Below are positions 1 through 64,000 of a stretch of 64,000 nt of DNA, piece after piece. The notes under the pieces were generated by a model, which was given only the letters and a program-made list of their open reading frames with translations, was not told the origin of the DNA and did not search any database. This DNA comes from Aureimonas sp. AU20 (GTDB lineage: Bacteria > Pseudomonadota > Alphaproteobacteria > Rhizobiales > Rhizobiaceae): assembly GCF_001442755.1 (NCBI RefSeq), contig NZ_CP006369.1, positions 186,001 to 250,000 of the forward strand, in the 5' to 3' direction. How positions within the stretch are numbered: position 1 is the stretch's first letter; every line of letters starts with the position of its first letter. A program made the translations under genes and the position numbers.

Positions 1-144
1 CCGAACCGCCTCTTCCACCGCGATCTCGTCGAACGGGTTCATCGACATCTTCACATTGGCCAGCTCGACACCCGAACCGTCCGACTTCACCCGGATCTTC
101 ACGTTGTAGTCGACCACACGCTTCACGCAGACCAGAATCTTCAT
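1..144 (-). CDS. etfB: Electron transfer flavoprotein beta subunit, 5' part only
   Basis: Only the first 48 codons are in the window; the gene runs off the left edge. The start [20 protein letters not shown] and the later [13 protein letters not shown] are the family's conserved N-terminus. EtfB pairs with EtfA and carries electrons from flavin dehydrogenases to ETF:ubiquinone oxidoreductase. Its ATG overlaps the stop of the upstream aminotransferase gene as ATGA, so it is read as the last visible gene of the lysine-catabolic operon. The D-2-hydroxyglutarate dehydrogenase of that operon belongs to a family that can donate electrons to ETF, which would explain the placement (inference). Confidence 0.9.
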
Positions 145-1376
145 GCGGTGTGTCCTTCCGTCAGCAGCGAACAGGCTTGAGCGATGCGATCGAGGGCTTG
201 GCGCAACTCCTCGTGCGACGTCGCATAGGAAATGCGGAAGTAGCCGGACAGGCCGAAAGCCGCGCCCGGCACGACCGCGGCATCGACCGCGTCGAGCAGA
301 TAGGCGCAGAATTCGCGGTCCGTGCGCAGCGTGCGTCCGTCCGGCGCGCGGCGTCCGAGCAGGCCCTCGCAACTGGCGAACGTGTAGAACGCGCCTTCGG
401 GCTTCCGGCAGGACAGGCCCGGAATGGCGTTCAGCGCATCGACCACGAGGTTGCGGCGGGCAGCGAAACTCTCGCGGCGCGCGGCGAGAAAGTCCTGCGG
501 CCCGTCCAGCGCCGCGATGGAGGCGGCCTGCGTCACGGAGGAGGGGCAGGAGGTCGACTGGCTCTGAACCACGGCCATGCCGGCGATCAGCTCGGCCGGG
601 CCGCCGGCATAGCCGAGGCGCCAGCCCGTCATCGCATAGGCCTTGGACACGCCGTTGACGGTCAGGCTGCGGGTCTTCAGCGAGGGATCGAGAGCCACGG
701 GCGTCACGAAGCGAAAGCCGTCGTAGACGATGTGCTCGTACATGTCGTCCACCATCAGCCAGACATGCGGATGGCGGTGCAGCACCTCGATCAGCGGACG
801 ATAGTGCTCCTCGCCATAGGCGCTTCCGGTCGGGTTCGACGGCGAGTTGACGAGGAGCCAGCGCGTCTTGGGCGTGATCGCGGCCTCCAACGCCTCGGGC
901 GTCAGGCGAAAGCCCGTTTCGGCACCGCAGGGAACGGCGACGGGCACGCCGCCGGCGATCCGCACGATGTCGAAATAGCTGGTCCAGCAGGGCGTCGGGA
1001 TGACGACCTCGTCGCCCTCGTTGAGGCTCGCCATCATGGCGTTGTAGAGGATCTGCTTGGCGCCGGCCGCCGCCGTCACCTCGTTCTGGGCGAAGTCCAG
1101 TTCGTTCTCGCGGCGGAACTTGTCGCGGATGGCCCGCTTCATTTCGGGCGATCCGTCGAGCGCGGTGTATTTGGTCTCGCCGCGCCGGATGGCGGCGATC
1201 GCCGCCTCCTTGATGTGATCGGGCGTGTCGAAATCGGGCTCGCCCGCGCCCAGAATGACGACCGGACGCCCCTCGCGCTTGCGGGCCGCCGCATGGGCGG
1301 TGATCTGAAGGATTTCCGAAACGCCGAGTTCCTCGATCCGCCGCGCCGGGCGGAAGCTTGGCCCTGTCCCGTTCAT
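141..1376 (-). CDS. PLP-dependent class I aminotransferase, probable 2-aminoadipate aminotransferase
   Basis: The 411-residue protein is an aspartate-aminotransferase-fold enzyme of normal length. It shows the SPSNPTG cofactor-pocket motif near residues 178-184 and the Schiff-base lysine K245 in [16 protein letters not shown]. It lies 8 bp after the ALDH7-type gene and overlaps etfB by 4 bp. The operon also encodes a 2-oxoadipate-consuming enzyme, so the missing step would be 2-aminoadipate to 2-oxoadipate with 2-oxoglutarate as acceptor, and this is the only aminotransferase present. Family is certain; the substrate comes from context. An aspartate or aromatic aminotransferase would look much the same. 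Confidence 0.85.
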
Positions 1377-1384
1377 GACGCGCC

Positions 1385-2902
1385 TCAGATCTCGAACACC
1401 ACGCCCTGCGCCAGCGGCAGCGCGCGGGAGTAGTTGATCGTGTTCGTGGCGCGGCGCATATAGGCCCTCCAGGCGTCGGAGCCGCTTTCGCGCCCGCCCC
1501 CGGTTTCCTTTTCGCCGCCGAAGGCTCCGCCGATCTCGGCGCCCGAGGTGCCGATATTGACGTTCGAGATGCCGCAGTCCGACCCCGAGGCGGACAGGAA
1601 CATCTCCGCCTCGCGAAGGTCCAGCGTGAAGATCGAGGAGGACAGGCCCGCGCCGACCGCGTTGTGCTTCTCGATCATGTCGGCGAAGTCGCCGTAGCGC
1701 ATGACGTAGAGGATCGGGGCGAAGGTCTCTTCCAAGACGGGGCCGGTCTGATCGAGCATCTCGACCAGCGCGGGCCTGACATAGAACGCACTGTCCGGCC
1801 CGGCCTCCGCCACCCGTTCGCCGCCATGGACGACGCCGCCCGCCGCGCGCGCCGCTGTCAGAGCCCCGTTCATGGCCTCGAAGGCCGCCCGATCCACCAG
1901 CGGGCCGACCAGGGCCTGGGTGGTCAGAGGGTTGCCGATGGAAACGGACCCGTAGACCTTTCGAAGGCGAGGCACGAACGCGTCGTAGACGCTCTCATGC
2001 ACGAAGAGCCGGCGCATCGTGGTGCAGCGCTGGCCCGCCGTGCCCATGGCACCGAAGGCGATGGCCCGCAGCGCCATGTCGAGATCGGCGGACGGGCAGA
2101 CGACGCCCGCATTGTTGCCGCCGAGCTCCAGGATGGAGCGGCCGAAACGGGCCGAGACCTTCGGGCCGACCTGCCGCCCCATGCGGGTCGAGCCGGTCGC
2201 GGAAACCAGGGCAACGCGGTGGTCCTCCACCAGCGCCTCGCCGAGATCGCGGCCGCCGATCAGCACCTGCGACAGGCCGTCGGGTGCATCGCCGAAGCGG
2301 GCGAGGGCGCGATCGAGGATCGCCTGCGAGGCCAGCGCCGTCAGCGGCGTCTTCTCGGACGGTTTCCAGAGCACCGGATTGCCGCAGACAAGCGCGAGCG
2401 CGGCGTTCCAGGCCCAAACGGCCACGGGAAAGTTGAAGGCTGAGATGACGAGAACGGGCCCCAGCGGATGCCAGGTCTCCATCATGCGATGGCCGGGCCG
2501 CTCGGTCGCGATGGTCAGACCGTAGAGCTGGCGCGACAGGCCGACCGCGAAGTCGCAGATGTCGATCATCTCCTGCACTTCGCCAAGACCCTCGGAGGGG
2601 CTCTTGCCGGCTTCGATCGATACGAGGCGCCCGAGGTCCGCCTTCGCGGCGCGAAGCTCCTCGCCCAGAAGCCGCACCAGCTCGCCGCGACGCGGGGCGG
2701 GAACGTCGCGCCAAAGCCGGAAAGCGCGAACCGCGCGGCCGACGGCCTCCCCGGCCGCCGCCGCATTCTGCTCCGGCAGCGCGGCGATGGCCTCGCCCGT
2801 CACCGGCGAGAAGCTCGTCAGCGTTCCGCCCGTGTACAAGCTGGAGGAAACGCTCATGCGGCCCAGCAGGTCGGCCGTGTCCTTGGCGATGGTGTCGGTC
2901 AA
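1385..2902 (-). CDS. amaB: ALDH7-type aldehyde dehydrogenase (aminoadipate semialdehyde / piperideine-6-carboxylate dehydrogenase)
   Basis: The 505-residue protein belongs to the ALDH superfamily. The general base is E259 in ELGGNNA and the catalytic cysteine C293 in GTAGQRCTT; these signatures match the ALDH7A1/AmaB branch, which oxidises 2-aminoadipate semialdehyde (or its cyclic form) to 2-aminoadipate. The start used is TTG, with a GAGG ribosome site 8 nt upstream and 13 bp after the preceding stop; an in-frame ATG exists at codon 16. It sits between the 2-hydroxyglutarate dehydrogenase and aminotransferase genes, where a lysine or pipecolate route needs it. The symbol is given by homology of role. 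Confidence 0.85.
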
Positions 2903-2915
2903 TCTCGTGTCCTCG

Positions 2916-4322
2916 TCAGTCGAAGCGGGCGGCGCCGATGCGCGTGTCGCCCGAAGTTTGCAGGATCGCCGCCGACCACGCCTTCAGCCGTGGGTCGGAA
3001 TAGGCATCGAAATAGGCTTGGTTGCGCCGTCCAATGGCGTGTTCGGCGCTGAAGCTTCCACCGAACTCCTCGACCGCCACGGCGATGACGCGGTCGCGCA
3101 GCGCCTTCTCGGCCGCCTCGTCGCTCGCCCAGCGACTGCCGAAGGGAACGACGAGATTGAAATGCAGGCCGCCGTCTCCGAAATGCCCGAAATCGCAGAC
3201 GCGGATCTCGGGATGCAACCGCGCCAGCTCGCGCTGCATGTGAAGGCGAAAGGGCATGGTCTGCCCCCGCCGGAAGCCGAGGTCGAAGGCGATCAGCTTT
3301 CCGGCGGCTTTCACCCCTTCGGACAGGGCATGACGCAGCGCCCAACCGCGCTCGGGCGGCCCGAAGCGGGCGTCGAGGAGCAGATCGGGCTCTTCCTCCA
3401 TCAAGGCGGCAAGGCCGGACTGGAGCAGGTCTTCGAGCGGAACCTCCCCCTCCAGCGCGGGCATGGTCCGGGCGATCTCGACGAGCATGGCGTAGTCGGG
3501 GATCGGATCGGGAGAGAAGGGATTGCGCAGGGCCGGGACATGGGCGAGAGCGGCTTCCACCGCGCCCGACGACATGCCCTCGAACGCGCTCAGCATGGGA
3601 CCGAAGCGGCGCTCCATCGCGCGCAGCACGGGCAGCACGGCCTCCGGAGCGGCGGGAACCAGAAGCGCCACGGCGGTCTCGCGCGGCAGGGCCGAAACGC
3701 GAAGCTCGGCTTCCGTCACGACGCCGAACGCGCCGCTTGTGCCGATCAGAAGATGTTTCCAGTCCGGCCCGGTGTTGTTCTTGCGCACGCCCCCGCCCAG
3801 ACGAACCACGCGCCCGTCCGGCAGGACGGCCGTCAGACCCAGAACATTGGCCCGCACGTCGCCATGGCGCAGGAAGCGCGCGCCGCCGGTGTTGGTGGCG
3901 ATCATGCCGCCGATCGACGGGTCGGCTGAGAGATCGATGGGAAAGACCATGCCTTCGGGTTCGAGCCGGGCGTTGAGGTCGGACAGAAGCAGGCCCGCGC
4001 CGACGCGCACCGCTCCATTGTCGATATCGAAGGCGAAACTCTTCAGCCGCTCCAGGCTGAGCACGAGATCCTGGCCCGCGCCATCCGGCGTCGATCCGCC
4101 CACGAGCCCGGTATTGGCGCCCTGGGGAATGATCCGAACGCCGCTTTCGGCGGCAAGCCGCAGGCACGCGGCGACTTCCGCCGTATCGGCGGGACGAAGC
4201 ACCGCCAGGCATTGCCCCTTGTCGTAGCGCGCGCCGTGTTCGTACCGCTCGCGATCCGCCGGGTTCTCGATCACGAATTCGGCGCCCAGCGCGCCTCGCA
4301 GCGCGTCGAGAAGGGCCGTCAT
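2916..4322 (-). CDS. FAD-linked D-2-hydroxyglutarate dehydrogenase
   Basis: The 468-residue protein is a VAO/PCMH-type FAD oxidase. An N-terminal FAD-binding domain (PQGANTGLVGGSTPDG, residues 67-82) is followed by a C-terminal domain with the metal/substrate motif GHFGDGGLH at 379-387. The family oxidises D-2-hydroxy acids such as D-lactate and D-2-hydroxyglutarate. The gene overlaps the HglS gene by an ATGA, and HglS makes D-2-hydroxyglutarate, so oxidation to 2-oxoglutarate is the likely role. This family often passes electrons to ETF, and etfB is in the same operon. D-lactate or glycolate dehydrogenase cannot be excluded from sequence alone. Confidence 0.85.
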   Translation of the reverse strand: MTALLDALRGALGAEFVIENPADRERYEHGARYDKGQCLAVLRPADTAEVAACLRLAAESGVRIIPQGANTGLVGGSTPDGAGQDLVLSLERLKSFAFDIDNGAVRVGAGLLLSDLNARLEPEGMVFPIDLSADPSIGGMIATNTGGARFLRHGDVRANVLGLTAVLPDGRVVRLGGGVRKNNTGPDWKHLLIGTSGAFGVVTEAELRVSALPRETAVALLVPAAPEAVLPVLRAMERRFGPMLSAFEGMSSGAVEAALAHVPALRNPFSPDPIPDYAMLVEIARTMPALEGEVPLEDLLQSGLAALMEEEPDLLLDARFGPPERGWALRHALSEGVKAAGKLIAFDLGFRRGQTMPFRLHMQRELARLHPEIRVCDFGHFGDGGLHFNLVVPFGSRWASDEAAEKALRDRVIAVAVEEFGGSFSAEHAIGRRNQAYFDAYSDPRLKAWSAAILQTSGDTRIGAARFD

Positions 4323-5689
4323 GCGAGGGACGAGCCGCCGGCGAGGCAGGCGTCGAGGGATGCCTGTTCGATGGCGGCGTAATGGGCGAACTCGTCCAGA
4401 ACCGGCGCGCCGAGATCGGCTTCGAAGCGCCGCTGGTTCGGGCTGGCCACGAAGCTCTGCACGCTTTCATCGCCGAGATTCGACTGGAAGATGCCGGCTG
4501 CCGAAACGGGAAGGAAATCCTCGTAGACGATGGGCGAGCAGCGCAGCACGCCCTGGTCCAAAAGGGCTTCGAGATCGGGCGAGGGGATGCCGGCCGCGCT
4601 TCCCCGCCATTCGAAATAGCCGAGCCCCTGCCGGCGGATCTCGCGCCAGTCGTCCGGGAAGGCCTCGAAGACCTCCGCCAACACGCGCTCGTACTCCGCC
4701 GCGTTGGAGCCGTCCGCCGCCGGGGTGATCCGCGAGCGGACCTTCGTCAAAAGGCTGTCGTAGAGGGCGCGCCCCTTCGGGGTGAGGGCGATGCCCCGCG
4801 CCTCGATCTCGCCGAAGCGCGCCGTGTGCGAGCCTCTGGCCGCCTCGGCACCCGGGAAGGTCACGGCCTCCTCCAACGCCTTGAACGAGGTCTGGCGCAG
4901 GAGGATCGGGCACCGGCGCGTCGGCGGGCCTTCGATCACGGCCTTGGGCTGAATGCCCTTTTTCGGCATGTCGGCTTGCACCGCGTCGATATCCAGCGTG
5001 CGCGGCGTCAGATGGTTGATATGCGGGCCCTTGAAGGACACGACGTCGGCGACCAGACGGTGGGCGTCGTGCAGCCGCCCGTAAAGATCGGCGCTGACCA
5101 GAGCCTCGGGATGCCAGCGGAAGGTTTCGAGCGCTTCCGCCACGAACCGGTCCGCATCCTCGTCCGACAGGCCGCCCTCGATCTCGGCCTTCTCGATCAG
5201 CGCGAGGCAGCCGGGCGTGAAGATATCGCGCGTTGCGAGAACCGCTTCCGCTTCGGCTCGCAACGCCTCGTCGTCGATGAGTTCCAGGCGCAGGAGGGAG
5301 GTGAAGACGCGGAACGGATTGATGCGCAGCGCAGCTTCGCCCACGGGGCGGAACGCGGTGGAATGAACGGGCACGCCGGCCTCGGACAGATCGTAATAGC
5401 CGACGGGCACCATGCCCATCACCGCGAACAGTCGGCGGATCGTGGCCAGTTCGCGCGCCGTTCCCAAGCGGATGGCGCCGTGACGCTCGTCGCCGATGCG
5501 GCCGAGCTGTTCGGTTTCCGCCAAATCCTGCGCCAAGCGCGTGTCTCGTTTCAGGACATCGCCGTTCACCTCGCCGACGAGTTCCATGAGCGAGCCGTAG
5601 GCCGGAACCTCCCGGCGATACATGGCCGACATGGCGTTGGAAAATCGAGCGCGAATGGCGTCGGGGGAGGCGAGGCGGCTTTCGGTCAT
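4319..5689 (-). CDS. hglS: 2-oxoadipate dioxygenase/decarboxylase (HglS, DUF1338)
   Basis: The 456-residue VOC-fold DUF1338 protein would convert 2-oxoadipate plus O2 to D-2-hydroxyglutarate and CO2. The Fe(II) ligands I recall for Pseudomonas putida HglS (His70, His226, Glu294) fall at the same numbers here: H70 in DERHGAIR, H226 in GPHINHLTPR and E294 in ARFGEIEARG. The substrate-binding Arg74 is also present, so the protein looks fully active. It is the first gene of the minus-strand operon and diverges from a LysR gene across a 97-bp gap. The combination with a 2-hydroxyglutarate dehydrogenase, ALDH7 and an aminotransferase makes the assignment strong. Confidence 0.92.
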   Translation of the reverse strand: MTESRLASPDAIRARFSNAMSAMYRREVPAYGSLMELVGEVNGDVLKRDTRLAQDLAETEQLGRIGDERHGAIRLGTARELATIRRLFAVMGMVPVGYYDLSEAGVPVHSTAFRPVGEAALRINPFRVFTSLLRLELIDDEALRAEAEAVLATRDIFTPGCLALIEKAEIEGGLSDEDADRFVAEALETFRWHPEALVSADLYGRLHDAHRLVADVVSFKGPHINHLTPRTLDIDAVQADMPKKGIQPKAVIEGPPTRRCPILLRQTSFKALEEAVTFPGAEAARGSHTARFGEIEARGIALTPKGRALYDSLLTKVRSRITPAADGSNAAEYERVLAEVFEAFPDDWREIRRQGLGYFEWRGSAAGIPSPDLEALLDQGVLRCSPIVYEDFLPVSAAGIFQSNLGDESVQSFVASPNQRRFEADLGAPVLDEFAHYAAIEQASLDACLAGGSSLA

Positions 5690-5786
5690 GGCGTCGTCCG
5701 CAGAGCTTTACGTTGAGATGATCCTCATACAGCATAAGGCAGTGCGGCGATCCCGCTTTTTTGGACTGACTTGATGCGAGGCGGGA
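5690..5786. promoter_or_regulatory. Divergent promoter region between hglS and lysR, with inverted repeat
   Basis: This 97-bp gap must hold both the operon promoter and the lysR promoter. It contains an inverted repeat, TGAG-N6-CTCA, at 5714-5727. LysR proteins bind short interrupted dyads of about this size, so it is a candidate operator. No experimental consensus for this regulator is known to me. Confidence 0.4.
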
Positions 5787-6716
5787 ATGAAGTTGAGCCG
5801 TAGCCTGATGCCTGAACTCTCGGCGCTGCAGGTGTTCGACGCCGCCGCGCGGCATGGAAATTTCACCCGGGCGGCCGTCGAGCTCAATCTCACTCAGAGC
5901 GCCGTCAGCCGACAGATCCGCGACCTCGAAGCGCAGCTGGGCATCGTTCTGTTCGAACGCGTGCGCCAGCGCGTGGTTCTGTCGGGCGCGGGGCAGCGGC
6001 TGCGGGGGGAGGTCGCCGCCATCTTGCGCGGCGTGGAAGATCTGACGCTTCGCGCCGCCAGTTCGCGCGACGTGACGGGTCATCTGACCATCGCGACGCT
6101 GCCGACCTTCGGCAGCCGCTGGCTGACGCCCCGCCTGCCTCGCTTTCTGGAACTCCATCCCGGGCTTCAAGCCACGATCCTGTCCCGCTCGGACTGCTTC
6201 GATCTGGTCGAGGCCGGCGCGGATCTGGCCATCCATTATGGAAAACCGACCTGGCCCGGTGCGACCTGCTCCTATCTCTGCGCCGAAACAGTGGTGTCCG
6301 TCGCCGCTCCGTTCTGTCTGACGGAGGGTCCTTCGCTCCGGGACGACATCCCGCTGCTGCACCTGACATCGCGCCCCGCGCTCTGGTCGCAATGGCTTTC
6401 GCTCAACGGCGGGGACGTGACGCGCGGATTTCGCGGGCATCGGTTCGACCAGTTTTCATTCCTGATCGAAGCCGCCTTGGCGGGAATGGGCGCGGCGCTT
6501 CTGCCGACCTATCTGATCGAGCGTGAGATGCAGGTCGGGCAACTCGTCGCGATCGAAGGCAAGCCGCTCGCCACCGAGATGGCCTACTACATCGCCATAC
6601 CCGACGGCCAGATTTCCGCTCCCATAGCGCAATCCTTCGCGAGTTGGATCGCCACGCAGATCGGAGGGTCCGGCTCGGATCGGCTCCCTGAAAAGGACGG
6701 TCCGCTGCTTGGATAA
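5787..6716 (+). CDS. LysR-family transcriptional regulator (GcvA-like)
   Basis: The 309-residue protein has the N-terminal winged helix-turn-helix of LysR proteins (roughly residues 10-70, with ALQVFDAAARHGNFTRAA and QSAVSRQIRDLEAQLG) followed by a periplasmic-binding-like effector domain. The sequence is closest to the GcvA-type branch that often controls amino acid catabolism. The chosen ATG follows a purine-rich GAGGCGGGA; a second in-frame ATG lies at codon 8. It is transcribed away from hglS, the classic LysR arrangement, so it probably senses a lysine-pathway intermediate and activates the operon (inference). Confidence 0.88.
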   Translation: MKLSRSLMPELSALQVFDAAARHGNFTRAAVELNLTQSAVSRQIRDLEAQLGIVLFERVRQRVVLSGAGQRLRGEVAAILRGVEDLTLRAASSRDVTGHLTIATLPTFGSRWLTPRLPRFLELHPGLQATILSRSDCFDLVEAGADLAIHYGKPTWPGATCSYLCAETVVSVAAPFCLTEGPSLRDDIPLLHLTSRPALWSQWLSLNGGDVTRGFRGHRFDQFSFLIEAALAGMGAALLPTYLIEREMQVGQLVAIEGKPLATEMAYYIAIPDGQISAPIAQSFASWIATQIGGSGSDRLPEKDGPLLG

Positions 6717-6853
6717 GTGCCTTCGCCCGAAGCGGCGAGGGATGGCGATCGGGATTTTCGGCCCGCCGGCGTCTTCGCGTGGTCGCTCTGGCGAGGAGCC
6801 CATCGAGCCGACGCTCGACAGGCCCATCTCTCGTCCAAAACGCAACTGGAGCG

Positions 6854-7921
6854 CTAAAGACGCCTGCCGGTCGCCTTGTCGAAGAAGTGCGTGTTGGCCG
6901 ACGCCAGCGACAGCATCACGCGGTTGCCGGGTTGGAAATCGACGCGTTGGCGAAGGACCCAGGTCATCGGCGTGCCGGCGACGTCCAGTTCGACATGGGT
7001 CTCCGATCCCGTCGGTTCCACCACCGTGACCGACGCCGGCACGCCATCCCCTTCGGTACCGAACGCGATATCCTCGGGACGGATACCGACGACGATGTCG
7101 CGATCCGCCGCCTGCGCCGGAGCGGACAGAAGGGGGACCACGGTTCCCGCCTTGGTTTCCAGCACCGGCGCCTCGCCCGCCCGCAGGCGCCCCTCCAGAA
7201 AGTTCATCGCGGGCGAGCCGAGAAAGCCGGCGACGAAGATGTTGTCGGGTCGGTCGTAGAGTTCCAGGGGCGTTCCCATCTGCTCGATCCGGCCGCCCTG
7301 CAGCACGACGATCTTGTCGGCCATGGTCATCGCCTCGATCTGGTCGTGCGTGACATAGACGATCGTGGTCTTCAGCCGCTGGTGGAGCGCCTTGATCTCG
7401 GCGCGCATCTTCACGCGCAGCTTGGCGTCGAGATTGGAGAGGGGTTCGTCGAACAGGAAGACCTTGGGATCGCGCACGATGGCGCGGCCCATGGCGACGC
7501 GCTGGCGCTGGCCGCCGGACAGTTGCGAGGGGCGGCGGTCCAGAAGCGGCGTCAGGCCGAGAATGTCGGCCGCCCGGCCGACCTTCTGCGTGATCTCGGC
7601 CCGCTTCGCGCCCGCCATCTCCAGGGCGAACCCCATGTTCTGCGCGACTGTCATCTGCGGGTAGAGTGCATAGTTCTGGAACACCATGGCGATGTTGCGA
7701 TCCTTCGGCTGCAGGCCGTTGACCACGCCGCCGTCGATTAGGATCTCGCCGCCCGAAATGTCCTCCAGACCGGCGATCATGCGCAGAAGGGTCGATTTCC
7801 CGCAGCCCGACGGGCCGACGAGGATGACGAACTCGCCATCCTTGATGTCGATGTCGACGCCGTGGATGATGTCGACGCTGCCGTAGGATTTTTTGAGGTT
7901 GCGCACATTCAGGGTGGCCAT
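6854..7921 (-). CDS. Sugar ABC transporter ATPase, UgpC/MalK type
   Basis: The 355-residue protein has the full CUT1-type ATPase layout: Walker A GPSGCGKST at 36-44, signature LSGGQRQR, Walker B with FDEPLSNLDAKLR, and a C-terminal MalK-like regulatory OB domain (MNFLEGRL, GIRPEDI). The reading frame stays open upstream, but the start MATLNVRNLKKSYG with AAGGA ahead of it is the family start. It is the last gene of a minus-strand operon with a binding protein, two permeases and a glycoside-hydrolase-like protein, and energises that importer. Confidence 0.93.
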   Translation of the reverse strand: MATLNVRNLKKSYGSVDIIHGVDIDIKDGEFVILVGPSGCGKSTLLRMIAGLEDISGGEILIDGGVVNGLQPKDRNIAMVFQNYALYPQMTVAQNMGFALEMAGAKRAEITQKVGRAADILGLTPLLDRRPSQLSGGQRQRVAMGRAIVRDPKVFLFDEPLSNLDAKLRVKMRAEIKALHQRLKTTIVYVTHDQIEAMTMADKIVVLQGGRIEQMGTPLELYDRPDNIFVAGFLGSPAMNFLEGRLRAGEAPVLETKAGTVVPLLSAPAQAADRDIVVGIRPEDIAFGTEGDGVPASVTVVEPTGSETHVELDVAGTPMTWVLRQRVDFQPGNRVMLSLASANTHFFDKATGRRL

Positions 7922-7946
7922 GAGTTGATCCTTCGCCCGGCGTCGG

Positions 7947-9461
7947 TCAGCGGCTACGGCGCACGCGCAGCGCAAGATAGGGCTGGCCTGGAAGTTCCAC
8001 GCCGAAGGCCGCGTCCGCCTTGCCGCCCCGCACGATCGAGCCATGCCGTGTGGGGTGAGGGATGGGCGCCTCGACCTTGCGCGCGGGCGTCACGGTCATG
8101 TTCCAGGTGTCGATGATGTCGACCTCGTAGTCGTCGCCTTCCGTGGGCAAGCCCGTCGACCAGACGATGGGCTGATGCTCGCCGAGATAGATGTAGCGCG
8201 TCCGCCCGTCGCTGGCCCCCGACACGCGCGTCCATGGAAACGACCCGAACTTGCCCAGAGGGTCGAGGCCGGTGACGTCGTCCTTTTCCAGAAGGTCGCG
8301 CAGGAAGCCGATGCGCTTCCAGGCCTCGCCGCGCAGCTCCCCGCCCTTGGCCCACCAGATCAGGTCGTCAGGATGGGAATAGGTCTCGCCGTGTCCGGCG
8401 TAGCCGCCTCGCGTCACCGTGAGCCAGAAGCGATGGACCAACTCCTGAGCGCTCAGATTGCCCCAGCTCTGAACGATGTCGCCCTCGTATTCCGGCTCGT
8501 CGTTGACCACCGGCTTTCCATAGGCGTCACGCCATTCCTGCGTTCGTTTGACGTCGGGATTCTGGATGCAGACATGGGTGACCCACGGCTTGCGATGATT
8601 GAAGTTCATCGTCGCTTCGCCGTTATGGATGGACCGCAGATGTTGGTAGGGATCGTTCTCTTCCAGAATATGGAAGTAGCGGTCCCACTGTTCCATCGGC
8701 TTGGTGTCCAGCAGGAAGTCGTATTCGTTGGCCAGCGCCCACCAGACGTTGCGATAGGCCGAGAGACGCGCGGCGAGATAGGCGACGTAGCGATAGTCCT
8801 GCTCGGCGCTCATGTCGCTATATCCCCAGCGGTCGTAGGGATGGAACAGGATGATGTCGGCCTCGATGCCGAGATCGCACAAAGCGGCGACCTGGCGCTC
8901 GAAATGGCGGAAATGCGCGGGGTTGAAGCGGTCGAAATCTTGGCTGCCATCGGCGCCGGTCTCGAAGCAGCGATGCAAAGGTTCGTTGGTGTTGTAGGGA
9001 TAGTCCTTCGGGAAAACGCCCATGCGGATCTTGTTGAATCGCGCCTGCTTCAGGGTTTCCAGCGTCTGCGCCTGCATCTCGAGCGGCTGGTGCGTCCACG
9101 CATAGCAGGTGGTTCCGAACGACAGGAACGGCGTTCCGTCGGCATGGGCGAAGTGGAACTTGTCGCGCACGCGAACCGGGCCGTGGTTGGCCGCCCCGGC
9201 GGGGCCGACCTGAAAGGCGCCTGACTGGCCGTCGAGCTCCGCGCAGTTCGACCGGGTCCGGTAGGTCCACTCGCCCTCGGTGTCGGGCATGAACCGGATG
9301 CGATAGACGCCGTCCCCGTCGTAGAAACCGGGAACGCGGATTTCCCGGCTCTTCTGGATGAAGAGCGCGTCCAGCTCGACGTCGCGATAGGGATTGCCGC
9401 TGGAAGGTCCTTCGAGCGAGGTTTCGAACACGCCCCATTTTTCGACGGATGCACTGATCAT
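7947..9461 (-). CDS. DUF5060/DUF4038/DUF5605 glycoside-hydrolase-like protein
   Basis: The 504-residue protein has no signal peptide, so it acts in the cytoplasm. An N-terminal beta-sandwich like DUF5060 (EKWGVFETSLEGPSSGNPY to about residue 80) leads into a TIM-barrel DUF4038-like domain (FLSFGTTCYAWTHQ; HPYDRWGYSD; WWALANEYDF, with a likely catalytic glutamate in the ANEYDF block), then a DUF5605-like C-terminal domain. Relatives include GH140-type apiosidases and other poorly characterised glycosidases. The ATG has AAGGGA at good spacing. It lies between the permease and ATPase genes of a sugar importer, so it probably hydrolyses the imported glycoside. The substrate is unknown. Confidence 0.8.
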   Translation of the reverse strand: MISASVEKWGVFETSLEGPSSGNPYRDVELDALFIQKSREIRVPGFYDGDGVYRIRFMPDTEGEWTYRTRSNCAELDGQSGAFQVGPAGAANHGPVRVRDKFHFAHADGTPFLSFGTTCYAWTHQPLEMQAQTLETLKQARFNKIRMGVFPKDYPYNTNEPLHRCFETGADGSQDFDRFNPAHFRHFERQVAALCDLGIEADIILFHPYDRWGYSDMSAEQDYRYVAYLAARLSAYRNVWWALANEYDFLLDTKPMEQWDRYFHILEENDPYQHLRSIHNGEATMNFNHRKPWVTHVCIQNPDVKRTQEWRDAYGKPVVNDEPEYEGDIVQSWGNLSAQELVHRFWLTVTRGGYAGHGETYSHPDDLIWWAKGGELRGEAWKRIGFLRDLLEKDDVTGLDPLGKFGSFPWTRVSGASDGRTRYIYLGEHQPIVWSTGLPTEGDDYEVDIIDTWNMTVTPARKVEAPIPHPTRHGSIVRGGKADAAFGVELPGQPYLALRVRRSR

Positions 9462-9496
9462 GGAATTCCCTTGCATGAAAGGCGATGGAGGTTCGG

Positions 9497-10384
9497 TCAG
9501 CCCTTGACCGCGCCGGAGGTGAGGCCGGACACGAAGTACCTTTGGAAGATGAGGTAGACGAGCGTCGCGGGCAGCACGGTCATCACGATGGCCGCGTTCA
9601 ACTGGCCGTAATTGCTGGAGAACTGGCCCTGGAAGGACATGAGCCCCAATGGCAGCGTCCACATTCCCTGATCCTGCAGCAGCACCAGAGCCATCGCGAA
9701 CTCGTTCCAGGTCGAGACGAAGTCGAGAATGAGAAGAGCGGCCAGAACGGGAAGGCAGACCGGCAGGAAGATGCGCCGGAAGATCGTGAAATGCCCCGCG
9801 CCGTCGATCAGCGCCGCTTCCGAGAGTTCCTTGGGAATGCCCCGGAAGAAGCTGTGCAGGATGAAGACCTGATAGGGAACGCCGAAGGCGATATAGGGGA
9901 GGATCACGCCGGCATAGGTGTCGATGAGGCCGAGCGAGTTCACGAGCGTGAAGAGCGGAGCCAGCATGACCTGGAACGGGATCATGGTTCCGAACACGAT
10001 GAGCAGCAGGAGCAGCTTGCCCCAGCGCATCTGGATCTTGGCCAGCGCATAGGCGGCCATGGCGGAGAGCATCAGGCCGATCGGCACCTTCACGAGGGTG
10101 ATGATGACGCTGTTGAAGAAGGAGCTTGCGAAGTTCCCCCGGCTCCAGGCGTCGGAATAGTTCTCGAAGGCGAGTTCGCTGGGCGGCACGAAGGCGCCCG
10201 TCGCCGTGACGGCGGCCTGCGTCTTCAGCGACGTGAAGACGATGAACACGAAGGGCGCGATCCAGATCACGGCGACCAGCAGGAGCGCGACGAACAATCC
10301 GAGAAGGACGGGGTCCCTCAGCGCGCTGGGCCGGGCGATGACGTCCACACTTTTCGAGGTCAGCGAAGGAGGGGCCAAGCTCAT
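9497..10384 (-). CDS. Carbohydrate ABC transporter permease, UgpE/MalG type
   Basis: The 295-residue membrane protein has about six transmembrane segments and the permease EAA loop (ELSEAALIDGAGHFTIFRRIFLPVCLP) that contacts the ATPase. The first membrane segment is around residues 28-50. Its ATG overlaps the stop of the first permease as ATGA. With the neighbouring permease it forms the heterodimeric channel of the CUT1 importer. Confidence 0.92.
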   Translation of the reverse strand: MSLAPPSLTSKSVDVIARPSALRDPVLLGLFVALLLVAVIWIAPFVFIVFTSLKTQAAVTATGAFVPPSELAFENYSDAWSRGNFASSFFNSVIITLVKVPIGLMLSAMAAYALAKIQMRWGKLLLLLIVFGTMIPFQVMLAPLFTLVNSLGLIDTYAGVILPYIAFGVPYQVFILHSFFRGIPKELSEAALIDGAGHFTIFRRIFLPVCLPVLAALLILDFVSTWNEFAMALVLLQDQGMWTLPLGLMSFQGQFSSNYGQLNAAIVMTVLPATLVYLIFQRYFVSGLTSGAVKG

Positions 10385-11280
10385 TGGTCGCGCTCCTCGT
10401 GCTTCTGCGTCCAGCGCAGATAGGGAACGACGATAGCCAAGGTGATGAGAAGAAGAACCACTGAGATCGCGGCGCCCCTGCCGAAATCGAAGATCTGCAT
10501 GGCCTGCGTGAAGGCCCAGAGCGCGAGCATCTGCGTCGATTGGGCCGGACCTCCTCCGGTGAGACCGTAGACGATGTCGAAGGCCTTGAGGGACGAGATC
10601 GTGGACAGGACCAGCACGATGGTGATCGTGGGGCGCAGGGCCGGCAGCGTAACGTGCCGGAAGATCGACCAGCGCCCGGCGCCGTCGATGCGCGCCGCCT
10701 CGATGAGCGTGCCCGAGACACCCTGGAGCCCGGCCAGGAACAGGACCATCGAGAAGCCGACCGACTGCCAGAAATAGGCGACGAAGATCGAGTAGAGCGC
10801 GATGTCGCGATCGCCCAGCCAATCCATGATCCAAGCCTGGAGGCCCAGCGAGGTTAGGAGGCCATTGAACAGGCCGTAGAACGGGTCGTACATCCACTTC
10901 CACATCGTCGCGACGGCGATCGGCGCGATGATCACGGGAAGATAAAAGATCGCCCGGAAGGAGTTGCGGCCGAAAATCTTCCGGTTCAACCCGAGGGCCA
11001 GAAGAAGGCCCGTCATCGGCGGGAAGACGATCGACAGGACGGTCCACAGGACCGTGTTGTGGAAGGCTCTCCAGAAAACGGGATCGCGGGTGAAGATCGC
11101 CCGGTAGTTGGCAAGCCCGACGAAGCGACGTTCGGGGTCCAGCCCGTTCCAACGGTGGAAGCTCAGCCCGATCACGTCGATCATCGGGTAGAGCGCGAAG
11201 GTGGCATAGATCAGGAAAGCCGGCGCCAGCAGCACGAAGGCCTGCACGCGCGGATCGCTCAATCGGGATCGCAGGGTCAT
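10381..11280 (-). CDS. Carbohydrate ABC transporter permease, UgpA/MalF type
   Basis: The 299-residue integral membrane protein has six predicted helices and the EAA motif (LIEAARIDGAGRWSIFRHVTLPALRP). A GTG lies immediately before the chosen ATG; the ATG fits the family N-terminus better. It is the partner of the UgpE-type permease and follows the binding-protein gene after a gap holding a strong stem-loop. Confidence 0.92.
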   Translation of the reverse strand: MTLRSRLSDPRVQAFVLLAPAFLIYATFALYPMIDVIGLSFHRWNGLDPERRFVGLANYRAIFTRDPVFWRAFHNTVLWTVLSIVFPPMTGLLLALGLNRKIFGRNSFRAIFYLPVIIAPIAVATMWKWMYDPFYGLFNGLLTSLGLQAWIMDWLGDRDIALYSIFVAYFWQSVGFSMVLFLAGLQGVSGTLIEAARIDGAGRWSIFRHVTLPALRPTITIVLVLSTISSLKAFDIVYGLTGGGPAQSTQMLALWAFTQAMQIFDFGRGAAISVVLLLITLAIVVPYLRWTQKHEERDQ

Positions 11281-11335
11281 CACGGGTTCTCTTGGGCCGA
11301 GCGTCGCCGTTCCGGCGGCCTTGTCCGGTTGGGCT

Positions 11336-11361
11336 CGAGCGTCCGCCTGTGCGGACGCTCG
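11336..11361. other. Intercistronic stem-loop after the binding-protein gene
   Basis: A perfect 11-bp inverted repeat (arms CGAGCGTCCGC and GCGGACGCTCG) with loop CTGT lies between the binding-protein stop and the first permease start. No T-run follows on the minus strand. Such hairpins commonly protect the 3' end of a binding-protein transcript or partly attenuate transcription, giving more binding protein than permease. Confidence 0.65.
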
Positions 11362-11385
11362 GATCGAGGAAAGCGGGCGCCTAGC

Positions 11386-12639
11386 TCAGCCGCGACTCTC
11401 GATGAAGTCCTGAAGATCGGCCGCGGCCTGCGCCGGCTCCATGTTGCCACCGGCAACCTCGTTGATGAGACGGAAATACTCCGTCGTCACGTCGAGCGGG
11501 AACGCCTGATCGCCGTTCATGTAGATCTTGTCGTACTGCTTGAAGAAGCCGAGCCACTCGGCCTCCATGGGCCGCTGGTCGTCATAGCGCACGTTCTTGT
11601 TCACCGAGATGGCGCTGATCTGGCCCCGATGCTTCTGCTGCGTGTCCGTGGAGATGAAGTAGTCGAGGAACTTGGCGGCAAGGTCGGGATTGGCGCTCTT
11701 GCTGCTGACGTAATTGTATTCGGCGAAGCCGTAAAGGCGGTTGGTGTCCGTCGGGAACGGGAAGACGCCGTAGTCGTCCAGATTGGCCGTGCCGGCGAGC
11801 TGCGCCACGAGCCAGTCGCCTTCCAGCATCATGGCCGCGCGACCGGCGACGAACAGACTGAACGACTGCTTGTTGTCGATGCCCATGAAGGGCTGCAACG
11901 TGTAGTCCTTCGTCCATTTGGCGAACTCCGTAAACGCCTGCGTGGCGCAGGGTTCCGTCGTCCAACTGGTTTTCATCGCCTTGAGGGCGTCGTGCTTGTC
12001 CGCCCCGCATTTCGTTTCCAGAATAACGTCCAGCAGGCGCATGACATGCCAGTTGACCGAACCGCCGAAGGTGAAGGCCGGGGTTCCCGCAGCCTTCAGT
12101 TTTTCCGCCGCGGCCAGAAGTTCGTCATAGGTCTTGGGCTCGGCCGTGATGCCGGCATCTTGGAAAAGCTTCTTGTTGTAGTAGACCGCCTCGCCCTTGA
12201 AGGTGAACGGCACGCCGTGCTTGCCGCCGGGATAGAGGTCGGCGAACGCCGCCGCCGAGGGCAGAAGCTCGTCGTTCCACTTGTACTGGGTGTAATAGGC
12301 GTCGAGCGGGCGCGACAGGCCGGCCTTCACATACTCGCCGCCGAGCCCCAGACCCGCCCAGCTGAAGAAGATGTCGGGGCCGCGATTCGAGCCGGCTGCG
12401 ACGCGCAGAGCCGTCTTGTGCTCGTCGACCGCGCGTTGAACGATCTCGATCTTGGTGCCCGGGTTCTTGGCTTCGAACTCCGTCGCGATGTCGCGCAGAG
12501 CCTGATTTGCCGACGCCGCGTCGTAATTCAGCGTCCAGAACGTCAAGGTCTGTGCCTGCGCGCTGGCCCAACCGGTGCTGCCCAGAAGAGTGGCTGCGCA
12601 GAGTCCGACGGCGCCGATCGCATCCCGATATGTTCGCAT
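11386..12639 (-). CDS. Extracellular solute-binding protein family 1 (sugar)
   Basis: The 417-residue periplasmic protein has a signal peptide (MRTYRDAIGAVGLCAATLLG, with probable cleavage near ASAQA) followed by the family-1 fold (LTFWTLNYDAAS; EFEAKNPGTKIEIV; MLEGDWLVAQL). The ATG at 12639 has GGAGGG 5 nt upstream and is preferred to an in-frame GTG two codons earlier. It is the first gene of the importer operon and sets its specificity. Family 1 binds oligosaccharides, polyols or glycosides, in line with the glycosidase in the operon. Confidence 0.92.
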   Translation of the reverse strand: MRTYRDAIGAVGLCAATLLGSTGWASAQAQTLTFWTLNYDAASANQALRDIATEFEAKNPGTKIEIVQRAVDEHKTALRVAAGSNRGPDIFFSWAGLGLGGEYVKAGLSRPLDAYYTQYKWNDELLPSAAAFADLYPGGKHGVPFTFKGEAVYYNKKLFQDAGITAEPKTYDELLAAAEKLKAAGTPAFTFGGSVNWHVMRLLDVILETKCGADKHDALKAMKTSWTTEPCATQAFTEFAKWTKDYTLQPFMGIDNKQSFSLFVAGRAAMMLEGDWLVAQLAGTANLDDYGVFPFPTDTNRLYGFAEYNYVSSKSANPDLAAKFLDYFISTDTQQKHRGQISAISVNKNVRYDDQRPMEAEWLGFFKQYDKIYMNGDQAFPLDVTTEYFRLINEVAGGNMEPAQAAADLQDFIESRG

Positions 12640-12779
12640 GATCACCCTCCCAGGCTATATGTCGAGGGAAGGAAATCGTGCGGAGCCAAGCCTGTCAACT
12701 GGTATAATGAGATACCCGGCCAAAGGCTGGTGATCGCGTTTCCCGTGCATGCACGTCGGTTCGACTTGTCGTCAGGGTT

Positions 12780-12932
12780 TACGACACGATCCTCTACCGC
12801 CAGAGCCACAAGGTCGAAAACCTGTTCCCCAAGCTCAAGGACGTCAGGCGCATCGCAACTCGCTACGACCGATGCGCGTACACTTTCTCTTCAACCAACT
12901 GGACCGCCGCTATCATCATCGTTTGGCTCTGA
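12780..12932 (+). pseudogene. C-terminal remnant of an IS5-family transposase
   Basis: Fifty codons reading YDTILYRQSHKVENLFPKLK, then DVRRIATRYDRCAYTF and ending VWL-stop, match the C-terminus of IS5-family (IS427-like group) transposases, normally YDxxLYRQRHKIENxFxxLKDWRRIxTRYDRCAHTF. There is no start codon, no catalytic N-terminal part and no visible terminal inverted repeat pair. It is a dead fragment in the 332-bp gap between the glycoside importer and the hydroxyquinol operon, and probably marks an old insertion or rearrangement junction. Confidence 0.85.
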
Positions 12933-12971
12933 TCGATGATTCCTGGGTCTAGCCCACGCTAGGCAAGCGCC

Positions 12972-14174
12972 TCACGCCCGTTCCAGCGCGATGGCGATGC
13001 CTTGGCCGACGCCAATGCACATTGTCGCGAGCGCGTGGCGCTTGCCCGTCAGCGCAAGTTCCAGCGCCGCCGTGCCGGCGATGCGGGCGCCCGACATGCC
13101 GAGCGGATGGCCGAGCGCGATGGCGCCGCCGTTCGGGTTCACGCGCGCGTCGTCGTCCGCGATGCCGAGGTCGCGCAGCGTCGCGAGGCCCTGGCTCGCG
13201 AAGGCCTCGTTCAGCTCGATCACGTCGAAGTCGGTCTGGGAGAGCCCCAGGCGGGCCATCAACTTCTTCGAGGCCGGCGCCGGCCCGAAGCCCATGATGC
13301 GCGGGGCGACGCCCGCCGTAGCGCCGCCGAGAATGCGCGCGATCGGCGTTAGGCCGTGGCGACGCGCAGCATCCTCGTTCGCCACGATCAGCGCCGCCGC
13401 GCCGTCGTTGACGCCTGAGGCGTTGCCCGCCGTCACCGTGCCGCCCTTGCGAAAGGGTGTCGGCAGCTTGGCCAGGGTCTCGATCGTCGTCGCGCGCGGA
13501 TGCTCGTCCGCATCCACGATCTTCGGATCACCCTTGCGCTGCGGGATCGTCACCGGAACGATCTCCTTCGCCAGCCGCCCGTTGCCCTGCGCCGCCGCGG
13601 CCTTGTTCTGCGAGCGCAGGGCGAAGGCGTCCTGGTCCTCGCGCGAGATGCCAAAATCCTCGGCGACGTTCTCGCCCGTCTCGGGCATGGAATCGACGCC
13701 GTACTGCGCCTGCATCAACGGGTTGACGAAGCGCCAGCCGATCGTCGTGTCGTGGATTTCGGCGTGACGCGAGAAGGCTGTTTCGGCCTTCGGCATGACG
13801 AAGGGCGCGCGCGACATCGACTCGACGCCGCCCGCGATGATCAGCTCGGCCTCGCCCGACTTGATCGCCCGCGCTGCCGTGATGACGGCATCCATGCCGG
13901 ACCCGCAAAGGCGGTTCATCGTCGTTCCCGGCACGGTCTCGGGCAGGCCCGCCAGCAGGAGGGACATGCGCGCGACGTTGCGGTTGTCCTCGCCCGCCTG
14001 ATTGGCGCAGCCGAAGATCACCTCGTCCACCGCGCCGAAGTCGACTGACGGATGACGCTCCATCAGCGCCTTCAGGGGCACGGCCCCGAGGTCGTCGGCC
14101 CGGACGGAGGACAGCGCGCCGCCGAAGCGGCCGATGGGCGTGCGCAGGTAGGCACAGATGAAGGCTTCGCTCAT
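12972..14174 (-). CDS. pcaF: 3-oxoadipyl-CoA thiolase
   Basis: The 400-residue protein is of the usual PcaF length and cleaves 3-oxoadipyl-CoA with CoA to succinyl-CoA and acetyl-CoA. Visible thiolase motifs are NRLCGSGMDAV with the acyl-enzyme cysteine, the ELNEAFASQ block, GGAIALGHPLGMSGAR with the histidine, and MCIGVGQG with the second cysteine. The start is MSEAFICAYLRTPIGRFGG, one base after the pcaJ stop; the open frame further upstream is within pcaJ. It is the last gene of the operon and completes the beta-ketoadipate pathway. Confidence 0.95.
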   Translation of the reverse strand: MSEAFICAYLRTPIGRFGGALSSVRADDLGAVPLKALMERHPSVDFGAVDEVIFGCANQAGEDNRNVARMSLLLAGLPETVPGTTMNRLCGSGMDAVITAARAIKSGEAELIIAGGVESMSRAPFVMPKAETAFSRHAEIHDTTIGWRFVNPLMQAQYGVDSMPETGENVAEDFGISREDQDAFALRSQNKAAAAQGNGRLAKEIVPVTIPQRKGDPKIVDADEHPRATTIETLAKLPTPFRKGGTVTAGNASGVNDGAAALIVANEDAARRHGLTPIARILGGATAGVAPRIMGFGPAPASKKLMARLGLSQTDFDVIELNEAFASQGLATLRDLGIADDDARVNPNGGAIALGHPLGMSGARIAGTAALELALTGKRHALATMCIGVGQGIAIALERA

Positions 14175-14175
14175 T

Positions 14176-14847
14176 TCAAAGCTCCGGTACGACAAGGTCG
14201 GCGACGGGGCCGGGGACGACAAGTTCGGCGCCCGTCTGGGCTTGCAGGTCCTCGACTGACAGGGACGGCAGCTTCTCGCGCAGCACAAAGCGCCCGTTCT
14301 CGATGTCGATGACCGCGAGGCTCGTGTAGACGCGGGTGACGCAACCGACGCCCGTCAGCGGCAGCGAGCAGCGCTTCACGAGTTTGGGCTTGCCGTCCTT
14401 CGTCACGTGGTCGGTGATGACGGCGACGCGCTTGGCGCCGTGGACAAGGTCCATCGCCCCACCGACAGCGGGCACGCCCCGCGGCCCCGTGGACCAGTTG
14501 GCGAGATCCCCCTTCTCGGCCACCTCGTAGGCGCCGAGGATCGCCACGTCGAGATGCCCGCCACGCACCATGGCGAAACTGTCGGCATGGTGGAAGAAGG
14601 CCGTGCCGGGCTTCAGGGTCACGGCTTTCTTTCCGGCATTGATGAGGTCCCAGTCCTCCTCGCCCACCTTGGGCGCCTCGCCGAAGCCGAGAATGCCGTT
14701 CTCCGTATGGAAGATCGCCTCGCGCCCCGGGGGCTGGAACTTCGCCACCATCTCGGGGAAGCCGATGCCAAGGTTCACGTAGGCGCCATCAGTGATGTCC
14801 TGGGCGGCCCGCCAGGCGATCTGGGTGGAGGAGAGTTTCGAACTCAT
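14176..14847 (-). CDS. pcaJ: 3-oxoadipate CoA-transferase subunit B
   Basis: The 223-residue protein carries the catalytic glutamate in the motif TENGILGFG near residue 50 and the glycine-rich VNLGIGFPEMV at the start. It transfers CoA from succinyl-CoA to 3-oxoadipate together with subunit A. The start overlaps the pcaI stop by ATGA, as expected for two subunits made in equal amounts. Confidence 0.94.
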   Translation of the reverse strand: MSSKLSSTQIAWRAAQDITDGAYVNLGIGFPEMVAKFQPPGREAIFHTENGILGFGEAPKVGEEDWDLINAGKKAVTLKPGTAFFHHADSFAMVRGGHLDVAILGAYEVAEKGDLANWSTGPRGVPAVGGAMDLVHGAKRVAVITDHVTKDGKPKLVKRCSLPLTGVGCVTRVYTSLAVIDIENGRFVLREKLPSLSVEDLQAQTGAELVVPGPVADLVVPEL

Positions 14848-15578
14848 GCGGCCCTCGGAGGATAGACGGCGTTGGCGCGGTTGAGGTCTTCTTCTTGCGC
14901 GGGATCGGCGACGGCGACGACCCGCTGCACGAAGATGCCGGGTGTCACGACCGCTTCGGGATCGATGGTGCCCGGTTCGACGATCTGCGAGACCTGCGCG
15001 ACCGTCACCGCGGCGGCGGTCGCCATGAGGGGGTTGAAGTTGCGGGCGGCCTTGTTGAACACGAGGTTCCCGAGGCGGTCGCCCTCGTAGGCCTTGATCA
15101 GCGCGACGTCGGCCTTCAGCCAGCGCTCGCGCACATAGGGACGGCCGTCGAACTCCTCGACGGGCTTGCCCTTGGCGAGGTCGGTCCCGTAGCTCGTCGG
15201 CGTGTAGAACGCGGGGATGCCCGCGCCGCCGGCCCGGATGCGCTCGGCGAGCGTGCCCTGCGGCACCAGCTCCAGCTCGATCTGTCCGGCCAGGTACCGC
15301 TCGGTGAAGACCTTCGGGTCGGCCGAGCGCGGGAAGGAGCAGATAAGCTTGCGCACCATGCCCTGCTCGATCAGCGCCGCGAGCCCGACATGGCCGTTGC
15401 CCGCGTTGTTGTTGACGACGGTGAGGTCCTTGGGCGAGCCCGTGGCATTGAAGCGGTCAATCAGCGCGTGGATCAGCTCGATCGGCGCGCCCGAGCCGCC
15501 GAAGCCACCGATCATCACGGTCATGCCGTCCTCGACGACCGCCACCGCGGTCGCCAGGTCCGAAACTGTCTTGTCCAT
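14844..15578 (-). CDS. pcaI: 3-oxoadipate CoA-transferase subunit A
   Basis: The 244-residue protein has the alpha-subunit signature GGFGGSGAPIELIHAL near residues 23-38 and the NNNAGNGHVGLAALI block. It forms the heteromeric CoA-transferase with the overlapping pcaJ product. It follows the hydroxyquinol dioxygenase gene after 12 bp. Subunits of acetoacetate CoA-transferase look similar, but the neighbouring thiolase, dioxygenase and maleylacetate reductase point to 3-oxoadipate. Confidence 0.93.
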   Translation of the reverse strand: MDKTVSDLATAVAVVEDGMTVMIGGFGGSGAPIELIHALIDRFNATGSPKDLTVVNNNAGNGHVGLAALIEQGMVRKLICSFPRSADPKVFTERYLAGQIELELVPQGTLAERIRAGGAGIPAFYTPTSYGTDLAKGKPVEEFDGRPYVRERWLKADVALIKAYEGDRLGNLVFNKAARNFNPLMATAAAVTVAQVSQIVEPGTIDPEAVVTPGIFVQRVVAVADPAQEEDLNRANAVYPPRAA

Positions 15579-15590
15579 GGTTGCGTCTTC

Positions 15591-16457
15591 CTAGTGGGCC
15601 GAGGAGCCGTTCGTCCCGGTGAGGGGCACGAGCACGAAGTCGAAGGGCGAGCGCCAGTTCGTGTCCCCGTCCTCGACGCGCTCGAAGGGAGCCACCAGGG
15701 ACCGCTTCACGCCGAACACTGTGTCGGAGTCGAGGTACTCGTCGTCCCCGACGAACGTGTGGGTGACGACCTTCTGGAAGCCGGGCGCCGTCACGAGGTA
15801 GTGCATGTGCGCGGGGCGGTAGGGATGGCGGCCGAGGTGCCTAAGCATTTTGCCGACCGGCCCGTCGTCCGGGATCGGGTAGGAGACGGGCTTGATCCCG
15901 GCGAAGCTGTAGCGGCCGTCGGCTCCGGTGACGAAGATGCCGCGGTTGTTCCACTTCGGCTGGATGTCGGGCTGCTGCACGTCGTAGTAGCCTTCCGCGT
16001 TGTCGGACCAGACGTCAACCCGGGCGCCCTCGACCGGGTTGCCCTCGAGGTCCACCACCCGGCCCTCGAAGAGGCAACTCTCCCCCTTGCCGTCGAGCGA
16101 GATGTTGTCCCCCATCTCACGTACGGGCGCGTGGGCCACGTGGAAGGGACCGAACACCGTGTTCTCCGTCGCGCCCTCGGGGCGGCGATTGTTGATGGCG
16201 TCGACCAGCATGGAGAACCCGAGCGTGTCGCTGAGGAGGATGAACTCCTGCCGCTCGTTCGAGCACATCTTGCCCGTCGTCGTGAGGAAGTCGATGCCGA
16301 CCTCCCACTCCTCCTGCGTGAGCTGCGTCTCCTTCGCGAAGGCGTGGAGGTGCTTGACCAGCGAGGCCATGATATGGGCGAGGCGCGGGTTCGCGTCCGG
16401 CGTCATGCGGGCGTTCACCGCCTCTACGGAGCCTTCCTCTGTGAAGTAGGGGGTCAT
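15591..16457 (-). CDS. Hydroxyquinol 1,2-dioxygenase
   Basis: The 288-residue intradiol ring-cleavage dioxygenase converts hydroxyquinol (benzene-1,2,4-triol) to maleylacetate (3-hydroxy-cis,cis-muconate form). The non-haem Fe(III) ligands of the fold are visible as about Y158 (AEGYYDV), Y193 (KPVSYPIPDDGP), H217 and H219 (RPAHMHY). The N-terminal helical domain and the GPFHVAHAP segment are as in hydroxyquinol rather than catechol enzymes. The next gene upstream is maleylacetate reductase, which settles the assignment. The start has a GAGAGGGAGAG ribosome site. Confidence 0.92.
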   Translation of the reverse strand: MTPYFTEEGSVEAVNARMTPDANPRLAHIMASLVKHLHAFAKETQLTQEEWEVGIDFLTTTGKMCSNERQEFILLSDTLGFSMLVDAINNRRPEGATENTVFGPFHVAHAPVREMGDNISLDGKGESCLFEGRVVDLEGNPVEGARVDVWSDNAEGYYDVQQPDIQPKWNNRGIFVTGADGRYSFAGIKPVSYPIPDDGPVGKMLRHLGRHPYRPAHMHYLVTAPGFQKVVTHTFVGDDEYLDSDTVFGVKRSLVAPFERVEDGDTNWRSPFDFVLVPLTGTNGSSAH

Positions 16458-16573
16458 CTCGTTCTCTCCCTCTCGGCGTCGGGTCCTGTCTTCGGCAAGC
16501 GGCGGGGGGCGACGGTCGGTTGCCGTCCCCGGCGCTCACGATCGGTCGAGGCCGAACGCGAATATCTCTGTGT

Positions 16574-17635
16574 TCAAGGCTGTGGCTCCGCGCCCTCCCA
16601 GGCGCGTTGCAGAAGGGCGCGCAGCGGCGCCGCCTCGATCGGGCGCGGGTTCCAGTACGGGTTCGACAACGCGATCTCGCAGGCCCGGTCGAGATCGGCC
16701 TCCTTCAGGCCGAGATCGCGCAGCGCCGTCGGCATGCCGAGGTCGGACGCCATGCGGTGGAGGCTGGCGGGCGCGTCGGAGGCGCCGATCGCCCGTCCGA
16801 TCCGGCCCATCGCCTCGGCCGTGGCGGGGCTGTTGTAGGCCAGAGCGTGCGGCAGCACGACCGTGTGCGTTTCGGCGTGCGGCAGGTTGAAGCTGCCGCC
16901 GAGCGTGTGGCAGAGCTTGTGGTGTAGGGACATGCCGACATGCCCGAGCACCGTGCCGCAAAGCCAGGCGCCGTAGAGGCAGAGCGACCGCGCTTCCCTG
17001 TCGTCGGGCGCCTTGGCGATCCCGGGCATGCCTTGCGCGAGGGCACGGATGCCTTCCTCGGCCATCAGTGACATCACCGGGTTCCCGTCCTGGGCGTAGA
17101 GCCCCTCGGCGGCGTGGGCGATGGCGTTCATGCCGCTGACGAGCGACATGCCGAGCGGCAGGGACATCGTCAGGTCGGGGTCGTAGATGACGGAGCGCGG
17201 CAGAACGCGTGCGTCCTTGCCCGTCTTCTTGAGACCCCCCTCCGTGATTCCGTAGATCGGCGTCATCTCGGAGCCGGCGTAGGTGGTCGGGATCGCGACG
17301 ATCGGGATCGTCGCTTCGAGGGCGATCGCCTTGCCGAGGCCGATCGTGGAGCCGCCGCCCACGGCGACCGCACAGTCCGCTCCCAATTCGGCGGCGATCT
17401 CGCGCGCTCGGCGCGCGCTTTCGATCGGAACATGCATTTCGGCCCCATCATGGATTCCCGCGAGGCGGGAGCCGAGCAGGTCCGCGACCATCTCGGCCTG
17501 CGCACGCTGAGGCGGCGTGCAGAGGACGAGCGCCCGGCTCGACCCAACAGCTTCGACCTCGTCGCGAACGGAGGCGACCTTTCCCGATCCGAAGAGGACC
17601 CGGGAGGGATGCGCCGTGTAGAGGAAGTCCTTCAT
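16574..17635 (-). CDS. Maleylacetate reductase
   Basis: The 353-residue protein belongs to the iron-alcohol-dehydrogenase superfamily and reduces maleylacetate to 3-oxoadipate with NAD(P)H. Visible features are the nucleotide-binding AVGGGSTIGLGKAIAL around residues 92-107, IPTTYAGSEMT, and GMNAIAHAAEGLYA, a signature typical of maleylacetate reductases. It sits 116 bp upstream of the dioxygenase gene in the same direction, so ring cleavage product and reductase are co-expressed. Confidence 0.93.
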   Translation of the reverse strand: MKDFLYTAHPSRVLFGSGKVASVRDEVEAVGSSRALVLCTPPQRAQAEMVADLLGSRLAGIHDGAEMHVPIESARRAREIAAELGADCAVAVGGGSTIGLGKAIALEATIPIVAIPTTYAGSEMTPIYGITEGGLKKTGKDARVLPRSVIYDPDLTMSLPLGMSLVSGMNAIAHAAEGLYAQDGNPVMSLMAEEGIRALAQGMPGIAKAPDDREARSLCLYGAWLCGTVLGHVGMSLHHKLCHTLGGSFNLPHAETHTVVLPHALAYNSPATAEAMGRIGRAIGASDAPASLHRMASDLGMPTALRDLGLKEADLDRACEIALSNPYWNPRPIEAAPLRALLQRAWEGAEPQP

Positions 17636-17656
17636 GGCATCAGTCCTGTAACAGGG

Positions 17657-17971
17657 TCAGGCAGCGCTTCCGGCGACGGCGTAATCGACCTGGTAGCGTG
17701 CGATCCGCATCTGGCCGAGCTCGCCCTTCACCCGCATGTGAGCGGGATGGGTCGCGTAGGCGTCGAGCGCCTCCTGGCTTTCGAACTCGGTGTAGAGAAC
17801 GACGTCGCAGGCATAGTCGACGCAGCTATGGTCGAGGCCGACTTCGAGGTGGAGAAGGCCGGGCACCTCGTCGCGCAGCTCCTCGAAGCGGGTCCGCAGG
17901 AAGTTCGCCGCCTCGGAGCGGGCTTCCCGGGTTTCGCCGGCCATGTTCCACATCACGATATGCTTGATCAT
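17657..17971 (-). CDS. Dabb (stress-responsive alpha/beta barrel) domain protein
   Basis: The 104-residue protein is a single Dabb domain: the start MIKHIVMWNMAGE and LHLEVGLDHSCVDYACDVVLYTEF are typical, and no other domain is present. Dabb proteins are dimeric ferredoxin-like folds; some are catalytic (for example olivetolic acid cyclase), most are uncharacterised. It lies 21 bp upstream of maleylacetate reductase and downstream of the two Gfo/Idh/MocA genes, exactly where the sugar-type half of the operon meets the aromatic half. A ring-forming, dehydrating or isomerising role is possible but unproven. Confidence 0.85.
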   Translation of the reverse strand: MIKHIVMWNMAGETREARSEAANFLRTRFEELRDEVPGLLHLEVGLDHSCVDYACDVVLYTEFESQEALDAYATHPAHMRVKGELGQMRIARYQVDYAVAGSAA

Positions 17972-18034
17972 TGATCGACTCCGGCAGCGGGTAGGACGTT
18001 TCGGCTCGCACGACGATCTCCGTCCCGGATCGGG

Positions 18035-19120
18035 TCAGAGCTGGACCTCGGCACCGTTCTGGGAGGACGACTGGAAGAGCGCCTCGAGGATACGGTTGAT
18101 GTTGTGGGCTTGGCTCGCCGGGACGTTCGAGAGCGCGCCCGTCCGCAGGGAATTCGCGAAGGCCGCAGCCTCGCGGTCGAAATAGACGGGGTTCCCGATC
18201 TCGGCGATCTCGGGCGAGTAGACCGTCTTTCGGACGGCCCAAATCTCCGGGAAGCTCGTCTCGTTCCACTCGGTCCAGCCCTCGGGGAGCCCGGCCTTGC
18301 CCGTGCTGTAGAGCTTGTAGGACGCCGGGAGCGGACGAGAGTGCATGACGCCCTCCGTGCCGTAGGCGGTGATGTCCCAGCTCTCGGTCCAGGGCAGCGG
18401 GTCCCAGGACATGAAGTCGACCGTGATGATCTTGTCGGGGTAGTTCAGGATCGCCCCGACCGCGTCCTCGCGGGCGTTCGGCGTCATCACCCCTTCGAAC
18501 TTGGTGATGCGGGCATTCACCGACGTCGGTATCCCGAAATGCAGGAGCAGGCGATCCATGGTGTGGCAGCCGATCACGTAGAAGGCGCCGCCGATGTCGC
18601 CGGGCTGGCGCATATGGTCGGTGTCCGCCTCATGATGCGAGCAGCCCGCGTGGGCCCGGACTTGGAGCACCTTGCCGAGCTGGCCCGCCTTCAGGACCTC
18701 CTGCATCCGGTCGACGGAGGGTGCGTAGCGCCAGCAGTAACCGACTTGGAAAAGCTGACCCGTCTTCTCGACGGCTTCGACCAGACGCACGGTGTCGACC
18801 GATCCACGGCCGGCGGGCTTCTCGCAGAGGACGGCCTTGCCGGCCTCCATCGCCTCGATGGCCCAGTCAGCCATGAGGTAGCTCTTTGGATGGATCAGGA
18901 CCGCGTGGACGTCCGGGTCGGAGAGGATCTCCCCCTTGGTGCGCTTGGCGATCCCCATGGCGTCGACGAATGGGTCGAGGAGCGGGCTGTTGTCGAAGGC
19001 GCCGAGCAGCTTCGCGTTCGACATGCGCTGGAACGCCTTCACGCGTCCCGAGGTATGAGGGTGCGTGATGCCGAGGCAGGCGATCCCGAGCGGGACGTCG
19101 TTTCCGATGGCGTAGGTCAT
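18035..19120 (-). CDS. Gfo/Idh/MocA-family NAD(P)-dependent oxidoreductase (first)
   Basis: The 361-residue protein has a Rossmann N-terminal domain and the family motif AVLCEKPAGRG with its EKP lysine, followed by the alpha/beta C-terminal domain (GDIGGAFYVIGCHTMDRLL). The chosen ATG has GGAGGAA 8 nt upstream; an open frame upstream has no support. The family oxidises sugars, inositols and glycosides or reduces imines. It shares the operon with a second, more IolG-like member, so the two probably act on successive intermediates. Substrate unknown. Confidence 0.88.
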   Translation of the reverse strand: MTYAIGNDVPLGIACLGITHPHTSGRVKAFQRMSNAKLLGAFDNSPLLDPFVDAMGIAKRTKGEILSDPDVHAVLIHPKSYLMADWAIEAMEAGKAVLCEKPAGRGSVDTVRLVEAVEKTGQLFQVGYCWRYAPSVDRMQEVLKAGQLGKVLQVRAHAGCSHHEADTDHMRQPGDIGGAFYVIGCHTMDRLLLHFGIPTSVNARITKFEGVMTPNAREDAVGAILNYPDKIITVDFMSWDPLPWTESWDITAYGTEGVMHSRPLPASYKLYSTGKAGLPEGWTEWNETSFPEIWAVRKTVYSPEIAEIGNPVYFDREAAAFANSLRTGALSNVPASQAHNINRILEALFQSSSQNGAEVQL

Positions 19121-19149
19121 GACGGTCTTCCTCCCATTCTGCTTGTCGT

Positions 19150-20145
19150 TCAGACGGCGACGGCGCGACCCGTGCGGACGGACTCCACTGCGCACTCCGC
19201 CAACCGCAGGGCCAGGACCCCGTCGCGCACGGTGGTCGGCATCGGCTTGTCGCCGGCGACCGCGTCGATGAACGCATTCATCTCGGCCCGGTAGGCCTGC
19301 GCGTAGCGCTCGAGGAAGAAGTTCAGGAGCGGCTCCTGCGCGTCGGTCATCTCGGCCGTGGTGAGGCGCATCGTCGTCGGACGAAGGTTGTCGTGCGTCA
19401 GCAGGCCGGTGGAGCCCAGCACCTCGACGCGCTGGTCGTAGCCATAGACCGCCTCGCGGCAGTTGTTGATGACCGCCTGCTTGCCGCTCGCGGTCTGCAA
19501 GGTCATCATGACGGTGTCGTAGTCGTCATATTGTTCGAGAAGGTCGGGATCGACCAGTCGCGAACCGACGGCCGTGACCAGCACCGGTTCCTCGCCGAGC
19601 AGCCAGCGGGCCATGTCGAGGTCGTGGATCGTCATGTCGCGGAAGATGCCGCCGGAGCTCTTCACGTAGGCCGCAGGCGGCATTCCCGGGTCGCGGCTGG
19701 AGATGACGACCTGACGGACCTCCCCGATGCGCCCGGCGTCGATCGACCGGCGGATCTCGGCGAAGGTCGTGTCGAAGCGACGGTTGAAGGCAAGCATCAC
19801 CTTGCCGCCCAGACGCTCGACATTGGCGGCGGCTTTCTCGCTTTCGGCGATGTCGAGATCGATCGGCTTCTCGCAGAGAACCGCCTTTCCGAGCTCCACG
19901 GCCTTCGTCAGATATTCGACATGGGTATCGGTGGGCGTGCCGATGACCACGGCATCGACATCCGGGCGCGTGATCGCCGCCAGGACGTCGGTCATCGCCT
20001 CGGCGCCATGCGCCTGAGCCACGGGCTGAACCGTCGTCGGATAGGGATCGGCGACCGCGACCAGCGTCGCCTTGGGGTTCGCTGCCACGCTCGCCGCGTG
20101 GATCTTGCCGATGCGCCCTGCGCCGAGAACTGCAATTCTAACCAT
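19150..20145 (-). CDS. Inositol 2-dehydrogenase-like Gfo/Idh/MocA oxidoreductase (second)
   Basis: The 331-residue protein has the N-terminal nucleotide fold VRIAVLGAGRIGKIHA, the catalytic-lysine motif AVLCEKPIDLD, and the FRDMTIHDLDMARWLLGEEP block that is highly characteristic of IolG-type myo-inositol dehydrogenases. The ATG at 20145 is preceded by GAGGAA at 9 nt. It would oxidise a ring hydroxyl of a cyclitol, or C3 of a sugar or glycoside, using NAD+. The presence of an isomerase-fold gene just upstream resembles inositol operons, but no iolB, iolC or iolD partner is present, so I do not use the symbol. Confidence 0.87.
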   Translation of the reverse strand: MVRIAVLGAGRIGKIHAASVAANPKATLVAVADPYPTTVQPVAQAHGAEAMTDVLAAITRPDVDAVVIGTPTDTHVEYLTKAVELGKAVLCEKPIDLDIAESEKAAANVERLGGKVMLAFNRRFDTTFAEIRRSIDAGRIGEVRQVVISSRDPGMPPAAYVKSSGGIFRDMTIHDLDMARWLLGEEPVLVTAVGSRLVDPDLLEQYDDYDTVMMTLQTASGKQAVINNCREAVYGYDQRVEVLGSTGLLTHDNLRPTTMRLTTAEMTDAQEPLLNFFLERYAQAYRAEMNAFIDAVAGDKPMPTTVRDGVLALRLAECAVESVRTGRAVAV

Positions 20146-20200
20146 TGTTCGAAATTCCTCGATGTTCGGCAACGGAGCCGGCGGGCTCCAAACGAGTGGG

Positions 20201-21079
20201 TCAGACGACCGGCAGGTTCACGGACTGGAACTGCCGCATCGTCGTGTCGAAGGCGCGCTGCGCGGCCATCTCCAGCGGAAGATAGCGGTGATAGGCCGAG
20301 ATCACCTCGACGCCCCAGTAGCCGCGATAGCCGACGTCGAGGATCGCCTGGATCTGCGACGCGATGTCGATCGAGCCCTCGCCGCAAAGGCGGCGGTAGT
20401 GGGTGGAGTCGTTGAACAGGTCCCCGAGGACCTCCGGTCCGGCATCGTCGAGTTCCACGGCTTTCAAGAGTTCGGGCGGCATCTTGCGGATGTCGTCCGC
20501 CGTCATCCCGCCGCGCTGGATGTGCCAGGTGTCGACCAAAAGGCCGCCATTCGCGGCCCCGAGCCCGTCGAAGAGCGCGACACCACGCTCGATCGAGTTG
20601 ATGCTGGCGAAGGGCAGAAACTCGATGACGATGTCGATGTTGAGGGGCGCCGCCCGCTCGCAGATCTTGGCGAGCGCGGTGCGCATGGCGGGCACGTCCG
20701 GCTCGCCCTCCTCGAACACGCCGCCGCCGATCTTGATCTTCTCGACGCCCAGTTCGGCGCTGATCTCCAGCTTCCGCTCGAACATGGCGTCGGACGCCAC
20801 GCGCCTCGCGTCGGCAAGGTGCCAGTCCACCAGGAATTCGAGTTCGACATGGCGGATGCCGTTGTCGGAGAAGATGCGCTTGACGGTCGGAAGGCCGTAC
20901 TGCTCGATCGCGGCGTTCATGTCGTCGAGGACGAAGCCCATGCCGCGCCAGCCGATCCGCCCGCAGACCTCTGCCCGCTCCTGAAGTGAGAAGGGGCTGA
21001 CCTCGGTCGGGGAGCCCGGCCACACCGGCCCGGCGACCGTCCAGTAGCTTGCGCAGAGTTCGATGTCGTCGATCTTCAT
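20201..21079 (-). CDS. Sugar phosphate isomerase/epimerase-fold protein (IolE/IolI-like TIM barrel)
   Basis: The 292-residue protein is an AP-endonuclease-2 / xylose-isomerase-like TIM barrel, with expected metal-binding acids and histidines in VIEFLPF, LLVDTWHIQRGG, ELDDAG and WGVEVIS. Members include inosose dehydratase (IolE), inosose isomerase (IolI), hydroxypyruvate isomerase and C-glycoside deglycosidase subunits. Given the adjoining IolG-like dehydrogenase, dehydration or isomerisation of a keto-cyclitol, or beta-elimination from a 3-keto-glycoside, is plausible. The start MKIDDIELCASYW is well placed. Exact function is unknown. Confidence 0.82.
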   Translation of the reverse strand: MKIDDIELCASYWTVAGPVWPGSPTEVSPFSLQERAEVCGRIGWRGMGFVLDDMNAAIEQYGLPTVKRIFSDNGIRHVELEFLVDWHLADARRVASDAMFERKLEISAELGVEKIKIGGGVFEEGEPDVPAMRTALAKICERAAPLNIDIVIEFLPFASINSIERGVALFDGLGAANGGLLVDTWHIQRGGMTADDIRKMPPELLKAVELDDAGPEVLGDLFNDSTHYRRLCGEGSIDIASQIQAILDVGYRGYWGVEVISAYHRYLPLEMAAQRAFDTTMRQFQSVNLPVV

Positions 21080-21109
21080 GTCGGTGGCCCTTGTCGTGTC
21101 GCTTGTCCC

Positions 21110-21139
21110 GCGTCCCGGACTTGGTGATGCCCGGGACGC
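21110..21139. other. Intercistronic stem-loop between permease and isomerase genes
   Basis: A perfect 9-bp inverted repeat (GCGTCCCGG and CCGGGACGC) with a 12-nt loop occupies the 68-bp gap. There is no T-run. It may slow decay of the upstream transporter message or mark a processing point between the import and enzyme halves of the operon. Confidence 0.5.
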
Positions 21140-21147
21140 TGGCGGTA

Positions 21148-22356
21148 TCAGAAGCTCTGGTGACCCGTCGCCCGTTCGATGAGCTTGTCGATCGAGACGG
21201 CGAGCACGAGCAGGAGCCCGGTCACGATCAGGCGGACCTCGTTCTCAACGCCCATCAGGTTGAGCCCGTTGCTGACGGTGCCGATCACGAGGGCACCGAG
21301 CAGCGCCGCGTGGATCGAGCCTCGGCCGCCGAAGAGGCTGACGCCGCCGATGACAGCCGCCGCGATGGACTCTAGGAGAAGCGTGCCGCCCCCGACGCCG
21401 CCGCCGGAGAAGACGCCGACGCCGAGCGTGCGCGAGGCCGCGATGACGCCCGCCAGGGCCGCGATCCCGCCTGCGATGGCGAAGGCCGCCATCTTGATGC
21501 GGGAGACCTTGATGCCCGCCCGCCGGGCGGCCTCTTCGTTGTTGCCGACGGCGTAGAGATACAGCCCGAACTGGGTGCTGTTGAGGATGTAGCCGCCGAC
21601 GCCGAGGAGAACCGCGAAGATGAGCACGATCAGCGGAATGCCCTGGTGGGCGGTCAGGATCGCCACGACCACGGCCCCGAACGCAGCGGCGGCGGCGATC
21701 GGAACGACGACGGACGGGAGGAAGGAGACCTCGAGGCCGTTCCTCTTCCGGCGTGCGACATCCGACAGAACCAGGGCCGCGTAGACAAGAATGCCGATCG
21801 CCAGGGCCAACCAGGCCCAGACGCCGCTGATGTTCGTGAGGGCGATCTTCTCGATGCCGGTCTGCTGCAAGCCGTACCGCGCGGTCTGCGGAAGCAGGAT
21901 CAGTTGCAGGCCGTTGAGGGCGAGGCCGAGACCGAGCGTCACGACGAAGGAAGGAACGCCGACGAAGGTCACCCAGCGCGCCGAGCAACTGCCGATGGCG
22001 GCGCCGACCAGGATGGCGATGGGAATGGCGATCCAGGGAGAGACGCCGAACTCGACCACGAACTTGGCCATGAGCACGGAGGTCACACCGTTGATCGCGG
22101 CGATCGAGAGGTCGATCTCCTTCACCAGAAGCACGAACATCAGGCCCAGTGCCATGATGCCGACGACCGTGCTCTGGAGCAGCAGGTTCGAAAGGTTGCG
22201 CGACGTCAGGAACACGTCGCTCTGGGATGCGAAGAAGATGCCGAGCGCGATCAGGCCGATGACGATCGGCAGGGCGCGCAGGTCGTTGGCAAGCAGTTCG
22301 CCGAAGCTCCGACGCGGACGCTTCACGGGCGCATCAACGGTCATGGTGGTGGCCAT
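21148..22356 (-). CDS. Sugar ABC transporter permease, XylH/RbsC type
   Basis: The 402-residue membrane protein of the CUT2 family has about ten or eleven hydrophobic segments and the conserved MALGLMFVLLVKEIDLSIAA stretch. The C-terminal GGGTLLLESIAAAVIGGVSLFGGRGS loop is the permease-ATPase contact region. Its length exceeds RbsC and matches XylH. The ATG follows GAGG by 8 nt. It forms the channel for the substrate delivered by the XylF-like binding protein. Confidence 0.92.
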   Translation of the reverse strand: MATTMTVDAPVKRPRRSFGELLANDLRALPIVIGLIALGIFFASQSDVFLTSRNLSNLLLQSTVVGIMALGLMFVLLVKEIDLSIAAINGVTSVLMAKFVVEFGVSPWIAIPIAILVGAAIGSCSARWVTFVGVPSFVVTLGLGLALNGLQLILLPQTARYGLQQTGIEKIALTNISGVWAWLALAIGILVYAALVLSDVARRKRNGLEVSFLPSVVVPIAAAAAFGAVVVAILTAHQGIPLIVLIFAVLLGVGGYILNSTQFGLYLYAVGNNEEAARRAGIKVSRIKMAAFAIAGGIAALAGVIAASRTLGVGVFSGGGVGGGTLLLESIAAAVIGGVSLFGGRGSIHAALLGALVIGTVSNGLNLMGVENEVRLIVTGLLLVLAVSIDKLIERATGHQSF

Positions 22357-22386
22357 CGGGTTTACCTCGAGATGGGGGAAGCGCGG

Positions 22387-23193
22387 TCAACCCGCGAGAT
22401 TGACGCCTTCGTTGCCGCCGACCATCGCGTTGACGACCTGCTCACCCGTGACGTCCTTGGATTTGAAGCTGGCGCAATTTGCGCCGAGGCGCATGACCTC
22501 GATGCGGTCGGTCGCGTTCACCACGAAATGGTGGATGTCGTGGCTGACGATCACGATGCCGAGCCCCTGGTCGGCCAGGGTGCGGATGAGCGTTGCCACG
22601 CCTTCCGCCGCCGAGTGGCTGAGGGCTGCCGTCGGCTCGTCGAGGATGACGACCTTGGGCGTTTCGAGGATCGACCGGGCGATGGCGATGTTCTGGCGCT
22701 GGCCGCCCGACATCGCGCCGACCGGCCGCGTCAGGGACAGGTTGCCGAGGCGCATCCGGGTGAGGAGTTCACGGGCCCTGACTTCGCACTCTGCGCGGCG
22801 AATCCGTCCGCCGCCCCACCAGGACCCGGTCACCTCGCGGCCGAGATAAAGGTTCTGGACGGCGTCGAGATTGCTGCACAGAGACAGGTCCTGGTAGACC
22901 GTCTGGATGCCGAGCGCGGTCGCGTCGGTCGGCTTCTTCACCGTGACGGGCTTGCCCTCGAACAGGTACTCGCCCGAGTCCGCCGCGTGGACGCCCGCCA
23001 TCACCTTGACCAGGGTGGACTTGCCGGCGCCGTTGTCCCCCACGAGGGCGACGATCTCTCCGGGATAGACCTCCACGGACGCGCCGCGCAGCGCGTGCAG
23101 CGAGCCGAAATGCTTCTGGATGTTGCGCAGCGAGACCAACGGGGTCCCGCGACTTTGGGCTGCGGCTGGCCGTTCGGCGATAAGTGCAGACAT
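22387..23193 (-). CDS. Sugar ABC transporter ATPase, single domain (CUT2)
   Basis: The 268-residue protein has Walker A GDNGAGKST, signature MSGGQRQNIAIAR and Walker B VVILDEPTAALS. Classical RbsA/XylG proteins carry two such domains, but single-domain CUT2 ATPases (FrcA type) occur in rhizobia, and this is one of them. A GGGAGGA ribosome site precedes the ATG. It lies between the binding-protein and permease genes. Confidence 0.92.
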   Translation of the reverse strand: MSALIAERPAAAQSRGTPLVSLRNIQKHFGSLHALRGASVEVYPGEIVALVGDNGAGKSTLVKVMAGVHAADSGEYLFEGKPVTVKKPTDATALGIQTVYQDLSLCSNLDAVQNLYLGREVTGSWWGGGRIRRAECEVRARELLTRMRLGNLSLTRPVGAMSGGQRQNIAIARSILETPKVVILDEPTAALSHSAAEGVATLIRTLADQGLGIVIVSHDIHHFVVNATDRIEVMRLGANCASFKSKDVTGEQVVNAMVGGNEGVNLAG

Positions 23194-23217
23194 GGTCGAT
23201 CCTCCCGAGATCAGAGA

Positions 23218-23242
23218 GGGCGGACGGCGGGGCCGTCCGCCC
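23218..23242. other. Intercistronic stem-loop after the XylF-like gene
   Basis: A perfect 10-bp inverted repeat (GGGCGGACGG and CCGTCCGCCC) with loop CGGGG lies 6 bp past the binding-protein stop. It lacks a T-run, so it is more likely an mRNA stabiliser or partial attenuator than a full terminator; the same design occurs after the binding-protein gene at 11386. Confidence 0.6.
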
Positions 23243-23248
23243 CGTTGG

Positions 23249-24316
23249 TTACATGTTCGCCTTGCAGACCTCGGTGGTCTCGATGCCCTGGCAGATTTCC
23301 TTCCAAGTCCAGACGCCCTTCGTGACGACTTCGCCGAGGTTGTCCTTCGTGATGTTCTCGACGGGCAGGAGGATGGCCGGCACGTCCATGAACTGGTTGT
23401 TGACCTTGCCGTTGACGAGGTCCTGCGGAACGCCCTTGCCGTCGAGGATGGAGGTGACGACCTTGGCCGCTTCGGTCGCCTCGACCTTGAGGTCCTTGAG
23501 AACCGAATTGTCCTGCCACCCTTGCGCGACGTAGCGCAGAGCCTCGACGGTCGCGTCCTGGCCGCCCGTGACGAGCTTGTCGCCGGGCTTGTAGCCTTGG
23601 CTGAGCAGGGCCGCGACCGAGCCGCCCGTCGTGCCGTCGTTCATGCCGAGAAAGACGTCGACGTCGCCGCCGTTCTTGGTCAGGCAGTCCTCGGCGAAGG
23701 ACTGGGCCAGCGTCGGGTCCCAGTTCTGCGTGTACTGCTCGCAGACGACCTTGACCTTGCCGCTATCGATCAGCGGCTTCAGGAACTCGTCCTGGCCCTT
23801 CTCGTACTGCCCGGTGCCATACTCACCCTGGTTGCCCTTGACGCGGGCGACCTTGACGGGGGTCTTGTCCATCTTCCCGATCAGCTCGGCGGCGCGCTTG
23901 CCCTGAGCCTGGCCGACCGCGAGGGTGTCGAACACGACATGGGCCTCGGCCTTCCCGCCGACGGCGTCGTGGTCGTAGAGAACGACCGGCACGCCGGCGG
24001 CCTGGGCCGCGGCCATGCCGCCGGCAACGAGGTTGGCGTCGGCCGAGGTCAGAAGGATGAGCTTCGCGCCCTGCGTGATGGCATCCTCGATCTGCTTCTG
24101 TTGCTGCTGCGGGTCGCCCTGCGCGTTCTGCACGGTGACCTCAGCGTTCGGACGCATCTCCTTCATCGCCTCCACGAAGAAGGGCGCGTCACGGCTCTCG
24201 AAGCGGATGGTCGTGGTGTTCGGCAGAAGGAAGAAGACCTTCTCCGCCGTCTGCGCGTGAGCGGCGCCCGCAAGGGACGCGGCGGAAACCAGGAATGCGG
24301 CGAGTAGGCCCTTCAT
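23249..24316 (-). CDS. Sugar ABC transporter periplasmic binding protein, XylF-like
   Basis: The 355-residue family-4 periplasmic binding protein has a signal peptide (first 21 residues, ending AGAAHA) and a ribose/xylose-binding fold (VFFLLPNTTTIRFESRDAPF; KLILLTSADANLVAGGM; VFLGMNDGTTGG; LVTGGQDATVEAL). Two extra cysteine-containing segments near the C-terminus (ICQGIETTEVCKAN) are typical of this subgroup. It begins the twelve-gene operon with a GGGAGGA ribosome site and defines what the operon takes up: a sugar, cyclitol or glycoside. Confidence 0.92.
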   Translation of the reverse strand: MKGLLAAFLVSAASLAGAAHAQTAEKVFFLLPNTTTIRFESRDAPFFVEAMKEMRPNAEVTVQNAQGDPQQQQKQIEDAITQGAKLILLTSADANLVAGGMAAAQAAGVPVVLYDHDAVGGKAEAHVVFDTLAVGQAQGKRAAELIGKMDKTPVKVARVKGNQGEYGTGQYEKGQDEFLKPLIDSGKVKVVCEQYTQNWDPTLAQSFAEDCLTKNGGDVDVFLGMNDGTTGGSVAALLSQGYKPGDKLVTGGQDATVEALRYVAQGWQDNSVLKDLKVEATEAAKVVTSILDGKGVPQDLVNGKVNNQFMDVPAILLPVENITKDNLGEVVTKGVWTWKEICQGIETTEVCKANM

Positions 24317-24458
24317 GATATCATCCTCCCAGTCGAATGTCGGTGATCAGCAGTTCGTGGGCCACGAGACGTGGCGACAAGGATTGCCTAACATTCACTC
24401 CAGCTGAGACAAAGAAGCCAGATTGGGAAACATTATTGCGTACGAAGCAAAAAGCCTG

Positions 24459-25373
24459 TCAGCGCGTCCAGCGGTTCTCGAAGTCGTTCAAGCGAAACCG
24501 GTCGATGAGAAAGTCGATGAACAACCGCGTCCTCACCGGGACGAAGGACTTGCTGGGATAGGCGACGTTCATGATGAGGCGCGGCAGGTCCCAGTCGTCG
24601 AGGACCCGGACGAGACGCCCGGCATCGAGATCATCCTGCACGATGTAGGTGGGTTGCGCGAGGATCCCCAGCCCGTCGCGGGCGGCCTGGCAGATCAACT
24701 GCCCGTCGTTCGCGAGGATCGCCCCCTCGACCTTGACGGTGGCCTCCTCCTCGCCCCGGCGGAAGCGGAACTCGTTCCAATTGTCGGCCAATGTGTAGAG
24801 AACGAGGTCGTGACCGAGGAGTTCTCGCGGGTGCTCAGGCACACCCCTTTGGGCCAGATAATCCGGCGACGCCGCAAGAAGCCGACGCGTCTCTCCCAGT
24901 CGCCGAATGGTGATCGAACTGTCGGCCTCGACGCGGCGGGTGCGGATCGCGAGGTCGAGCCCGTTTTCGATGATGTCGTAGTAGCGGTTCGAGGAAACGA
25001 TCTCGATCGAGAGAGCGGGGTAGAGCCGCCGGAACTGCGCCACGACGGGCATGAGGTGCAAGAGCGAGAAGGACAGCGACGCCCCGACGCGGAGCCGTCC
25101 CGTCGGGGCGTGCGAGCGAGCCGTGACGTTGGCTTCCGCTGCCGCCCAGGTCGAGAGCAGCTCTCTGGCGTCGGAAAGAAGCGCCTCGCCCTCGCTCGTC
25201 AGGCTGAGCTGGCGTGTCGATCGCTGGATGAGACGCGCGCCGAGACGGGCCTCGAGATTCATGAGGTGGCGGCTGATGCCGGAGACGGAAAGGCCCAGCG
25301 CGCTCGCCGCCCGGGTCATGCTTCGCTCGTCGGCGATGGCGACGAACACCTGAAACTCGGTCCAGCGATCCAT
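24459..25373 (-). CDS. LysR-family transcriptional regulator
   Basis: The 304-residue protein has the LysR helix-turn-helix at residues 1-60 (FQVFVAIADERSMTRAASAL, SGISRHLMNLEARLGARLIQ) and an effector-binding domain. The subgroup resembles DhcR/CrgA-like LysR proteins. It lies directly upstream of the XylF-like gene in the same direction with a 142-bp gap, so it could regulate the hydroxyquinol/cyclitol operon, although not from the usual divergent position. Confidence 0.9.
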   Translation of the reverse strand: MDRWTEFQVFVAIADERSMTRAASALGLSVSGISRHLMNLEARLGARLIQRSTRQLSLTSEGEALLSDARELLSTWAAAEANVTARSHAPTGRLRVGASLSFSLLHLMPVVAQFRRLYPALSIEIVSSNRYYDIIENGLDLAIRTRRVEADSSITIRRLGETRRLLAASPDYLAQRGVPEHPRELLGHDLVLYTLADNWNEFRFRRGEEEATVKVEGAILANDGQLICQAARDGLGILAQPTYIVQDDLDAGRLVRVLDDWDLPRLIMNVAYPSKSFVPVRTRLFIDFLIDRFRLNDFENRWTR

Positions 25374-25653
25374 TTTTAGCCTTCGGAGAGGGGCCTACAT
25401 CTTCCAACAGCCATCCTTCCTTATCCTCGTCGTAGCAAGTGAGCAGCCATCCGACAGGGAACGGCTCACCTCAAGGGCGGACCCAAGGCCCGGTCGCCCC
25501 GTGTTGGTCGCTTGATCCTCTTCCACGAAGGCGATCGCGAAGGCGAGACAGAGGAGGGCGATCGCGCGCCACGACCGCTCGGGCCCATCGAGGTCCGTCC
25601 GCCTCCGGCGCAACATGGACCGACGTCTCCAAACGGAACGGATCACCCCTGGT

Positions 25654-26496
25654 TCAGGACGCCTTCACGATCCGGAAGCCCTCGATCTCCTCGACCACCG
25701 GCAGGTTCGGCCAACGCTGCATGTCGTGCAGGATCACGAGGCGGCCGAGATCGCCTGCGATCTCGCGGTTGATGCGGTCGAAGGTCTTGAGCTGATCCCA
25801 GACGCTGCCCGTGGCGTTGGCGAGCGGGACATAGACGCCGTCGTGATTGTGGCCGCAGATGTTGCGCTTGGAATAGACGCAGTCGCCCGAGATGACGAGG
25901 CGACCGCGCGCGGTCTCGACGATCACGAACTGCTGGCCGACGGTGTGGCCGGCCCCCAGCCTCAGGTGCAGGCCGGGCAGGAGGTCGTCGACGTCGCCTT
26001 CCACGAGGTTCAGACGGTGCTCGAGCGAGGCGTCGAAGGCGTTGCGCAGATCGTCCGGATTGATGATCTCCGTGAGGTAGCCGAACTGGCGCGGCAGGGC
26101 GAGCGCCTCGATCCAGGACAGGAGTTCGGTCTTCTGGATGTGGAGACGCGCGTGGGGAAACTCGTGGATCGAGCCCATGTGATCGAAATGGGCGTGGCTG
26201 AGCACGATGTCGGTGACGTCCTGCGGCGCGACGCCGAGCGCCGCCAGCATGCGCAGCGGCGACACCCAGAAGGGCACGCCGAACTTCACGCTCATGGCCT
26301 CGCCGCTGCCTTCCTTCATGAAGCCGGTATCGACCAGCACCACGCGATCCCCGCTTCGGGCAAGGACGAAGGAGAAGGGCACGTCCACGGTGCCCTCGTC
26401 ATAGGCTCCGTGCACGAGGCCGGCCACGAGCTGGTCCTTGGACCGGGCGAACTCGATGACGTGAACGTCCCAATTCGGCGCGTCGGTGTCGGGCAT
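25654..26496 (-). CDS. Metallo-beta-lactamase-fold lactonase (AHL-lactonase-like)
   Basis: The 280-residue protein has the di-zinc motif SHAHFDHMG with H101, H103, D105 and H106, further ligand regions GAGHTVGQQ and ISGDCVYSKR, and no signal peptide. This subgroup is annotated as N-acyl-homoserine-lactonase-family, but many members cleave other lactones. It is the last gene of an Rbs-type sugar importer operon (5 bp after the permease stop), so a sugar lactone formed inside the cell is a likelier substrate than a quorum signal. The start at 26496 gives a normal-length protein. Confidence 0.85.
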   Translation of the reverse strand: MPDTDAPNWDVHVIEFARSKDQLVAGLVHGAYDEGTVDVPFSFVLARSGDRVVLVDTGFMKEGSGEAMSVKFGVPFWVSPLRMLAALGVAPQDVTDIVLSHAHFDHMGSIHEFPHARLHIQKTELLSWIEALALPRQFGYLTEIINPDDLRNAFDASLEHRLNLVEGDVDDLLPGLHLRLGAGHTVGQQFVIVETARGRLVISGDCVYSKRNICGHNHDGVYVPLANATGSVWDQLKTFDRINREIAGDLGRLVILHDMQRWPNLPVVEEIEGFRIVKAS

Positions 26497-26501
26497 GGAT
26501 G

Positions 26502-27497
26502 TCAGCTTTCCGCGATCGAACGGCCGAGGCTCGAAAGCCCGACGGCCAGGATGAGAATGGCGCCCTGGAGGACGTATTGCGAGAAGGTGGGCGCGCCGAA
26601 GATGTTCAGGCCGTTGAAGCCAAAGGCGATGATCAGAGCACCGATCAGCGTGCCGAAAATGTGGAATTCGCCATCCCGCAACGTGGCGGAGCCGAGGAAC
26701 ACGGCGGCGAAGGCGGTCAGAAGATAGCTGTCGGCCGCGCTGGCCGTGCCGCTGCCCAGGCGCGAGGCGAGGAGGATGCCGGTCAGCGCGGCGCAGACGC
26801 CCGAGATCACGAAGCCCAGAATCTTGATGCGGTCGACATCGATGCCGGCGAGCCGCGCCGCGGCCGGATTGCCGCCGACCGCCTGTATCTCCTGGCCAAG
26901 CGCACTTCGCTCCACCAGCACCCACAGGCCGCCGACCACGAGCGCCATGATGACGATGTTGTTGGGAATGCCGAAGAGCCAGCGCCCCAGCGACAGCTGG
27001 AGAAACGCCTCCGGCACGCCCGAGACGATGGGCACGCCGGCGGAATAGGCGAAGGCGAGACCGGTCAGGATCGTGCCGACGCCCAGCGTGGCGATCACCG
27101 AGTTGACCTTAATCTTGGTGACGATCAGCCCGTTGACGAGGCCGATCAGAGCGCCCGCGCAAAGGACGATCAGGATCGCGAGGGGGATCGGCAACCCGTT
27201 GGAGACGATGAGGCCGGTCACGAGGATGCCGTGCAGGCTGGCCGCGAAGCCGACCGACAGATCGAGTTCGCCGACCACCACCGCGAGCGTCAGCCCGGCC
27301 GCGATGATCATGGTCAGCGACGCCTGGTTCAGGACGTTGGTGAAGTTGTTGAGGGTCGGAAAGGCGCGCGGAGACAGGACCGCGAAGGCGGCGATCATGG
27401 CCAGGAGGCCGATGATCGTCGCATAGCGCGCGAAGATGCCGAGCGCGGTCTTCGCCCGGGGCGAAAGGCGGCGGGTCGGGGCGCTGGCATCGGTCAT
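26502..27497 (-). CDS. Sugar ABC transporter permease, RbsC type
   Basis: The 331-residue CUT2 permease has the conserved LTMIIAAGLTLAVVVGELDL segment and about nine or ten transmembrane helices. The later GNPAAARLAGIDVDRIKILGF is the cytoplasmic ATPase-contact loop. Its ATG overlaps the ATPase stop by 4 bp. It is the channel of the second CUT2 importer of the window. Confidence 0.92.
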   Translation of the reverse strand: MTDASAPTRRLSPRAKTALGIFARYATIIGLLAMIAAFAVLSPRAFPTLNNFTNVLNQASLTMIIAAGLTLAVVVGELDLSVGFAASLHGILVTGLIVSNGLPIPLAILIVLCAGALIGLVNGLIVTKIKVNSVIATLGVGTILTGLAFAYSAGVPIVSGVPEAFLQLSLGRWLFGIPNNIVIMALVVGGLWVLVERSALGQEIQAVGGNPAAARLAGIDVDRIKILGFVISGVCAALTGILLASRLGSGTASAADSYLLTAFAAVFLGSATLRDGEFHIFGTLIGALIIAFGFNGLNIFGAPTFSQYVLQGAILILAVGLSSLGRSIAES

Positions 27498-29023
27498 GTC
27501 GGGTCTCCGGCGTTGCGCCCTTCGGCGTAGCTTGCCTCGATGATGGCGCTGCGGGTCAGGGCGGACCCCGCCAATTCGCGCACGATCCGGCCTTCGGCCA
27601 TGACCAGCACCCGGTCGCAAAGGTCCGGCAACTCGTCCGGCTCGGAGGAGACGACGAGAACGGCCATGCCCTGCCGCGCCAGATCGCGGATCAGGCGGTG
27701 GATCTCGCCCCGGGCGCCGATGTCGACACCGCGCGTCGGCTCGTCGAGGATGAGGATCTTGGGCGCGCGCAGCAGCCAGCGGCCGATCACGACCTTCTGC
27801 TGGTTGCCGCCGCTGAGGCGCCCGACAGGCGCGTGCATATCCGGCGTCTTGATCGCGAGGTCGCGGATCACATCGTTCGACAGCGTCCGCTGCCGGGCGG
27901 CGCTGACGAGCGGCAGATGCGGGCTGGAGACGATCCGCGACAGGCTGGACAGGGTGAGATTGAAGGCGACGCTCTTCGTGAGCACCAAGCCCTCGCTGCG
28001 CCGCTCCTCCGGCACGAGGCCGAGGCCGGCCTTCACGGCATCCGCCGGGCGGCGCGGCGCGAAGGTGACGCCGTCGAGGCGCATCGCGCCGCCGTCGGGT
28101 CGGTCGGCGCCGTAGACGAGGCGCACGAGTTCGGTTCGCCCGGCGCCGACGAGCCCGCCGATGCCGAGCACCTCGCCGCGATGAAGCTCGAAGCTGACGT
28201 CGCGCACGCGCGGGCGCCGCGTCAGTCCGGAGACGGCCAGCACGACCTCGTTGCGACCAAGGTCGGCTGCGGACTTCTCAAGGTTTTCGACGGCGCCGCC
28301 GACGATCGCGTCGACAAGCGCGGGTCTCGTCAACCCGGCGCCTTCGAGCGTCGCCACCGACCGACCGTCGCGGAATGCGGTGACGCGATGGCAGATGCGC
28401 AGGATCTCGTCGAGCCGGTGCGAGACGTAGAGCACCGCGACGCCCGAGCGCGACAAGTCCTCCACGATGCGCAGAAGCGTCTCGGCCTCGGTCGCCGACA
28501 GGGAGGCGGTCGGCTCGTCCATCACGATGAGGCGGGCCTTCCGCACGAGGGCGCGACAGATGTTGATGAGCCATTTCTCGGCGACCGACAGGCCTTTGAC
28601 GCTCGAAAAAAGCGGGGCGGCGAGGCCGACGCGCCGGGCCACGGGCTCGACCTCGCGGGCGATCGACCGCCAGTCCACGACGCCGAAGCGCTGCCGCTTG
28701 GGCAGGCCCAGCATGATGTTCTGGAGAACCGTCATGCCGGGCACGAAGGCGAGTTCCTGATGGATGAACGTCATGCCGAGATCGGCCGCGCGCTGGGGCG
28801 CGGTGATCGTGACCGGCTTGCAGTCGACCTCGATCCGCCCCCGATCGGGCTCCGTCAGCCCGGCAAGGATGCGGATCAGCGTCGACTTGCCCGCCCCGTT
28901 CGCTCCGACCAGCCCATGCACCTCGCCCGGCTGCACGCGAAGCGAGACGCCCTTGAGCGCCTGAACGCCGCCATAGGACTTGGCGATGTCCTCGGCGAAG
29001 AGGAAGGGAACCCCATCGGGCAT
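27494..29023 (-). CDS. Sugar ABC transporter ATPase, two-domain RbsA/MglA type
   Basis: The 509-residue protein contains two ATPase domains. The first is complete (Walker A GANGAGKST, Walker B LIVMDEPTASLS, signature region SVAEKW). In the second the Walker A is degenerate (GLVGAGRTE) while SGGNQQKVVIGRWLL and LILDEPTRGVDIGA are intact, the usual asymmetry of RbsA proteins. An alternative ATG at 29062 would overlap the binding-protein stop as TGATG; I prefer 29023 because AGG precedes it and homologues start there. Confidence 0.92.
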   Translation of the reverse strand: MPDGVPFLFAEDIAKSYGGVQALKGVSLRVQPGEVHGLVGANGAGKSTLIRILAGLTEPDRGRIEVDCKPVTITAPQRAADLGMTFIHQELAFVPGMTVLQNIMLGLPKRQRFGVVDWRSIAREVEPVARRVGLAAPLFSSVKGLSVAEKWLINICRALVRKARLIVMDEPTASLSATEAETLLRIVEDLSRSGVAVLYVSHRLDEILRICHRVTAFRDGRSVATLEGAGLTRPALVDAIVGGAVENLEKSAADLGRNEVVLAVSGLTRRPRVRDVSFELHRGEVLGIGGLVGAGRTELVRLVYGADRPDGGAMRLDGVTFAPRRPADAVKAGLGLVPEERRSEGLVLTKSVAFNLTLSSLSRIVSSPHLPLVSAARQRTLSNDVIRDLAIKTPDMHAPVGRLSGGNQQKVVIGRWLLRAPKILILDEPTRGVDIGARGEIHRLIRDLARQGMAVLVVSSEPDELPDLCDRVLVMAEGRIVRELAGSALTRSAIIEASYAEGRNAGDPT

Positions 29024-29061
29024 GGTCCTGCTCTCGGCCGGTCGCGGCGCGGCCTGCAACA

Positions 29062-30006
29062 TCACTTGCCGAGTGCCTCGGGATGCTGCTTCACGAAGTC
29101 GGCGACGCTGTCCCGGGTCACCAGGATGGCGGGCACTTCGGCGGCCTTCGGCGTCCAGCCGGCTCCGGCCTTCTTGATCTCGTCCAGCATCTCCACCATG
29201 CGCTGGCCCTCGGAGTAGCTGTTCTCCCAGGCGGTCGCGGTCATGTGGCCGTTCTGAACGTTCTCGATCGCCTGGGCGTTGCCGTTGACGCCATAGACAT
29301 TTACGTCGTCGCGGCCCTGCTGGCGCAGCGCCCCGATCGCCCCGATGGCCGGATCGTCCCAGCAGCCCCAGATCGCGAGATTGCCGTCGCCGGCCGGGTG
29401 CGACGCGAGCCAGGCGTTGGCATATTGCGCGCCGTCCTCGAAATAGCCGGGAATGCGCACCTCGTTCTTCGTGACGGTGATGCCGGGGCTTGCCTTCAGC
29501 ATCTCGTCCAGAAGAACCTCGCGATTTCGGCAGACCTCGCCGGTGCGGTAGGTCAGGGCCAGCAGGCTTCCCTTGCCGCCGAGATCGGCGATCATCTTCT
29601 CGATCACGGGCTGCGCGATCGGCGCGCCCGATCCGTTGGTCGCGGCCACCGAGGAGCCGAGGCCCCCGCCCCAGGTGACGACGGGAATTCCCGCATCCTT
29701 GGCGGCGGCCAAGCCCGCGCCGATCGACGAATAAGGAAAGACCATGTCGATGATCGCGCCCGCGCCGCGCCCGGCGAAGTTCTGGATCGCCGAATTGGCT
29801 TGATCGGCGCTGCCGGCGGCGTCGATCACCGATACGGTCCAGCCGGCCTTTTCGGCGGCGGCCGCCGCGCCCGCGATGTAGCGCACGTTGTTGGCTTCGG
29901 TGGCCGAGATCGAGACGATTCCCAGAAGCGGCTTGTCCTGGGCGATGGCGGGGGCGAGCGTCGCGGCAAGGCCGGCCACGACAATGGCGATCGTTGAAGC
30001 GTTCAT
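29062..30006 (-). CDS. Sugar ABC transporter periplasmic binding protein, RbsB-like
   Basis: The 314-residue periplasmic protein has a signal peptide ending APAIA-QD and a type I sugar-binding fold (LLGIVSISATEANNVRYIAG; GIPVVTWGGG; LAIWGCWDDPAIGAIGAL; TATAWENSYSEGQRM). The start is preceded by GGGAGGA. It is the first gene of the importer and is divergent from a LacI-family gene. The ligand is probably a sugar or sugar acid. Confidence 0.92.
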   Translation of the reverse strand: MNASTIAIVVAGLAATLAPAIAQDKPLLGIVSISATEANNVRYIAGAAAAAEKAGWTVSVIDAAGSADQANSAIQNFAGRGAGAIIDMVFPYSSIGAGLAAAKDAGIPVVTWGGGLGSSVAATNGSGAPIAQPVIEKMIADLGGKGSLLALTYRTGEVCRNREVLLDEMLKASPGITVTKNEVRIPGYFEDGAQYANAWLASHPAGDGNLAIWGCWDDPAIGAIGALRQQGRDDVNVYGVNGNAQAIENVQNGHMTATAWENSYSEGQRMVEMLDEIKKAGAGWTPKAAEVPAILVTRDSVADFVKQHPEALGK

Positions 30007-30148
30007 CGGATCCTCCCACGGTTGCTTCGGCTCCCGCTGCCCTCCCGGCGAACAAGAGCGAACCGTTTTGCTAATCTTTCCGAACAATCTCGAGAATGCA
30101 AGGGCATTGACGTTCGCTCGCCATCGGATAACGGTATCTGAGTCAGAA

Positions 30149-30163
30149 GGCGTTCCGAACGCC
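30149..30163. promoter_or_regulatory. Candidate LacI-family operator 1
   Basis: GGCGTTC-C-GAACGCC is a perfect 7-bp inverted repeat around one base, 30 bp ahead of the lacI-like start and in the divergent promoter region of the importer operon. LacI-type operators are usually palindromes around a central CG; this one is odd-centred, so it may serve another regulator. Confidence 0.45.
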
Positions 30164-30169
30164 TTGCCG

Positions 30170-30177
30170 AAACGTTT
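30170..30177. promoter_or_regulatory. Candidate LacI-family operator 2
   Basis: AAACGTTT is a perfect palindrome centred on CG, the core found in PurR- and CcpA-type operators of this family. It lies 15 bp upstream of the regulator's TTG start, a position suited to autorepression. A related GAACCGTTTTG lies at about 30058-30068 near the importer start. Confidence 0.5.
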
Positions 30178-30192
30178 AGCTACGGTGCTCGC

Positions 30193-31197
30193 TTGGCTAC
30201 AATCCGCGACGTCGCAAAGGCCGCCGGCGTCTCCACGGCGACCGTGTCGGCGGTGGTCAACGAAACCGCCTATGTCAGCCCCCTGCTGCGGGCCCGCGTG
30301 CTGGCGGCGATCGACGATCTGGATTATGCGCCGCTATCGGCCGCGCGGAACCTGAAGCGCGGTCGCAGCCAGCTGATCGCGCTCGCCGTGTCCGACCTCA
30401 CCAACCCCTTCTTCGCCCGCATCGTCTGCGCCGCCGAGGCGGCGGTGGCCGATTGGGGCTATTCGCTGGTTCTGTTCAACAGCGACGAGAAGCCCGAGAA
30501 CGAACGGCGGATTCTCGCTCGGGTCCGCGCCCTGTCGTGCGACGGCCTGATGCTGGTTCCCATCGATGCCAGCCTGCGCCTGGATGGTCGCGAGGGGGAA
30601 GGGGGCCGAATTCCAACGGTCCTGTTCGGCCGCCGTGTCGCGGACGATCGCTGCGATACGGTGACGATCGACAATGTGTCGGCGGCTCGGCAGGTCGCAA
30701 ACTACCTGCTGGATCTCGGTCATCGCCGCATCGCGACCATCACCGGCCCGCTTCACCTGACGACGGGACAGGGGCGTCTGGACGGGCTCCTCGAGGGAAT
30801 GGCCGCTCGCGGCCTTGAGCCCGAGCCCGGGCACGTCCGCAATGGTGCGTTCCGCGAGGACGTCGCCTATTCGGTCGCGCGAGAGCTTCTGACGGGAGCG
30901 GACCGTCCCACGGCGATCTATGTCGCCAATGGCGTCATGGCGCTTGGGGTCATGCGGGCGCTCGCCGACCTCGGGTTGTCCTGTCCCCATGATGTGTCCA
31001 TCGCCTCCACCGACACCATTCCGGGCATCGGAGGCCTGCGCCCACGCCTGACGCGAACGGAACATCCGATCTCGGAAATGACGAACGAGGCGCTGAGGCT
31101 GCTGGTCGATCGGATAGAGCGAGGCCCCGCGGCCGCACCGCGAAACGTCATCTTCCAGCCGGCCTTGATCCTCGGCGATAGCTGCGGGCCGGTTTGA
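30193..31197 (+). CDS. LacI-family transcriptional regulator
   Basis: The 334-residue protein has the LacI DNA-binding head (ATIRDVAKAAGVSTATVSAVVNE, residues 2-24), the hinge region (YAPLSAARNLKRGRS) and a sugar-binding-like core (LIALAVSDLTNPFFARIVCA; SIASTDTIPGIGGLRPRLT). The only plausible start is TTG, because the family begins within two or three residues of the helix-turn-helix. It is divergent from the Rbs-type importer and very probably represses it in the absence of the imported sugar. Confidence 0.9.
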   Translation: MATIRDVAKAAGVSTATVSAVVNETAYVSPLLRARVLAAIDDLDYAPLSAARNLKRGRSQLIALAVSDLTNPFFARIVCAAEAAVADWGYSLVLFNSDEKPENERRILARVRALSCDGLMLVPIDASLRLDGREGEGGRIPTVLFGRRVADDRCDTVTIDNVSAARQVANYLLDLGHRRIATITGPLHLTTGQGRLDGLLEGMAARGLEPEPGHVRNGAFREDVAYSVARELLTGADRPTAIYVANGVMALGVMRALADLGLSCPHDVSIASTDTIPGIGGLRPRLTRTEHPISEMTNEALRLLVDRIERGPAAAPRNVIFQPALILGDSCGPV

Positions 31198-31253
31198 ACC
31201 CAAGATGCCAGACAATCCTCCTTCTGACAGGAAACGGATCGTCGAAATGAAAA

Positions 31254-31284
31254 CGCCCTCGCCGGGGGAGGACCGGCAAGGGCG
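31254..31284 (-). terminator. Probable terminator for minus-strand transcripts
   Basis: CGCCCTCGCCGG and CCGGCAAGGGCG form a 12-bp stem with one mismatch and a 7-nt loop. On the minus strand the hairpin is followed by TTTTCATTT, the look of an intrinsic terminator. It could end transcripts from the catalase-family gene and also act on the convergent lacI transcript. Confidence 0.55.
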
Positions 31285-31631
31285 CCATGGGTAACACGAG
31301 CGTGGGAGGAACCGCTCGCATGACCAACCCTAATGGTGATCCCTTGCGTGATCCTGAGGTGCCGCCTGATAATCCGTACTCCTTAGGAAGCAATCCTTCA
31401 GGTGGCTACCGGGAACGAGATCCCTGCGTAAAACAACAAGACGCTCGGCTCTTTGGTCATCCGCGCGACGACTTGCAACCGGCGCATCGCCTACCTCACC
31501 AGGCTCTTGCCTCCGACACCTCCAGGCGCGTGGCGATTGGATGCCGCTGGTTTTGGTTCACCAGCGGCCAATTTACCCATGGCACCGCCATTCCGGGAGG
31601 GGTCAGGTCCGGGACAAGCCGGCGGAACCCT
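31285..31631. other. 347-bp region without a supported gene
   Basis: Between the hairpin after lacI and the catalase-family stop I find no gene with convincing support. A GGGAGGA lies before an ATG at 31321 with about 40 codons of AT-richer, coding-like sequence (MTNPNGDPLRDPEVPPDNPY), but the frame then runs without a stop into the antisense of the catalase gene. A degraded small gene is possible. Confidence 0.4.
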
Positions 31632-32720
31632 TCACGCGGGAATGGCGTCGATCGCGGCCGGGTTCTGCTCGGGGATGCCGTTCTCGAGATGCCGGAACTC
31701 GGACAGCGCCTGATAGACCTGAAGGCGAGCCCGCATCACGGAGCCAAGGGGTCGGTGCGCGGCCAAGCTGTGCGCCGGACGAAAGGTCATTTCCTCGTCG
31801 AAGTAGCGCTGACGGGCGGTGCTGTAGGCGTCCTGGGCCGGCAGGCGGATCGTGGCGACGGTGACGAAGGGGCTCGTCTCCTCCGACCACTCGACCGAGG
31901 CGTCCTCGATCGGCTGGCTGTCCGCATCACGCCAGAGCTGCGCTTTCAGCTCGAACACGACCTCGTTCGCCCGGAAATGATCCACTGCCGCATGTCGGAA
32001 GCCATCCTCATCGTCTTTGGGGTCGAGCCGCCAGTCCTTCAGCGCCTCCAGCGCCTGCGAAACCGGGAAGGCGCCGAGCTTGGCGACATGATCGCCGAAG
32101 CGGATGGGGGCCTGGCTGTAGTAAGGCTCGGCCAGCGGATGCGAGAACGGGTGGCCGAAGAAGTCGGCCTTCGGGCTTTCGGTGCCGAAGGCATGCAGCA
32201 CCCGGTTGAAGTTGCGCGCCAGCGAGGCGACGGCGCTCTTGGCGCCTTCCGGCAGGCCCGTGGCCTTGCCGATCACGGTGCCGTCGCGCAAGAAACCTTC
32301 CGCCGTGCCGGAGGGAAAGGTCGTGCCGCTGGCAAGGACGAAGTCCTGCGTATCCGTGGCGTGGCCCGGCAGCTTCTCGCCGGGGACGTCGAAGATTTTG
32401 ATCGACATGCCGCGATGGGTGGAAACGCGGTCCCCGAGATGCTCGCCCGGTCCTTGCGCGAAGCGCACCGCCACGGGATAGGTGCCGGGACGGGCGAACA
32501 GGCCCTGGGCGAGCTCGGGGGGCAGGCCCTTGGGAATCTCCAGCGTTCCAACCGCGAGCGCCGTGGATTTGGCATGGCTCGCCCGCACGGCGTGGTGCTC
32601 GCGCTTCTCCACGGTCTGCGACTGCTGCGTCATGCCCTGGATGATGCCGTCGATCGTCTTCTGCTCGCCCTCGCTCGGCTGCTCGACGTCGGGACTGTAG
32701 GGAAGGGGCGGACGTGTCAT
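31632..32720 (-). CDS. Small catalase-family haem protein
   Basis: The 362-residue protein is much shorter than standard monofunctional catalases (about 480 or more residues) and belongs to the catalase-like SrpA/Y4iL group. Family traces are HAKSTALAVGTLEIP near residue 48, RFAQGPGEHLGDRVSTHRGMSIKIF, and the C-terminal LGSVMRARLQVYQALSEFR helix region. It lacks a signal peptide. GGAG precedes the ATG by 8 nt. Related proteins may act as peroxidases or lipid hydroperoxide-active enzymes rather than true catalases. It stands alone on the minus strand. Confidence 0.82.
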   Translation of the reverse strand: MTRPPLPYSPDVEQPSEGEQKTIDGIIQGMTQQSQTVEKREHHAVRASHAKSTALAVGTLEIPKGLPPELAQGLFARPGTYPVAVRFAQGPGEHLGDRVSTHRGMSIKIFDVPGEKLPGHATDTQDFVLASGTTFPSGTAEGFLRDGTVIGKATGLPEGAKSAVASLARNFNRVLHAFGTESPKADFFGHPFSHPLAEPYYSQAPIRFGDHVAKLGAFPVSQALEALKDWRLDPKDDEDGFRHAAVDHFRANEVVFELKAQLWRDADSQPIEDASVEWSEETSPFVTVATIRLPAQDAYSTARQRYFDEEMTFRPAHSLAAHRPLGSVMRARLQVYQALSEFRHLENGIPEQNPAAIDAIPA

Positions 32721-32947
32721 CGTGTCGTCTCCAAGTCTGCGTCACCGCTGCGGTGGGCGCCGTTTGAAGCAACAAGGGACGCGTCGTTGGAGCGGTTCCA
32801 AAGTTCTGCGAGCGACGAATCCGTCAGCACGCGACATGGATGCGACCTCAAGCCCGATCGCGCCGACCACGATCGGACTGATGGAAGGAGCGACGATCTG
32901 GATCATCGTGACCGTCCATCATCTGATGATGGGGCGTTTGGAGGTCC

Positions 32948-33727
32948 TCAGGCTTGGATGCTGAAGCGATGCCCATCAGGGTCCGCACCCGAACCGCTCC
33001 GGGAAGAGGTGTCACGAAATAGCAGCGAGGTTGCGAAGGGTGAACCGTCCGCTGCCCTTTCGCGCAGGGTGTCGGGCTCGGCGTAGCAGAGGAGCTCGAG
33101 ATGAGGTGGTGCGCCGCCGGGCGGCATGAGCGTCGTCACCTCGACGATGGCGTGCGGGACGTGAAGGCCGTCCATCCGCGCCTGCTCGGGGCCGCGGTTC
33201 GTATGCCTCTCCGTCACTTCGAAGCCGAGTTCGCGCCAGAACGCGATGGCTTGGTCCGTATCGGATACGGTGATGGCCGAATGGTCGATGCCGAGGAATG
33301 GGCCTGGATCGCTGCGGCGCCAGATGGCGGGAACCTTGTCGGGCGCAAACTCGAGAAGCTCCAGCGGATGCCCATCCGGATCGCGAAACTTGAACGCCCT
33401 CGCCCCGCCCGAGGCTTCGGGCAGGCGTTCGGGGCCATTGAACGAGATCGCCGTCCAGCCGGGCACGCTCCCCAAACGCTGCATCGCTTCGTCCATATTC
33501 GAGACGATGATCGCGCAATGCTGGAAGGCAGCGGCGTTCGAGGGCGGCGATGGCCCGCTATCCTGTGTTGCAGGCATGAACTCCAGACGCTGCGCACCAA
33601 GCAGCAGGGCGCGCGTGCCGTTCCCCGAGGCCGTCTCGCGGCACCCGAAAGCTGCGACGTAGAAACCGAGTGCCGCCTCGACGTTCCGGCAAGCCAGTCG
33701 GACGGCCGCGATGCGCAGATCTCTCAT
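32948..33727 (-). CDS. Two-domain VOC (glyoxalase/bleomycin-resistance) family protein
   Basis: The 259-residue protein contains two VOC modules: residues 1-125 (LRIAAVRLACRNVEAALGFY; FRDPDGHPLELLEF) and about 145-259 (GIDHSAITVSDTDQAIAFWRELGF; ADPDGHRFSIQA). Metal-binding histidines or acids appear in HCAIIV, LELLEF and HSAITV. It is the fourth gene of a DoxX/cupin/SMP-30/VOC operon, overlapping the SMP-30 stop by ATGA. It may be a ring-cleavage dioxygenase-like, lyase or isomerase enzyme; substrate unknown. Confidence 0.85.
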   Translation of the reverse strand: MRDLRIAAVRLACRNVEAALGFYVAAFGCRETASGNGTRALLLGAQRLEFMPATQDSGPSPPSNAAAFQHCAIIVSNMDEAMQRLGSVPGWTAISFNGPERLPEASGGARAFKFRDPDGHPLELLEFAPDKVPAIWRRSDPGPFLGIDHSAITVSDTDQAIAFWRELGFEVTERHTNRGPEQARMDGLHVPHAIVEVTTLMPPGGAPPHLELLCYAEPDTLRERAADGSPFATSLLFRDTSSRSGSGADPDGHRFSIQA

Positions 33728-34683
33728 GGCCAGCGCGCCCCCCGCGTGTTGAGGAACACGGCCATGAGCGTATGGCTCGCTCCGATGAACAGACGGTTGA
33801 GATACGAGCCGCCGCCGAAGGTGAGGTTCGAGACGGTCATGCCCAATCGGATACGCCCGAGAAGCCGACCGTCGGGGCTCAAGCAATGGACGCCGTCGCC
33901 CGCGCTCGACCAGATGCGCCCCGCCTCGTCTACGGCCAACCCATCGGTGTAGCCGGGCGCTACCTTGGCGAGATCGCGCATCGGCCCGAGCGATCGTCCG
34001 TCGTCCGAGACCGGCAGCACCCGCAAGACCTGCGTGGGATCGGAATGCCGCTGGTCGCCCGTCTCGGCGACGTAGAGGAGCGTTTCGTCGGGTGAGAAGG
34101 CGAGGCCGTTCGGCCCCTGGAAGTCGCGCGAGACGGCGGTGAGTTCGCCGCTTTCGGGGGCGAGGCGATAGATTGTCGGGGCAAGTTCCGACATCTGCCG
34201 CACACCCTCGTAGTCGTTGGCGATGCCGTAGAGCGGGTCCGTGAACCAGATCGACCCGTCGGACTTCACCACGACGTCGTTGGGCGAATTCAGCCGGCAC
34301 CCCTCGAAATGGGTGGCGAGCGGCGTGATGCTCCCGTCGTGTTCGATCCGCACGACCGCGCGTTCGAGGTTGACGCAGGCGACCACCCGGCCCTCCCGAT
34401 CGCGCGCCTGGCCGTTGGCGTTGCCGGAAGGCTCGCGCCAGACGGCGAGCCCTCCTCGCTCGCTCCACGCCATGGTGCGCCCGCGCGGCAGATCCTGGAA
34501 AAGGAGCGTCCCCCAGTCGCCCATCCACACGAGCCCCTCGATCCAGCGGAAGCCCGTCGCCAGCACTTCCACCGGCGCGTTGGACAGCGTCAGATGGTCG
34601 AACTCGGGCTCCACCGTCTCGAATCGGAAGTCGGCCTGGGCCAAGCCAACATCCGGAACGCGGGTGGTCAAACGAAGCGGCAC
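33724..34683 (-). CDS. SMP-30/gluconolactonase-family beta-propeller hydrolase
   Basis: The 319-residue six-bladed propeller has family signatures GFRWIEGLVWMGDWGTLLFQDLP cut as ATGFRWIEG plus LLFQDLPRGRTM, RLNSPNDVVVKSDGSIWFTDP with the metal-binding asparagine, GPNGLAFSPDETLLYVAE, and GYTDGLAVDEAG with the catalytic aspartate. These enzymes hydrolyse sugar lactones with Ca2+ or Zn2+. A GTG at 34683, inside the end of the cupin gene, gives the family N-terminus; a TTG at 34671 is the alternative. Coupled to cupin and VOC genes. Confidence 0.85.
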   Translation of the reverse strand: MPLRLTTRVPDVGLAQADFRFETVEPEFDHLTLSNAPVEVLATGFRWIEGLVWMGDWGTLLFQDLPRGRTMAWSERGGLAVWREPSGNANGQARDREGRVVACVNLERAVVRIEHDGSITPLATHFEGCRLNSPNDVVVKSDGSIWFTDPLYGIANDYEGVRQMSELAPTIYRLAPESGELTAVSRDFQGPNGLAFSPDETLLYVAETGDQRHSDPTQVLRVLPVSDDGRSLGPMRDLAKVAPGYTDGLAVDEAGRIWSSAGDGVHCLSPDGRLLGRIRLGMTVSNLTFGGGSYLNRLFIGASHTLMAVFLNTRGARWP

Positions 34684-35114
34684 GGCGTCGTTTGCTCGCG
34701 CTTGGTGTCGAACTGCACCACCATCAGGACGGCCGGCTCGTCGCCCACCGTCCCCGACATATGGCCTTTGCGGCCGTCCCGCTCGCGCGTGCCCTGATCC
34801 TCGCCGAAGGAAATCTCGCCCGGCCCCATCTCGACGCGCGTGCCGTCCATGGACTCGACGTACCAGCGACCCGAAAGCGGGATAATCCATTGCGGCGACG
34901 GGTTCTCGTGCCAGGCGCCCTCCCAACCCGCCGGCTGTACCGTCACCATCACCGTCATGCCGTCGTGATGTTTGTGACCCTGCCACTGCGGCGCCGCGGG
35001 CGGCTGCATGCTCTTGAGCTCGAACTCGGTCATCGTGCAGCGCTTTTGCCGGCTGACGCCGTCGTCGTCCGTGTAGAGGTGCCAATAGGGAACGGTGGGC
35101 TTGTCGTCGCTCAT
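34668..35114 (-). CDS. Cupin-domain protein
   Basis: The 148-residue single-cupin protein shows a metal-type motif 1 (WQGHKHHDGMTVMV, with three histidines and a later glutamate in GAWHENPSPQWIIPLSGRWYVE) and a C-terminal motif around GPGEISFGEDQGT. No DNA-binding domain is present. It overlaps the DoxX stop by ATGA. Small cupins of this kind are isomerases, dioxygenases or lyases; here it may process the substrate or product of the neighbouring lactonase. Confidence 0.82.
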   Translation of the reverse strand: MSDDKPTVPYWHLYTDDDGVSRQKRCTMTEFELKSMQPPAAPQWQGHKHHDGMTVMVTVQPAGWEGAWHENPSPQWIIPLSGRWYVESMDGTRVEMGPGEISFGEDQGTRERDGRKGHMSGTVGDEPAVLMVVQFDTKREQTTPCRFV

Positions 35115-35581
35115 GGGTTGGCTCCGGTGGCATAGGGGTGGGTCGATGATAGGGGCGCGGCGAAGAATGCATCCGCATCGCCGGCCTGCGTCCCGAAGGT
35201 GATGAGAAGGAAGCCGCCGGCAACGGCGAAGTTCTTGGGAAAGTCCCACATCGTCTCGCGCCCCTTCGACGGTCCGCGGAGCCGGAAGTCGGGGGCACGC
35301 CAGAATGGCTTGAACAGAGCGGCTGTGACCGCGCAGTACCCGGCCAGGACGAAAGCGGCGAGCCGGTCCGCGACGCCGGTCAGGACGCCCAGCGACATCA
35401 CCACCTCGACGAAGAGACCGGTGAGGATGAGAGCCTTCGCCAGCCCTCGGCTGCTCGTGGCCTCACCGGCTTGCTCGGTCGCGGCCGCGAAGTTCAGCAG
35501 CTTGTCGAGCGCGCTGAAAGGCAGAAACAGAAGGACGAGTGACAGGCGTGCGAGAAAGGCGATCAGGATTTCGAGCGTCAT
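35111..35581 (-). CDS. DoxX-family membrane protein
   Basis: The 156-residue protein has four hydrophobic segments (about residues 5-25, 50-72, 74-92 and 118-138) and the DoxX layout, including FLPFSALDKLLNF and FKPFWRAPDFRL. DoxX proteins often accompany oxidoreductases and may handle electrons or small thiols at the membrane. First gene of the four-gene overlapping operon; the 290 bp upstream (35582-35871) hold its promoter and nothing else I can support. Confidence 0.82.
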   Translation of the reverse strand: MTLEILIAFLARLSLVLLFLPFSALDKLLNFAAATEQAGEATSSRGLAKALILTGLFVEVVMSLGVLTGVADRLAAFVLAGYCAVTAALFKPFWRAPDFRLRGPSKGRETMWDFPKNFAVAGGFLLITFGTQAGDADAFFAAPLSSTHPYATGANP

Positions 35582-35871
35582 GACGGCAATCGGACCCGGC
35601 TGTGGTTCGCTAAATGGAGGCACGGTGCCGGGCGCTTTTCCTGTTCCGGTGGTGCATCCCGTCAACGACGACGAAACTGGAGGAACGATCCGCCGCGCCC
35701 AGTCTCTGGTCGCAACTAAAATATCGGCGATCGCATGGGCGTCGATCGCGCGCCCGCCGCCTATCCGAACCTTACGCTCCGAGAAACGCCTATCGGCTCG
35801 GCCATCTTCAGATCGAGCTCACAGGCGTGCCGCTCCAAGAGGCGCTATGCCGCGTGGATTGGCGGAAGCAC

Positions 35872-36852
35872 TCAGGAGAAGCCTGTCACCGCATGGGGAA
35901 CATAGGGTTCTTCCAGCGCCGTGATTTCCTCGGGCGTCAGTCGAACGGAGAGGGCCGAAACGGCGTCGTCGAGATGATGGGGTTTGGTGGCGCCGACGAT
36001 CGGGGCGGCGACGGGGCTCGTCTGCAGCACCCAGGCCAGCGCGATCTGCGCCCGTGGCAGGCCCCGGGCGGCGGCGACCGCAGCCACCGCTTCCACCACC
36101 TTGCGGTCGGCGTCGGCCGTGTCGGCGTAAAGGGTTCGGCCGAACGTGTCGGTCTCCGAACGGTTCGTCGCTTCGTCCCAGTCGCGTGTCAGACGCCCAC
36201 GCGCGAGCGGACTCCATGGAATGACCCCGATTCCCTCCTCGCGGCAAAGGGGCAGCATCTCGCGCTCCTCCTCGCGATAAAGCAGATTCACGTAGTTCTG
36301 CATCGTCACGAAGCGCGCCCAGCCCCGGCGCTCCGAAATGGCCAGCGCTTTGGCGAACTGGTAGGCATGCATGGAGGACGCGCCGATATAGCGGGCCTTG
36401 CCGGCGCGCACCACGTCGTTCAGCGCTTCCAGCGTCTCCTCGATCGGCGTCTCCGGGTCGAAGCGGTGGATCTGGTAGAGATCGACATAGTCCATGCCGA
36501 GCCGGCGCAGGCTGGCGTCGATTTCGCTGAGGATCGCCTTGCGCGACAGGCCGCCTCCGTTCGGCCCCGGCCGCATGCGGCCCTGCACCTTGGTCGCCAC
36601 CACCACCTCGTCGCGCTGCGCGAACTCCTTCAGCGCCCGTCCGACGATCTCCTCGCTGGAGCCATCGGAATAGACATTGGCGGTGTCGAAGAAATTGATC
36701 CCGAGATCGAGCGCCTTGCGAAGAAAGGGCCGGCTCTCCGCCTCGGGCAGCGTCCAGGCGTGGTTGCCGCGCCCCGGTTCGCCGTAGCTCATGCAACCGA
36801 GGCATAGGCGTGACACGTCGAGGCCGGTGCGGCCGAGCTTCACGAAGTCCAT
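35872..36852 (-). CDS. Aldo/keto reductase
   Basis: The 326-residue protein is a complete NADPH-dependent aldo/keto reductase TIM barrel. The tetrad is visible as the aspartate and tyrosine of FDTANVYSDG, the lysine of VVVATKVQG and the histidine of LYQIHRFD. The C-terminal cofactor loop is IVGATKPHHLDDA. Closest in pattern to the AKR11/AKR12-like bacterial group. GAGGGA precedes the ATG. It is probably separately transcribed from the DoxX operon. Substrate unknown. Confidence 0.9.
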   Translation of the reverse strand: MDFVKLGRTGLDVSRLCLGCMSYGEPGRGNHAWTLPEAESRPFLRKALDLGINFFDTANVYSDGSSEEIVGRALKEFAQRDEVVVATKVQGRMRPGPNGGGLSRKAILSEIDASLRRLGMDYVDLYQIHRFDPETPIEETLEALNDVVRAGKARYIGASSMHAYQFAKALAISERRGWARFVTMQNYVNLLYREEEREMLPLCREEGIGVIPWSPLARGRLTRDWDEATNRSETDTFGRTLYADTADADRKVVEAVAAVAAARGLPRAQIALAWVLQTSPVAAPIVGATKPHHLDDAVSALSVRLTPEEITALEEPYVPHAVTGFS

Positions 36853-36984
36853 GGTTCAGTCCCTCGAAGGGTTGTCGTCATCGGATCGTCGAGGACGAAG
36901 ATAGGACCCGGCCGGCCAATGTCAGGGCGCCATAGCATTGGCCTCGTTCCACGGCTTCGAAGGTGTTCCGAAGGCTTCGCGTTG

Positions 36985-37030
36985 GAAAAGCCGGACAGCC
37001 CGGAGGCATTGAAACGAAACGGCTGCCGGC
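36985..37030 (-). terminator. Probable intrinsic terminator of the first GntR gene
   Basis: Read on the minus strand, GCCGGCAGCC pairs with GGCTGTCCGGC (one bulged T) across a loop of about 20 nt and is followed by TTTT. It lies about 40 bp after the stop of the gntR-like gene ending at 37069, separating it from the aldo/keto reductase gene. Confidence 0.5.
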
Positions 37031-37068
37031 TCTTCTCGGAATTCGACAACGGGAGAGCTTCCGCTGGC

Positions 37069-37746
37069 TTACTTCGGCAGGAGCGATTGCAGCGCGAAGT
37101 CGATGAGGCTGCGCACATGAGCCGCGACCGCTTCCCTCGCTTCGGCGACGGCGGAGGCCTGAAGCGCCTCGATGATCCGCAGATGCTCGGTCGAGTCCGG
37201 GATCAAGCGGTCTTTCAGCTGGTCGATCTCGAAGAGGCGCGTCGTCGCTCGAAGCTCGCGCAAAACGCGCGCCATGACCTCGTTGCCGCAATGCTCGATG
37301 ATCATGCCATGCAAATTGTCATCGGACAGCCAATGCCGATCCGTATGGTAGGTCGTGGCCGTCAGCAACTCGTTGATCTCGTGGCGAACGGCGAAAATCT
37401 GCCTGTTCGGGATGCTGCCGATCGCTTGCGCCGCCGCCTCCGGCTCGATCAGCAGACGCAGCTTCAGGCTTTGCAGATATTCGCCGAGCTCGACCCGGCG
37501 AACGACATAGTTGCGGCCATCGCCCTTGTGGACGAGACCTTCTCCTTCCAGCCTCTGCAAGGCTTCGCGCATGGGCGTGCGTGAAATTCCAAGGGTTTCG
37601 GCGAGTTTGGCCTCGACGATCACATCCCCGCCACGAAGGCGGCGGTCGCGGATCATGTCGGAAACGGAGCGATAGGCGAGTCCGACGAGGTTGAGACCGC
37701 GCTCGCTGATCGCAGCGCGACCCGGTGCTGCGCTCGATGGTTCCAT
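37069..37746 (-). CDS. GntR-family regulator with FCD domain (first)
   Basis: The 225-residue protein has a winged helix (residues about 22-85, VIVEAKLAETLGISRTPMRE and ALQRLEGEGLVHKGD) and an all-helical FCD effector domain with metal-type histidines (LHGMIIEHCGN, STEHLRIIEAL, AVAAHVRSLI). It is divergent from a second FCD regulator across an 84-bp gap with a GGTATACC palindrome. The two share YLQSLKLRLLIEPEAAA-like segments and look like duplicates. It probably controls the downstream amino-acid-type operon. Confidence 0.9.
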   Translation of the reverse strand: MEPSSAAPGRAAISERGLNLVGLAYRSVSDMIRDRRLRGGDVIVEAKLAETLGISRTPMREALQRLEGEGLVHKGDGRNYVVRRVELGEYLQSLKLRLLIEPEAAAQAIGSIPNRQIFAVRHEINELLTATTYHTDRHWLSDDNLHGMIIEHCGNEVMARVLRELRATTRLFEIDQLKDRLIPDSTEHLRIIEALQASAVAEAREAVAAHVRSLIDFALQSLLPK

Positions 37747-37786
37747 TCGGCCCGCCTGTCCTCGCTCACGCTTTGCTTCGATTGCC

Positions 37787-37794
37787 GGTATACC
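37787..37794. promoter_or_regulatory. Candidate GntR (FCD) operator, copy 1
   Basis: The palindrome GGTATACC lies between the two divergent gntR-like genes. Its core recurs as TGGTATACCA ahead of the downstream transporter operon. FCD-type GntR proteins bind short palindromes with T-G-G-T/A-C-C-A half-sites, so this is a good candidate for autoregulation. Confidence 0.65.
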
Positions 37795-37830
37795 ACTTGT
37801 CGGCAAGCAGGGAACGGGAAACCTTCGACG

Positions 37831-38481
37831 ATGAGCGACCATCTGCAAAACGAGGAAACGGGCAGCCTGTCGGAACAGGCCTATCGACATATCCTGTCGG
37901 GCATCCTCTCGGCACGCCTGGCCGCCGGCACGCCGATCCAGGAACGACGTCTGGCGGCCGAGATCGGCCTGTCCCGTTCGCCCTTGCGCGATGCGCTCGG
38001 CCGCCTTGCCGGGGAGGGGCTTCTCGTGCGCGGCAATACCGGCGCGTTGACGATCCGGGCGATCAGTCTCTCGGACTATCTCCAGAGCCTCGACATGCGG
38101 ACCTTGGTGGAGCCTTCGGCGGCCGCGCTCGCCGCGCGGGCCATCGGGGAGGACGATCTCCAACGCCTCGACGCCGGCCTGTCCAGCCTGGAAGCGGAGG
38201 CGGATCCCTCGCGCGAGGCCCTCGCTGCCTTCGATGACGACCTGCACGGCACCATCGCGTCGCGCTCGGGCAATCCCTTCATGGAACGGGTGCTGAGCGA
38301 GATGCGTCGCTACACCACTCTCTACGAGAGCCAGACGGGGCGTCGGCCGCTGCGCAACGCCGACGGGCCGGAGCATCGGAACCTTCTCACCGCTTTGACC
38401 TCCCGCAACTCCGAAGACGCCGCCGAGGCCATGCGACATCATCTCGAAGGCATCCGGCGGCGCATTCTCGAACGCTTTTAG
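37831..38481 (+). CDS. GntR-family regulator with FCD domain (second)
   Basis: The 216-residue protein has a winged helix near residues 15-78 (RLAAEIGLSRSPLRDALGRL) and an FCD domain (SLSDYLQSLDMRTLVEPSAA; LHGTIASRSGNPF; GPEHRNLLTAL). It precedes the ABC/DapA/oxidoreductase operon in the same direction with a 207-bp gap. Its product and that of the divergent paralogue may form homo- or heterodimers or respond to two pathway metabolites. Confidence 0.9.
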   Translation: MSDHLQNEETGSLSEQAYRHILSGILSARLAAGTPIQERRLAAEIGLSRSPLRDALGRLAGEGLLVRGNTGALTIRAISLSDYLQSLDMRTLVEPSAAALAARAIGEDDLQRLDAGLSSLEAEADPSREALAAFDDDLHGTIASRSGNPFMERVLSEMRRYTTLYESQTGRRPLRNADGPEHRNLLTALTSRNSEDAAEAMRHHLEGIRRRILERF

Positions 38482-38635
38482 AGAGAGGCGGCCACAGCCA
38501 CCGAGGCAGACCCCCGAGGCAGGTACGCAAGATCGGCGGGGGAGGGCATGCTCTCGGCCCTCGTCCGACATTCGAACCTTATTCTCTCATCGCATCGGAG
38601 GCGCTTGCGGAAGCGAAAATCTTGCTGCATGATAG

Positions 38636-38645
38636 TGGTATACCA
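38636..38645. promoter_or_regulatory. Candidate GntR (FCD) operator, copy 2
   Basis: A perfect 10-bp palindrome TGGTATACCA lies 43 bp upstream of the binding-protein start. It shares its GGTATACC core with the site between the two gntR-like genes, linking both regulators to this operon. Confidence 0.7.
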
Positions 38646-38688
38646 TTAGAATGCGATGATCGTTCCTCCCTGAGAAAGCTCCCATCAG

Positions 38689-39513
38689 ATGCGTGCTGCG
38701 ATTTCCGCCCTGACCCTCGGCCTGTCCCTCCTGTCCACGATCGCTCACGCGCAGGACTGTCAGCCGCGTGTTCCCTCCGACGCCTTGATTCAGCCCGGCA
38801 AGCTGGTGATGTCGACCAACCCGACCTTGCCCCCGCTTCAGTTCGTGGACTCCTCGGGGCAGCTGAAGGGCATGCGGGTCGAACTCGGGACCGAGATCGC
38901 CAAACGCCTTTGCCTGGAGCCCGAATATGTGCGGATCGAGTTCTCGGCGATGGTGCCGGGCCTCCAGTCCGGCCGCTGGGACCTCATCAACACCGGCATC
39001 TTCTTTACCGAAGAGCGCGCGAAAATTATGCAGATGATCCCCTACGAAAATCAGGCGATCAGCATTTCCACCGCCACCCAGTCCGCCGTGAAGGTGGAGA
39101 AGCTGGAGGATCTCGCCGGCCATTCCGTGGGTGTCGAGATCGGCGGGTTCGAAGAGAAGCAGGCGAAGGCCATCGACGCGCAACTGCGCGAGAAGGGTCT
39201 GGAAGGGCTGACCGTCCGCACCTTCGACAATTTCGCCCTCGCCTATCAGGCGCTGCGCGCGGGGCAGGTGGATGCGATGGTGTCCATCGACGGCGTCGCG
39301 GAGGAATATGCCAAGCGCGGCCAGTTCCACCGCGCCCTCGGGGGCATCGGGCCGACGCCGGTGGCGCTCGCCATGAAGAGCCGCCCCCTGGCCGACGCGG
39401 TCCTGCAGGTTCTGAACGAGATGAAGGCCGACGGGTCCTTCGACAAGCTCTTCGCCCAATACGGGGTCGAGCCGGCGGCGGGCGCGCTCGCTGTCAAGGG
39501 ACCGGCGAGCTGA
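38689..39513 (+). CDS. Polar amino acid ABC transporter binding protein (family 3)
   Basis: The 274-residue periplasmic protein has a signal peptide ending STIAHA and the family-3 fold (LVMSTNPTLPPLQFVDSSG; GRWDLINTGIFFTEERAKIM; VGVEIGGFEEKQA; GSFDKLFAQYGV). It captures an amino-acid-like ligand for the importer encoded by the next gene and the ATPase at 44087. First gene of the GntR-controlled operon. Its stop codon lies inside an 18-bp tandem repeat. Confidence 0.9.
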   Translation: MRAAISALTLGLSLLSTIAHAQDCQPRVPSDALIQPGKLVMSTNPTLPPLQFVDSSGQLKGMRVELGTEIAKRLCLEPEYVRIEFSAMVPGLQSGRWDLINTGIFFTEERAKIMQMIPYENQAISISTATQSAVKVEKLEDLAGHSVGVEIGGFEEKQAKAIDAQLREKGLEGLTVRTFDNFALAYQALRAGQVDAMVSIDGVAEEYAKRGQFHRALGGIGPTPVALAMKSRPLADAVLQVLNEMKADGSFDKLFAQYGVEPAAGALAVKGPAS

Positions 39514-39542
39514 AGCCGTTCGCTGAGCTGAAGCCGTTCGCG
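39507..39542. repeat. 18-bp tandem direct repeat over the binding-protein stop codon
   Basis: Two adjacent copies of GAGCTGAAGCCGTTCGC plus T or G. The first copy contains the TGA stop of the binding-protein gene; the second lies just past it. It looks like a recent slippage duplication of the gene's 3' end. Confidence 0.9.
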
Positions 39543-39559
39543 CGGAAGGACGAGAGCAG

Positions 39560-40252
39560 ATGCTGAACTGGAGCTGGCCGGGTTTCTTCGGCTACCTCGT
39601 GAACCCCTTCATTCTCCAAGGCGTCTTCACGACGCTCTGGCTGACGGTGGTCGCCATTCTTGCCGGACTTGCGCTTGGCTTCGGCCTTGCCCTCCTGCGG
39701 CGTTCCCCGAGCCGTCTCCTGTCGGGGGTGGCGGGGGCCTACATCTGGCTGTTCCGGGGCACGCCGCTTCTCGTCCAACTCATCGTCATCTACACGGCGC
39801 TTCCCGAACTCGGCATTCGCTTCAACGTCTGGCAGGCCGCTCTCATCGGCCTGTCCCTCAACGAGGCGGCCTATCTCGCCGAGATCATCCGCGCCGGCAT
39901 CGAGGCCGTTCCGAAAGGGCAGGTCCGCGCCGCCCGCGCGGTCGGCATGCGCGAGCCGCAGATCATGCGTTACATCGTCATTCCCCAGGCGCTGAAGATC
40001 ATCGTGCCGCCGCTCGGCAATTCGGTGAACGGCCTTCTCAAGACGACCTCGGTGACTTCGGTGATTTCGATGGAAGAGCTTCTGCGGCGCACGCAGGTGC
40101 TGATCCAAGAGCAGTTCCAGGTCTTGGAACTCTTCACCGTCGCGGCACTCTACTACCTCCTCCTAACAACGCTCTGGGACATCGTGCAGCGCCGCATCGA
40201 GCGCCGCTTCGGACGCGCCGACCAGCCGCTTGCGGCTGCCGACCGACGCTGA
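39560..40252 (+). CDS. Polar amino acid ABC transporter permease (HisM/GlnP type)
   Basis: The 230-residue membrane protein has the HisMQ-type layout: an N-terminal hydrophobic segment, WLFRGTPLLVQLIVIYTALP, SLNEAAYLAEIIRAGIEAVPKGQ with the EAA motif, and QALKIIVPPLGNSVNG. Only one permease gene is present, so the channel should be a homodimer. It works with the binding protein just upstream and the GlnQ-type ATPase 3.8 kb downstream. Confidence 0.92.
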   Translation: MLNWSWPGFFGYLVNPFILQGVFTTLWLTVVAILAGLALGFGLALLRRSPSRLLSGVAGAYIWLFRGTPLLVQLIVIYTALPELGIRFNVWQAALIGLSLNEAAYLAEIIRAGIEAVPKGQVRAARAVGMREPQIMRYIVIPQALKIIVPPLGNSVNGLLKTTSVTSVISMEELLRRTQVLIQEQFQVLELFTVAALYYLLLTTLWDIVQRRIERRFGRADQPLAAADRR

Positions 40253-40279
40253 CCCATCCCTTCAACGGATCTCCTCGAC

Positions 40280-41176
40280 ATGGCCAAAGCCTTCCGCGGT
40301 GTCTACACCGTCATGATCACACCCTTCGACGCTGACGGGGAACTCGATCTCCAGACCCTCGAAGCCTTCACGAACTGGCAGATCCAGGAGGGCATCCACG
40401 GATTGATTCCGCTGGGCTCGACCGGCGAGTTCCTGTCGCTGTCGGAGAACGAGCGTCTCGCCGTGGCCCGCACCGTGATCGGGGCGGCGGCAGGCCGGGT
40501 GCCGGTGCTGCTGGGCACCGGCGCGGAGGACACGCGAGAGGCCGTGCGCCTGACGCGGCAGGCGGAGGACCTCGGCGCCAGCGGCGCGATGATCATTCCC
40601 CCCTTCTACTCCACACCGACCGACGAGGAGATCGTCCACCATTATCGCACGATCGCGCAGAGCGTCGGCATTCCGATCATGGTCTACAACAATCCCGCGA
40701 CGGCCAATGTCGATCTGAAGCCCGATCTTGTGGCGCGTATCGCCGAGATCGACGGCTGCGACTACATCAAGGAATCGACGCTGGAGGTCACGCGGGTCCG
40801 CGACATCATTCGCAAGGCCGGCAACGACATGACCGTGTTCGGTGGCATTCTCGGGTTCGAATCCTTCGTGGAGGGGGCGGAAGGCTGGGTGGCCGTCGCG
40901 TCCAATGTCGCCCCTGGCCCGATGGCGCGCATCTTCGAACTGGTGAAGGACGAGAACCGCATCGCGGAAGCGCATGCGCTCTATCTCGAATGGCTGCCGT
41001 TGATCGAAGCGGTCGGCGGACATTTCTACGTTGCCGGCACGAAGTCCTTGCTCGGCCATATGGGCTTCTCTGTCGGGGGTCCGCGTCCGCCGCGTCTGCC
41101 TTTACCGGCTGCGGACGACGCGCGCATGAAGGCTCTCGTCGAGCGTTTCGGCCTGACGCGCTCTCTGGCCGCCTGA
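40280..41176 (+). CDS. DapA/dihydrodipicolinate-synthase-family lyase
   Basis: The 298-residue TIM barrel has the class I aldolase residues of the family: Schiff-base K164 (CDYIKESTLE), Y136 (IMVYNNPATAN) and the carboxylate-binding GSTGE at 46-50. It is unlikely to be biosynthetic DapA because it sits in a catabolic operon. Family members there are deaminases or dehydratases (for example of 1-pyrroline-4-hydroxy-2-carboxylate) or pyruvate-type aldolases. It lies between transporter genes and the fusion oxidoreductase, so it may act on the imino acid that enzyme generates (inference). Confidence 0.85.
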   Translation: MAKAFRGVYTVMITPFDADGELDLQTLEAFTNWQIQEGIHGLIPLGSTGEFLSLSENERLAVARTVIGAAAGRVPVLLGTGAEDTREAVRLTRQAEDLGASGAMIIPPFYSTPTDEEIVHHYRTIAQSVGIPIMVYNNPATANVDLKPDLVARIAEIDGCDYIKESTLEVTRVRDIIRKAGNDMTVFGGILGFESFVEGAEGWVAVASNVAPGPMARIFELVKDENRIAEAHALYLEWLPLIEAVGGHFYVAGTKSLLGHMGFSVGGPRPPRLPLPAADDARMKALVERFGLTRSLAA

Positions 41177-41180
41177 GACC

Positions 41181-44090
41181 ATGCGCGTGGTTCGGCCCAC
41201 CTCGGTTCGTGATGGCGCGATTGCGACGGTCACGTTCGATGGTCGCCCGCTGGCGGCCGTCCCGGGCGAGAGCGTCGCGGCCGCACTTGTGGCGGCGGGG
41301 ATCCGCGCGCAGTCGCAGGGGAGGGACGGAAGCTCGCGTGGCCATTATTGCGGCATGGGCGTCTGTCACGATTGTCTCGTAATGGTGGACGGTTCCGCCG
41401 GCCAGCGCGCTTGCCTGACCAAGATCGTGGATGGCCAGCGGATCGAGACTCAGCCCGCAAGGCCCGACCTGCTCGATCCCACGCTCGCCGATCTTGCGCA
41501 GCCGCCCATCGCCATACCCGAAGAAGCGGTCGATATGCTCGTTGTCGGTGCCGGTCCGGCGGGGCTGGCAGCGGCCGAGACGGCGGCCTCGCACGGCATC
41601 CGTGTCGTCGTGATCGACGAGCGTCCCGCCCCTGGGGGCCAGTACTTCAAACAAGGCGCGCACCCCGCGATAGGTGAGCCCGACCGTCAGATGCGCGAGG
41701 GCGCGCACCTCGTGTCTCGGGTGCGGGGCCTTGGGGTCGTCTTGCGGGAACAAACATTCGTATGGGGAGCCGAGCGCGATGCTGTGGGGCGCCTCGTGCT
41801 CGCGACGGTGGCGAACGGGCGCGCGGGCCGCATCGCCCCGCGCGTGCTCGTGGTCGCGACCGGCGCCTTCGAGACCCCGCTCGCCGTGCCGGGCTGGACG
41901 CTGCCGGGCGTGACCACGACAGGTGGCGCGCAAACGCTGATCCGCTCCTACGGCGTTCCGATCGGACACCGCGTTCTCGTCGCCGGCAACGGGCCGCTGA
42001 ACATCCAGGTCGCCCTGGAACTGAAGAAGGCGGGCGCGGACGTCGTCGCCGTGCTGGAACGGGCGCCGTCTCCCTCGTCCCGCCGCCGCGAGGCCACGCG
42101 GCTCATCGCGGCGCATCCCGCCTTGGCCTTGCGCGGCCTGGAGCAGATGGCGCGGCTGGCGCGCCAGCGGATCGAACTCCTTTGGGGCGCCAGCCTCCTT
42201 CGCATCGAAGGCGAGAGCCAAGTCGAGGCGGCGATCTTCTCCACGGCGGAGGGCGAGCGGCGCGTCGCTGTCGATGCGGTGGTCGTCGGCAACGGATTTG
42301 CGTCCGCCAACGAGCTTCCGCGGCTTCTCGGCTGCGCCCATCGCGAGGCGGACGGCCGCTTGGAAGTTGTGCGAGACGAGAACGGCGCGACATCGCTGGA
42401 GGACGTTTTCGTGGTGGGGGAAGCGGGCCGCTTCGCCGGTGCCCATGTGGCGATGGCGCAGGGACGGCTTGCAGCGCGCGAGATCGCCCGTCGTCAGAAC
42501 CTTGAGGGCGCGAAAGGGGACGAGCGGGCCGACCGGCGGCGACTGGCCCGCCACGAGCGCTTTCAGGCGGCCCTCTGGTCGCTGTTCGCGGCCGACGAAC
42601 CGTCTCGGCCCGCGCCGCAGACCCTCGCCTGTCGCTGCGAGGCGGTGAGCTTCGAGACGATCGAGCGCGCCCTGCGCGGGAGCGCCCATGGCGACATGGC
42701 GAGCCTGAAGCGGCTGACCCGCGCCGGAATGGGCCGTTGCCAAGGCCGGTATTGCGGACCGGTTCTTGCCCAACTCGCCGCCCGCGATCCACAGGCGCGG
42801 GCCGTCGCGCCCAAGCTCGCGGCCCAAATGCCCCTGCGGCCCGTGCCTTTGGCGGCGCTGGCGGTCGAGAAGCCCGAGTGGGGCGGCCATCGCCGCGCCC
42901 ATCTGCCGGACCGACCTGCTCCCCCCGGCGAGCGGTTGCCGCCGACCCAGGTCGGAACGTTGATCATCGGTGGCGGAATTGCCGGGCTGGCGACCGCCCT
43001 GTTCCTCGCCCGTGCCGGCGAGGACGTTGCGATCGCCGAGCGGAACGTGGCCAACTCGGGGGCGTCCGGCGGCAATGCGGGAAGCCTCCACGCTCAGCTT
43101 CTGTCCTTCGACTATGGCGCGCGCGCCGAAGCGGGCGGGGGGCCGGCGGCTCGCACGCTGCCGCTGCAGCGCGATTCCATCGACCTTTGGCGCAGCCTGG
43201 AGGCCGAACTCGGGCGCGATTTCGAGATCAAGGTCTCCGGCGGGTTGATGGTCGCGGAAACCGAGGAGCATCTGCGCTTTCTGGACGCCAAGACGGCCCT
43301 GGAGCGGGCGCAAGGGGTCCCGTCGCACGTGATCGGCGCGGCCGAGTTGCAGCTGATGGAGCCCGCCCTGTCGAGCCGCTTCCTGGGCGCCGCGTTTTGC
43401 CCGGCCGAAGGCAAGATCAACCCGCTCGTCGCGACCGAAGGCATTCTTGCGGCCGCGATCGCGGCAGGCGCCAAGCTTCTGGAGCGCACCGAGGTCTGCG
43501 CCATCTCGCGCGAGACGGACGGCTTCACCGTTCAAACGCAACGCGGGCCCGTGCGGGCCCGCCGGATCGTCAATGCCGCAGGCGCTTTCTCGTCTCGCAT
43601 CGGCGCCATGCTGGGACTCGACGTTCCCGTCTTCGGCGCGCCCCTTCAGATGGTGGTGACCGAGGCCGTCGCGCCCCTCGTTTCGTGCCTCGTCGCCCAT
43701 GCCGGGCGGCATCTGACGCTGAAGCAGGCCACCAACGGCAATGTCATCATCGGCGGCGGCTGGACGGCTGGTCTCGATCCCGTCGACCAGCATCCCCGTC
43801 CGCTGCTGGCCAGCCTGGAAGGCAATCTCTGGGTTGCGCAGCATGTCGTGCCGAGCTTGCGAAAGGCCCATGTGATCCGAAGCTGGGCCGCGATGAACAT
43901 CAATATAGACGGCGCGCCGATCCTCGGCGAGCACCCCGACGCTCCCGGGTTCTTCAACGCCGTAACCTCCAACGGCTACACGCTCGGACCCCTGGTCGGC
44001 CGCCTGACCGCCGATCTCGTGACCGGGCGTGCGCCGTCCCACGATATCGCTCCCTTTTCCGTCGCGCGCTTTTCGAGAGGCCGTCCATGA
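41181..44090 (+). CDS. Triple-fusion FAD/2Fe-2S amino acid oxidoreductase (HcnA-HcnB-HcnC-like)
   Basis: The 969-residue protein joins three modules normally made as separate subunits. Residues 1-95 form an HcnA-like 2Fe-2S domain with C57, C62, C65 and C78. Residues 118-540 are an HcnB/OoxA-like flavoprotein (FAD motif GAGPAG 123-128, second nucleotide motif near VLVAGNGPLN) with a BFD-type 2Fe-2S site (C484, C486, C520, C525). Residues 592-965 are a D-amino-acid-oxidase-like FAD domain (GGGIAG 597-602; NSGASGGNAGSLHAQ). Relatives are hydrogen cyanide synthase, opine oxidases and D-hydroxyproline dehydrogenase, which oxidise amino acids to imines. The next gene overlaps by ATGA. Confidence 0.9.
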   Translation: MRVVRPTSVRDGAIATVTFDGRPLAAVPGESVAAALVAAGIRAQSQGRDGSSRGHYCGMGVCHDCLVMVDGSAGQRACLTKIVDGQRIETQPARPDLLDPTLADLAQPPIAIPEEAVDMLVVGAGPAGLAAAETAASHGIRVVVIDERPAPGGQYFKQGAHPAIGEPDRQMREGAHLVSRVRGLGVVLREQTFVWGAERDAVGRLVLATVANGRAGRIAPRVLVVATGAFETPLAVPGWTLPGVTTTGGAQTLIRSYGVPIGHRVLVAGNGPLNIQVALELKKAGADVVAVLERAPSPSSRRREATRLIAAHPALALRGLEQMARLARQRIELLWGASLLRIEGESQVEAAIFSTAEGERRVAVDAVVVGNGFASANELPRLLGCAHREADGRLEVVRDENGATSLEDVFVVGEAGRFAGAHVAMAQGRLAAREIARRQNLEGAKGDERADRRRLARHERFQAALWSLFAADEPSRPAPQTLACRCEAVSFETIERALRGSAHGDMASLKRLTRAGMGRCQGRYCGPVLAQLAARDPQARAVAPKLAAQMPLRPVPLAALAVEKPEWGGHRRAHLPDRPAPPGERLPPTQVGTLIIGGGIAGLATALFLARAGEDVAIAERNVANSGASGGNAGSLHAQLLSFDYGARAEAGGGPAARTLPLQRDSIDLWRSLEAELGRDFEIKVSGGLMVAETEEHLRFLDAKTALERAQGVPSHVIGAAELQLMEPALSSRFLGAAFCPAEGKINPLVATEGILAAAIAAGAKLLERTEVCAISRETDGFTVQTQRGPVRARRIVNAAGAFSSRIGAMLGLDVPVFGAPLQMVVTEAVAPLVSCLVAHAGRHLTLKQATNGNVIIGGGWTAGLDPVDQHPRPLLASLEGNLWVAQHVVPSLRKAHVIRSWAAMNINIDGAPILGEHPDAPGFFNAVTSNGYTLGPLVGRLTADLVTGRAPSHDIAPFSVARFSRGRP

Positions 44091-44815
44091 TCGAGATCGA
44101 AGGCGTCACCAAATCCTTCGGGAAGTTCCAGGTTCTAAAGAACTGTTCCACGCGGGTGGATAAGGGCGAGGTCGTTGTCGTGTGCGGCCCCTCCGGCTCG
44201 GGCAAGTCGACCCTGATCAAATGCGTCAACGGGCTCGAGCCCTTCGACCAAGGGTCGATCCGTGTCCACGGGATCGAGGTGGGCGACCCGAAGACGGATC
44301 TGCCGGACCTTCGAACCCGCATCGGCATGGTTTTCCAGAACTTCGAGCTCTTCGCCCATCTGTCCATCATCGAGAACCTGACGATCGCTCAGGAAAAGGT
44401 GCTCCTGCGCAGCCCCGACGCGGCCAGACGCAAAGGGATGGCGCTGCTCGATCGCGTCGGCCTCGCGGACCATTACGCCAAATATCCCGCGCAGCTCTCC
44501 GGCGGCCAGCAGCAGCGCGTCGCCATCGCTCGCGCCTTGGCGATGGACCCGATGGCCATGCTCTTCGACGAGCCGACTTCGGCGCTGGACCCGGAAATGA
44601 TCGCCGAAGTGCTCGACGTGATGGTGGGCCTGGCGCGCGAGGGCATGACCATGATGTGCGTCACGCACGAAATGGGATTTGCCCGCAGCGTCGCCTCGCG
44701 CGTCATCTTCATAGACGGCGGTGAGATCATCGAGGATCGGCCGACCGAGTCGTTTTTCTCCGACGTCACCAACCCGAGGACGAAAAGCTTCCTCGGCAAG
44801 ATCCTGCGCCATTGA
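44087..44815 (+). CDS. Amino acid ABC transporter ATPase (GlnQ/HisP type)
   Basis: The 242-residue ATPase has Walker A GPSGSGKST, the Q-loop FQNFELFAHL, signature LSGGQQQRVAIARAL and Walker B MLFDEPTSALDPE. The start overlaps the oxidoreductase stop. It powers the single-permease importer at the beginning of the operon; placing an oxidoreductase between permease and ATPase genes shows that transport and catabolism are one unit. Confidence 0.94.
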   Translation: MIEIEGVTKSFGKFQVLKNCSTRVDKGEVVVVCGPSGSGKSTLIKCVNGLEPFDQGSIRVHGIEVGDPKTDLPDLRTRIGMVFQNFELFAHLSIIENLTIAQEKVLLRSPDAARRKGMALLDRVGLADHYAKYPAQLSGGQQQRVAIARALAMDPMAMLFDEPTSALDPEMIAEVLDVMVGLAREGMTMMCVTHEMGFARSVASRVIFIDGGEIIEDRPTESFFSDVTNPRTKSFLGKILRH

Positions 44816-44825
44816 GAGACGACCC

Positions 44826-46238
44826 ATGCTCGACCTGATCATTCGCGGCGGCACGCTCGCCACCGCCTCCGACGTCTTTGCCGCCGACCTTGGCATCCGC
44901 GACGGGCGCATCGTCCAGATCGGCGAGCGGCTCGGCGCCGCGGTGCGCGAGGTGGACGCCTCCGGCCGCTTCGTCCTGCCAGGGGGCATCGACAGCCATG
45001 TGCATCTGTCCCAGCCTTCGGGTGACGGCATCGTGATGGCCGACGATTTCGAGAGCGGCACGCGCTCGGCCCTGTTCGGCGGCAATACCTGCGTCCTGCC
45101 GTTCTGCCTGCCCCGAAAGGGGCAGCCTCTGCGAGAGGCGTTGAAGGATTACCACGCGCTTGCGGAAGGGCGCTGCTACACCGATCATTCCTTCCACCTG
45201 ATCCTGCCCGAGGTGAACGGCGCGATGATCGGGCAGGATCTGCCGGCCTTGGTTGCCGATGGCTATCCATCGTTCAAGGTGTTCATGACCTACGAGGGTC
45301 TGCGCCTGAACGACGCCGAGATCCTGCAAACGCTCGATTTCGCGCGCCGAACGGGCGCGACGGTCATGGTTCACTGCGAGAACGAGGACGCGATCCGCTA
45401 TCTCGTCGACCGGGCCGAAGCCGCAGGCGATCTGGCGCCCCGCTTCCATGCTTCGACGCGGCCCGTCGCGGTGGAGCGCGAAGCCACGCACCGGGCCCTT
45501 TCGCTGGCCGAGATCGTCGACACGCGCATCGTCATCGTCCACGTGTCGAACGAGCCGGCGATCGCCGAGATCCGCGCGGCGCGCGCCCGCGGCGTCAACG
45601 TCGTCGGGGAGACATGCCCGCAATATCTCGTGCTGACGGCCGCCGACCTCGATGGTTTGGATTGGGAAGGCGCGAAGTTCGTCTGCTCGCCGCCCCCGCG
45701 AGACACGGCGTCTCAGGTCGCATGCTGGAACGGCATCGAGACCGGCGTCTTCGACCTCTTCTCCTCCGATCACTGTCCCTTCCGCTACGATGACCCCACA
45801 GGCAAGCTCAACCCAAGGGCGCGCGAGGGATTTCGTCATATCCCGAACGGCATTCCGGGCGTCGAGACGCGGCTGCCGATTCTGTTCTCGGAAGGCGTGA
45901 TGAAGGGTCGGATCGACCTTCAACGCTTCGTCGCCTTGTCATCGACGAACCATGCCAAGACTTACGGACTGCCGACAAAGGGCTCGATCGCGGTCGGCAT
46001 GGATGCCGATATCGCGATCTGGGACCCGAACGAGACGCGCCCGATCCGCCACGCCGCGCTTCATGATGCCGCCGACTACAGCCCCTACGAGGGCCTGGAG
46101 ATAACGGGATGGCCGACCACGGTGATCCTCGGCGGAACGGTCATGATCGAGAACGGGGTGCTGGCGGGAAAGATGGGCGCCGGTCGCTATCGCCGCCGTC
46201 AGACCGCTGCTTCTCCAAATCGCGCCGGTCCGGTCTGA
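44826..46238 (+). CDS. Dihydropyrimidinase/hydantoinase-family cyclic amidohydrolase
   Basis: The 470-residue protein has the full binuclear metal centre of the amidohydrolase superfamily: H58 and H60 (GGIDSHVHL), the carboxylated K151 (FKVFMTYEG), H183 (VHCEN), H239 (VHVSNE) and D315 (SSDHCPF). It hydrolyses a cyclic ureide or amide such as dihydrouracil or a hydantoin. No beta-ureidopropionase or carbamoylase gene is present, so the natural substrate may differ. It follows the ATPase gene by 10 bp. Expressed with the DapA-like lyase and the fusion oxidase. Confidence 0.9.
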   Translation: MLDLIIRGGTLATASDVFAADLGIRDGRIVQIGERLGAAVREVDASGRFVLPGGIDSHVHLSQPSGDGIVMADDFESGTRSALFGGNTCVLPFCLPRKGQPLREALKDYHALAEGRCYTDHSFHLILPEVNGAMIGQDLPALVADGYPSFKVFMTYEGLRLNDAEILQTLDFARRTGATVMVHCENEDAIRYLVDRAEAAGDLAPRFHASTRPVAVEREATHRALSLAEIVDTRIVIVHVSNEPAIAEIRAARARGVNVVGETCPQYLVLTAADLDGLDWEGAKFVCSPPPRDTASQVACWNGIETGVFDLFSSDHCPFRYDDPTGKLNPRAREGFRHIPNGIPGVETRLPILFSEGVMKGRIDLQRFVALSSTNHAKTYGLPTKGSIAVGMDADIAIWDPNETRPIRHAALHDAADYSPYEGLEITGWPTTVILGGTVMIENGVLAGKMGAGRYRRRQTAASPNRAGPV

Positions 46239-46276
46239 ACGCCTTCCTCCCTCACTCACGTCCAAGGATAGATTCC

Positions 46277-46693
46277 ATGAGCGACATCATCGTCGAGATC
46301 GACGGCCATTCCTTTCCCGCCCGCTTCGAGGGGGCTGCTCCGAAGACCGTCGAGGCCTTTCGCAAGCTCCTTCCCTATAGCGAGCGCGTCATTCACGTGC
46401 GCTGGTCGGGCGAAGCCTGCTGGATCCCGCTCGGCAGCACCGACTTTGGCCTCGGCTATGAGAATGCCACGAGCCATCCTCATCCAGGCCAGATGATCCT
46501 CTACCCCGGTGGTGTCTCGGAGACCGAAATCCTTCTCGCCTATGGACCCGTCGCCTTCGCCTCCAAGGCAGGTCCGCTCGCCGGGAATCATTTCCTGACG
46601 ATCACGGATGGGCTCGACAAACTCGCCGAACTCGGACGCGGCACACTCTGGACCGGAGCCAAGGATATTCGCTTTCTCGCCTCCGAAGGGTAG
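46277..46693 (+). CDS. DUF3830 family protein (cyclophilin-like fold)
   Basis: The 138-residue protein matches DUF3830: AAPKTVEAFRKLLPYSERVIH, VRWSGEACWIPLG, and GQMILYPGGVSETEILLAYG. The fold is thought to be cyclophilin-like; the function is unknown. These genes recur next to amidohydrolases and amino acid importers, which suggests a part in processing the same cyclic substrate. Last gene of the operon, 38 bp after the dihydropyrimidinase gene. Confidence 0.85.
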   Translation: MSDIIVEIDGHSFPARFEGAAPKTVEAFRKLLPYSERVIHVRWSGEACWIPLGSTDFGLGYENATSHPHPGQMILYPGGVSETEILLAYGPVAFASKAGPLAGNHFLTITDGLDKLAELGRGTLWTGAKDIRFLASEG

Positions 46694-46824
46694 CGGACAG
46701 AGGGAGACATTGTCATCGCCTCGTCGAGATCGGGCAGGATGCCGAAAGGCATCTCTCAGGCGATTCCCACGCTCGTCAGCGTCCGTACCCCTTGGGGAAC
46801 CTCAGACAACCGAAAGCAGTTGTC

Positions 46825-46848
46825 ATTGGATACACTGCTATATCCAAT
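46825..46848. promoter_or_regulatory. Inverted repeat ahead of the alpha/beta hydrolase, candidate TetR operator
   Basis: ATTGGATA and TATCCAAT form a perfect 8-bp inverted repeat with an 8-bp spacer, ending 16 bp before the hydrolase ATG. Its AT-rich spacer could include the promoter -10. The nearby TetR-family gene at 48005 is the obvious candidate ligand. Confidence 0.55.
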
Positions 46849-46864
46849 CTTGGCGAGGATCGCG

Positions 46865-47701
46865 ATGACACTCCCTCCCACCCACGGCGTGGTAAAGCAT
46901 GTCGAAACCAGCGTCGGACAGCTGGCCTATCGCATCGACGGCGACGGCGAGCCGATGCTGCTTTGCCAGCGTTTCAAAGGTACGATCGACGATTGGGATC
47001 CGGCTTTCGTTGAAGCGCTGGTCGCGACCGGACGGCGTATAATTCGGTTCGACAATGCCGGCATCGGGCGGTCTAAGGGCACGACGCCTTCGTCCATGCC
47101 CGAGATGGCGGATGGGGCTCTCGCCTTTGCCGAAGCGCTTGCGCTGGACAGCTTCGATGTTCTCGGCTGGTCTCTCGGCGGCGAGGTCGCCCAGTGGATG
47201 GCCTTGAAGGCTCCCACCCGCGTCCGCAGCATGATCTTTGCAGGCACCAGCCCTGGCGCGATTAGCGAGGTTGCGCCCGATCCCGAGGTGGCGAGCGTCA
47301 AGGCGAAGCCGCAGCAGAACGAAGCGGACTTCCTCTACCTTTTCTTCGGCGACAGCGACGCAAGTCTGGCGGCGGGTAAGGCGAGTTTGGGCCGCGTCGC
47401 CGCCGTATCCGCCGGGCCCGCGGTGAGCGAAGCCGCGATCGCCGCGCAGCAGGCCGCGTCCAAGTCCTATGGTGCGGGTCCGGACGCCAGCCGTCCGAGA
47501 CTTGGCGAGATGGCGATGCCGATCCTCGTCGCGAACGGCAATCGTGACCGGATGCTGCCGCCGTTTGGCTCTTTCGTGATCGCCCGTGACGCGCCAAACG
47601 CCAAGCTCGTGCTCTACCCGGATGCAGGGCACGCTTTTCTGTTCCAGTATGTCGATGAGTTTGTGGCCGAGATCGACCGCTTCCTGCGCGCAATCGCTTG
47701 A
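46865..47701 (+). CDS. Alpha/beta hydrolase
   Basis: The 278-residue protein has the alpha/beta hydrolase fold: nucleophile S103 in GWSLGGEVAQ, the oxyanion region, a likely acid near NGNRDRMLP, and the catalytic histidine in DAGHAFLFQ. The start at 46865 follows GAGGAT and gives the family N-terminus; the frame open upstream is not supported. A TetR-family gene follows in the same direction, 303 bp on. Substrate unknown: an ester, lactone or haloperoxidase-type substrate. Confidence 0.87.
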   Translation: MTLPPTHGVVKHVETSVGQLAYRIDGDGEPMLLCQRFKGTIDDWDPAFVEALVATGRRIIRFDNAGIGRSKGTTPSSMPEMADGALAFAEALALDSFDVLGWSLGGEVAQWMALKAPTRVRSMIFAGTSPGAISEVAPDPEVASVKAKPQQNEADFLYLFFGDSDASLAAGKASLGRVAAVSAGPAVSEAAIAAQQAASKSYGAGPDASRPRLGEMAMPILVANGNRDRMLPPFGSFVIARDAPNAKLVLYPDAGHAFLFQYVDEFVAEIDRFLRAIA

Positions 47702-48004
47702 AAATCGCCTAACGAAACCTCTGGGCGGAGGAAGGTCGAGGGGTTTTCGTCGGGAGATTGAGCGAAGCCTGGGTGATGTTGGCGACAGGGCCAAGCATTC
47801 GCGACGAACTCCACGGTGGGAAGACGAAGGCCAGCCGACCCCACGAGGTTCTGCTAGTGCTTTAGGTCAGCGCCGGAGCATCGTCTCGTGCCTTCATTGA
47901 CAGGGCGCGGCGGATCACCATTGTCCGGTCGATGTCTTGGCCGAACTTCGTCCCCGCCGGTGCTCTGGCAAGGGCTGGCGCGAACCAACCCGGCGTTCTC
48001 TATC
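47702..48004. other. Gap between hydrolase and tetR genes
   Basis: No supported gene in these 303 bp. A TTGACA that could be a promoter -35 lies at about 47897-47902, some 100 bp before the tetR start. Nothing else recognised. Confidence 0.4.
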
Positions 48005-48643
48005 ATGCGCTATCCTCCTGATCAGAAGACGAGAACACGCCAGCTCATCGTCGAAACAGCCTCGCGCGTTCTGCGAAGGGATGGCATCGCTGCGACCGGC
48101 ATCGTCCCATTGATGCGCGAGCTCGGGATGACGCAGGGGGCGTTCTACAAGAACTTCGCCGATCGCGACGATCTCCTCGTCGCAGCTCTGACGTGGGCGT
48201 CAGAGGAGACCCGTGGCTTCATGGCAAGCTGGGCGGCGGCGGCCCGGGCGGATGGTATCGCGCCGATCGCGCGCATCATCGAAGAATATATCAGCAAGCG
48301 GCACCTCGATCATCCAGAGCGGGGATGCCTCGTCGCCGCATTATTGGGCGAGCTGTGGCGTCACTCGTCGGTGGTGCGCCGCTGCGCCGAAGAGCAGTGC
48401 CTGCACCTTTTCGACGATGTTGCGTCCTACCTCCCAACAGAACGACGTGAGGACGGCCGCGCCCTCTACTTGCTTATGGCTGGAACGATCTCGTCCGCTC
48501 GCTTGGCGAGTGACCGCGCCTCGCAGATCGCGACGCTTTCGGAAGGCCGGGAGGCGGCATCGAGATTGATCGAGATGATGTCGCCCCCGAAAGATCGGGC
48601 AGGATCGGATGGCTTGTCGGAACGCGATGGATCCGCGCGGTGA
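48005..48643 (+). CDS. TetR-family transcriptional regulator
   Basis: The 212-residue protein has the TetR DNA-binding head (TRQLIVETASRVLRRDGIAA; MRELGMTQGAFYKNFADRDDLL, residues about 9-58) and a helical C-terminal domain of the TetR_C subgroup (ERGCLVAALLGELWRH). The ATG at 48005 matches the family start. It probably controls the alpha/beta hydrolase upstream through the inverted repeat at 46825, and itself. The 271 bp after it (48644-48914) hold no gene I can support. Confidence 0.88.
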   Translation: MRYPPDQKTRTRQLIVETASRVLRRDGIAATGIVPLMRELGMTQGAFYKNFADRDDLLVAALTWASEETRGFMASWAAAARADGIAPIARIIEEYISKRHLDHPERGCLVAALLGELWRHSSVVRRCAEEQCLHLFDDVASYLPTERREDGRALYLLMAGTISSARLASDRASQIATLSEGREAASRLIEMMSPPKDRAGSDGLSERDGSAR

Positions 48644-48914
48644 GGGGGTGCCGAGCGCCTTCGTAGGCATGAACCTTGTTGTTGTGCTCGAATCAGACCG
48701 GCGGCCTGTCGATGACATGGCTTGCGTTCGGAAGGGCAGCGGATGTTTCGGAAGGGGTTAGGTCCGTTCGATGGTGGATAGCTTGGGCGGACGGTCGAGA
48801 CCCGATCCATCGCACGAGTGTTCCAGGTGTTCATCCGCTGAGAATGGAATGGAAGGGGATCATCGTGTCCCACTTTGCTATCCGAAACACGCCCAGCCAA
48901 ACCCTTCCGCAGCC

Positions 48915-50708
48915 TCAACTCATGGCCACGAGATGGCCGCCGCCGACATCCGTCAGGGCAAGCCGAGCCGGCGGATCGCCGGCGCGCCTCACCGCGCTCG
49001 GAATATCGCCGACGAGGCGCGGGAAGGCGGCGCGGCGGCGGGCGGGATCGGGGATGGGGACGGATTCGATCAGGCGTCTCGTATAGGCATGGCGGGGGTT
49101 GCCGAAGACCTGCGAGGCCGTGCCCATCTCGACGATCTGGCCGAGATACATGACCGCGACGCGGTCCGAAATGTTCTCCACCACCGCCATGTCGTGGCTG
49201 ATGAAGAGATAGGCGATGCCGAATTCGCGCTGTAGCTCCTTCAGGAGTTCCAGCACCCGCTTCTGCACGGAGACATCGAGCGCGGAGACGCTTTCGTCGG
49301 CGATGATGAGCTTGGGTCGCAGCGCGAGCGCGCGGGCGATGCAGATGCGCTGACGCTGCCCGCCGGAGAACTGGTGGGGGTAGCGGCGCATGGCATCTGT
49401 GGGTAGGCCGACCCGCTCGAACAGGCCGGCGACGCGGTCCTCGCGTTCGCGCGCCGAGCCGATCCCGTGGATCACCAGCGGTTCGGCCACGAGGTCGCCG
49501 GCCCTCATGCGCGGATCGAGCGAGGCGAACGGGTCCTGGAAGATCATCTGCACGTCGCGCCGCAGCGCCTTGCGCTCAAACGTCGAGAGATCCTGCGCCG
49601 CACGGCCTGCAACGGAGAGCTGACCCTCGTAGGGCACGAGCCCCGCAATGGCCTTGGCGGTGGTGGACTTGCCGCAGCCACTTTCGCCGACGAGGCTGAG
49701 CGTGCCCTGTGCCGGCACGTCGAAGGAGATGCCCGCGACCGCATGGACCTCGGCGACAGTGCGCCCGAACAGGCCGCCCTTGAGGGGCAAGCGCACCGCG
49801 AGATCGCGGATTTCAGCCACCGGCGCGGGCTGCACGGCCGCCGCCTCGCGCCCGCCGCCGTTTCCCATGCGCGGCACGGCCGAGAGCAGCGCCCTGGTGT
49901 AGTCCTCGCGCGGCGCGGCAAAGAGCGGGGCCACCAGGCCGCCTTCCACCACCTGACCCTCTCGCATGACGATGACCCGGTCCGCCATCTCGGCGACGAC
50001 GCCCATGTCGTGTGTGATGAGGATCAGAGCCGTGCCGCGCGTTTCTTGGATCTCCTTGAGAAGGCCGAGGACCTGTGCCTGGATCGTCACGTCGAGCGCG
50101 GTGGTCGGCTCGTCCGCGATCAGGACGTCGGGCTCCAGCGCCAAGGCCATGGCGATCATGACGCGCTGGCGCATGCCGCCGGAGAGCTCGTGCGGATATT
50201 GCCTGAGCCGTCGCTCGGCCTCGGGAATGCGCACGGCCCGCAGCGCCTCCAGCGCCATGCCAAGCGCCTCGGCCCGGCCGACATCGCGATGCGCCTCGAT
50301 CGCCTCGGTGAGCTGGCGCCCGACCGTCAGGACCGGGTTCAGCGAGGTCATCGGCTCCTGGAAGATCATGGCGATCCGGTCGCCCCGCACCCGCCGCATC
50401 GCGCCTTCGGACAGACGCGTCAGGTCTTCCCCGCCGAGCCGGATCGCGCCCGAGGCGACGACCGGGCCGGGCTGCGGCAGGAGGCCCATGATGGCGAGCG
50501 CGGTCAGCGACTTGCCCGAGCCGGACTCGCCCGCGATGCACAGCGTCTCGCCGCGCGCGAGCTGGAAGGACAGGCCCTCCACCAGCACGCGCGCCTTCGC
50601 GCCGCCGCCGACCGCGATCGACAGCGCCTCGACGGAGAGCACGGGATCGGCAGCGGGCGCCTGCGCAGCGACGCCGCCCGCCTCTGTTCGCGCTGGTTCC
50701 GCCCTCAC
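48915..50708 (-). CDS. Peptide/amide ABC transporter, fused DppD-DppF-type ATPases
   Basis: The 597-residue protein is two oligopeptide-type ATPases in one chain: domain 1 with Walker A GESGSGKS and signature LSGGMRQRVMIAMAL; domain 2 with GESGCGKS and FSGGQRQRICIARAL, ending in the oligopeptide/dipeptide C-terminal motif YTRRLIESVPIPDP. The start is a GTG that overlaps the amidase stop as GTGA. It energises the DppBC-like permeases of the operon. Fusions of this type are common in alphaproteobacteria. Confidence 0.92.
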   Translation of the reverse strand: MRAEPARTEAGGVAAQAPAADPVLSVEALSIAVGGGAKARVLVEGLSFQLARGETLCIAGESGSGKSLTALAIMGLLPQPGPVVASGAIRLGGEDLTRLSEGAMRRVRGDRIAMIFQEPMTSLNPVLTVGRQLTEAIEAHRDVGRAEALGMALEALRAVRIPEAERRLRQYPHELSGGMRQRVMIAMALALEPDVLIADEPTTALDVTIQAQVLGLLKEIQETRGTALILITHDMGVVAEMADRVIVMREGQVVEGGLVAPLFAAPREDYTRALLSAVPRMGNGGGREAAAVQPAPVAEIRDLAVRLPLKGGLFGRTVAEVHAVAGISFDVPAQGTLSLVGESGCGKSTTAKAIAGLVPYEGQLSVAGRAAQDLSTFERKALRRDVQMIFQDPFASLDPRMRAGDLVAEPLVIHGIGSAREREDRVAGLFERVGLPTDAMRRYPHQFSGGQRQRICIARALALRPKLIIADESVSALDVSVQKRVLELLKELQREFGIAYLFISHDMAVVENISDRVAVMYLGQIVEMGTASQVFGNPRHAYTRRLIESVPIPDPARRRAAFPRLVGDIPSAVRRAGDPPARLALTDVGGGHLVAMS

Positions 50709-51649
50709 TCGAACACGACCCGGGGGAAGTAGAAGGACACGACCCAGTTCGGCATGTCCACGATCTCGGAAATGCGAAGGTCGCCGCAAGTCGAGACCAG
50801 CATATAGGCGTCCACCGGGTTGAGATTGTAGCGGGAGGCCAGCAGCTCCACCATGTCCGCCACCGCCTGGCGGGCCCCCGTCATCAGATCGGGCCCGACG
50901 CCGGTCGTCACCTCGTAGCCCTTGGCGTCGAGATGGCGCGTCACCGGGCCGGGCGTGGTGAAGCGCGGCATGGCGAGGTTCGCGCCCTTCACGAGATCGA
51001 GCGTCAGGACGGCGTTCATCGGGCTTTCGATGGCCGTGCCGCAGACCTCGCCGTCGCCCTGCGCGGCATGGGTGTCGCCGACCGAGAAAAGGGCGCCCGC
51101 GACCTCCACCGGCAGATAGAGCGTGGTGCCCGCCGACAGGTCGCGGATATCGAGATTGCCGCCGACCCGGCGCGGCGGCACGACGGAGTGAAGCCCGGGC
51201 TCGGCGAGGGCGTTGCCGATGGTCCCGGCGAAGGGCTTCAGCGGCACGCGCCCATGCGCACCGAAGGCGGCGGGCGCCAGGCTCTGCGCATCATAGGACC
51301 AGAGCGTGAGCGCGGGGTCGGGGAACTGATCGGCCAGGAGACCGAAGCCCGGGATGTTGGCCGTCCAGCCGAAGCCGGACGGTTTGAAGCCCTCGATCGT
51401 CACCTTCAGCGCGTCGCCCGGCTCGGCCCCTTCAACGAAGATCGGACCGGAGACCGGGTTGATCTTCCCGAAATCGAGGGCGGTGACGCTCTCGACGGTG
51501 GAGGCGGGCGTCAGCTGCCCGGCCGAAGAGTCCCGGCATTCGAACTCGATCGTCGCGCCGGGCGCCACGCGCAGGGCCGGCTCGAACGCGTTGTCCCAGC
51601 CGAAATGATGCTGGCGGCCATGGATCGTGTAGTCGCAGGCTTTGCACAT
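50705..51649 (-). CDS. Acetamidase/formamidase family protein
   Basis: The 314-residue FmdA/AmdA-family enzyme hydrolyses short-chain amides to ammonia and a carboxylic acid. Family landmarks are HHFGWDNAFEPAL, GPIFVEGAEPGDALKV, GDTHAAQGDGEVCGTAIES and VSTCGDLRISEIVDMPNW. The ATG lies one base after the binding-protein stop. The operon also contains AmiC and AmiR, known amide sensors, so amide hydrolysis is well supported; chain length and whether the true substrate is a larger imported amide remain open. Confidence 0.9.
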   Translation of the reverse strand: MCKACDYTIHGRQHHFGWDNAFEPALRVAPGATIEFECRDSSAGQLTPASTVESVTALDFGKINPVSGPIFVEGAEPGDALKVTIEGFKPSGFGWTANIPGFGLLADQFPDPALTLWSYDAQSLAPAAFGAHGRVPLKPFAGTIGNALAEPGLHSVVPPRRVGGNLDIRDLSAGTTLYLPVEVAGALFSVGDTHAAQGDGEVCGTAIESPMNAVLTLDLVKGANLAMPRFTTPGPVTRHLDAKGYEVTTGVGPDLMTGARQAVADMVELLASRYNLNPVDAYMLVSTCGDLRISEIVDMPNWVVSFYFPRVVFE

Positions 51650-51650
51650 C

Positions 51651-53267
51651 TCACTTCGCCTCGACATATCTGTAGTTCATCGGCGTGTTGACGGGGTCGA
51701 TATACAGGGCGTCGTCGCCCCCCATCTTCTCCGAACGCATCGTGTAGCGCTTCTCGTTGAAGACGGGGACCCAGGGCGCGTCGGCCATGACTTGCTTGTA
51801 GACCTCGCCCCAGGCGCTGGCGCGCTCCGCGGCCTTGGCCGGATCGACGATCGCATCGGCGGCGGCGGCTTTCTCGTCCAGCGCCTTGTTGCAGTATTTC
51901 GCCCAGTTCCAGCCGCCATCGGCCGCGCCCGCGCAGCCCAGGATCGGGCCGTAGAAGTTGGACGGATCGGGGAAGTCGGCGATCCAGGCCATGCCGCCCG
52001 ACCAGATCATCGGCGCGCCCTCAGCCGAGCCGCCGGCGGCGATGACATTGGCCTGCGCCAGACTCTGGATCGAGGCCTTGATGCCGATCGCGGCGAGGTC
52101 CTGCTGGATGGCCTGCGCGATGCGAGGCTGCGGATCGACATTGGCGACGAAGAGCTCGGTCTCGAAGCCGCCTTCGTGGCCGGCCTCCGCCAGAAGCGTC
52201 TTGGCCGCCGCCACATCGTACTTGTAACCGTCGAAGCCCTGGACATAGCCGGGCATGGTCGGGGGCAGGGGCTGGTTGGCCGGTGTCGCGCGGCCGTTGA
52301 TGATCTGGACGATGCGCTCCTTGTTGATCGCCATGTTGACGGCCTGACGCACCTTCAGATCGTCGAAGGGTGCGGCCTTGGTGTTCAGGGTGATGTAGCC
52401 GGTGTGGAGCTGCACGCCCTCCACCACCCGGGCGGCCTGATCGGGATTGCCCATGACTTCGCGGAACTTGGCCGGCGGAATGCCGTCGCCCGGCACGTCC
52501 ACCTCGCCGTTCTGGACGCGCAGGAGCGAGACCACGGGCTCCTGGCCGATCTCGAAATTGATCCGGTCGAGCTTGGGCGCGCCCTCGCGGTAATAATCGG
52601 CGTTCTTTTCGAGGACGAGGCGCTGGCCGAGCGTCCATTCCGTCAGCTTGAAGGCGCCGGTGCCGACGGGATGGCGGCCGAAATCGGCACCCGACTTCTC
52701 GACCTCCTCCTTCGGCACGATGAAGGAGAAGTTCAACGCCATGACCGAGAGGAAAGTCGCGTCGGGCCGCGACAGCGTCACTTCCACGGTCCTCTGATCG
52801 AGGATCTTCACGCCGGAAAGCTCGCTCGCCGTGCCGCCCTGCACCGCGTCGAAGCCGGCGATGGAGCCAAGGAAGCCGGCGCCGGGCGACTGGGTGGCCG
52901 GGCTCACCGTGCGCTCGAAGGAGTATTTCACGTCCTCGGCCGTCATCGCGCGGCCGTTGTGGAATTTGACGCCGTCGCGCAGCTTGAAGGTGAAGACCTT
53001 GCCGTCGGGCGAGATCGTATAGCTTTCGGCCAGGCCCGGCCGCAGGGTCGCCGTGCCCGGCTCGTAGTCCATCAGCCCGTCGAACAGGGCCTTGATCATC
53101 GAGAAGTTCTGCCAGTCGTAGCCGATGGCCGGATCGAGCGTGGCGATGTCGTCCTTGTAGGTGACGGTGATCGCGCCGCCGCTCTGCGCCAGCGCGGCGG
53201 CGGGGGCGGCGAGAAGGGCGGCGGAAATGGCCAGCGCGGCGGCGCCCCGCTTGAGGAGAGAGGTCAT
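51651..53267 (-). CDS. ABC transporter substrate-binding protein family 5 (peptide/amide type)
   Basis: The 538-residue periplasmic protein has a signal peptide (to about residue 28, PAAALAQSG) and family-5 features: ITVTYKDDIATLDPAIGYDW, LRDGVKFHNGRAMTAEDVKYSFER, HPVGTGAFKLTEW and VRQAVNMAINKERI. Family 5 takes peptides, nickel, opines and diverse amides. Its gene lies directly upstream of the amidase, so the imported compound may be the amidase substrate or a precursor. Confidence 0.92.
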   Translation of the reverse strand: MTSLLKRGAAALAISAALLAAPAAALAQSGGAITVTYKDDIATLDPAIGYDWQNFSMIKALFDGLMDYEPGTATLRPGLAESYTISPDGKVFTFKLRDGVKFHNGRAMTAEDVKYSFERTVSPATQSPGAGFLGSIAGFDAVQGGTASELSGVKILDQRTVEVTLSRPDATFLSVMALNFSFIVPKEEVEKSGADFGRHPVGTGAFKLTEWTLGQRLVLEKNADYYREGAPKLDRINFEIGQEPVVSLLRVQNGEVDVPGDGIPPAKFREVMGNPDQAARVVEGVQLHTGYITLNTKAAPFDDLKVRQAVNMAINKERIVQIINGRATPANQPLPPTMPGYVQGFDGYKYDVAAAKTLLAEAGHEGGFETELFVANVDPQPRIAQAIQQDLAAIGIKASIQSLAQANVIAAGGSAEGAPMIWSGGMAWIADFPDPSNFYGPILGCAGAADGGWNWAKYCNKALDEKAAAADAIVDPAKAAERASAWGEVYKQVMADAPWVPVFNEKRYTMRSEKMGGDDALYIDPVNTPMNYRYVEAK

Positions 53268-53281
53268 GGTCGGCTTCCCTT

Positions 53282-54202
53282 TTACTGGAGCTTGATGCGA
53301 GGATCGACGAAGGGGGTGACGAGGTCGGCGAGGAGATTGCCGAGCACGATGGCGACCGCCGAGACCAGCGTGACGCCCATGATGATCGGCAGATCGACGC
53401 GCTGGATCGCCTGCCAGGCGAGCTGGCCGATGCCGGGCCAGCCGAAGACGCTCTCGACCACGACGATGCCGCTCATGAAGAGTCCGATATCGATGCCGAT
53501 CATGGCGATGACGGGCAGGATGGCGTTGGGCAGGGCGTGTCGGCCAAGGATGGTCCAGCGCCTGAGGCCCTTGGCGCGGGCGGTGCGCATATAGTCCTGG
53601 CGCAGGACGTCCACCATGGAAGAGCGCATCATGCGCGCGTACCAGCCCGCTCCCAGAATCCCGAGGGTGAGCGCGGGCAGGACGAGATGGGAGAAGGTGC
53701 CGTAGCCGCCGATCGGGAACCAGCCGAGGCGCACGGCGAAGACATAGAGAAGCAGCAGCCCGACCACGAATTGCGGCGCCGAGACGGTGACGAAGGAGGC
53801 GACCATCAGCGCATGGTCGCTGGCCCGCCCGCGCCGCACGGCGGCGAGCATGCCCATGGTGAGGCCGAGCGCCAGCTCGCAGACGATCGCCGCCAGCATC
53901 AGGAGGAGGCTTGCCGGCAGGCGCGCCCAGATGAGGTCCGAGACCGCCGAGCGCTGCAGGTAGGACCGCCCGAGATCGCCCTGGACGAGCTGGCCGAGAT
54001 AGCGGGCATATTGCACAAAGAAGGGCTGATCGAGCCCAAGCTGGGCGCGAATATTGGCGACCTGGGCGGCGGTGGCGGTGCGCCCGGCGATCTGCCGCGC
54101 CGGGTCCGCCGGCAGGAGATAGAGCAGCGCGAAGGTGACGAGGCTGACGCCGAGAAGGATCAGGACGGCCTGGAGCAGGCGGCGCGCGAGATAGATCGCC
54201 AT
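53282..54202 (-). CDS. ABC transporter permease, DppB type
   Basis: The 306-residue permease has a first membrane segment at residues 8-30, LGLDQPFFVQYARYLGQLVQGDLG, and the cytoplasmic loop DYMRTARAKGLRRWTILGRHALPNA. Its start overlaps the DppC stop by one base (TGATG). It pairs with the DppC-like product. Confidence 0.93.
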   Translation of the reverse strand: MAIYLARRLLQAVLILLGVSLVTFALLYLLPADPARQIAGRTATAAQVANIRAQLGLDQPFFVQYARYLGQLVQGDLGRSYLQRSAVSDLIWARLPASLLLMLAAIVCELALGLTMGMLAAVRRGRASDHALMVASFVTVSAPQFVVGLLLLYVFAVRLGWFPIGGYGTFSHLVLPALTLGILGAGWYARMMRSSMVDVLRQDYMRTARAKGLRRWTILGRHALPNAILPVIAMIGIDIGLFMSGIVVVESVFGWPGIGQLAWQAIQRVDLPIIMGVTLVSAVAIVLGNLLADLVTPFVDPRIKLQ

Positions 54203-55110
54203 CAGACGCGCCCCTGTTCGGTCGGATCGAGCGCGTCGCGCAGCGCGTCGCCGACGAGATTGAAGGCGAGCGCCAGAAGAAGGATCGCCGCGCCGGGGAA
54301 GAAGACCAGCCAGGGGGCGGCCTGAAAATAAGTCTGGTTCTCGAAGATGATGTTGCCCCAGGAAGCGTCCGGCGGCTGCACGCCCACGCCGAGAAAGGAG
54401 AGCGTCGCCTCCAGGAGAACCGTGGTCGAGATGCCGAGCGTGCCGTAGACGATGACGGTCGAGGTCAGGTGCGGCAGGACATGGCGGAAGAGAATGCGGG
54501 ACGAACTCGCCCCCAGCGTCTTCTCGGCCTGGATGAATTCGCGCTCGGCGAGCGAGCGCGTTTCGGAATAAACGACGCGCGCCACCTGCACCCAGTTCAC
54601 CAGCGCGATCACCAGCGCCACGATCCAGAGGCTCGGCCGCAGCACGGCGGCGAGGCAGATGGCGAGGAGCAGCGCGGGAAAGGCCATCATCAGGTCGGTG
54701 AAGCGCATCAGGACCGTGCCGAGAAACCCTCGGAAATAGCCCGCCGTGACGCCGACCAGCGTGCCGATCACCAGCGCCGCGCCATTGGCGACGATTCCGA
54801 TGACGAGCGAGTTGCGCGCGCCGTAGAGGAGGCGCGAAAGCAGGTCGCGCCCGAGAAGGTCGGTTCCGAGCCAATAGGTGGCTGACGGTGGCAGGGGCGA
54901 GCCTTCCAGCGTCAGCCCGTCGAAGAACTGCTCGTTCGGATCGAAGGGCGCTACAAGGGGCGCGAAGATCGCCGACAGGCTTACCAGCGCGATGATGAGA
55001 AGGCCGAGCAGCGCCAGCTTGCGCGATAGGAGCCGGCGCAGGACGCTGTCTCCGCCGACGGGAGGGGAAGGCGGCAGGGCGGCGGCCTCAGGCCCGACGA
55101 GGACGCTCAT
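54202..55110 (-). CDS. ABC transporter permease, DppC type
   Basis: The 302-residue permease has the DppC N-terminus (FDPNEQFFDGLTLEGSPLPPS; YWLGTDLLGRDLLSRLLYGARNSL) and the loop EFIQAEKTLGASSSRILFRHVLPHL. Its start lies 23 bp inside the amiR-like gene, so its translation is coupled to the regulator's. Confidence 0.93.
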   Translation of the reverse strand: MSVLVGPEAAALPPSPPVGGDSVLRRLLSRKLALLGLLIIALVSLSAIFAPLVAPFDPNEQFFDGLTLEGSPLPPSATYWLGTDLLGRDLLSRLLYGARNSLVIGIVANGAALVIGTLVGVTAGYFRGFLGTVLMRFTDLMMAFPALLLAICLAAVLRPSLWIVALVIALVNWVQVARVVYSETRSLAEREFIQAEKTLGASSSRILFRHVLPHLTSTVIVYGTLGISTTVLLEATLSFLGVGVQPPDASWGNIIFENQTYFQAAPWLVFFPGAAILLLALAFNLVGDALRDALDPTEQGRV

Positions 55111-55711
55111 CCGAAGCCTCCCTGTTCTTGAGTTCCACGACCCGCCGCGCCGCCTCTTCCATTGTCACCTGCCAGCTCATCGCGAGCTGGCGGAGCTGGG
55201 CATAGGCCTGTTCGTCGCCGATGCCGGCACCGGAGCCAGCGGCGGCACCGGCGAGGGCCACCACCGCGCGCACCACGGTCTGACGCTCGGCAACGCGCTC
55301 GCGAAGGCTGGTGATTTCCCGTCCGAGCCTTCGCCGCTCGTCGAAGGCGCGCCGGGCGATGAGAAGGGCGGAATAGACGCCGGCATTGACGACGGGCTTG
55401 ACGATCTGCGCGTCCACCTGGCGCGACAGCGCCCATTCGATGCGCCCCGGCGCTTCCGAGCCGATCAGAGCGACGAGCGGCATAGGCGCCTCGCCGGGCT
55501 GCCAGGGGAACTGCTCGTCGAACCCATGATCGACGTCGAAGAACAGGAAATCCGCCCCGGCGGCCGAGGCCGGCAGGTCCGGCCAGGTCTGCGCCACGTC
55601 CAGCCCGATCGCGCCGAGCTGGCGGATCAGGCCCTCGATCGAGGCATGCTCGCGGTGGAGAACCAGGGCTTTGGCCCCACCGAGATTGGGAATTCTCGCG
55701 CGGCGGTTCAT
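55088..55711 (-). CDS. amiR: ANTAR-domain antiterminator, AmiR-like
   Basis: The 207-residue protein has a pseudo-receiver domain (residues about 13-120) that lacks a clear phosphoacceptor pattern, a coiled-coil linker (RRLGREITSLRERVAERQTV) and a C-terminal ANTAR RNA-binding domain (DEQAYAQLRQLAMSWQVTME, EAARRVVELKN). AmiR relieves transcription termination in an amide operon leader when freed from AmiC. Its start overlaps the amiC stop by ATGA. The candidate RNA target, a terminator with nearby hexaloop hairpins, lies in this operon's own leader. Confidence 0.9.
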   Translation of the reverse strand: MNRRARIPNLGGAKALVLHREHASIEGLIRQLGAIGLDVAQTWPDLPASAAGADFLFFDVDHGFDEQFPWQPGEAPMPLVALIGSEAPGRIEWALSRQVDAQIVKPVVNAGVYSALLIARRAFDERRRLGREITSLRERVAERQTVVRAVVALAGAAAGSGAGIGDEQAYAQLRQLAMSWQVTMEEAARRVVELKNREASDERPRRA

Positions 55712-56817
55712 CGCACCAGCCTCAGCGAGGGCCGGAAGGTCGCGGCCGGATCGTAATGCGAGAGGTAGGGGTCGGCACCGATGCAGCTGGGGCTTGCCTC
55801 CAGAAGCTCGAAACGGGTGCCGCGAATGCGCCCGATCTTGGCGGGCAGCTCGGCATGCTGGGTGCGCGCGTCGATGCGGATCGCGCCGAGCGCCGTTTCG
55901 TGCGGCCCGGCCGCCAGGGCACGGCGCACCGCGTCCGGCTCGTCGTCTCCGGCCGCCTCGATCGCGTCGGCAAGCACCGTCACCGCCGCATGGGCGGCCG
56001 CTTCGAAGGAGGAGCGCGGCCCCGGCGCGCCATCGTGAATGAAAGGCAGGGAGGAGAGATGCCCTTCGCCGAAGGGCGCGATCGAGGCGAGTTCGGCCTC
56101 GGTCAGGTTGCAGGAGACGATCGGGCGCCGCTCGGGGCGAAAGCGCTCGTCCTCCCGGCCGAGCGCCGCATAGGCCTCGTAAAAGGCGTAGGAGGAAGGA
56201 CCGATCAGGTTGTTCAGGACGAAATCCGGCACGGTGGCGCGGATCTCGGCGACGAGCCGCCCCACATCGGTGTCGCCGAGCGGCAAGTAGCGCTCACCCC
56301 TCACCTCGCCGCCGGCATCCGCCACGAGGTCCCGGGCGATGCGGTTCATCTCCCAGCCCCAGATATAGTTGGAGCCGACCAGAAAGGCATCTCGGCCGTA
56401 ACGCGCAGCGACATGGGCCACCAGCGGCACGAGATGCTGGTTGGGCGCGGCGTTCATGTAGACGACGTGGTCGTTCGCCTCGAAGCCTTCGTAGGGCGCG
56501 GGATACCAGAGAAGGCCCCCATGCTTCTCCAGCACCGGGATCACCTCCTTGCGGCTCCAGGAGGTGATGCAGCCAACGACATGTCGCAGCTTCGCCCCCG
56601 TCAGAAGCTCGGCGCAAAGCGGCGCATAGTGCTCGATCCGCCCGGCCGGATCGCAGTCCACGGCCTCGAACCGGATGCGGCGCGCCGGATCGGCGTTCAC
56701 CGCCGCGATGGCGCCGTACACGCCCTCGCGGCAGGCTTGCCCGAGCCGCTCGTAAGAGCCCGACTGCGAGAAGAGGACGCCGATCCCAACGCTTTGCTTC
56801 AAGGGCTGTTGTTCCAA
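55708..56817 (-). CDS. amiC: Amide-sensing regulator, AmiC-like
   Basis: The 369-residue protein is a type I periplasmic-binding-protein fold with no signal peptide, the mark of cytoplasmic AmiC rather than transporter UrtA. Typical segments are VGIGVLFSQSGSYERLGQA, GCITSWSRKEVIPVLEKHGG, LLWYPAPYEGFE and GSNYIWGWEMNRIARDL. In Pseudomonas AmiC binds acetamide and releases AmiR. The start is TTG with GGAACGGG 6 nt upstream; a second TTG five codons on is possible. It is the first gene of the operon and lies 20 bp after the leader terminator. Confidence 0.9.
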   Translation of the reverse strand: MEQQPLKQSVGIGVLFSQSGSYERLGQACREGVYGAIAAVNADPARRIRFEAVDCDPAGRIEHYAPLCAELLTGAKLRHVVGCITSWSRKEVIPVLEKHGGLLWYPAPYEGFEANDHVVYMNAAPNQHLVPLVAHVAARYGRDAFLVGSNYIWGWEMNRIARDLVADAGGEVRGERYLPLGDTDVGRLVAEIRATVPDFVLNNLIGPSSYAFYEAYAALGREDERFRPERRPIVSCNLTEAELASIAPFGEGHLSSLPFIHDGAPGPRSSFEAAAHAAVTVLADAIEAAGDDEPDAVRRALAAGPHETALGAIRIDARTQHAELPAKIGRIRGTRFELLEASPSCIGADPYLSHYDPAATFRPSLRLVR

Positions 56818-56837
56818 GCGAAACCCGTTCCAGAACG

Positions 56838-56895
56838 AAAAAGCCCTGCTGACCCTACGCGACGCTTGGAGGCGTCGCGTAGGGTCAGCAGGGCT
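56838..56895 (-). terminator. Leader terminator of the amide operon (perfect 24-bp stem)
   Basis: Positions 56842-56865 and 56872-56895 are perfect inverted repeats of 24 bp around a 6-nt loop (CUCCAA in the transcript). On the minus strand the hairpin is followed by a run of five T. It lies immediately upstream of amiC, so without relief it would stop transcription of the whole operon. An AmiR-type ANTAR protein is encoded in the operon. Confidence 0.9.
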
Positions 56896-56903
56896 CGAAT
56901 GCC
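56892..56903 (-). promoter_or_regulatory. Candidate second ANTAR hairpin overlapping the terminator
   Basis: In the transcript, GGC-AUUCGA-GCC forms a 3-bp stem with a hexaloop starting with A. Its 3' strand shares bases 56892-56894 with the terminator's 5' arm, so the two structures exclude each other, as antitermination requires. The loop has C, not G, at position 4, so it is an imperfect match. Confidence 0.4.
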
Positions 56904-56930
56904 ATCCGGCGGACAGGGCCGGTATGAGGC

Positions 56931-56946
56931 AAGTCTGCGCTAACTT
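56931..56946 (-). promoter_or_regulatory. Candidate first ANTAR hairpin
   Basis: In the transcript, AAGUU-AGCGCA-GACUU gives a 5-bp stem (one G-U pair) and a hexaloop with A at position 1 and G at position 4, the pattern known for ANTAR RNA targets. It lies 27 nt upstream of the second candidate hairpin. The rest of the leader back to 57174 shows nothing else I can name. Confidence 0.55.
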
Positions 56947-57174
56947 CGAAAGCGCGTCAAGCGATATGCTAAGATCTGAGGCGTGTATAAATTTTGAGCA
57001 CGAGAGGCTTCTAAAGGAACGGATTGTCGCTCCGCCGCCGTTAAAGAGGACAGCCTAGAGTTCTGGCTTTCGACCTTTGGTGCAAGTGCGGACTTTGGCC
57101 ATGGCTTCATGGGAGGGCTCCGGCTTTCTTGAGTTACTTCGGCCGCTTTCGAAACAACTGTGCGTGAGCCCCGG

Positions 57175-57540
57175 TCACAGAGATCTGAGCTTGACCATCC
57201 GCACGAACAGGTGGCGGATCGCCCTCCTTGTCTCAGGATCCCTGATCCGGGAAAGCATGTCCTCCACGGCTGGTTCGAGCACCACCTCGTTCGCAAAGTT
57301 CACTTCGTCGAGCGGCTCGCCCTCCATTCCTTCGAAGAAGAAGCTCGTTGGAACGTCCAGCGCCGTGGCCAGTCGATAAAGCGTGCTAGCGCTCACGCGG
57401 TTCTCGCCGTTCTCATATTTGCGAACCTGCTGATACGTGATGCCGAGATCTTTCGCGACGGACTGAAGCGATCGGCCCTGATCCAAGCGACGCCGCTCGA
57501 TCCGCTTGCCCAGATGGATATCGATCGGGTCATTGCTCAA
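57175..57540 (-). CDS. XRE-family helix-turn-helix regulator
   Basis: The 121-residue protein has a HTH_3 domain at residues 9-63 (GRSLQSVAKDLGITYQQVRK; YENGENRVSASTLYRLATAL) and a short C-terminal tail (EPAVEDMLSRIRDPETRRAI). This type is common in alphaproteobacteria as small Cro/CI-like regulators. The start is TTG with GAGGAT 8 nt upstream. It is divergent from the PAS-domain gene across 173 bp and has no toxin partner beside it. Confidence 0.87.
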   Translation of the reverse strand: MSNDPIDIHLGKRIERRRLDQGRSLQSVAKDLGITYQQVRKYENGENRVSASTLYRLATALDVPTSFFFEGMEGEPLDEVNFANEVVLEPAVEDMLSRIRDPETRRAIRHLFVRMVKLRSL

Positions 57541-57713
57541 GGTCTGCGATCCTCAAGGGCTTTTTCAGATTACAATCACTAAGTCTGCATGATCAACAAC
57601 TTAAGATTATGATCCGGCCACCCCAGAGAGTGGACATTGCGACGGAAGCTCTGTACGACTAACCGTTTTGTGATGAAAGTCGATTATGCCTGATATGCTC
57701 TGGGGTTGTCATA

Positions 57714-58259
57714 ATGGTGAATGACCCTGAGACCGATGAGGCTGTCCGTGATCTGATCGGAATCTGGAACTGGCAGGTCAGCAGCAATCTGGTGATCGCC
57801 TGCGAACGGGTCTGCGAGTACATCAATGTGCCGGTCGAACTTGGTCGCCATGGGATGAGCCCGGAGCGTTTTATCGCCGCGATCCATCCCGACGATCGAG
57901 CGGCGCTCGATGAGGTCGTCAAGATGGCGATCGAGGCGGGAGACTCCATGGTGGTCGAGTACCGGCTTCGCAGCACGTTGCATGGCACGCGGCGGGTCCG
58001 CTCCCAAGGCCGCTGCTTTCGAACCCCCGCTGGGCGTCTTACCCATATCTCCGGGTATCTGACGGACATCGAACGCTCTCAGCCCTCGAAGCTCGAACAT
58101 GAAGGCCAAGAGCCGGAACGAACTCTCGTCGATCTTCTCACAAAGGCCCGTGAGTTGGCTGCGTCACTCGATTACGGCATGGTGGGTGCGCTGATCGATG
58201 CCACGCTTCTGGAAACCGGCTTCCAGATCGCCGCGCGCCTCCTGGAAGAGGAAAGCTGA
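57714..58259 (+). CDS. PAS-domain protein without output domain
   Basis: The 181-residue protein has a PAS_3 fold at residues about 12-122 (IGIWNWQVSSNLVIACERVC; SPERFIAAIHPDDRAAL; GRLTHISGYLTDIE) followed by about 55 helical residues with no kinase, GGDEF or HTH motif. It may be a stand-alone sensor that acts through protein contacts. Neighbours are an XRE regulator, a chemoreceptor and a diguanylate cyclase. The 240 bp after it (58260-58499) hold nothing I can identify. Confidence 0.8.
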   Translation: MVNDPETDEAVRDLIGIWNWQVSSNLVIACERVCEYINVPVELGRHGMSPERFIAAIHPDDRAALDEVVKMAIEAGDSMVVEYRLRSTLHGTRRVRSQGRCFRTPAGRLTHISGYLTDIERSQPSKLEHEGQEPERTLVDLLTKARELAASLDYGMVGALIDATLLETGFQIAARLLEEES

Positions 58260-58499
58260 TCTCGTGCGCCGAGAGGAAAAGCAAGACAGCTCCCCCTGAT
58301 CGGCCCCTCCGAACCGAGGTGCAGCTCTACAGAAATTACTCGGCGAGAATGCCTGTCTCCAAACTGAACAGGGCTGGCTTAGGGCTCTTATTGCCGAGTG
58401 TGGGGTTCAAAAGCAGGTTTCAAATCGACTTTGCCTTTCTGGCAGATCCTGTCAGCGGAGCTATACGGCGACTTAAAGTCCATCGGGGATTGGTGAGGG

Positions 58500-60569
58500 C
58501 TATGCGCTCAGGCGCTCGAAGCTGTCGTCGCTATTGAGATCCATATCAAAGCCGGTCGCTCGCCGCTGGGTCGGAAGCGAGGTCGATCTCCGACCTTCAA
58601 TCGCCGAGGGGATGGCTTTGGGTTCGATGCTGGTGGCCGTCTTGTCCTCGTGACGCGATACCGGAGTGGCCGCCTGGAAAGGGGAAGGGGATTTTGCCGA
58701 TCCTGTAAGTTTGAAGAACCCGGCACTCTCTTCCAGCCGGCCCGCCTCGGCCGAGAGCTGTGCGGCGGTGGCGGACATTTCGTTGGCCGCTCCAGCGTTG
58801 GACTGGGTGACCTGATCGAGTTGCTGGATCGCCTGGTTGATCTGATCGATGCCGACAGACTGCTCTCGGCAAGCGGCTGAGATTTCGGATACGAGATCGG
58901 CTGTCCGCTGAATGTCGGGCACCAGGGCGTCCAGCATTTGGCCTGCCTCTTCCGAGGTCAGAAGCGTCTGAGCCGACAACGTCCCGATCTCCTGCGCGGC
59001 GGCCTGCGACCGCTCGGCCAGCTTGCGAACCTCGGATGCGACAACGGCGAAGCCTTTGCCATGCGGACCTGCCCGTGCGGCCTCGATGGCGGCGTTCAGC
59101 GCCAGCAGGTCAGTCTGCCGGGCTATCTCCTGAACCACCGAGATTTTCTGGGCGATCGTGCGCATGGCTTCCACCGAAGCCGCCACCGCGACGCCGGTCC
59201 GCTGTGCGCTGCTGGATGCCTGCCCTGCGATCTTTTCGGTTTGGCTCGCATTATCGGCGTTTTGACGCACGTTGGCCGACATTTCTTCGATCGCAGCGGA
59301 CGCCTCTTCCGAGGCTGCTGCCTGTTCGGTGGAGCCTGATGACAGCTGCTCCGCCGTAGCCGCCGACTGGCTCGAACCGGATGCGACCTGGCTGGCCGAC
59401 GTGGTCACCGACAAGGCAATCCCCGACAGTTTTGCGCTCATCATGTTCATGGCGCGCAGCAGGTCGCCGATCTCGTCCGATCCCTTCGCGTCGACACGCT
59501 GGGAGACGTCACCTTCGCCGATGGCGTTGGCCAGGCCAACGGCCTTGCTCAAGCCGCGCGTCACCGACAACGCGATCCACGTTGCAGCGCTGGCGCCCAC
59601 GGCCATGCCACCCGCGATCAGACACAGGAGCCAAACCCATGTCGCGTCGTAGCTGCTATCGGAATCGGCGATGAACTGCTGGGCTTGCGCTCCGGCTTCC
59701 TTGACCAGCTCGTCCAGACGCTGGGACGTGGCGACTGCCAGAGGGATCTGCTTTTTGTTGGCAAGGTCGGTCGCCTTGGCCAGCCAGTTGTCGACGCCGA
59801 CATCCGCAGACGCCCTCATCCCGCTGAACGCCTTGGCCCAGGCGGCTCGCAGAGTTTGAATATTGGGAGCCAGAGCAGGAAAGCGTAGGCCGAGCTGGTC
59901 GATGCCAGCCTTGATTTGATCATCGAGTTCGTTCAGCCGGCTGCTGGCAGCCGCGATGTCGGTGTCAACGTCATAGGCGAGCGCCTTCGCCATCTGGATC
60001 CGCGCATCGAGAACGGAAGTGACAAGCCGCTGGATAGCCTCTTGCATGGCCAACGCGTCCAGCGATGCCGAAGCGGGACCGGCCTGGAGGGCTTCCAGCT
60101 GTTGCCTCACCGCGCCGACCGTCGCTTCGCTTTCCAAGAGTCCGTTGGTGGTCGCGGAGGCGTCGGCCTTTTGCCCGAACAGGAAGGTCTGGTCGGATAC
60201 TGATTTCAGCTCCGTGAGCATCGGCTCGATATCTTTGAAGAGCTCGCGTCCTTCGGGGCGCATGGCGCGCAGGACGTCCTTCAGGTTCGTGTCGACGTCC
60301 ATCCAGTTTTTGTCGTACTCGGCAACCGTCGTCTTCAGTTTTTCGGGGTCGGCGGTGAAGAAGGAGGTGAGAATGTCACGTCGGATGGTCTCGAGATTTG
60401 TCTGGATTTCTTTGCTGTTCTCGACCTGCTGAAAAGGCTGTTCGGCAAAGGCGTGCAGCATTCCGTTCGTATTCTTGACGGACGCCAAACCAAAATAGCC
60501 GACTGCGCCGGTCACAACCAGAAGGGTCCCGAAGCTCGCAGCGAGCTTAAGCTTCATGTTCAGTCGCAT
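58500..60569 (-). CDS. Methyl-accepting chemotaxis protein
   Basis: The 689-residue receptor has a first transmembrane helix at residues about 9-28, a helical periplasmic domain (about 30-310), a second transmembrane helix near 312-334, a HAMP domain (ISVTRGL-type start at [27 protein letters not shown]) and the conserved cytoplasmic signalling tip ([20 protein letters not shown]). There is no C-terminal CheR pentapeptide. It passes ligand signals to CheA/CheW, which are not in this window. Ligand unknown. Confidence 0.93.
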
Positions 60570-60838
60570 GGTCGAGATCCCAGAATGCTAAGCAGACGAG
60601 ATAAGATGGCGCCCAAATGATTAGCATTCACTGAAACGTGAGCTTCTGCGCAGAACGTTAAAACGATGGCTGGCAAAGCTTGGGGGCGACAGCGCCTCGA
60701 ACGACGGGAGACATTGTCTTCGATGAGGGAGCTCGGGTGAGCACGCAGGGCAAGCGCGTTCGAGCCAAGGAATGCTGATCCGTTCGGAAACGGTTGGACC
60801 AGCACATCGGACGGCCAGCAACGAAGCCTGCCTTTGAA

Positions 60839-61861
60839 CTATCCGTCGATTGCAGGCAACGGATGGAATGATGCGCCTGTTCGTGACTGCGGCTCGAACT
60901 GCGGAACGGGTAGATCCGCGGTACTGACCCGGTCGCGGCCCGCTTCCTTGGCGCGGTAAAGCGCTCGATCCGCCCGTTTGATCGCCTGGTCGAGGTCTTC
61001 TTGCTGGCGGCGCATGGCAAGGCCGATGCTCACCGTGAAGGGAATCGCGGCCTCTCCGATCTGGACCGCCTTTTCCTTGGCCGCGAGGCGAATGCGTTCG
61101 GCCAGCGCTTCGGCGTGCTGGTCGGAACTGATGTCAGTCGCAACCAGGAACTCCTCCCCGCCCAGACGCACCAGGAGGTCCGATGGTCTGACGATATGGC
61201 TCATGCGTCCGGCAAACTCGCGCAGCACCTCGTCGCCGCCGTCATGTCCGAAACGGTCGTTGATCTGCTTGAAGTGGTCGAAGTCGATGAGAAGGAGCGT
61301 GCGCACCGAGGCGCCCTTTCCGATCGCGTCCGCCACCCCCGATCGGTTGAGTGTGCCCGTCAGAGGATCGCGGTGAGCCGTTCTCAGGACGGTGCGGTAA
61401 TCGCGTTCGCCAACCATGGCGATCACAGCCAAAGTGAAGACGATCGTCACGAGGTGATCGGTGAGGAGAAACAAGGACTCACCCGCGTCGCCAGCCAGCC
61501 ATCGGTTGCCGGTAAACGTCGTGATGAGGATCGCCGCAATGTTCAAGAGGACGATTCCGCCCGAGATGCTGCGAGGACCGAACAAACCAACCCGTCCCGC
61601 GATGACATAGACGACCTGGGCGGTGCTGGCGACGCAATAGGTGAGCAGCGCCATGCGTTCGGCGGTTTCCCAATCCCTCGTCAAAACACCGGTGATAACG
61701 CATAGCGCCAGCGGGGCGGGGAGCAGTGCGCCCAGCGTTCTCGTGAGCGGAGGCTTGCCATCGAAGATGCGATAGCCACCCCACATGACGATATTGGCGA
61801 CGTTCAGGACCGTGAAACCGAAACCGTTCCAGAGCGGCGTGTCGGGAGAGGGTCCTTTCAT
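60839..61861 (-). CDS. Membrane-bound diguanylate cyclase (GGDEF), main reading frame
   Basis: The 340-residue frame has five hydrophobic segments (about 12-28, 43-60, 70-96, 100-116, 130-150) and a complete GGDEF domain with active site GGEEF at 234-238 and the product-inhibition I-site RPSD at 225-228. It makes cyclic di-GMP. The ATG at 61861 lacks a convincing ribosome site, and the first membrane segment of the family is encoded just upstream in another frame, so the gene appears frameshifted or the start is reached by coupling. Confidence 0.85.
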   Translation of the reverse strand: MKGPSPDTPLWNGFGFTVLNVANIVMWGGYRIFDGKPPLTRTLGALLPAPLALCVITGVLTRDWETAERMALLTYCVASTAQVVYVIAGRVGLFGPRSISGGIVLLNIAAILITTFTGNRWLAGDAGESLFLLTDHLVTIVFTLAVIAMVGERDYRTVLRTAHRDPLTGTLNRSGVADAIGKGASVRTLLLIDFDHFKQINDRFGHDGGDEVLREFAGRMSHIVRPSDLLVRLGGEEFLVATDISSDQHAEALAERIRLAAKEKAVQIGEAAIPFTVSIGLAMRRQQEDLDQAIKRADRALYRAKEAGRDRVSTADLPVPQFEPQSRTGASFHPLPAIDG

Positions 61862-61976
61862 GCACCTGGCCGAGCAGGGTCTCCAACAGCCAAGCCATCA
61901 GTGTACACACGCCCAGCACGAGGGCTGCGTAGACAAGCGCGTGGGTGCTGGAGACGAACTGTGCTAAGGTGCCCAT
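61862..61976 (-). pseudogene. Frameshifted 5' end of the diguanylate cyclase gene
   Basis: From an ATG at 61976, MGTLAQFVSSTHALVYAALV and GVCTLMAWLLETLLGQVH read as a normal first membrane helix. It should continue into the TPLWNGFGFTVLN segment of the main frame but is off by one base; beyond about 61862 this frame turns into arginine-rich nonsense. One extra base near the AAAGGACCC stretch would explain it: a true mutation, programmed shift or sequencing error. Confidence 0.7.
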
Positions 61977-62675
61977 ATAGGCAGTGATGCATATCCCATC
62001 CTAGGATTTGGTATAGAACATTGCTTTACAATTTTTGATTGAAGATTTTCCGAAGCGAATGTCGATGGCAGGTGCTAGCGGCGATGGGCAACTCAACGAC
62101 GGATCTGTATCACTCTTCAGCGATACGCCGGCGAGAATTTTCAAGATGAATTGCAATAAATTTCTGAAGCACTCTTCGTCCTGATCGGGCAGGATTTACG
62201 ATCTGGATTTCGACAATCATTTATTTGTTTAACTATTCCAATTTAATTAATAAAATAGAGGCAAGACGATTTCCGAGACCGGATTTAAGATTTAATACCA
62301 TCGAGAATATTTTGCCGAACCTAAGAAAACACGCCTGCTGTGGGTTGAAGATACCATCCCAACACCTTCCATTTGGATCTAGGGGAACAGCGTCATCTTG
62401 CTGTAAGGAGAGGACTGGATGCCGCGATTAGGCGGGCCGACCTCGCGCTCCACCGCGCCAGAGTTTCTGCTCGCCGCCTCATCGCCGTTTGAGGCCGATA
62501 TTAGTTCTCCCGCTAATAGGCTTTCCCTTTCGTTCTGGAATGTGTGGGCTGCTCCTCACGAGAGAAAGTCCGAGTGAATCCAGTATCGCGTTTGGATGAT
62601 GCGCATGATCGAAACGATGTCATGAGCAATGGAATGGTCTACTGCTAGGATACTGTGGTGGACGCGTCCTCCACC
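61977..62675. other. AT-rich, gene-poor 699-bp region
   Basis: The segment from about 62000 to 62350 is clearly richer in A+T than its surroundings (for example 62221-62300 is mostly A and T), with no long reading frame on either strand. It holds the promoter side of the diguanylate cyclase gene. No inverted repeats, tRNA-like structure or transposase trace was recognised. A weak small reading frame lies at 62419-62577. Confidence 0.6.
62419..62577 (+). CDS. Possible 52-residue hypothetical protein
   Basis: An ATG with a strong AAGGAGAGG ribosome-site-like sequence opens a 52-codon frame (MPRLGGPTSRSTAPEFLLAA, ending APHERKSE). I recognise no family. The good ribosome site is the only support; codon use is mixed and there is no partner gene. 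Could be chance. Confidence 0.2.
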   Translation: MPRLGGPTSRSTAPEFLLAASSPFEADISSPANRLSLSFWNVWAAPHERKSE

Positions 62676-63869
62676 TCACGGATGCTGGGGATAGCTGGAG
62701 AGGTCGGGTGACTTGGTCTGGCCAGAAAACAGCTTGGCGGCCAGGTTCCGGACGGTTGGTCGGCTCGCGACGCCCAGTACCCCATGCAGAAGGTGGATGC
62801 CGAGCCGGCTGCGCGGATGCATCAGGCGCGGGGCGATCTTCGGCACGCCTTGCGCATCGTCCACCATCGGACGCATCTTGGCCTCGTACTCGCTGAGGGC
62901 GGCGGCCACATCGTCGCGGCGGTCGAGTTCCGCGGCCAGGACATAGGCCCCCGTCACCGCCAGCGTCGTGCCGATGCCGGCAAGCGGGGTCGCGCACCAG
63001 GCGGCGTCGCCCGTCAGAACCACGCGGCCCTTCGACCAGCGCTTCATCCGCACCTGACGCAAGACATCGAAGTAGAAGTCGTGCGTGCTTTCCATTCCTG
63101 CGAGAATGCGCTCGGACTGCCACCCGGCATCCGCGAAGCGCTCGCGCATATAGGCTTTCTGGCGTTCGGCATCCCACTTGTGCTCGCCGTTCGGTGCCTG
63201 CTGAATGGCGAGGTTGGCGCGCGTCGTTCCATAATTGTCAGGCCGCAGCGAGAGGCTCCGGCCCCCCGTCGCGTTGTACCAACGCCACATCCGGTTATCG
63301 CCCGGCACGTGGGGAATGGTGAAGTATGCGATCGTCAGATTCATCCATCGCGGATCGTTCTCGTCGGGAAACATCAGTTCGCGCGTCTTCGATCCGACCC
63401 CTTCGGCGACCACCACCAGATCGTAGCTCTCAATCGCGCCGCCAGCGAAGGTGACGATCGCCCGCTCGCCGTCATCGTCGATGCGCTCGATCCTGTCGCC
63501 GAAGCGGAACGCGGCATGCTCGCGCGCCGACTCGTAGACGAGACGCGCGAGGTCGCCGCGCAGGATCTCCATCTCGGCGGTCGGGCCGTCGCTTCCCAGT
63601 TCTTCGAGCGAAAACTCCGCCACGACCTCGCCGTCCGCGTCGACCCAGGTCGTTCCCTCCTCGCCGGTGCCCCGCTCGAGCGCGGTCCGCTCCAAACCCA
63701 TGCGGCGCAGCACCTCTCGGCCGACATCGCGTACATCGACATTCTGACCGCCATCGCGGAACTCGGGGGCACGTTCGACCACCGTGACGTCGTTGCCCAG
63801 ACGGCTCAGCCACCACGCTGCGGTGTTCCCGGCGATGCTGGCGCCGGAGACGAGAATACGACGGGACAT
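62676..63869 (-). CDS. FAD-dependent monooxygenase (class A, TetX/PHBH-like)
   Basis: The 397-residue protein has the N-terminal FAD motif as ILVSGASIAGNTAAWWLSRLG (first glycine triad in GxSxxG form), the DG-type motif VVVAEGVGSKTR, and the GD motif GRVVLTGDAAWCATPLAGIG. Length and motifs fit single-component flavin hydroxylases that act on aromatics, tetracycline or rifamycin. Its start at 63869 is set by the FAD fold. It is downstream of, and in line with, a MarR-like gene, a pair often induced by the substrate. Confidence 0.88.
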   Translation of the reverse strand: MSRRILVSGASIAGNTAAWWLSRLGNDVTVVERAPEFRDGGQNVDVRDVGREVLRRMGLERTALERGTGEEGTTWVDADGEVVAEFSLEELGSDGPTAEMEILRGDLARLVYESAREHAAFRFGDRIERIDDDGERAIVTFAGGAIESYDLVVVAEGVGSKTRELMFPDENDPRWMNLTIAYFTIPHVPGDNRMWRWYNATGGRSLSLRPDNYGTTRANLAIQQAPNGEHKWDAERQKAYMRERFADAGWQSERILAGMESTHDFYFDVLRQVRMKRWSKGRVVLTGDAAWCATPLAGIGTTLAVTGAYVLAAELDRRDDVAAALSEYEAKMRPMVDDAQGVPKIAPRLMHPRSRLGIHLLHGVLGVASRPTVRNLAAKLFSGQTKSPDLSSYPQHP

Positions 63870-63895
63870 GGGGCAGGCTCCTACGGACAAACAAT

Positions 63896-63907
63896 ATCAT
63901 GCATGAT
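63896..63907. promoter_or_regulatory. Perfect 12-bp palindrome, candidate MarR operator
   Basis: ATCATGCATGAT lies in the 49-bp gap between the MarR-like stop and the monooxygenase ATG, 27 bp from the latter. MarR dimers bind palindromes of this size near promoters. Confidence 0.5.
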
Positions 63908-63918
63908 GTATATCGGAT

Positions 63919-64000
63919 TCAGGATCGGTCAAGATTGACGATCAGCCGCCCGAGCAGCGCGACCAGATCGGCGGTCTCCTCGGGCGAAAAGCCCTCGAGG
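63919..64000 (-). CDS. MarR-like regulator, C-terminal end only
   Basis: Only the last 26 complete codons are present (LEGFSPEETADLVALLGRLI, then VNLDRS and a stop); the rest lies beyond the right edge. The segment SPEETADLVALLGRL-VNLDR resembles the C-terminal helix of MarR regulators. It is on the same strand as the FAD monooxygenase. Confidence 0.55.
   Translation of the reverse strand, partial: LEGFSPEETADLVALLGRLIVNLDRS

Follow-up and report, generated by a model that had tools for sequence, protein, structure and literature searches.

Among described systems, the closest to the locus considered here are inositol catabolism (IolG, IolE, IolD, IolB and IolC), quinate/shikimate catabolism with its QuiC-type dehydratase, hydroxyquinol pathways of the resorcinol/nitrophenol type, and the deglycosylation of C-glycosides (DgpA/CarB-CarC) together with the levoglucosan system (LgdA-LgdC). 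The resorcinol/nitrophenol-type pathways use a hydroxyquinol dioxygenase (HQD), maleylacetate reductase (MAR) and the 3-oxoadipate steps. The C-glycoside and levoglucosan systems follow the logic of a dehydrogenase paired with an eliminase of the xylose-isomerase fold.

An operon of Aureimonas sp. AU20, located in the 64,000-nt stretch that we analysed (the window), resembles each of these systems in part. As in inositol catabolism, the first enzyme would be IolG-type, and another protein (iso) has the IolI/IolE fold; however, a dioxygenase is predicted to cleave the ring here, where the inositol pathway hydrolyses the diketone, and profile searches found no IolB, IolC or IolD among the operon proteins. 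IolD (above cut-off) and an IolB-family gene were located on contig C2 of the same genome, which also carries what we take, from its start sequence, to be IolC. In contrast to quinate/shikimate catabolism, the operon is headed by a sugar importer and an IolG-type dehydrogenase, its endpoint is the hydroxyquinol branch, and the sole PF00775 match in the genome is HQD. The ring-cleavage steps are the same as in the resorcinol/nitrophenol-type pathways, but here they are joined to the importer and to cyclitol-type enzymes, without a hydroxylase. Unlike the C-glycoside and levoglucosan systems, the operon has ring-cleavage genes attached, no beta subunit was seen in it, and iso has no E-x-H motif. 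We found no published description of such a carbohydrate-to-aromatic route.

The operon has 12 genes on the minus strand, running from position 24316 down to 12972. Profile searches confirmed, gene by gene, the families that an earlier note on this DNA had named, from the importer to PcaF. The open reading frames had been listed with too early starts for three genes (the likely starts are 20145 for gfo1, 19120 for gfo2 and 14174 for pcaF); with the corrected starts, the intergenic gaps are -4 to 116 bp.

Table. Features of the operon and its upstream region, with positions in the window
Feature	Position	Strand	Model
LysR-type regulator	24459..25373	-	PF03466/PF00126
LysR-type box TTGC-N7-GCAA-N3-W-GTTT, in the gap between LysR and binding-protein genes	24428..24450	-	
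Periplasmic sugar-type binding protein, XylF/ChvE-like	23249..24316	-	PF13407
ABC ATPase, single domain	22387..23193	-	PF00005
ABC permease, GguB-like	21148..22356	-	PF02653
iso, xylose-isomerase-fold protein, proposed metal-dependent dehydratase	20201..21079	-	
gfo1, inositol 2-dehydrogenase-type Gfo/Idh/MocA protein	19150..20145	-	TIGR04380
gfo2, the other Gfo/Idh/MocA protein, characteristic of the module	18035..19120	-	PF01408/PF22725/PF02894
Dabb (A/B barrel) protein	17657..17971	-	PF07876
Maleylacetate reductase (MAR)	16574..17635	-	PF00465/PF25137
Hydroxyquinol-type intradiol dioxygenase (HQD)	15591..16457	-	PF00775/PF04444
PcaI, 3-oxoacid CoA-transferase subunit A	14844..15578	-	TIGR02429
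PcaJ, CoA-transferase subunit B	14176..14847	-	PF01144
PcaF-type thiolase, start corrected	12972..14174	-	PF00108/PF02803

The ring-cleavage half of the operon was readily assigned. The best PDB match of HQD was 6-chlorohydroxyquinol 1,2-dioxygenase (8r2x, 450 bits), followed by 3n9t (PnpC, 264 bits) and 1tmx (260 bits), compared to 122.5 bits for the best chlorocatechol/catechol enzyme. The protein has both the N and C domains of catechol dioxygenases (PF04444 and PF00775, respectively), its motifs GYYD 156, VSYP 191 and PAHMH 215 align with 8r2x, and it carries the two Tyr and two His that we take to form the intradiol iron site. MAR matched the maleylacetate reductases 3w5s (400 bits) and 3hl0 (386 bits), while its top match, 3jzd (524 bits), is named merely an iron-containing alcohol dehydrogenase. 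PcaI passed the TIGR02429 cut-off (349.9 versus 128.5 bits); the assignment of PcaJ and PcaF is by the domain models given in the table.

Among the sugar-type enzymes, gfo1 scored 406.5 bits against TIGR04380, the NCBIfam equivalog for inositol 2-dehydrogenase (cut-off 355), and the copies in loci L042, L016, L060 and L006 of other genomes scored 399.1, 397.1, 390.8 and 388 bits, so that all five copies tested passed. It also retains the motifs of 4hkt. By these matches gfo1 is classed as an inositol 2-dehydrogenase-type enzyme; quercitols may be further substrates. IolI is among the closest folds to iso, as is QuiC, a 3-dehydroshikimate dehydratase; the residues of iso agree with those of both, and in the case of QuiC the metal, His and Arg positions do so. 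The score of iso against the QuiC model NF042435, built for a fused protein of 635 residues, was 46.5 bits, well under the cut-off of 1200, a point against the explanation given below. For gfo2 no NCBIfam equivalog scored above cut-off; Lys101 and His186 are retained, and the Asp of the IolG motif is replaced by Val182. The Dabb protein is a possible tautomerase or aromatase.

The importer resembled sugar systems rather than cyclitol systems and fell under every curated cut-off, which counts against the explanation that we favour. The binding protein scored 162.7 bits against TIGR02634 (cut-off 389.55) and 122 bits against the xylose-binding protein 3m9w; the best NCBIfam model of the ATPase, the N-terminal half of RbsA/YtfR/XylG, was under its cut-off, and the permease reached 211 of the 450 bits required by NF040906.

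A genome scan with gfo2 as the only query produced 79 loci in Alpha-, Beta- and Gammaproteobacteria, and for each of them the match was fetched with as much as 10 kb of flanking sequence at both ends. An iso match adjoined gfo2 in all 79 loci (with at least 40% identity in 76). An HQD-type gene, at least 48% identical, was within the fetched stretch in 73 loci and slightly beyond it in two more, 75 of 79 in total. MAR was present in 69 loci, an ABC ATPase of the sugar type, belonging to either of two clusters, in 68, and Dabb in 63. The gene order took many arrangements, and both the HQD clade and the importer type differed among lineages, while the pairing of iso/gfo2 with HQD stayed constant. 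Thus, the view of the earlier note that the aromatic genes work jointly with the importer and the dehydrogenases stood up in this comparison; far from never accompanying the others, the aromatic genes are conserved beside gfo2 and iso. The module appears to be mobile and to be kept together in distantly related soil and plant bacteria, and gfo2 is its most constant part.

Some observations count against the favoured explanation. PcaI was nearby in only 11 of the 79 loci, the rhizobial loci lack gfo1 and have SDR/ADH genes, and one locus (L079, with gfo2 46% identical) has a sugar-type neighbourhood with no HQD near. Locus L067, on the other hand, speaks for this explanation: HQD and MAR are missing there, and in their place are a dioxygenase of the extradiol type and an FAA hydrolase.

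The LysR-type gene, 142 bp upstream of the 12 genes, has a counterpart with 40% identity or more at 72 of the 79 loci and can therefore be counted as the thirteenth part of the system; it is probably the pathway regulator. The box had a single match in the 5.21-Mb genome (controls, 0 and 0), could be aligned in eight relatives, and occurred at 14 of the 79 loci that the gfo2 scan had produced. In two loci (L035 and L080) it precedes iso and also the genes on the SDR/PcaI side. We infer that LysR is the protein binding this box. The conserved pairing under many gene orders, along with a box common to both sides in relatives, argues that the sugar-type and the aromatic genes form one pathway.

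From gene content, families, conservation and the box, all read from the sequence, we also infer a substrate, a metal, an order of steps and an aromatisation. In this scheme, which we consider probable with moderate confidence, a horizontally mobile module would take up a cyclitol via the monosaccharide-type ABC importer, and gfo1 would oxidise one hydroxyl to give an inosose-type ketone. Then iso, as an IolI/QuiC-like metal enzyme, would remove water beta to the ketone, and a second water loss (by iso again, by the Dabb protein, or spontaneous) would produce an aromatic ring of the hydroxyquinol class. For example, deoxyinosose (C6H10O5) minus 2 H2O is exactly hydroxyquinol (C6H6O3). HQD would open the ring to maleylacetate, MAR would convert this to 3-oxoadipate, and PcaI/J/F would yield succinyl-CoA and acetyl-CoA, with LysR controlling the operon via the TTGC-N7-GCAA box. 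The role of gfo2 may be to reduce an inositol-derived diketone (redox-neutral) or to act on a second hydroxyl; the quercitol version has no need of gfo2, a point against the scheme. We regard as evenly balanced the fuller claim of an enzymatic, O2-free aromatisation in which an inositol-class cyclitol is oxidised and then loses water step by step until hydroxyquinol or a tetrahydroxybenzene is formed, with intradiol (once perhaps extradiol) cleavage and with gfo2 as a new pathway-specific Gfo/Idh/MocA enzyme.

Such a route would join sugar or cyclitol use and aromatic ring cleavage, usually separate chapters of metabolism, and would stand beside iol hydrolysis as a cyclitol route and beside the quinate route as alicyclic-to-aromatic catabolism. 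It gives a testable hydroxyquinol source for bacteria with HQD and no adjoining aromatic hydroxylase. It is also a warning that HQD and MAR occurring together in genomic or metagenomic data do not necessarily signal pollutant or lignin degradation. Its enzymes would make a polyhydroxybenzene from carbohydrate without oxygen, which is wanted for phenols from renewables.

One version of this scheme, possible but held only tentatively, starts from inositol or a methyl ether (e.g., pinitol), which gfo1 would oxidise and iso dehydrate; gfo2 would reduce the diketone, and two further dehydrations would give hydroxyquinol. The balance is correct (C6H12O6 minus 3 H2O is C6H6O3), gfo2 gets a job, though its reductase role is that of a candidate, and the inositol 2-dehydrogenase score of gfo1 agrees. 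A search for IolD in 13 cluster-bearing genomes found none above cut-off in six, so inositols or inositol ethers stay candidate substrates; in the other seven, and in AU20, IolD exceeds the cut-off, which would make the module superfluous there for myo-inositol and counts against this version.

The aromatic product may be hydroxyquinol (a triol) or tetrahydroxybenzene (a tetrol). We consider it unlikely that an inosose yields 1,2,3,5-tetrahydroxybenzene by two eliminations, with HQD and MAR handling the hydroxylated ring. PcaIJF, as far as known, acts on unsubstituted 3-oxoadipate, which speaks against this product, as does the lack of a recurring enzyme for a hydroxylated product among the 25 of 30 intervening families listed. 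On the other hand, the enzyme closest to HQD acts on a substituted ring, and a passage of PMC11467972 describes a protected inosose that aromatises through double elimination, losing two benzyl alcohols to give a derivative deprotected to 1,2,3,5-tetrahydroxybenzene. This double elimination is also a chemical precedent for the aromatisation in the favoured scheme.

The earlier note had proposed two models, of which the cyclitol-to-aromatic one is now favoured because gfo1 is above the inositol 2-dehydrogenase cut-off and iso folds near IolI and QuiC. The other one, in which a phenolic glucoside is imported, a Gfo protein oxidises C3 of its sugar and iso expels a hydroxyquinol-type aglycone, is disfavoured and in our view quite improbable. 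To our knowledge, natural hydroxyquinol glycosides are not common. The closest fold to gfo2 is levoglucosan dehydrogenase, with DgpA also near and second-best among its PDB sequence matches, and a passage of PMC7676230 describes a levoglucosan system that couples a dehydrogenase with eliminases of the sugar phosphate isomerase type. However, passages of PMC10628242 and PMC8563793 place the catalytic His of C-glycoside eliminases two residues beyond the metal-binding Glu/His, whereas iso has E153-F154-L155 and this His is absent in all 23 aligned sequences. The importer is of the monosaccharide type, and neither a beta-sandwich (small) subunit, in the operon or in the 25 of 30 families listed for 102 intervening ORFs, nor a recurring glycosidase in those families was seen.

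Profile searches of the operon proteins upheld the statement in the earlier note that the operon has no aromatic hydroxylase. Elsewhere in the genome FAD_binding_3 matches occur in 26 places, mostly on contig C1, where the best protein (217 bits) lies in a 566-aa frame; the family is broad, with matches in 14 of 14 control genomes too. Therefore, the lack of a hydroxylase in the operon is weak evidence by itself, and the comparative result is stronger: in the 25 of 30 families listed (the other five have one member apiece) we found no FAD_binding_3, Rieske, P450 or glycosidase protein. That a phenol is hydroxylated to hydroxyquinol by such an enzyme encoded elsewhere, with the sugar genes serving a separate nutrient, is very improbable given the constant pairing under many gene orders, the shared box and the lack of a recurring hydroxylase in those listed families. 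The accessory genes of the loci encode sugar transporters, OprB/LamB porins, LacI and SDRs.

The scan of the genome collection used gfo2 (the second Gfo/Idh/MocA protein of the operon) as the only query, so HQD, the hydroxyquinol-type intradiol dioxygenase, played no role in the selection of loci. The search was confined to loci close to gfo2; it kept 80 of 83 relatives and gave 79 distinct loci. Neighboring genes were matched by tblastn with the proteins of the window (E-value up to 1e-10, more than 30% of the query). We found iso, the xylose-isomerase-fold protein, in all 79 loci (76 at 40% identity or more) and HQD in 73 loci within the fetched stretches. Two Pseudomonas loci (L019 and L026) have Dabb, LysR and an HQD gene (48% identical) just beyond the fetched stretch, which brings the HQD-bearing total to 75 of 79. 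For iso and HQD, the conserved co-occurrence that the earlier note had named as a check was borne out by a scan made with gfo2 alone. The sugar-type and the aromatic genes very probably belong to one pathway.

The remaining genes were matched at different rates: LysR in 73 loci (72 at 40% identity or more), the maleylacetate reductase (MAR) in 69, Dabb in 63, and PcaI in 11. The inositol 2-dehydrogenase-type protein gfo1 was present at 40% identity or more in 67 loci, and in 66 by clustering, while the raw tblastn count of 71 contains cross-hits to gfo2. For the importer, the counts were 69 (ABC ATPase), 67 (permease) and 60 (binding protein), with matches that were mostly 25–40% identical, weak outside the Aureimonas-like loci, and may include other ABC systems; clustering gave a sugar-type ABC ATPase in 68 loci. 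Cluster counts ran below the tblastn counts (HQD 70, MAR 68, iso 75, Dabb 55 of 79). The greedy ORF rule by which locus genes were chosen missed some, such as the iso of Aureimonas endophytica (L002), found by tblastn. All four of gfo2, iso, HQD and MAR occurred together in 66 of the 79 loci, spanning 4.1 to 13.5 kb.

The four loci without HQD were L066 (a 4.5-kb contig), L011, L067 and L079. None of the remaining module genes was present in the L011 stretch, which is likely a remnant of the module. The L067 locus of Caballeronia mineralivorans, a species that also holds a complete copy of the cluster (L058), contains iso, gfo2, an SDR, a sugar ABC importer, an FAA hydrolase and a protein of the glyoxalase fold that has extradiol dioxygenases among its best solved relatives. 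This locus may be a meta-cleavage version of the module; the reading is weakened because an FAA hydrolase can also serve a sugar route, as a comparison with L079 (Microbacterium ulmi) indicates. There, gfo2 was 46% identical, the neighborhood held an SDR, an FAA hydrolase, a HAD protein and a sugar kinase, and tblastn found no HQD within the fetched stretch. The link between sugar and aromatic genes breaks at this distance.

In the window itself, all twelve genes that the earlier note had assigned to named families in a same-strand run were found, with small gaps. The host genome comprises 5.21 Mb in nine contigs, and HQD is its sole PF00775 match. Among solved structures, HQD matched 6-chlorohydroxyquinol 1,2-dioxygenase best (450 bits). 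PnpC, two hydroxyquinol dioxygenases and one unnamed intradiol enzyme came next (235–264 bits), and no chlorocatechol or catechol enzyme scored above 122.5 bits. The best named relatives of MAR were maleylacetate reductases.

Features of the window and of individual loci (positions are in the window unless a locus is given)
Feature	Position	Strand	Remarks
Operon of twelve genes	24316 down to 12972	-	gaps -4 to 116 bp after correcting three starts
Families in the operon			Peripla_BP_4, ABC ATPase, BPD_transp_2, AP_endonuc_2 (iso), two Gfo/Idh/MocA (gfo1, gfo2), Dabb, iron-type alcohol dehydrogenase (MAR), intradiol dioxygenase (HQD), two CoA-transferase subunits, thiolase
LysR gene	ahead of the twelve operon genes	-	family match
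TTGC-N7-GCAA-N3-W-GTTT box	24428-24450
Second monosaccharide-type ABC importer	26502-29979	-	near the operon; binding protein, two-domain ATPase, permease
Importer genes of another type	6854-12645		downstream of the operon; SBP_bac_1, BPD_transp_1 permease, MalK-like ATPase
PhyH-type (phytanoyl-CoA dioxygenase family) gene	L076:4679-5893		one of 13/79 loci having it next to the cluster
Extradiol-type dioxygenase and FAA hydrolase	L067:7798-9824		in place of the missing HQD and MAR
gfo2 (91%) and short iso-like piece (38%)	L011:9276-11082		Antarcticirhabdus aurantiaca

Between the core genes of the 79 loci, we scanned 102 non-core ORFs and examined 25 of their 30 families. These were mainly MFS and Sugar_tr transporters, DUF4440/SnoaL, small YCII and ABM proteins, and SDRs, and further LysR, additional ABC permeases, porins of the OprB and LamB types, zinc ADHs, a single FAA hydrolase and the dioxygenases named above. 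No FAD_binding_3, Rieske, P450 or glycoside hydrolase was among the 25 families; the other five were of one ORF each. Recurrent flanking genes, mostly in Burkholderiales, coded for a porin (23 loci), LacI (22) and the PhyH-type protein, for which a methyl ether or some other compound might be the substrate. A flanking family of 106 aa recurred in 12 loci. A gene for a BKACE (beta-keto acid cleavage) protein adjoins the cluster in L005, L057 and L072, and one of this type is also annotated on an Agrobacterium plasmid (L103). BKACE proteins act on beta-keto acids, and 3-oxoadipate is a beta-keto acid; perhaps the protein stands in place of or beside PcaIJ. Most of the recurring genes suggest that a carbohydrate enters the pathway and 3-oxoadipate leaves it, with the PhyH-type and small proteins unaccounted for. 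An extra iso-like match (23–26% identical), perhaps a second dehydratase or hydratase, was seen beside the cluster in two Pseudomonas loci (L019 and L026, with L115 and L116).

It appears quite probable that the pathway itself produces an aromatic compound, starting from a cyclitol or sugar. We lean, less firmly, toward a cyclitol as the first substrate, which would pass through an inosose-type ketone and be dehydrated to an aromatic of the hydroxyquinol class before ring cleavage. The host has an IolD that scored over its cut-off (926 vs 715 bits) and an IolB-family gene, both on another contig than the operon, so myo-inositol is probably already served by an iol route in this genome. IolD was over the cut-off in 7 of 13 other cluster-bearing genomes and not in 6. 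This pattern leaves as candidates the quercitols, inositols other than the myo isomer, and methyl ethers, with myo-inositol added in the six. Rhizobial loci without gfo1 carry SDR and zinc-ADH genes, a replacement that would fit different stereoisomers or ethers. Burkholderia terrae and strains of Pseudomonas are known to have a (-)-vibo-quercitol 1-dehydrogenase, and 2-deoxy-scyllo-inosose yields hydroxyquinol by chemical conversion.

Among known pathways, the module is closest in its logic to quinate/shikimate catabolism, and in its parts to the iol pathway together with the hydroxyquinol branch. The enzyme pairing is nearest to the levoglucosan and C-glycoside systems (PMC7676230, PMC8563793, PMC10628242). 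A conversion of 2-deoxy-scyllo-inosose to catechol appears in PMC6170601. On the features tested, the module does not belong to the iol, CGE or resorcinol-type systems. The literature search gave no paper on hydroxyquinol together with inositol dehydrogenase and, for hydroxyquinol with cyclitol, only a honey analysis among the matches listed. Judged by title and start of abstract, no paper among the matches listed described the pathway, most subscription journals and patents being outside the coverage. As far as could be seen, known enzyme families are combined here in a pathway without description in the literature searched. The earlier note's proposal of a dedicated carbohydrate-to-aromatic route stands as to the linkage of the genes and the lack of a description found, while the identity of the cyclitol is left at several candidates.

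Represented among the loci are Aureimonas, Rhizobium, Mesorhizobium, roseobacters, Azospirillum, Novosphingobium, Paraburkholderia, Caballeronia, Cupriavidus, Polaromonas, Sphaerotilus, Pseudomonas and Acinetobacter. The nearest named relative in the gfo2 scan was Aureimonas endophytica, with all thirteen genes 90–98% identical in the same order, and the host probably belongs to this group. Elsewhere the order of five core genes was variable (25 strings, which are approximate, some reflecting cut contigs or missed ORFs). Pseudomonas, Burkholderiales and Azospirillum have an importer of a different, ChvE/GguAB-like type, with the binding protein 26–31% identical to that of the window where gfo2 is 65–80% identical; in L104 it is annotated chvE-mmsA-mmsB. 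Similarly, HQD was only 53–57% identical in L006, L008, L009 and L078 although gfo2 was at 83–84%; HQD, too, is of different clades. The gene combination persists despite these changes of importer type, HQD clade and order. Two HQD genes of different clades were seen in Pseudomonas loci L014–L018, L020, L021, L024, L028 and L031, one divergent from LysR (about 29–42% identical to the window) and the other before iso (about 54–56%).

Around the host, the module is rare: counting the host, iso (E-value up to 1e-60) was found in 1 of 61 related genomes and gfo2 (up to 1e-90) in 1 of 385 genomes of the class. In PLSDB, gfo2 (up to 1e-80) matched 12 plasmid records, of which 8 are predicted to be conjugative; in 3 of the 12, the match covers less than 80% of the query. 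An Azospirillum oryzae plasmid (L104) holds HQD, iso, gfo1, gfo2, importer, Dabb and MAR in a single run. On the Agrobacterium plasmid (L103, L117), gfo2, importer, Dabb and LysR share one stretch; the adjoining one is annotated with iso, two SDRs, an intradiol dioxygenase, MAR and PcaI/J/F, and the two together measure about 30 kb. The module is an accessory, mobile catabolic unit. On one of these two plasmids, transposases and a group II intron flank the module; on the other, conjugation genes are its neighbors.

In the gap between the LysR and binding-protein genes, the window aligned with eight relatives (nine sequences in all) at TTGC-N7-GCAA, followed by N-A-A-W-GTTT. The resulting box occurs once in the 5.21 Mb host genome, with 0 occurrences of the reversed control; with one mismatch allowed, there was still one box in the window (0.04 expected). 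A box with the spacing TTGC-N8-GCAA was rejected as wrongly spaced. The promoter and terminator scan was uninformative (terminators 4 vs 6.1 expected, promoters 2 vs 1.0 expected). In Acinetobacter loci, a second, AT-rich motif, TTATTTCA/TGAAATAA, is located before gfo2 and in the HQD–LysR gap, and is no more than suggestive. The box itself was found in 14 of the 79 loci, all alphaproteobacterial but L075, and was absent from 65. Two loci (L035 and L080) have two copies, one preceding iso and the other the SDR/PcaI side; since the box precedes both halves of the pathway, one regulator likely controls both there.
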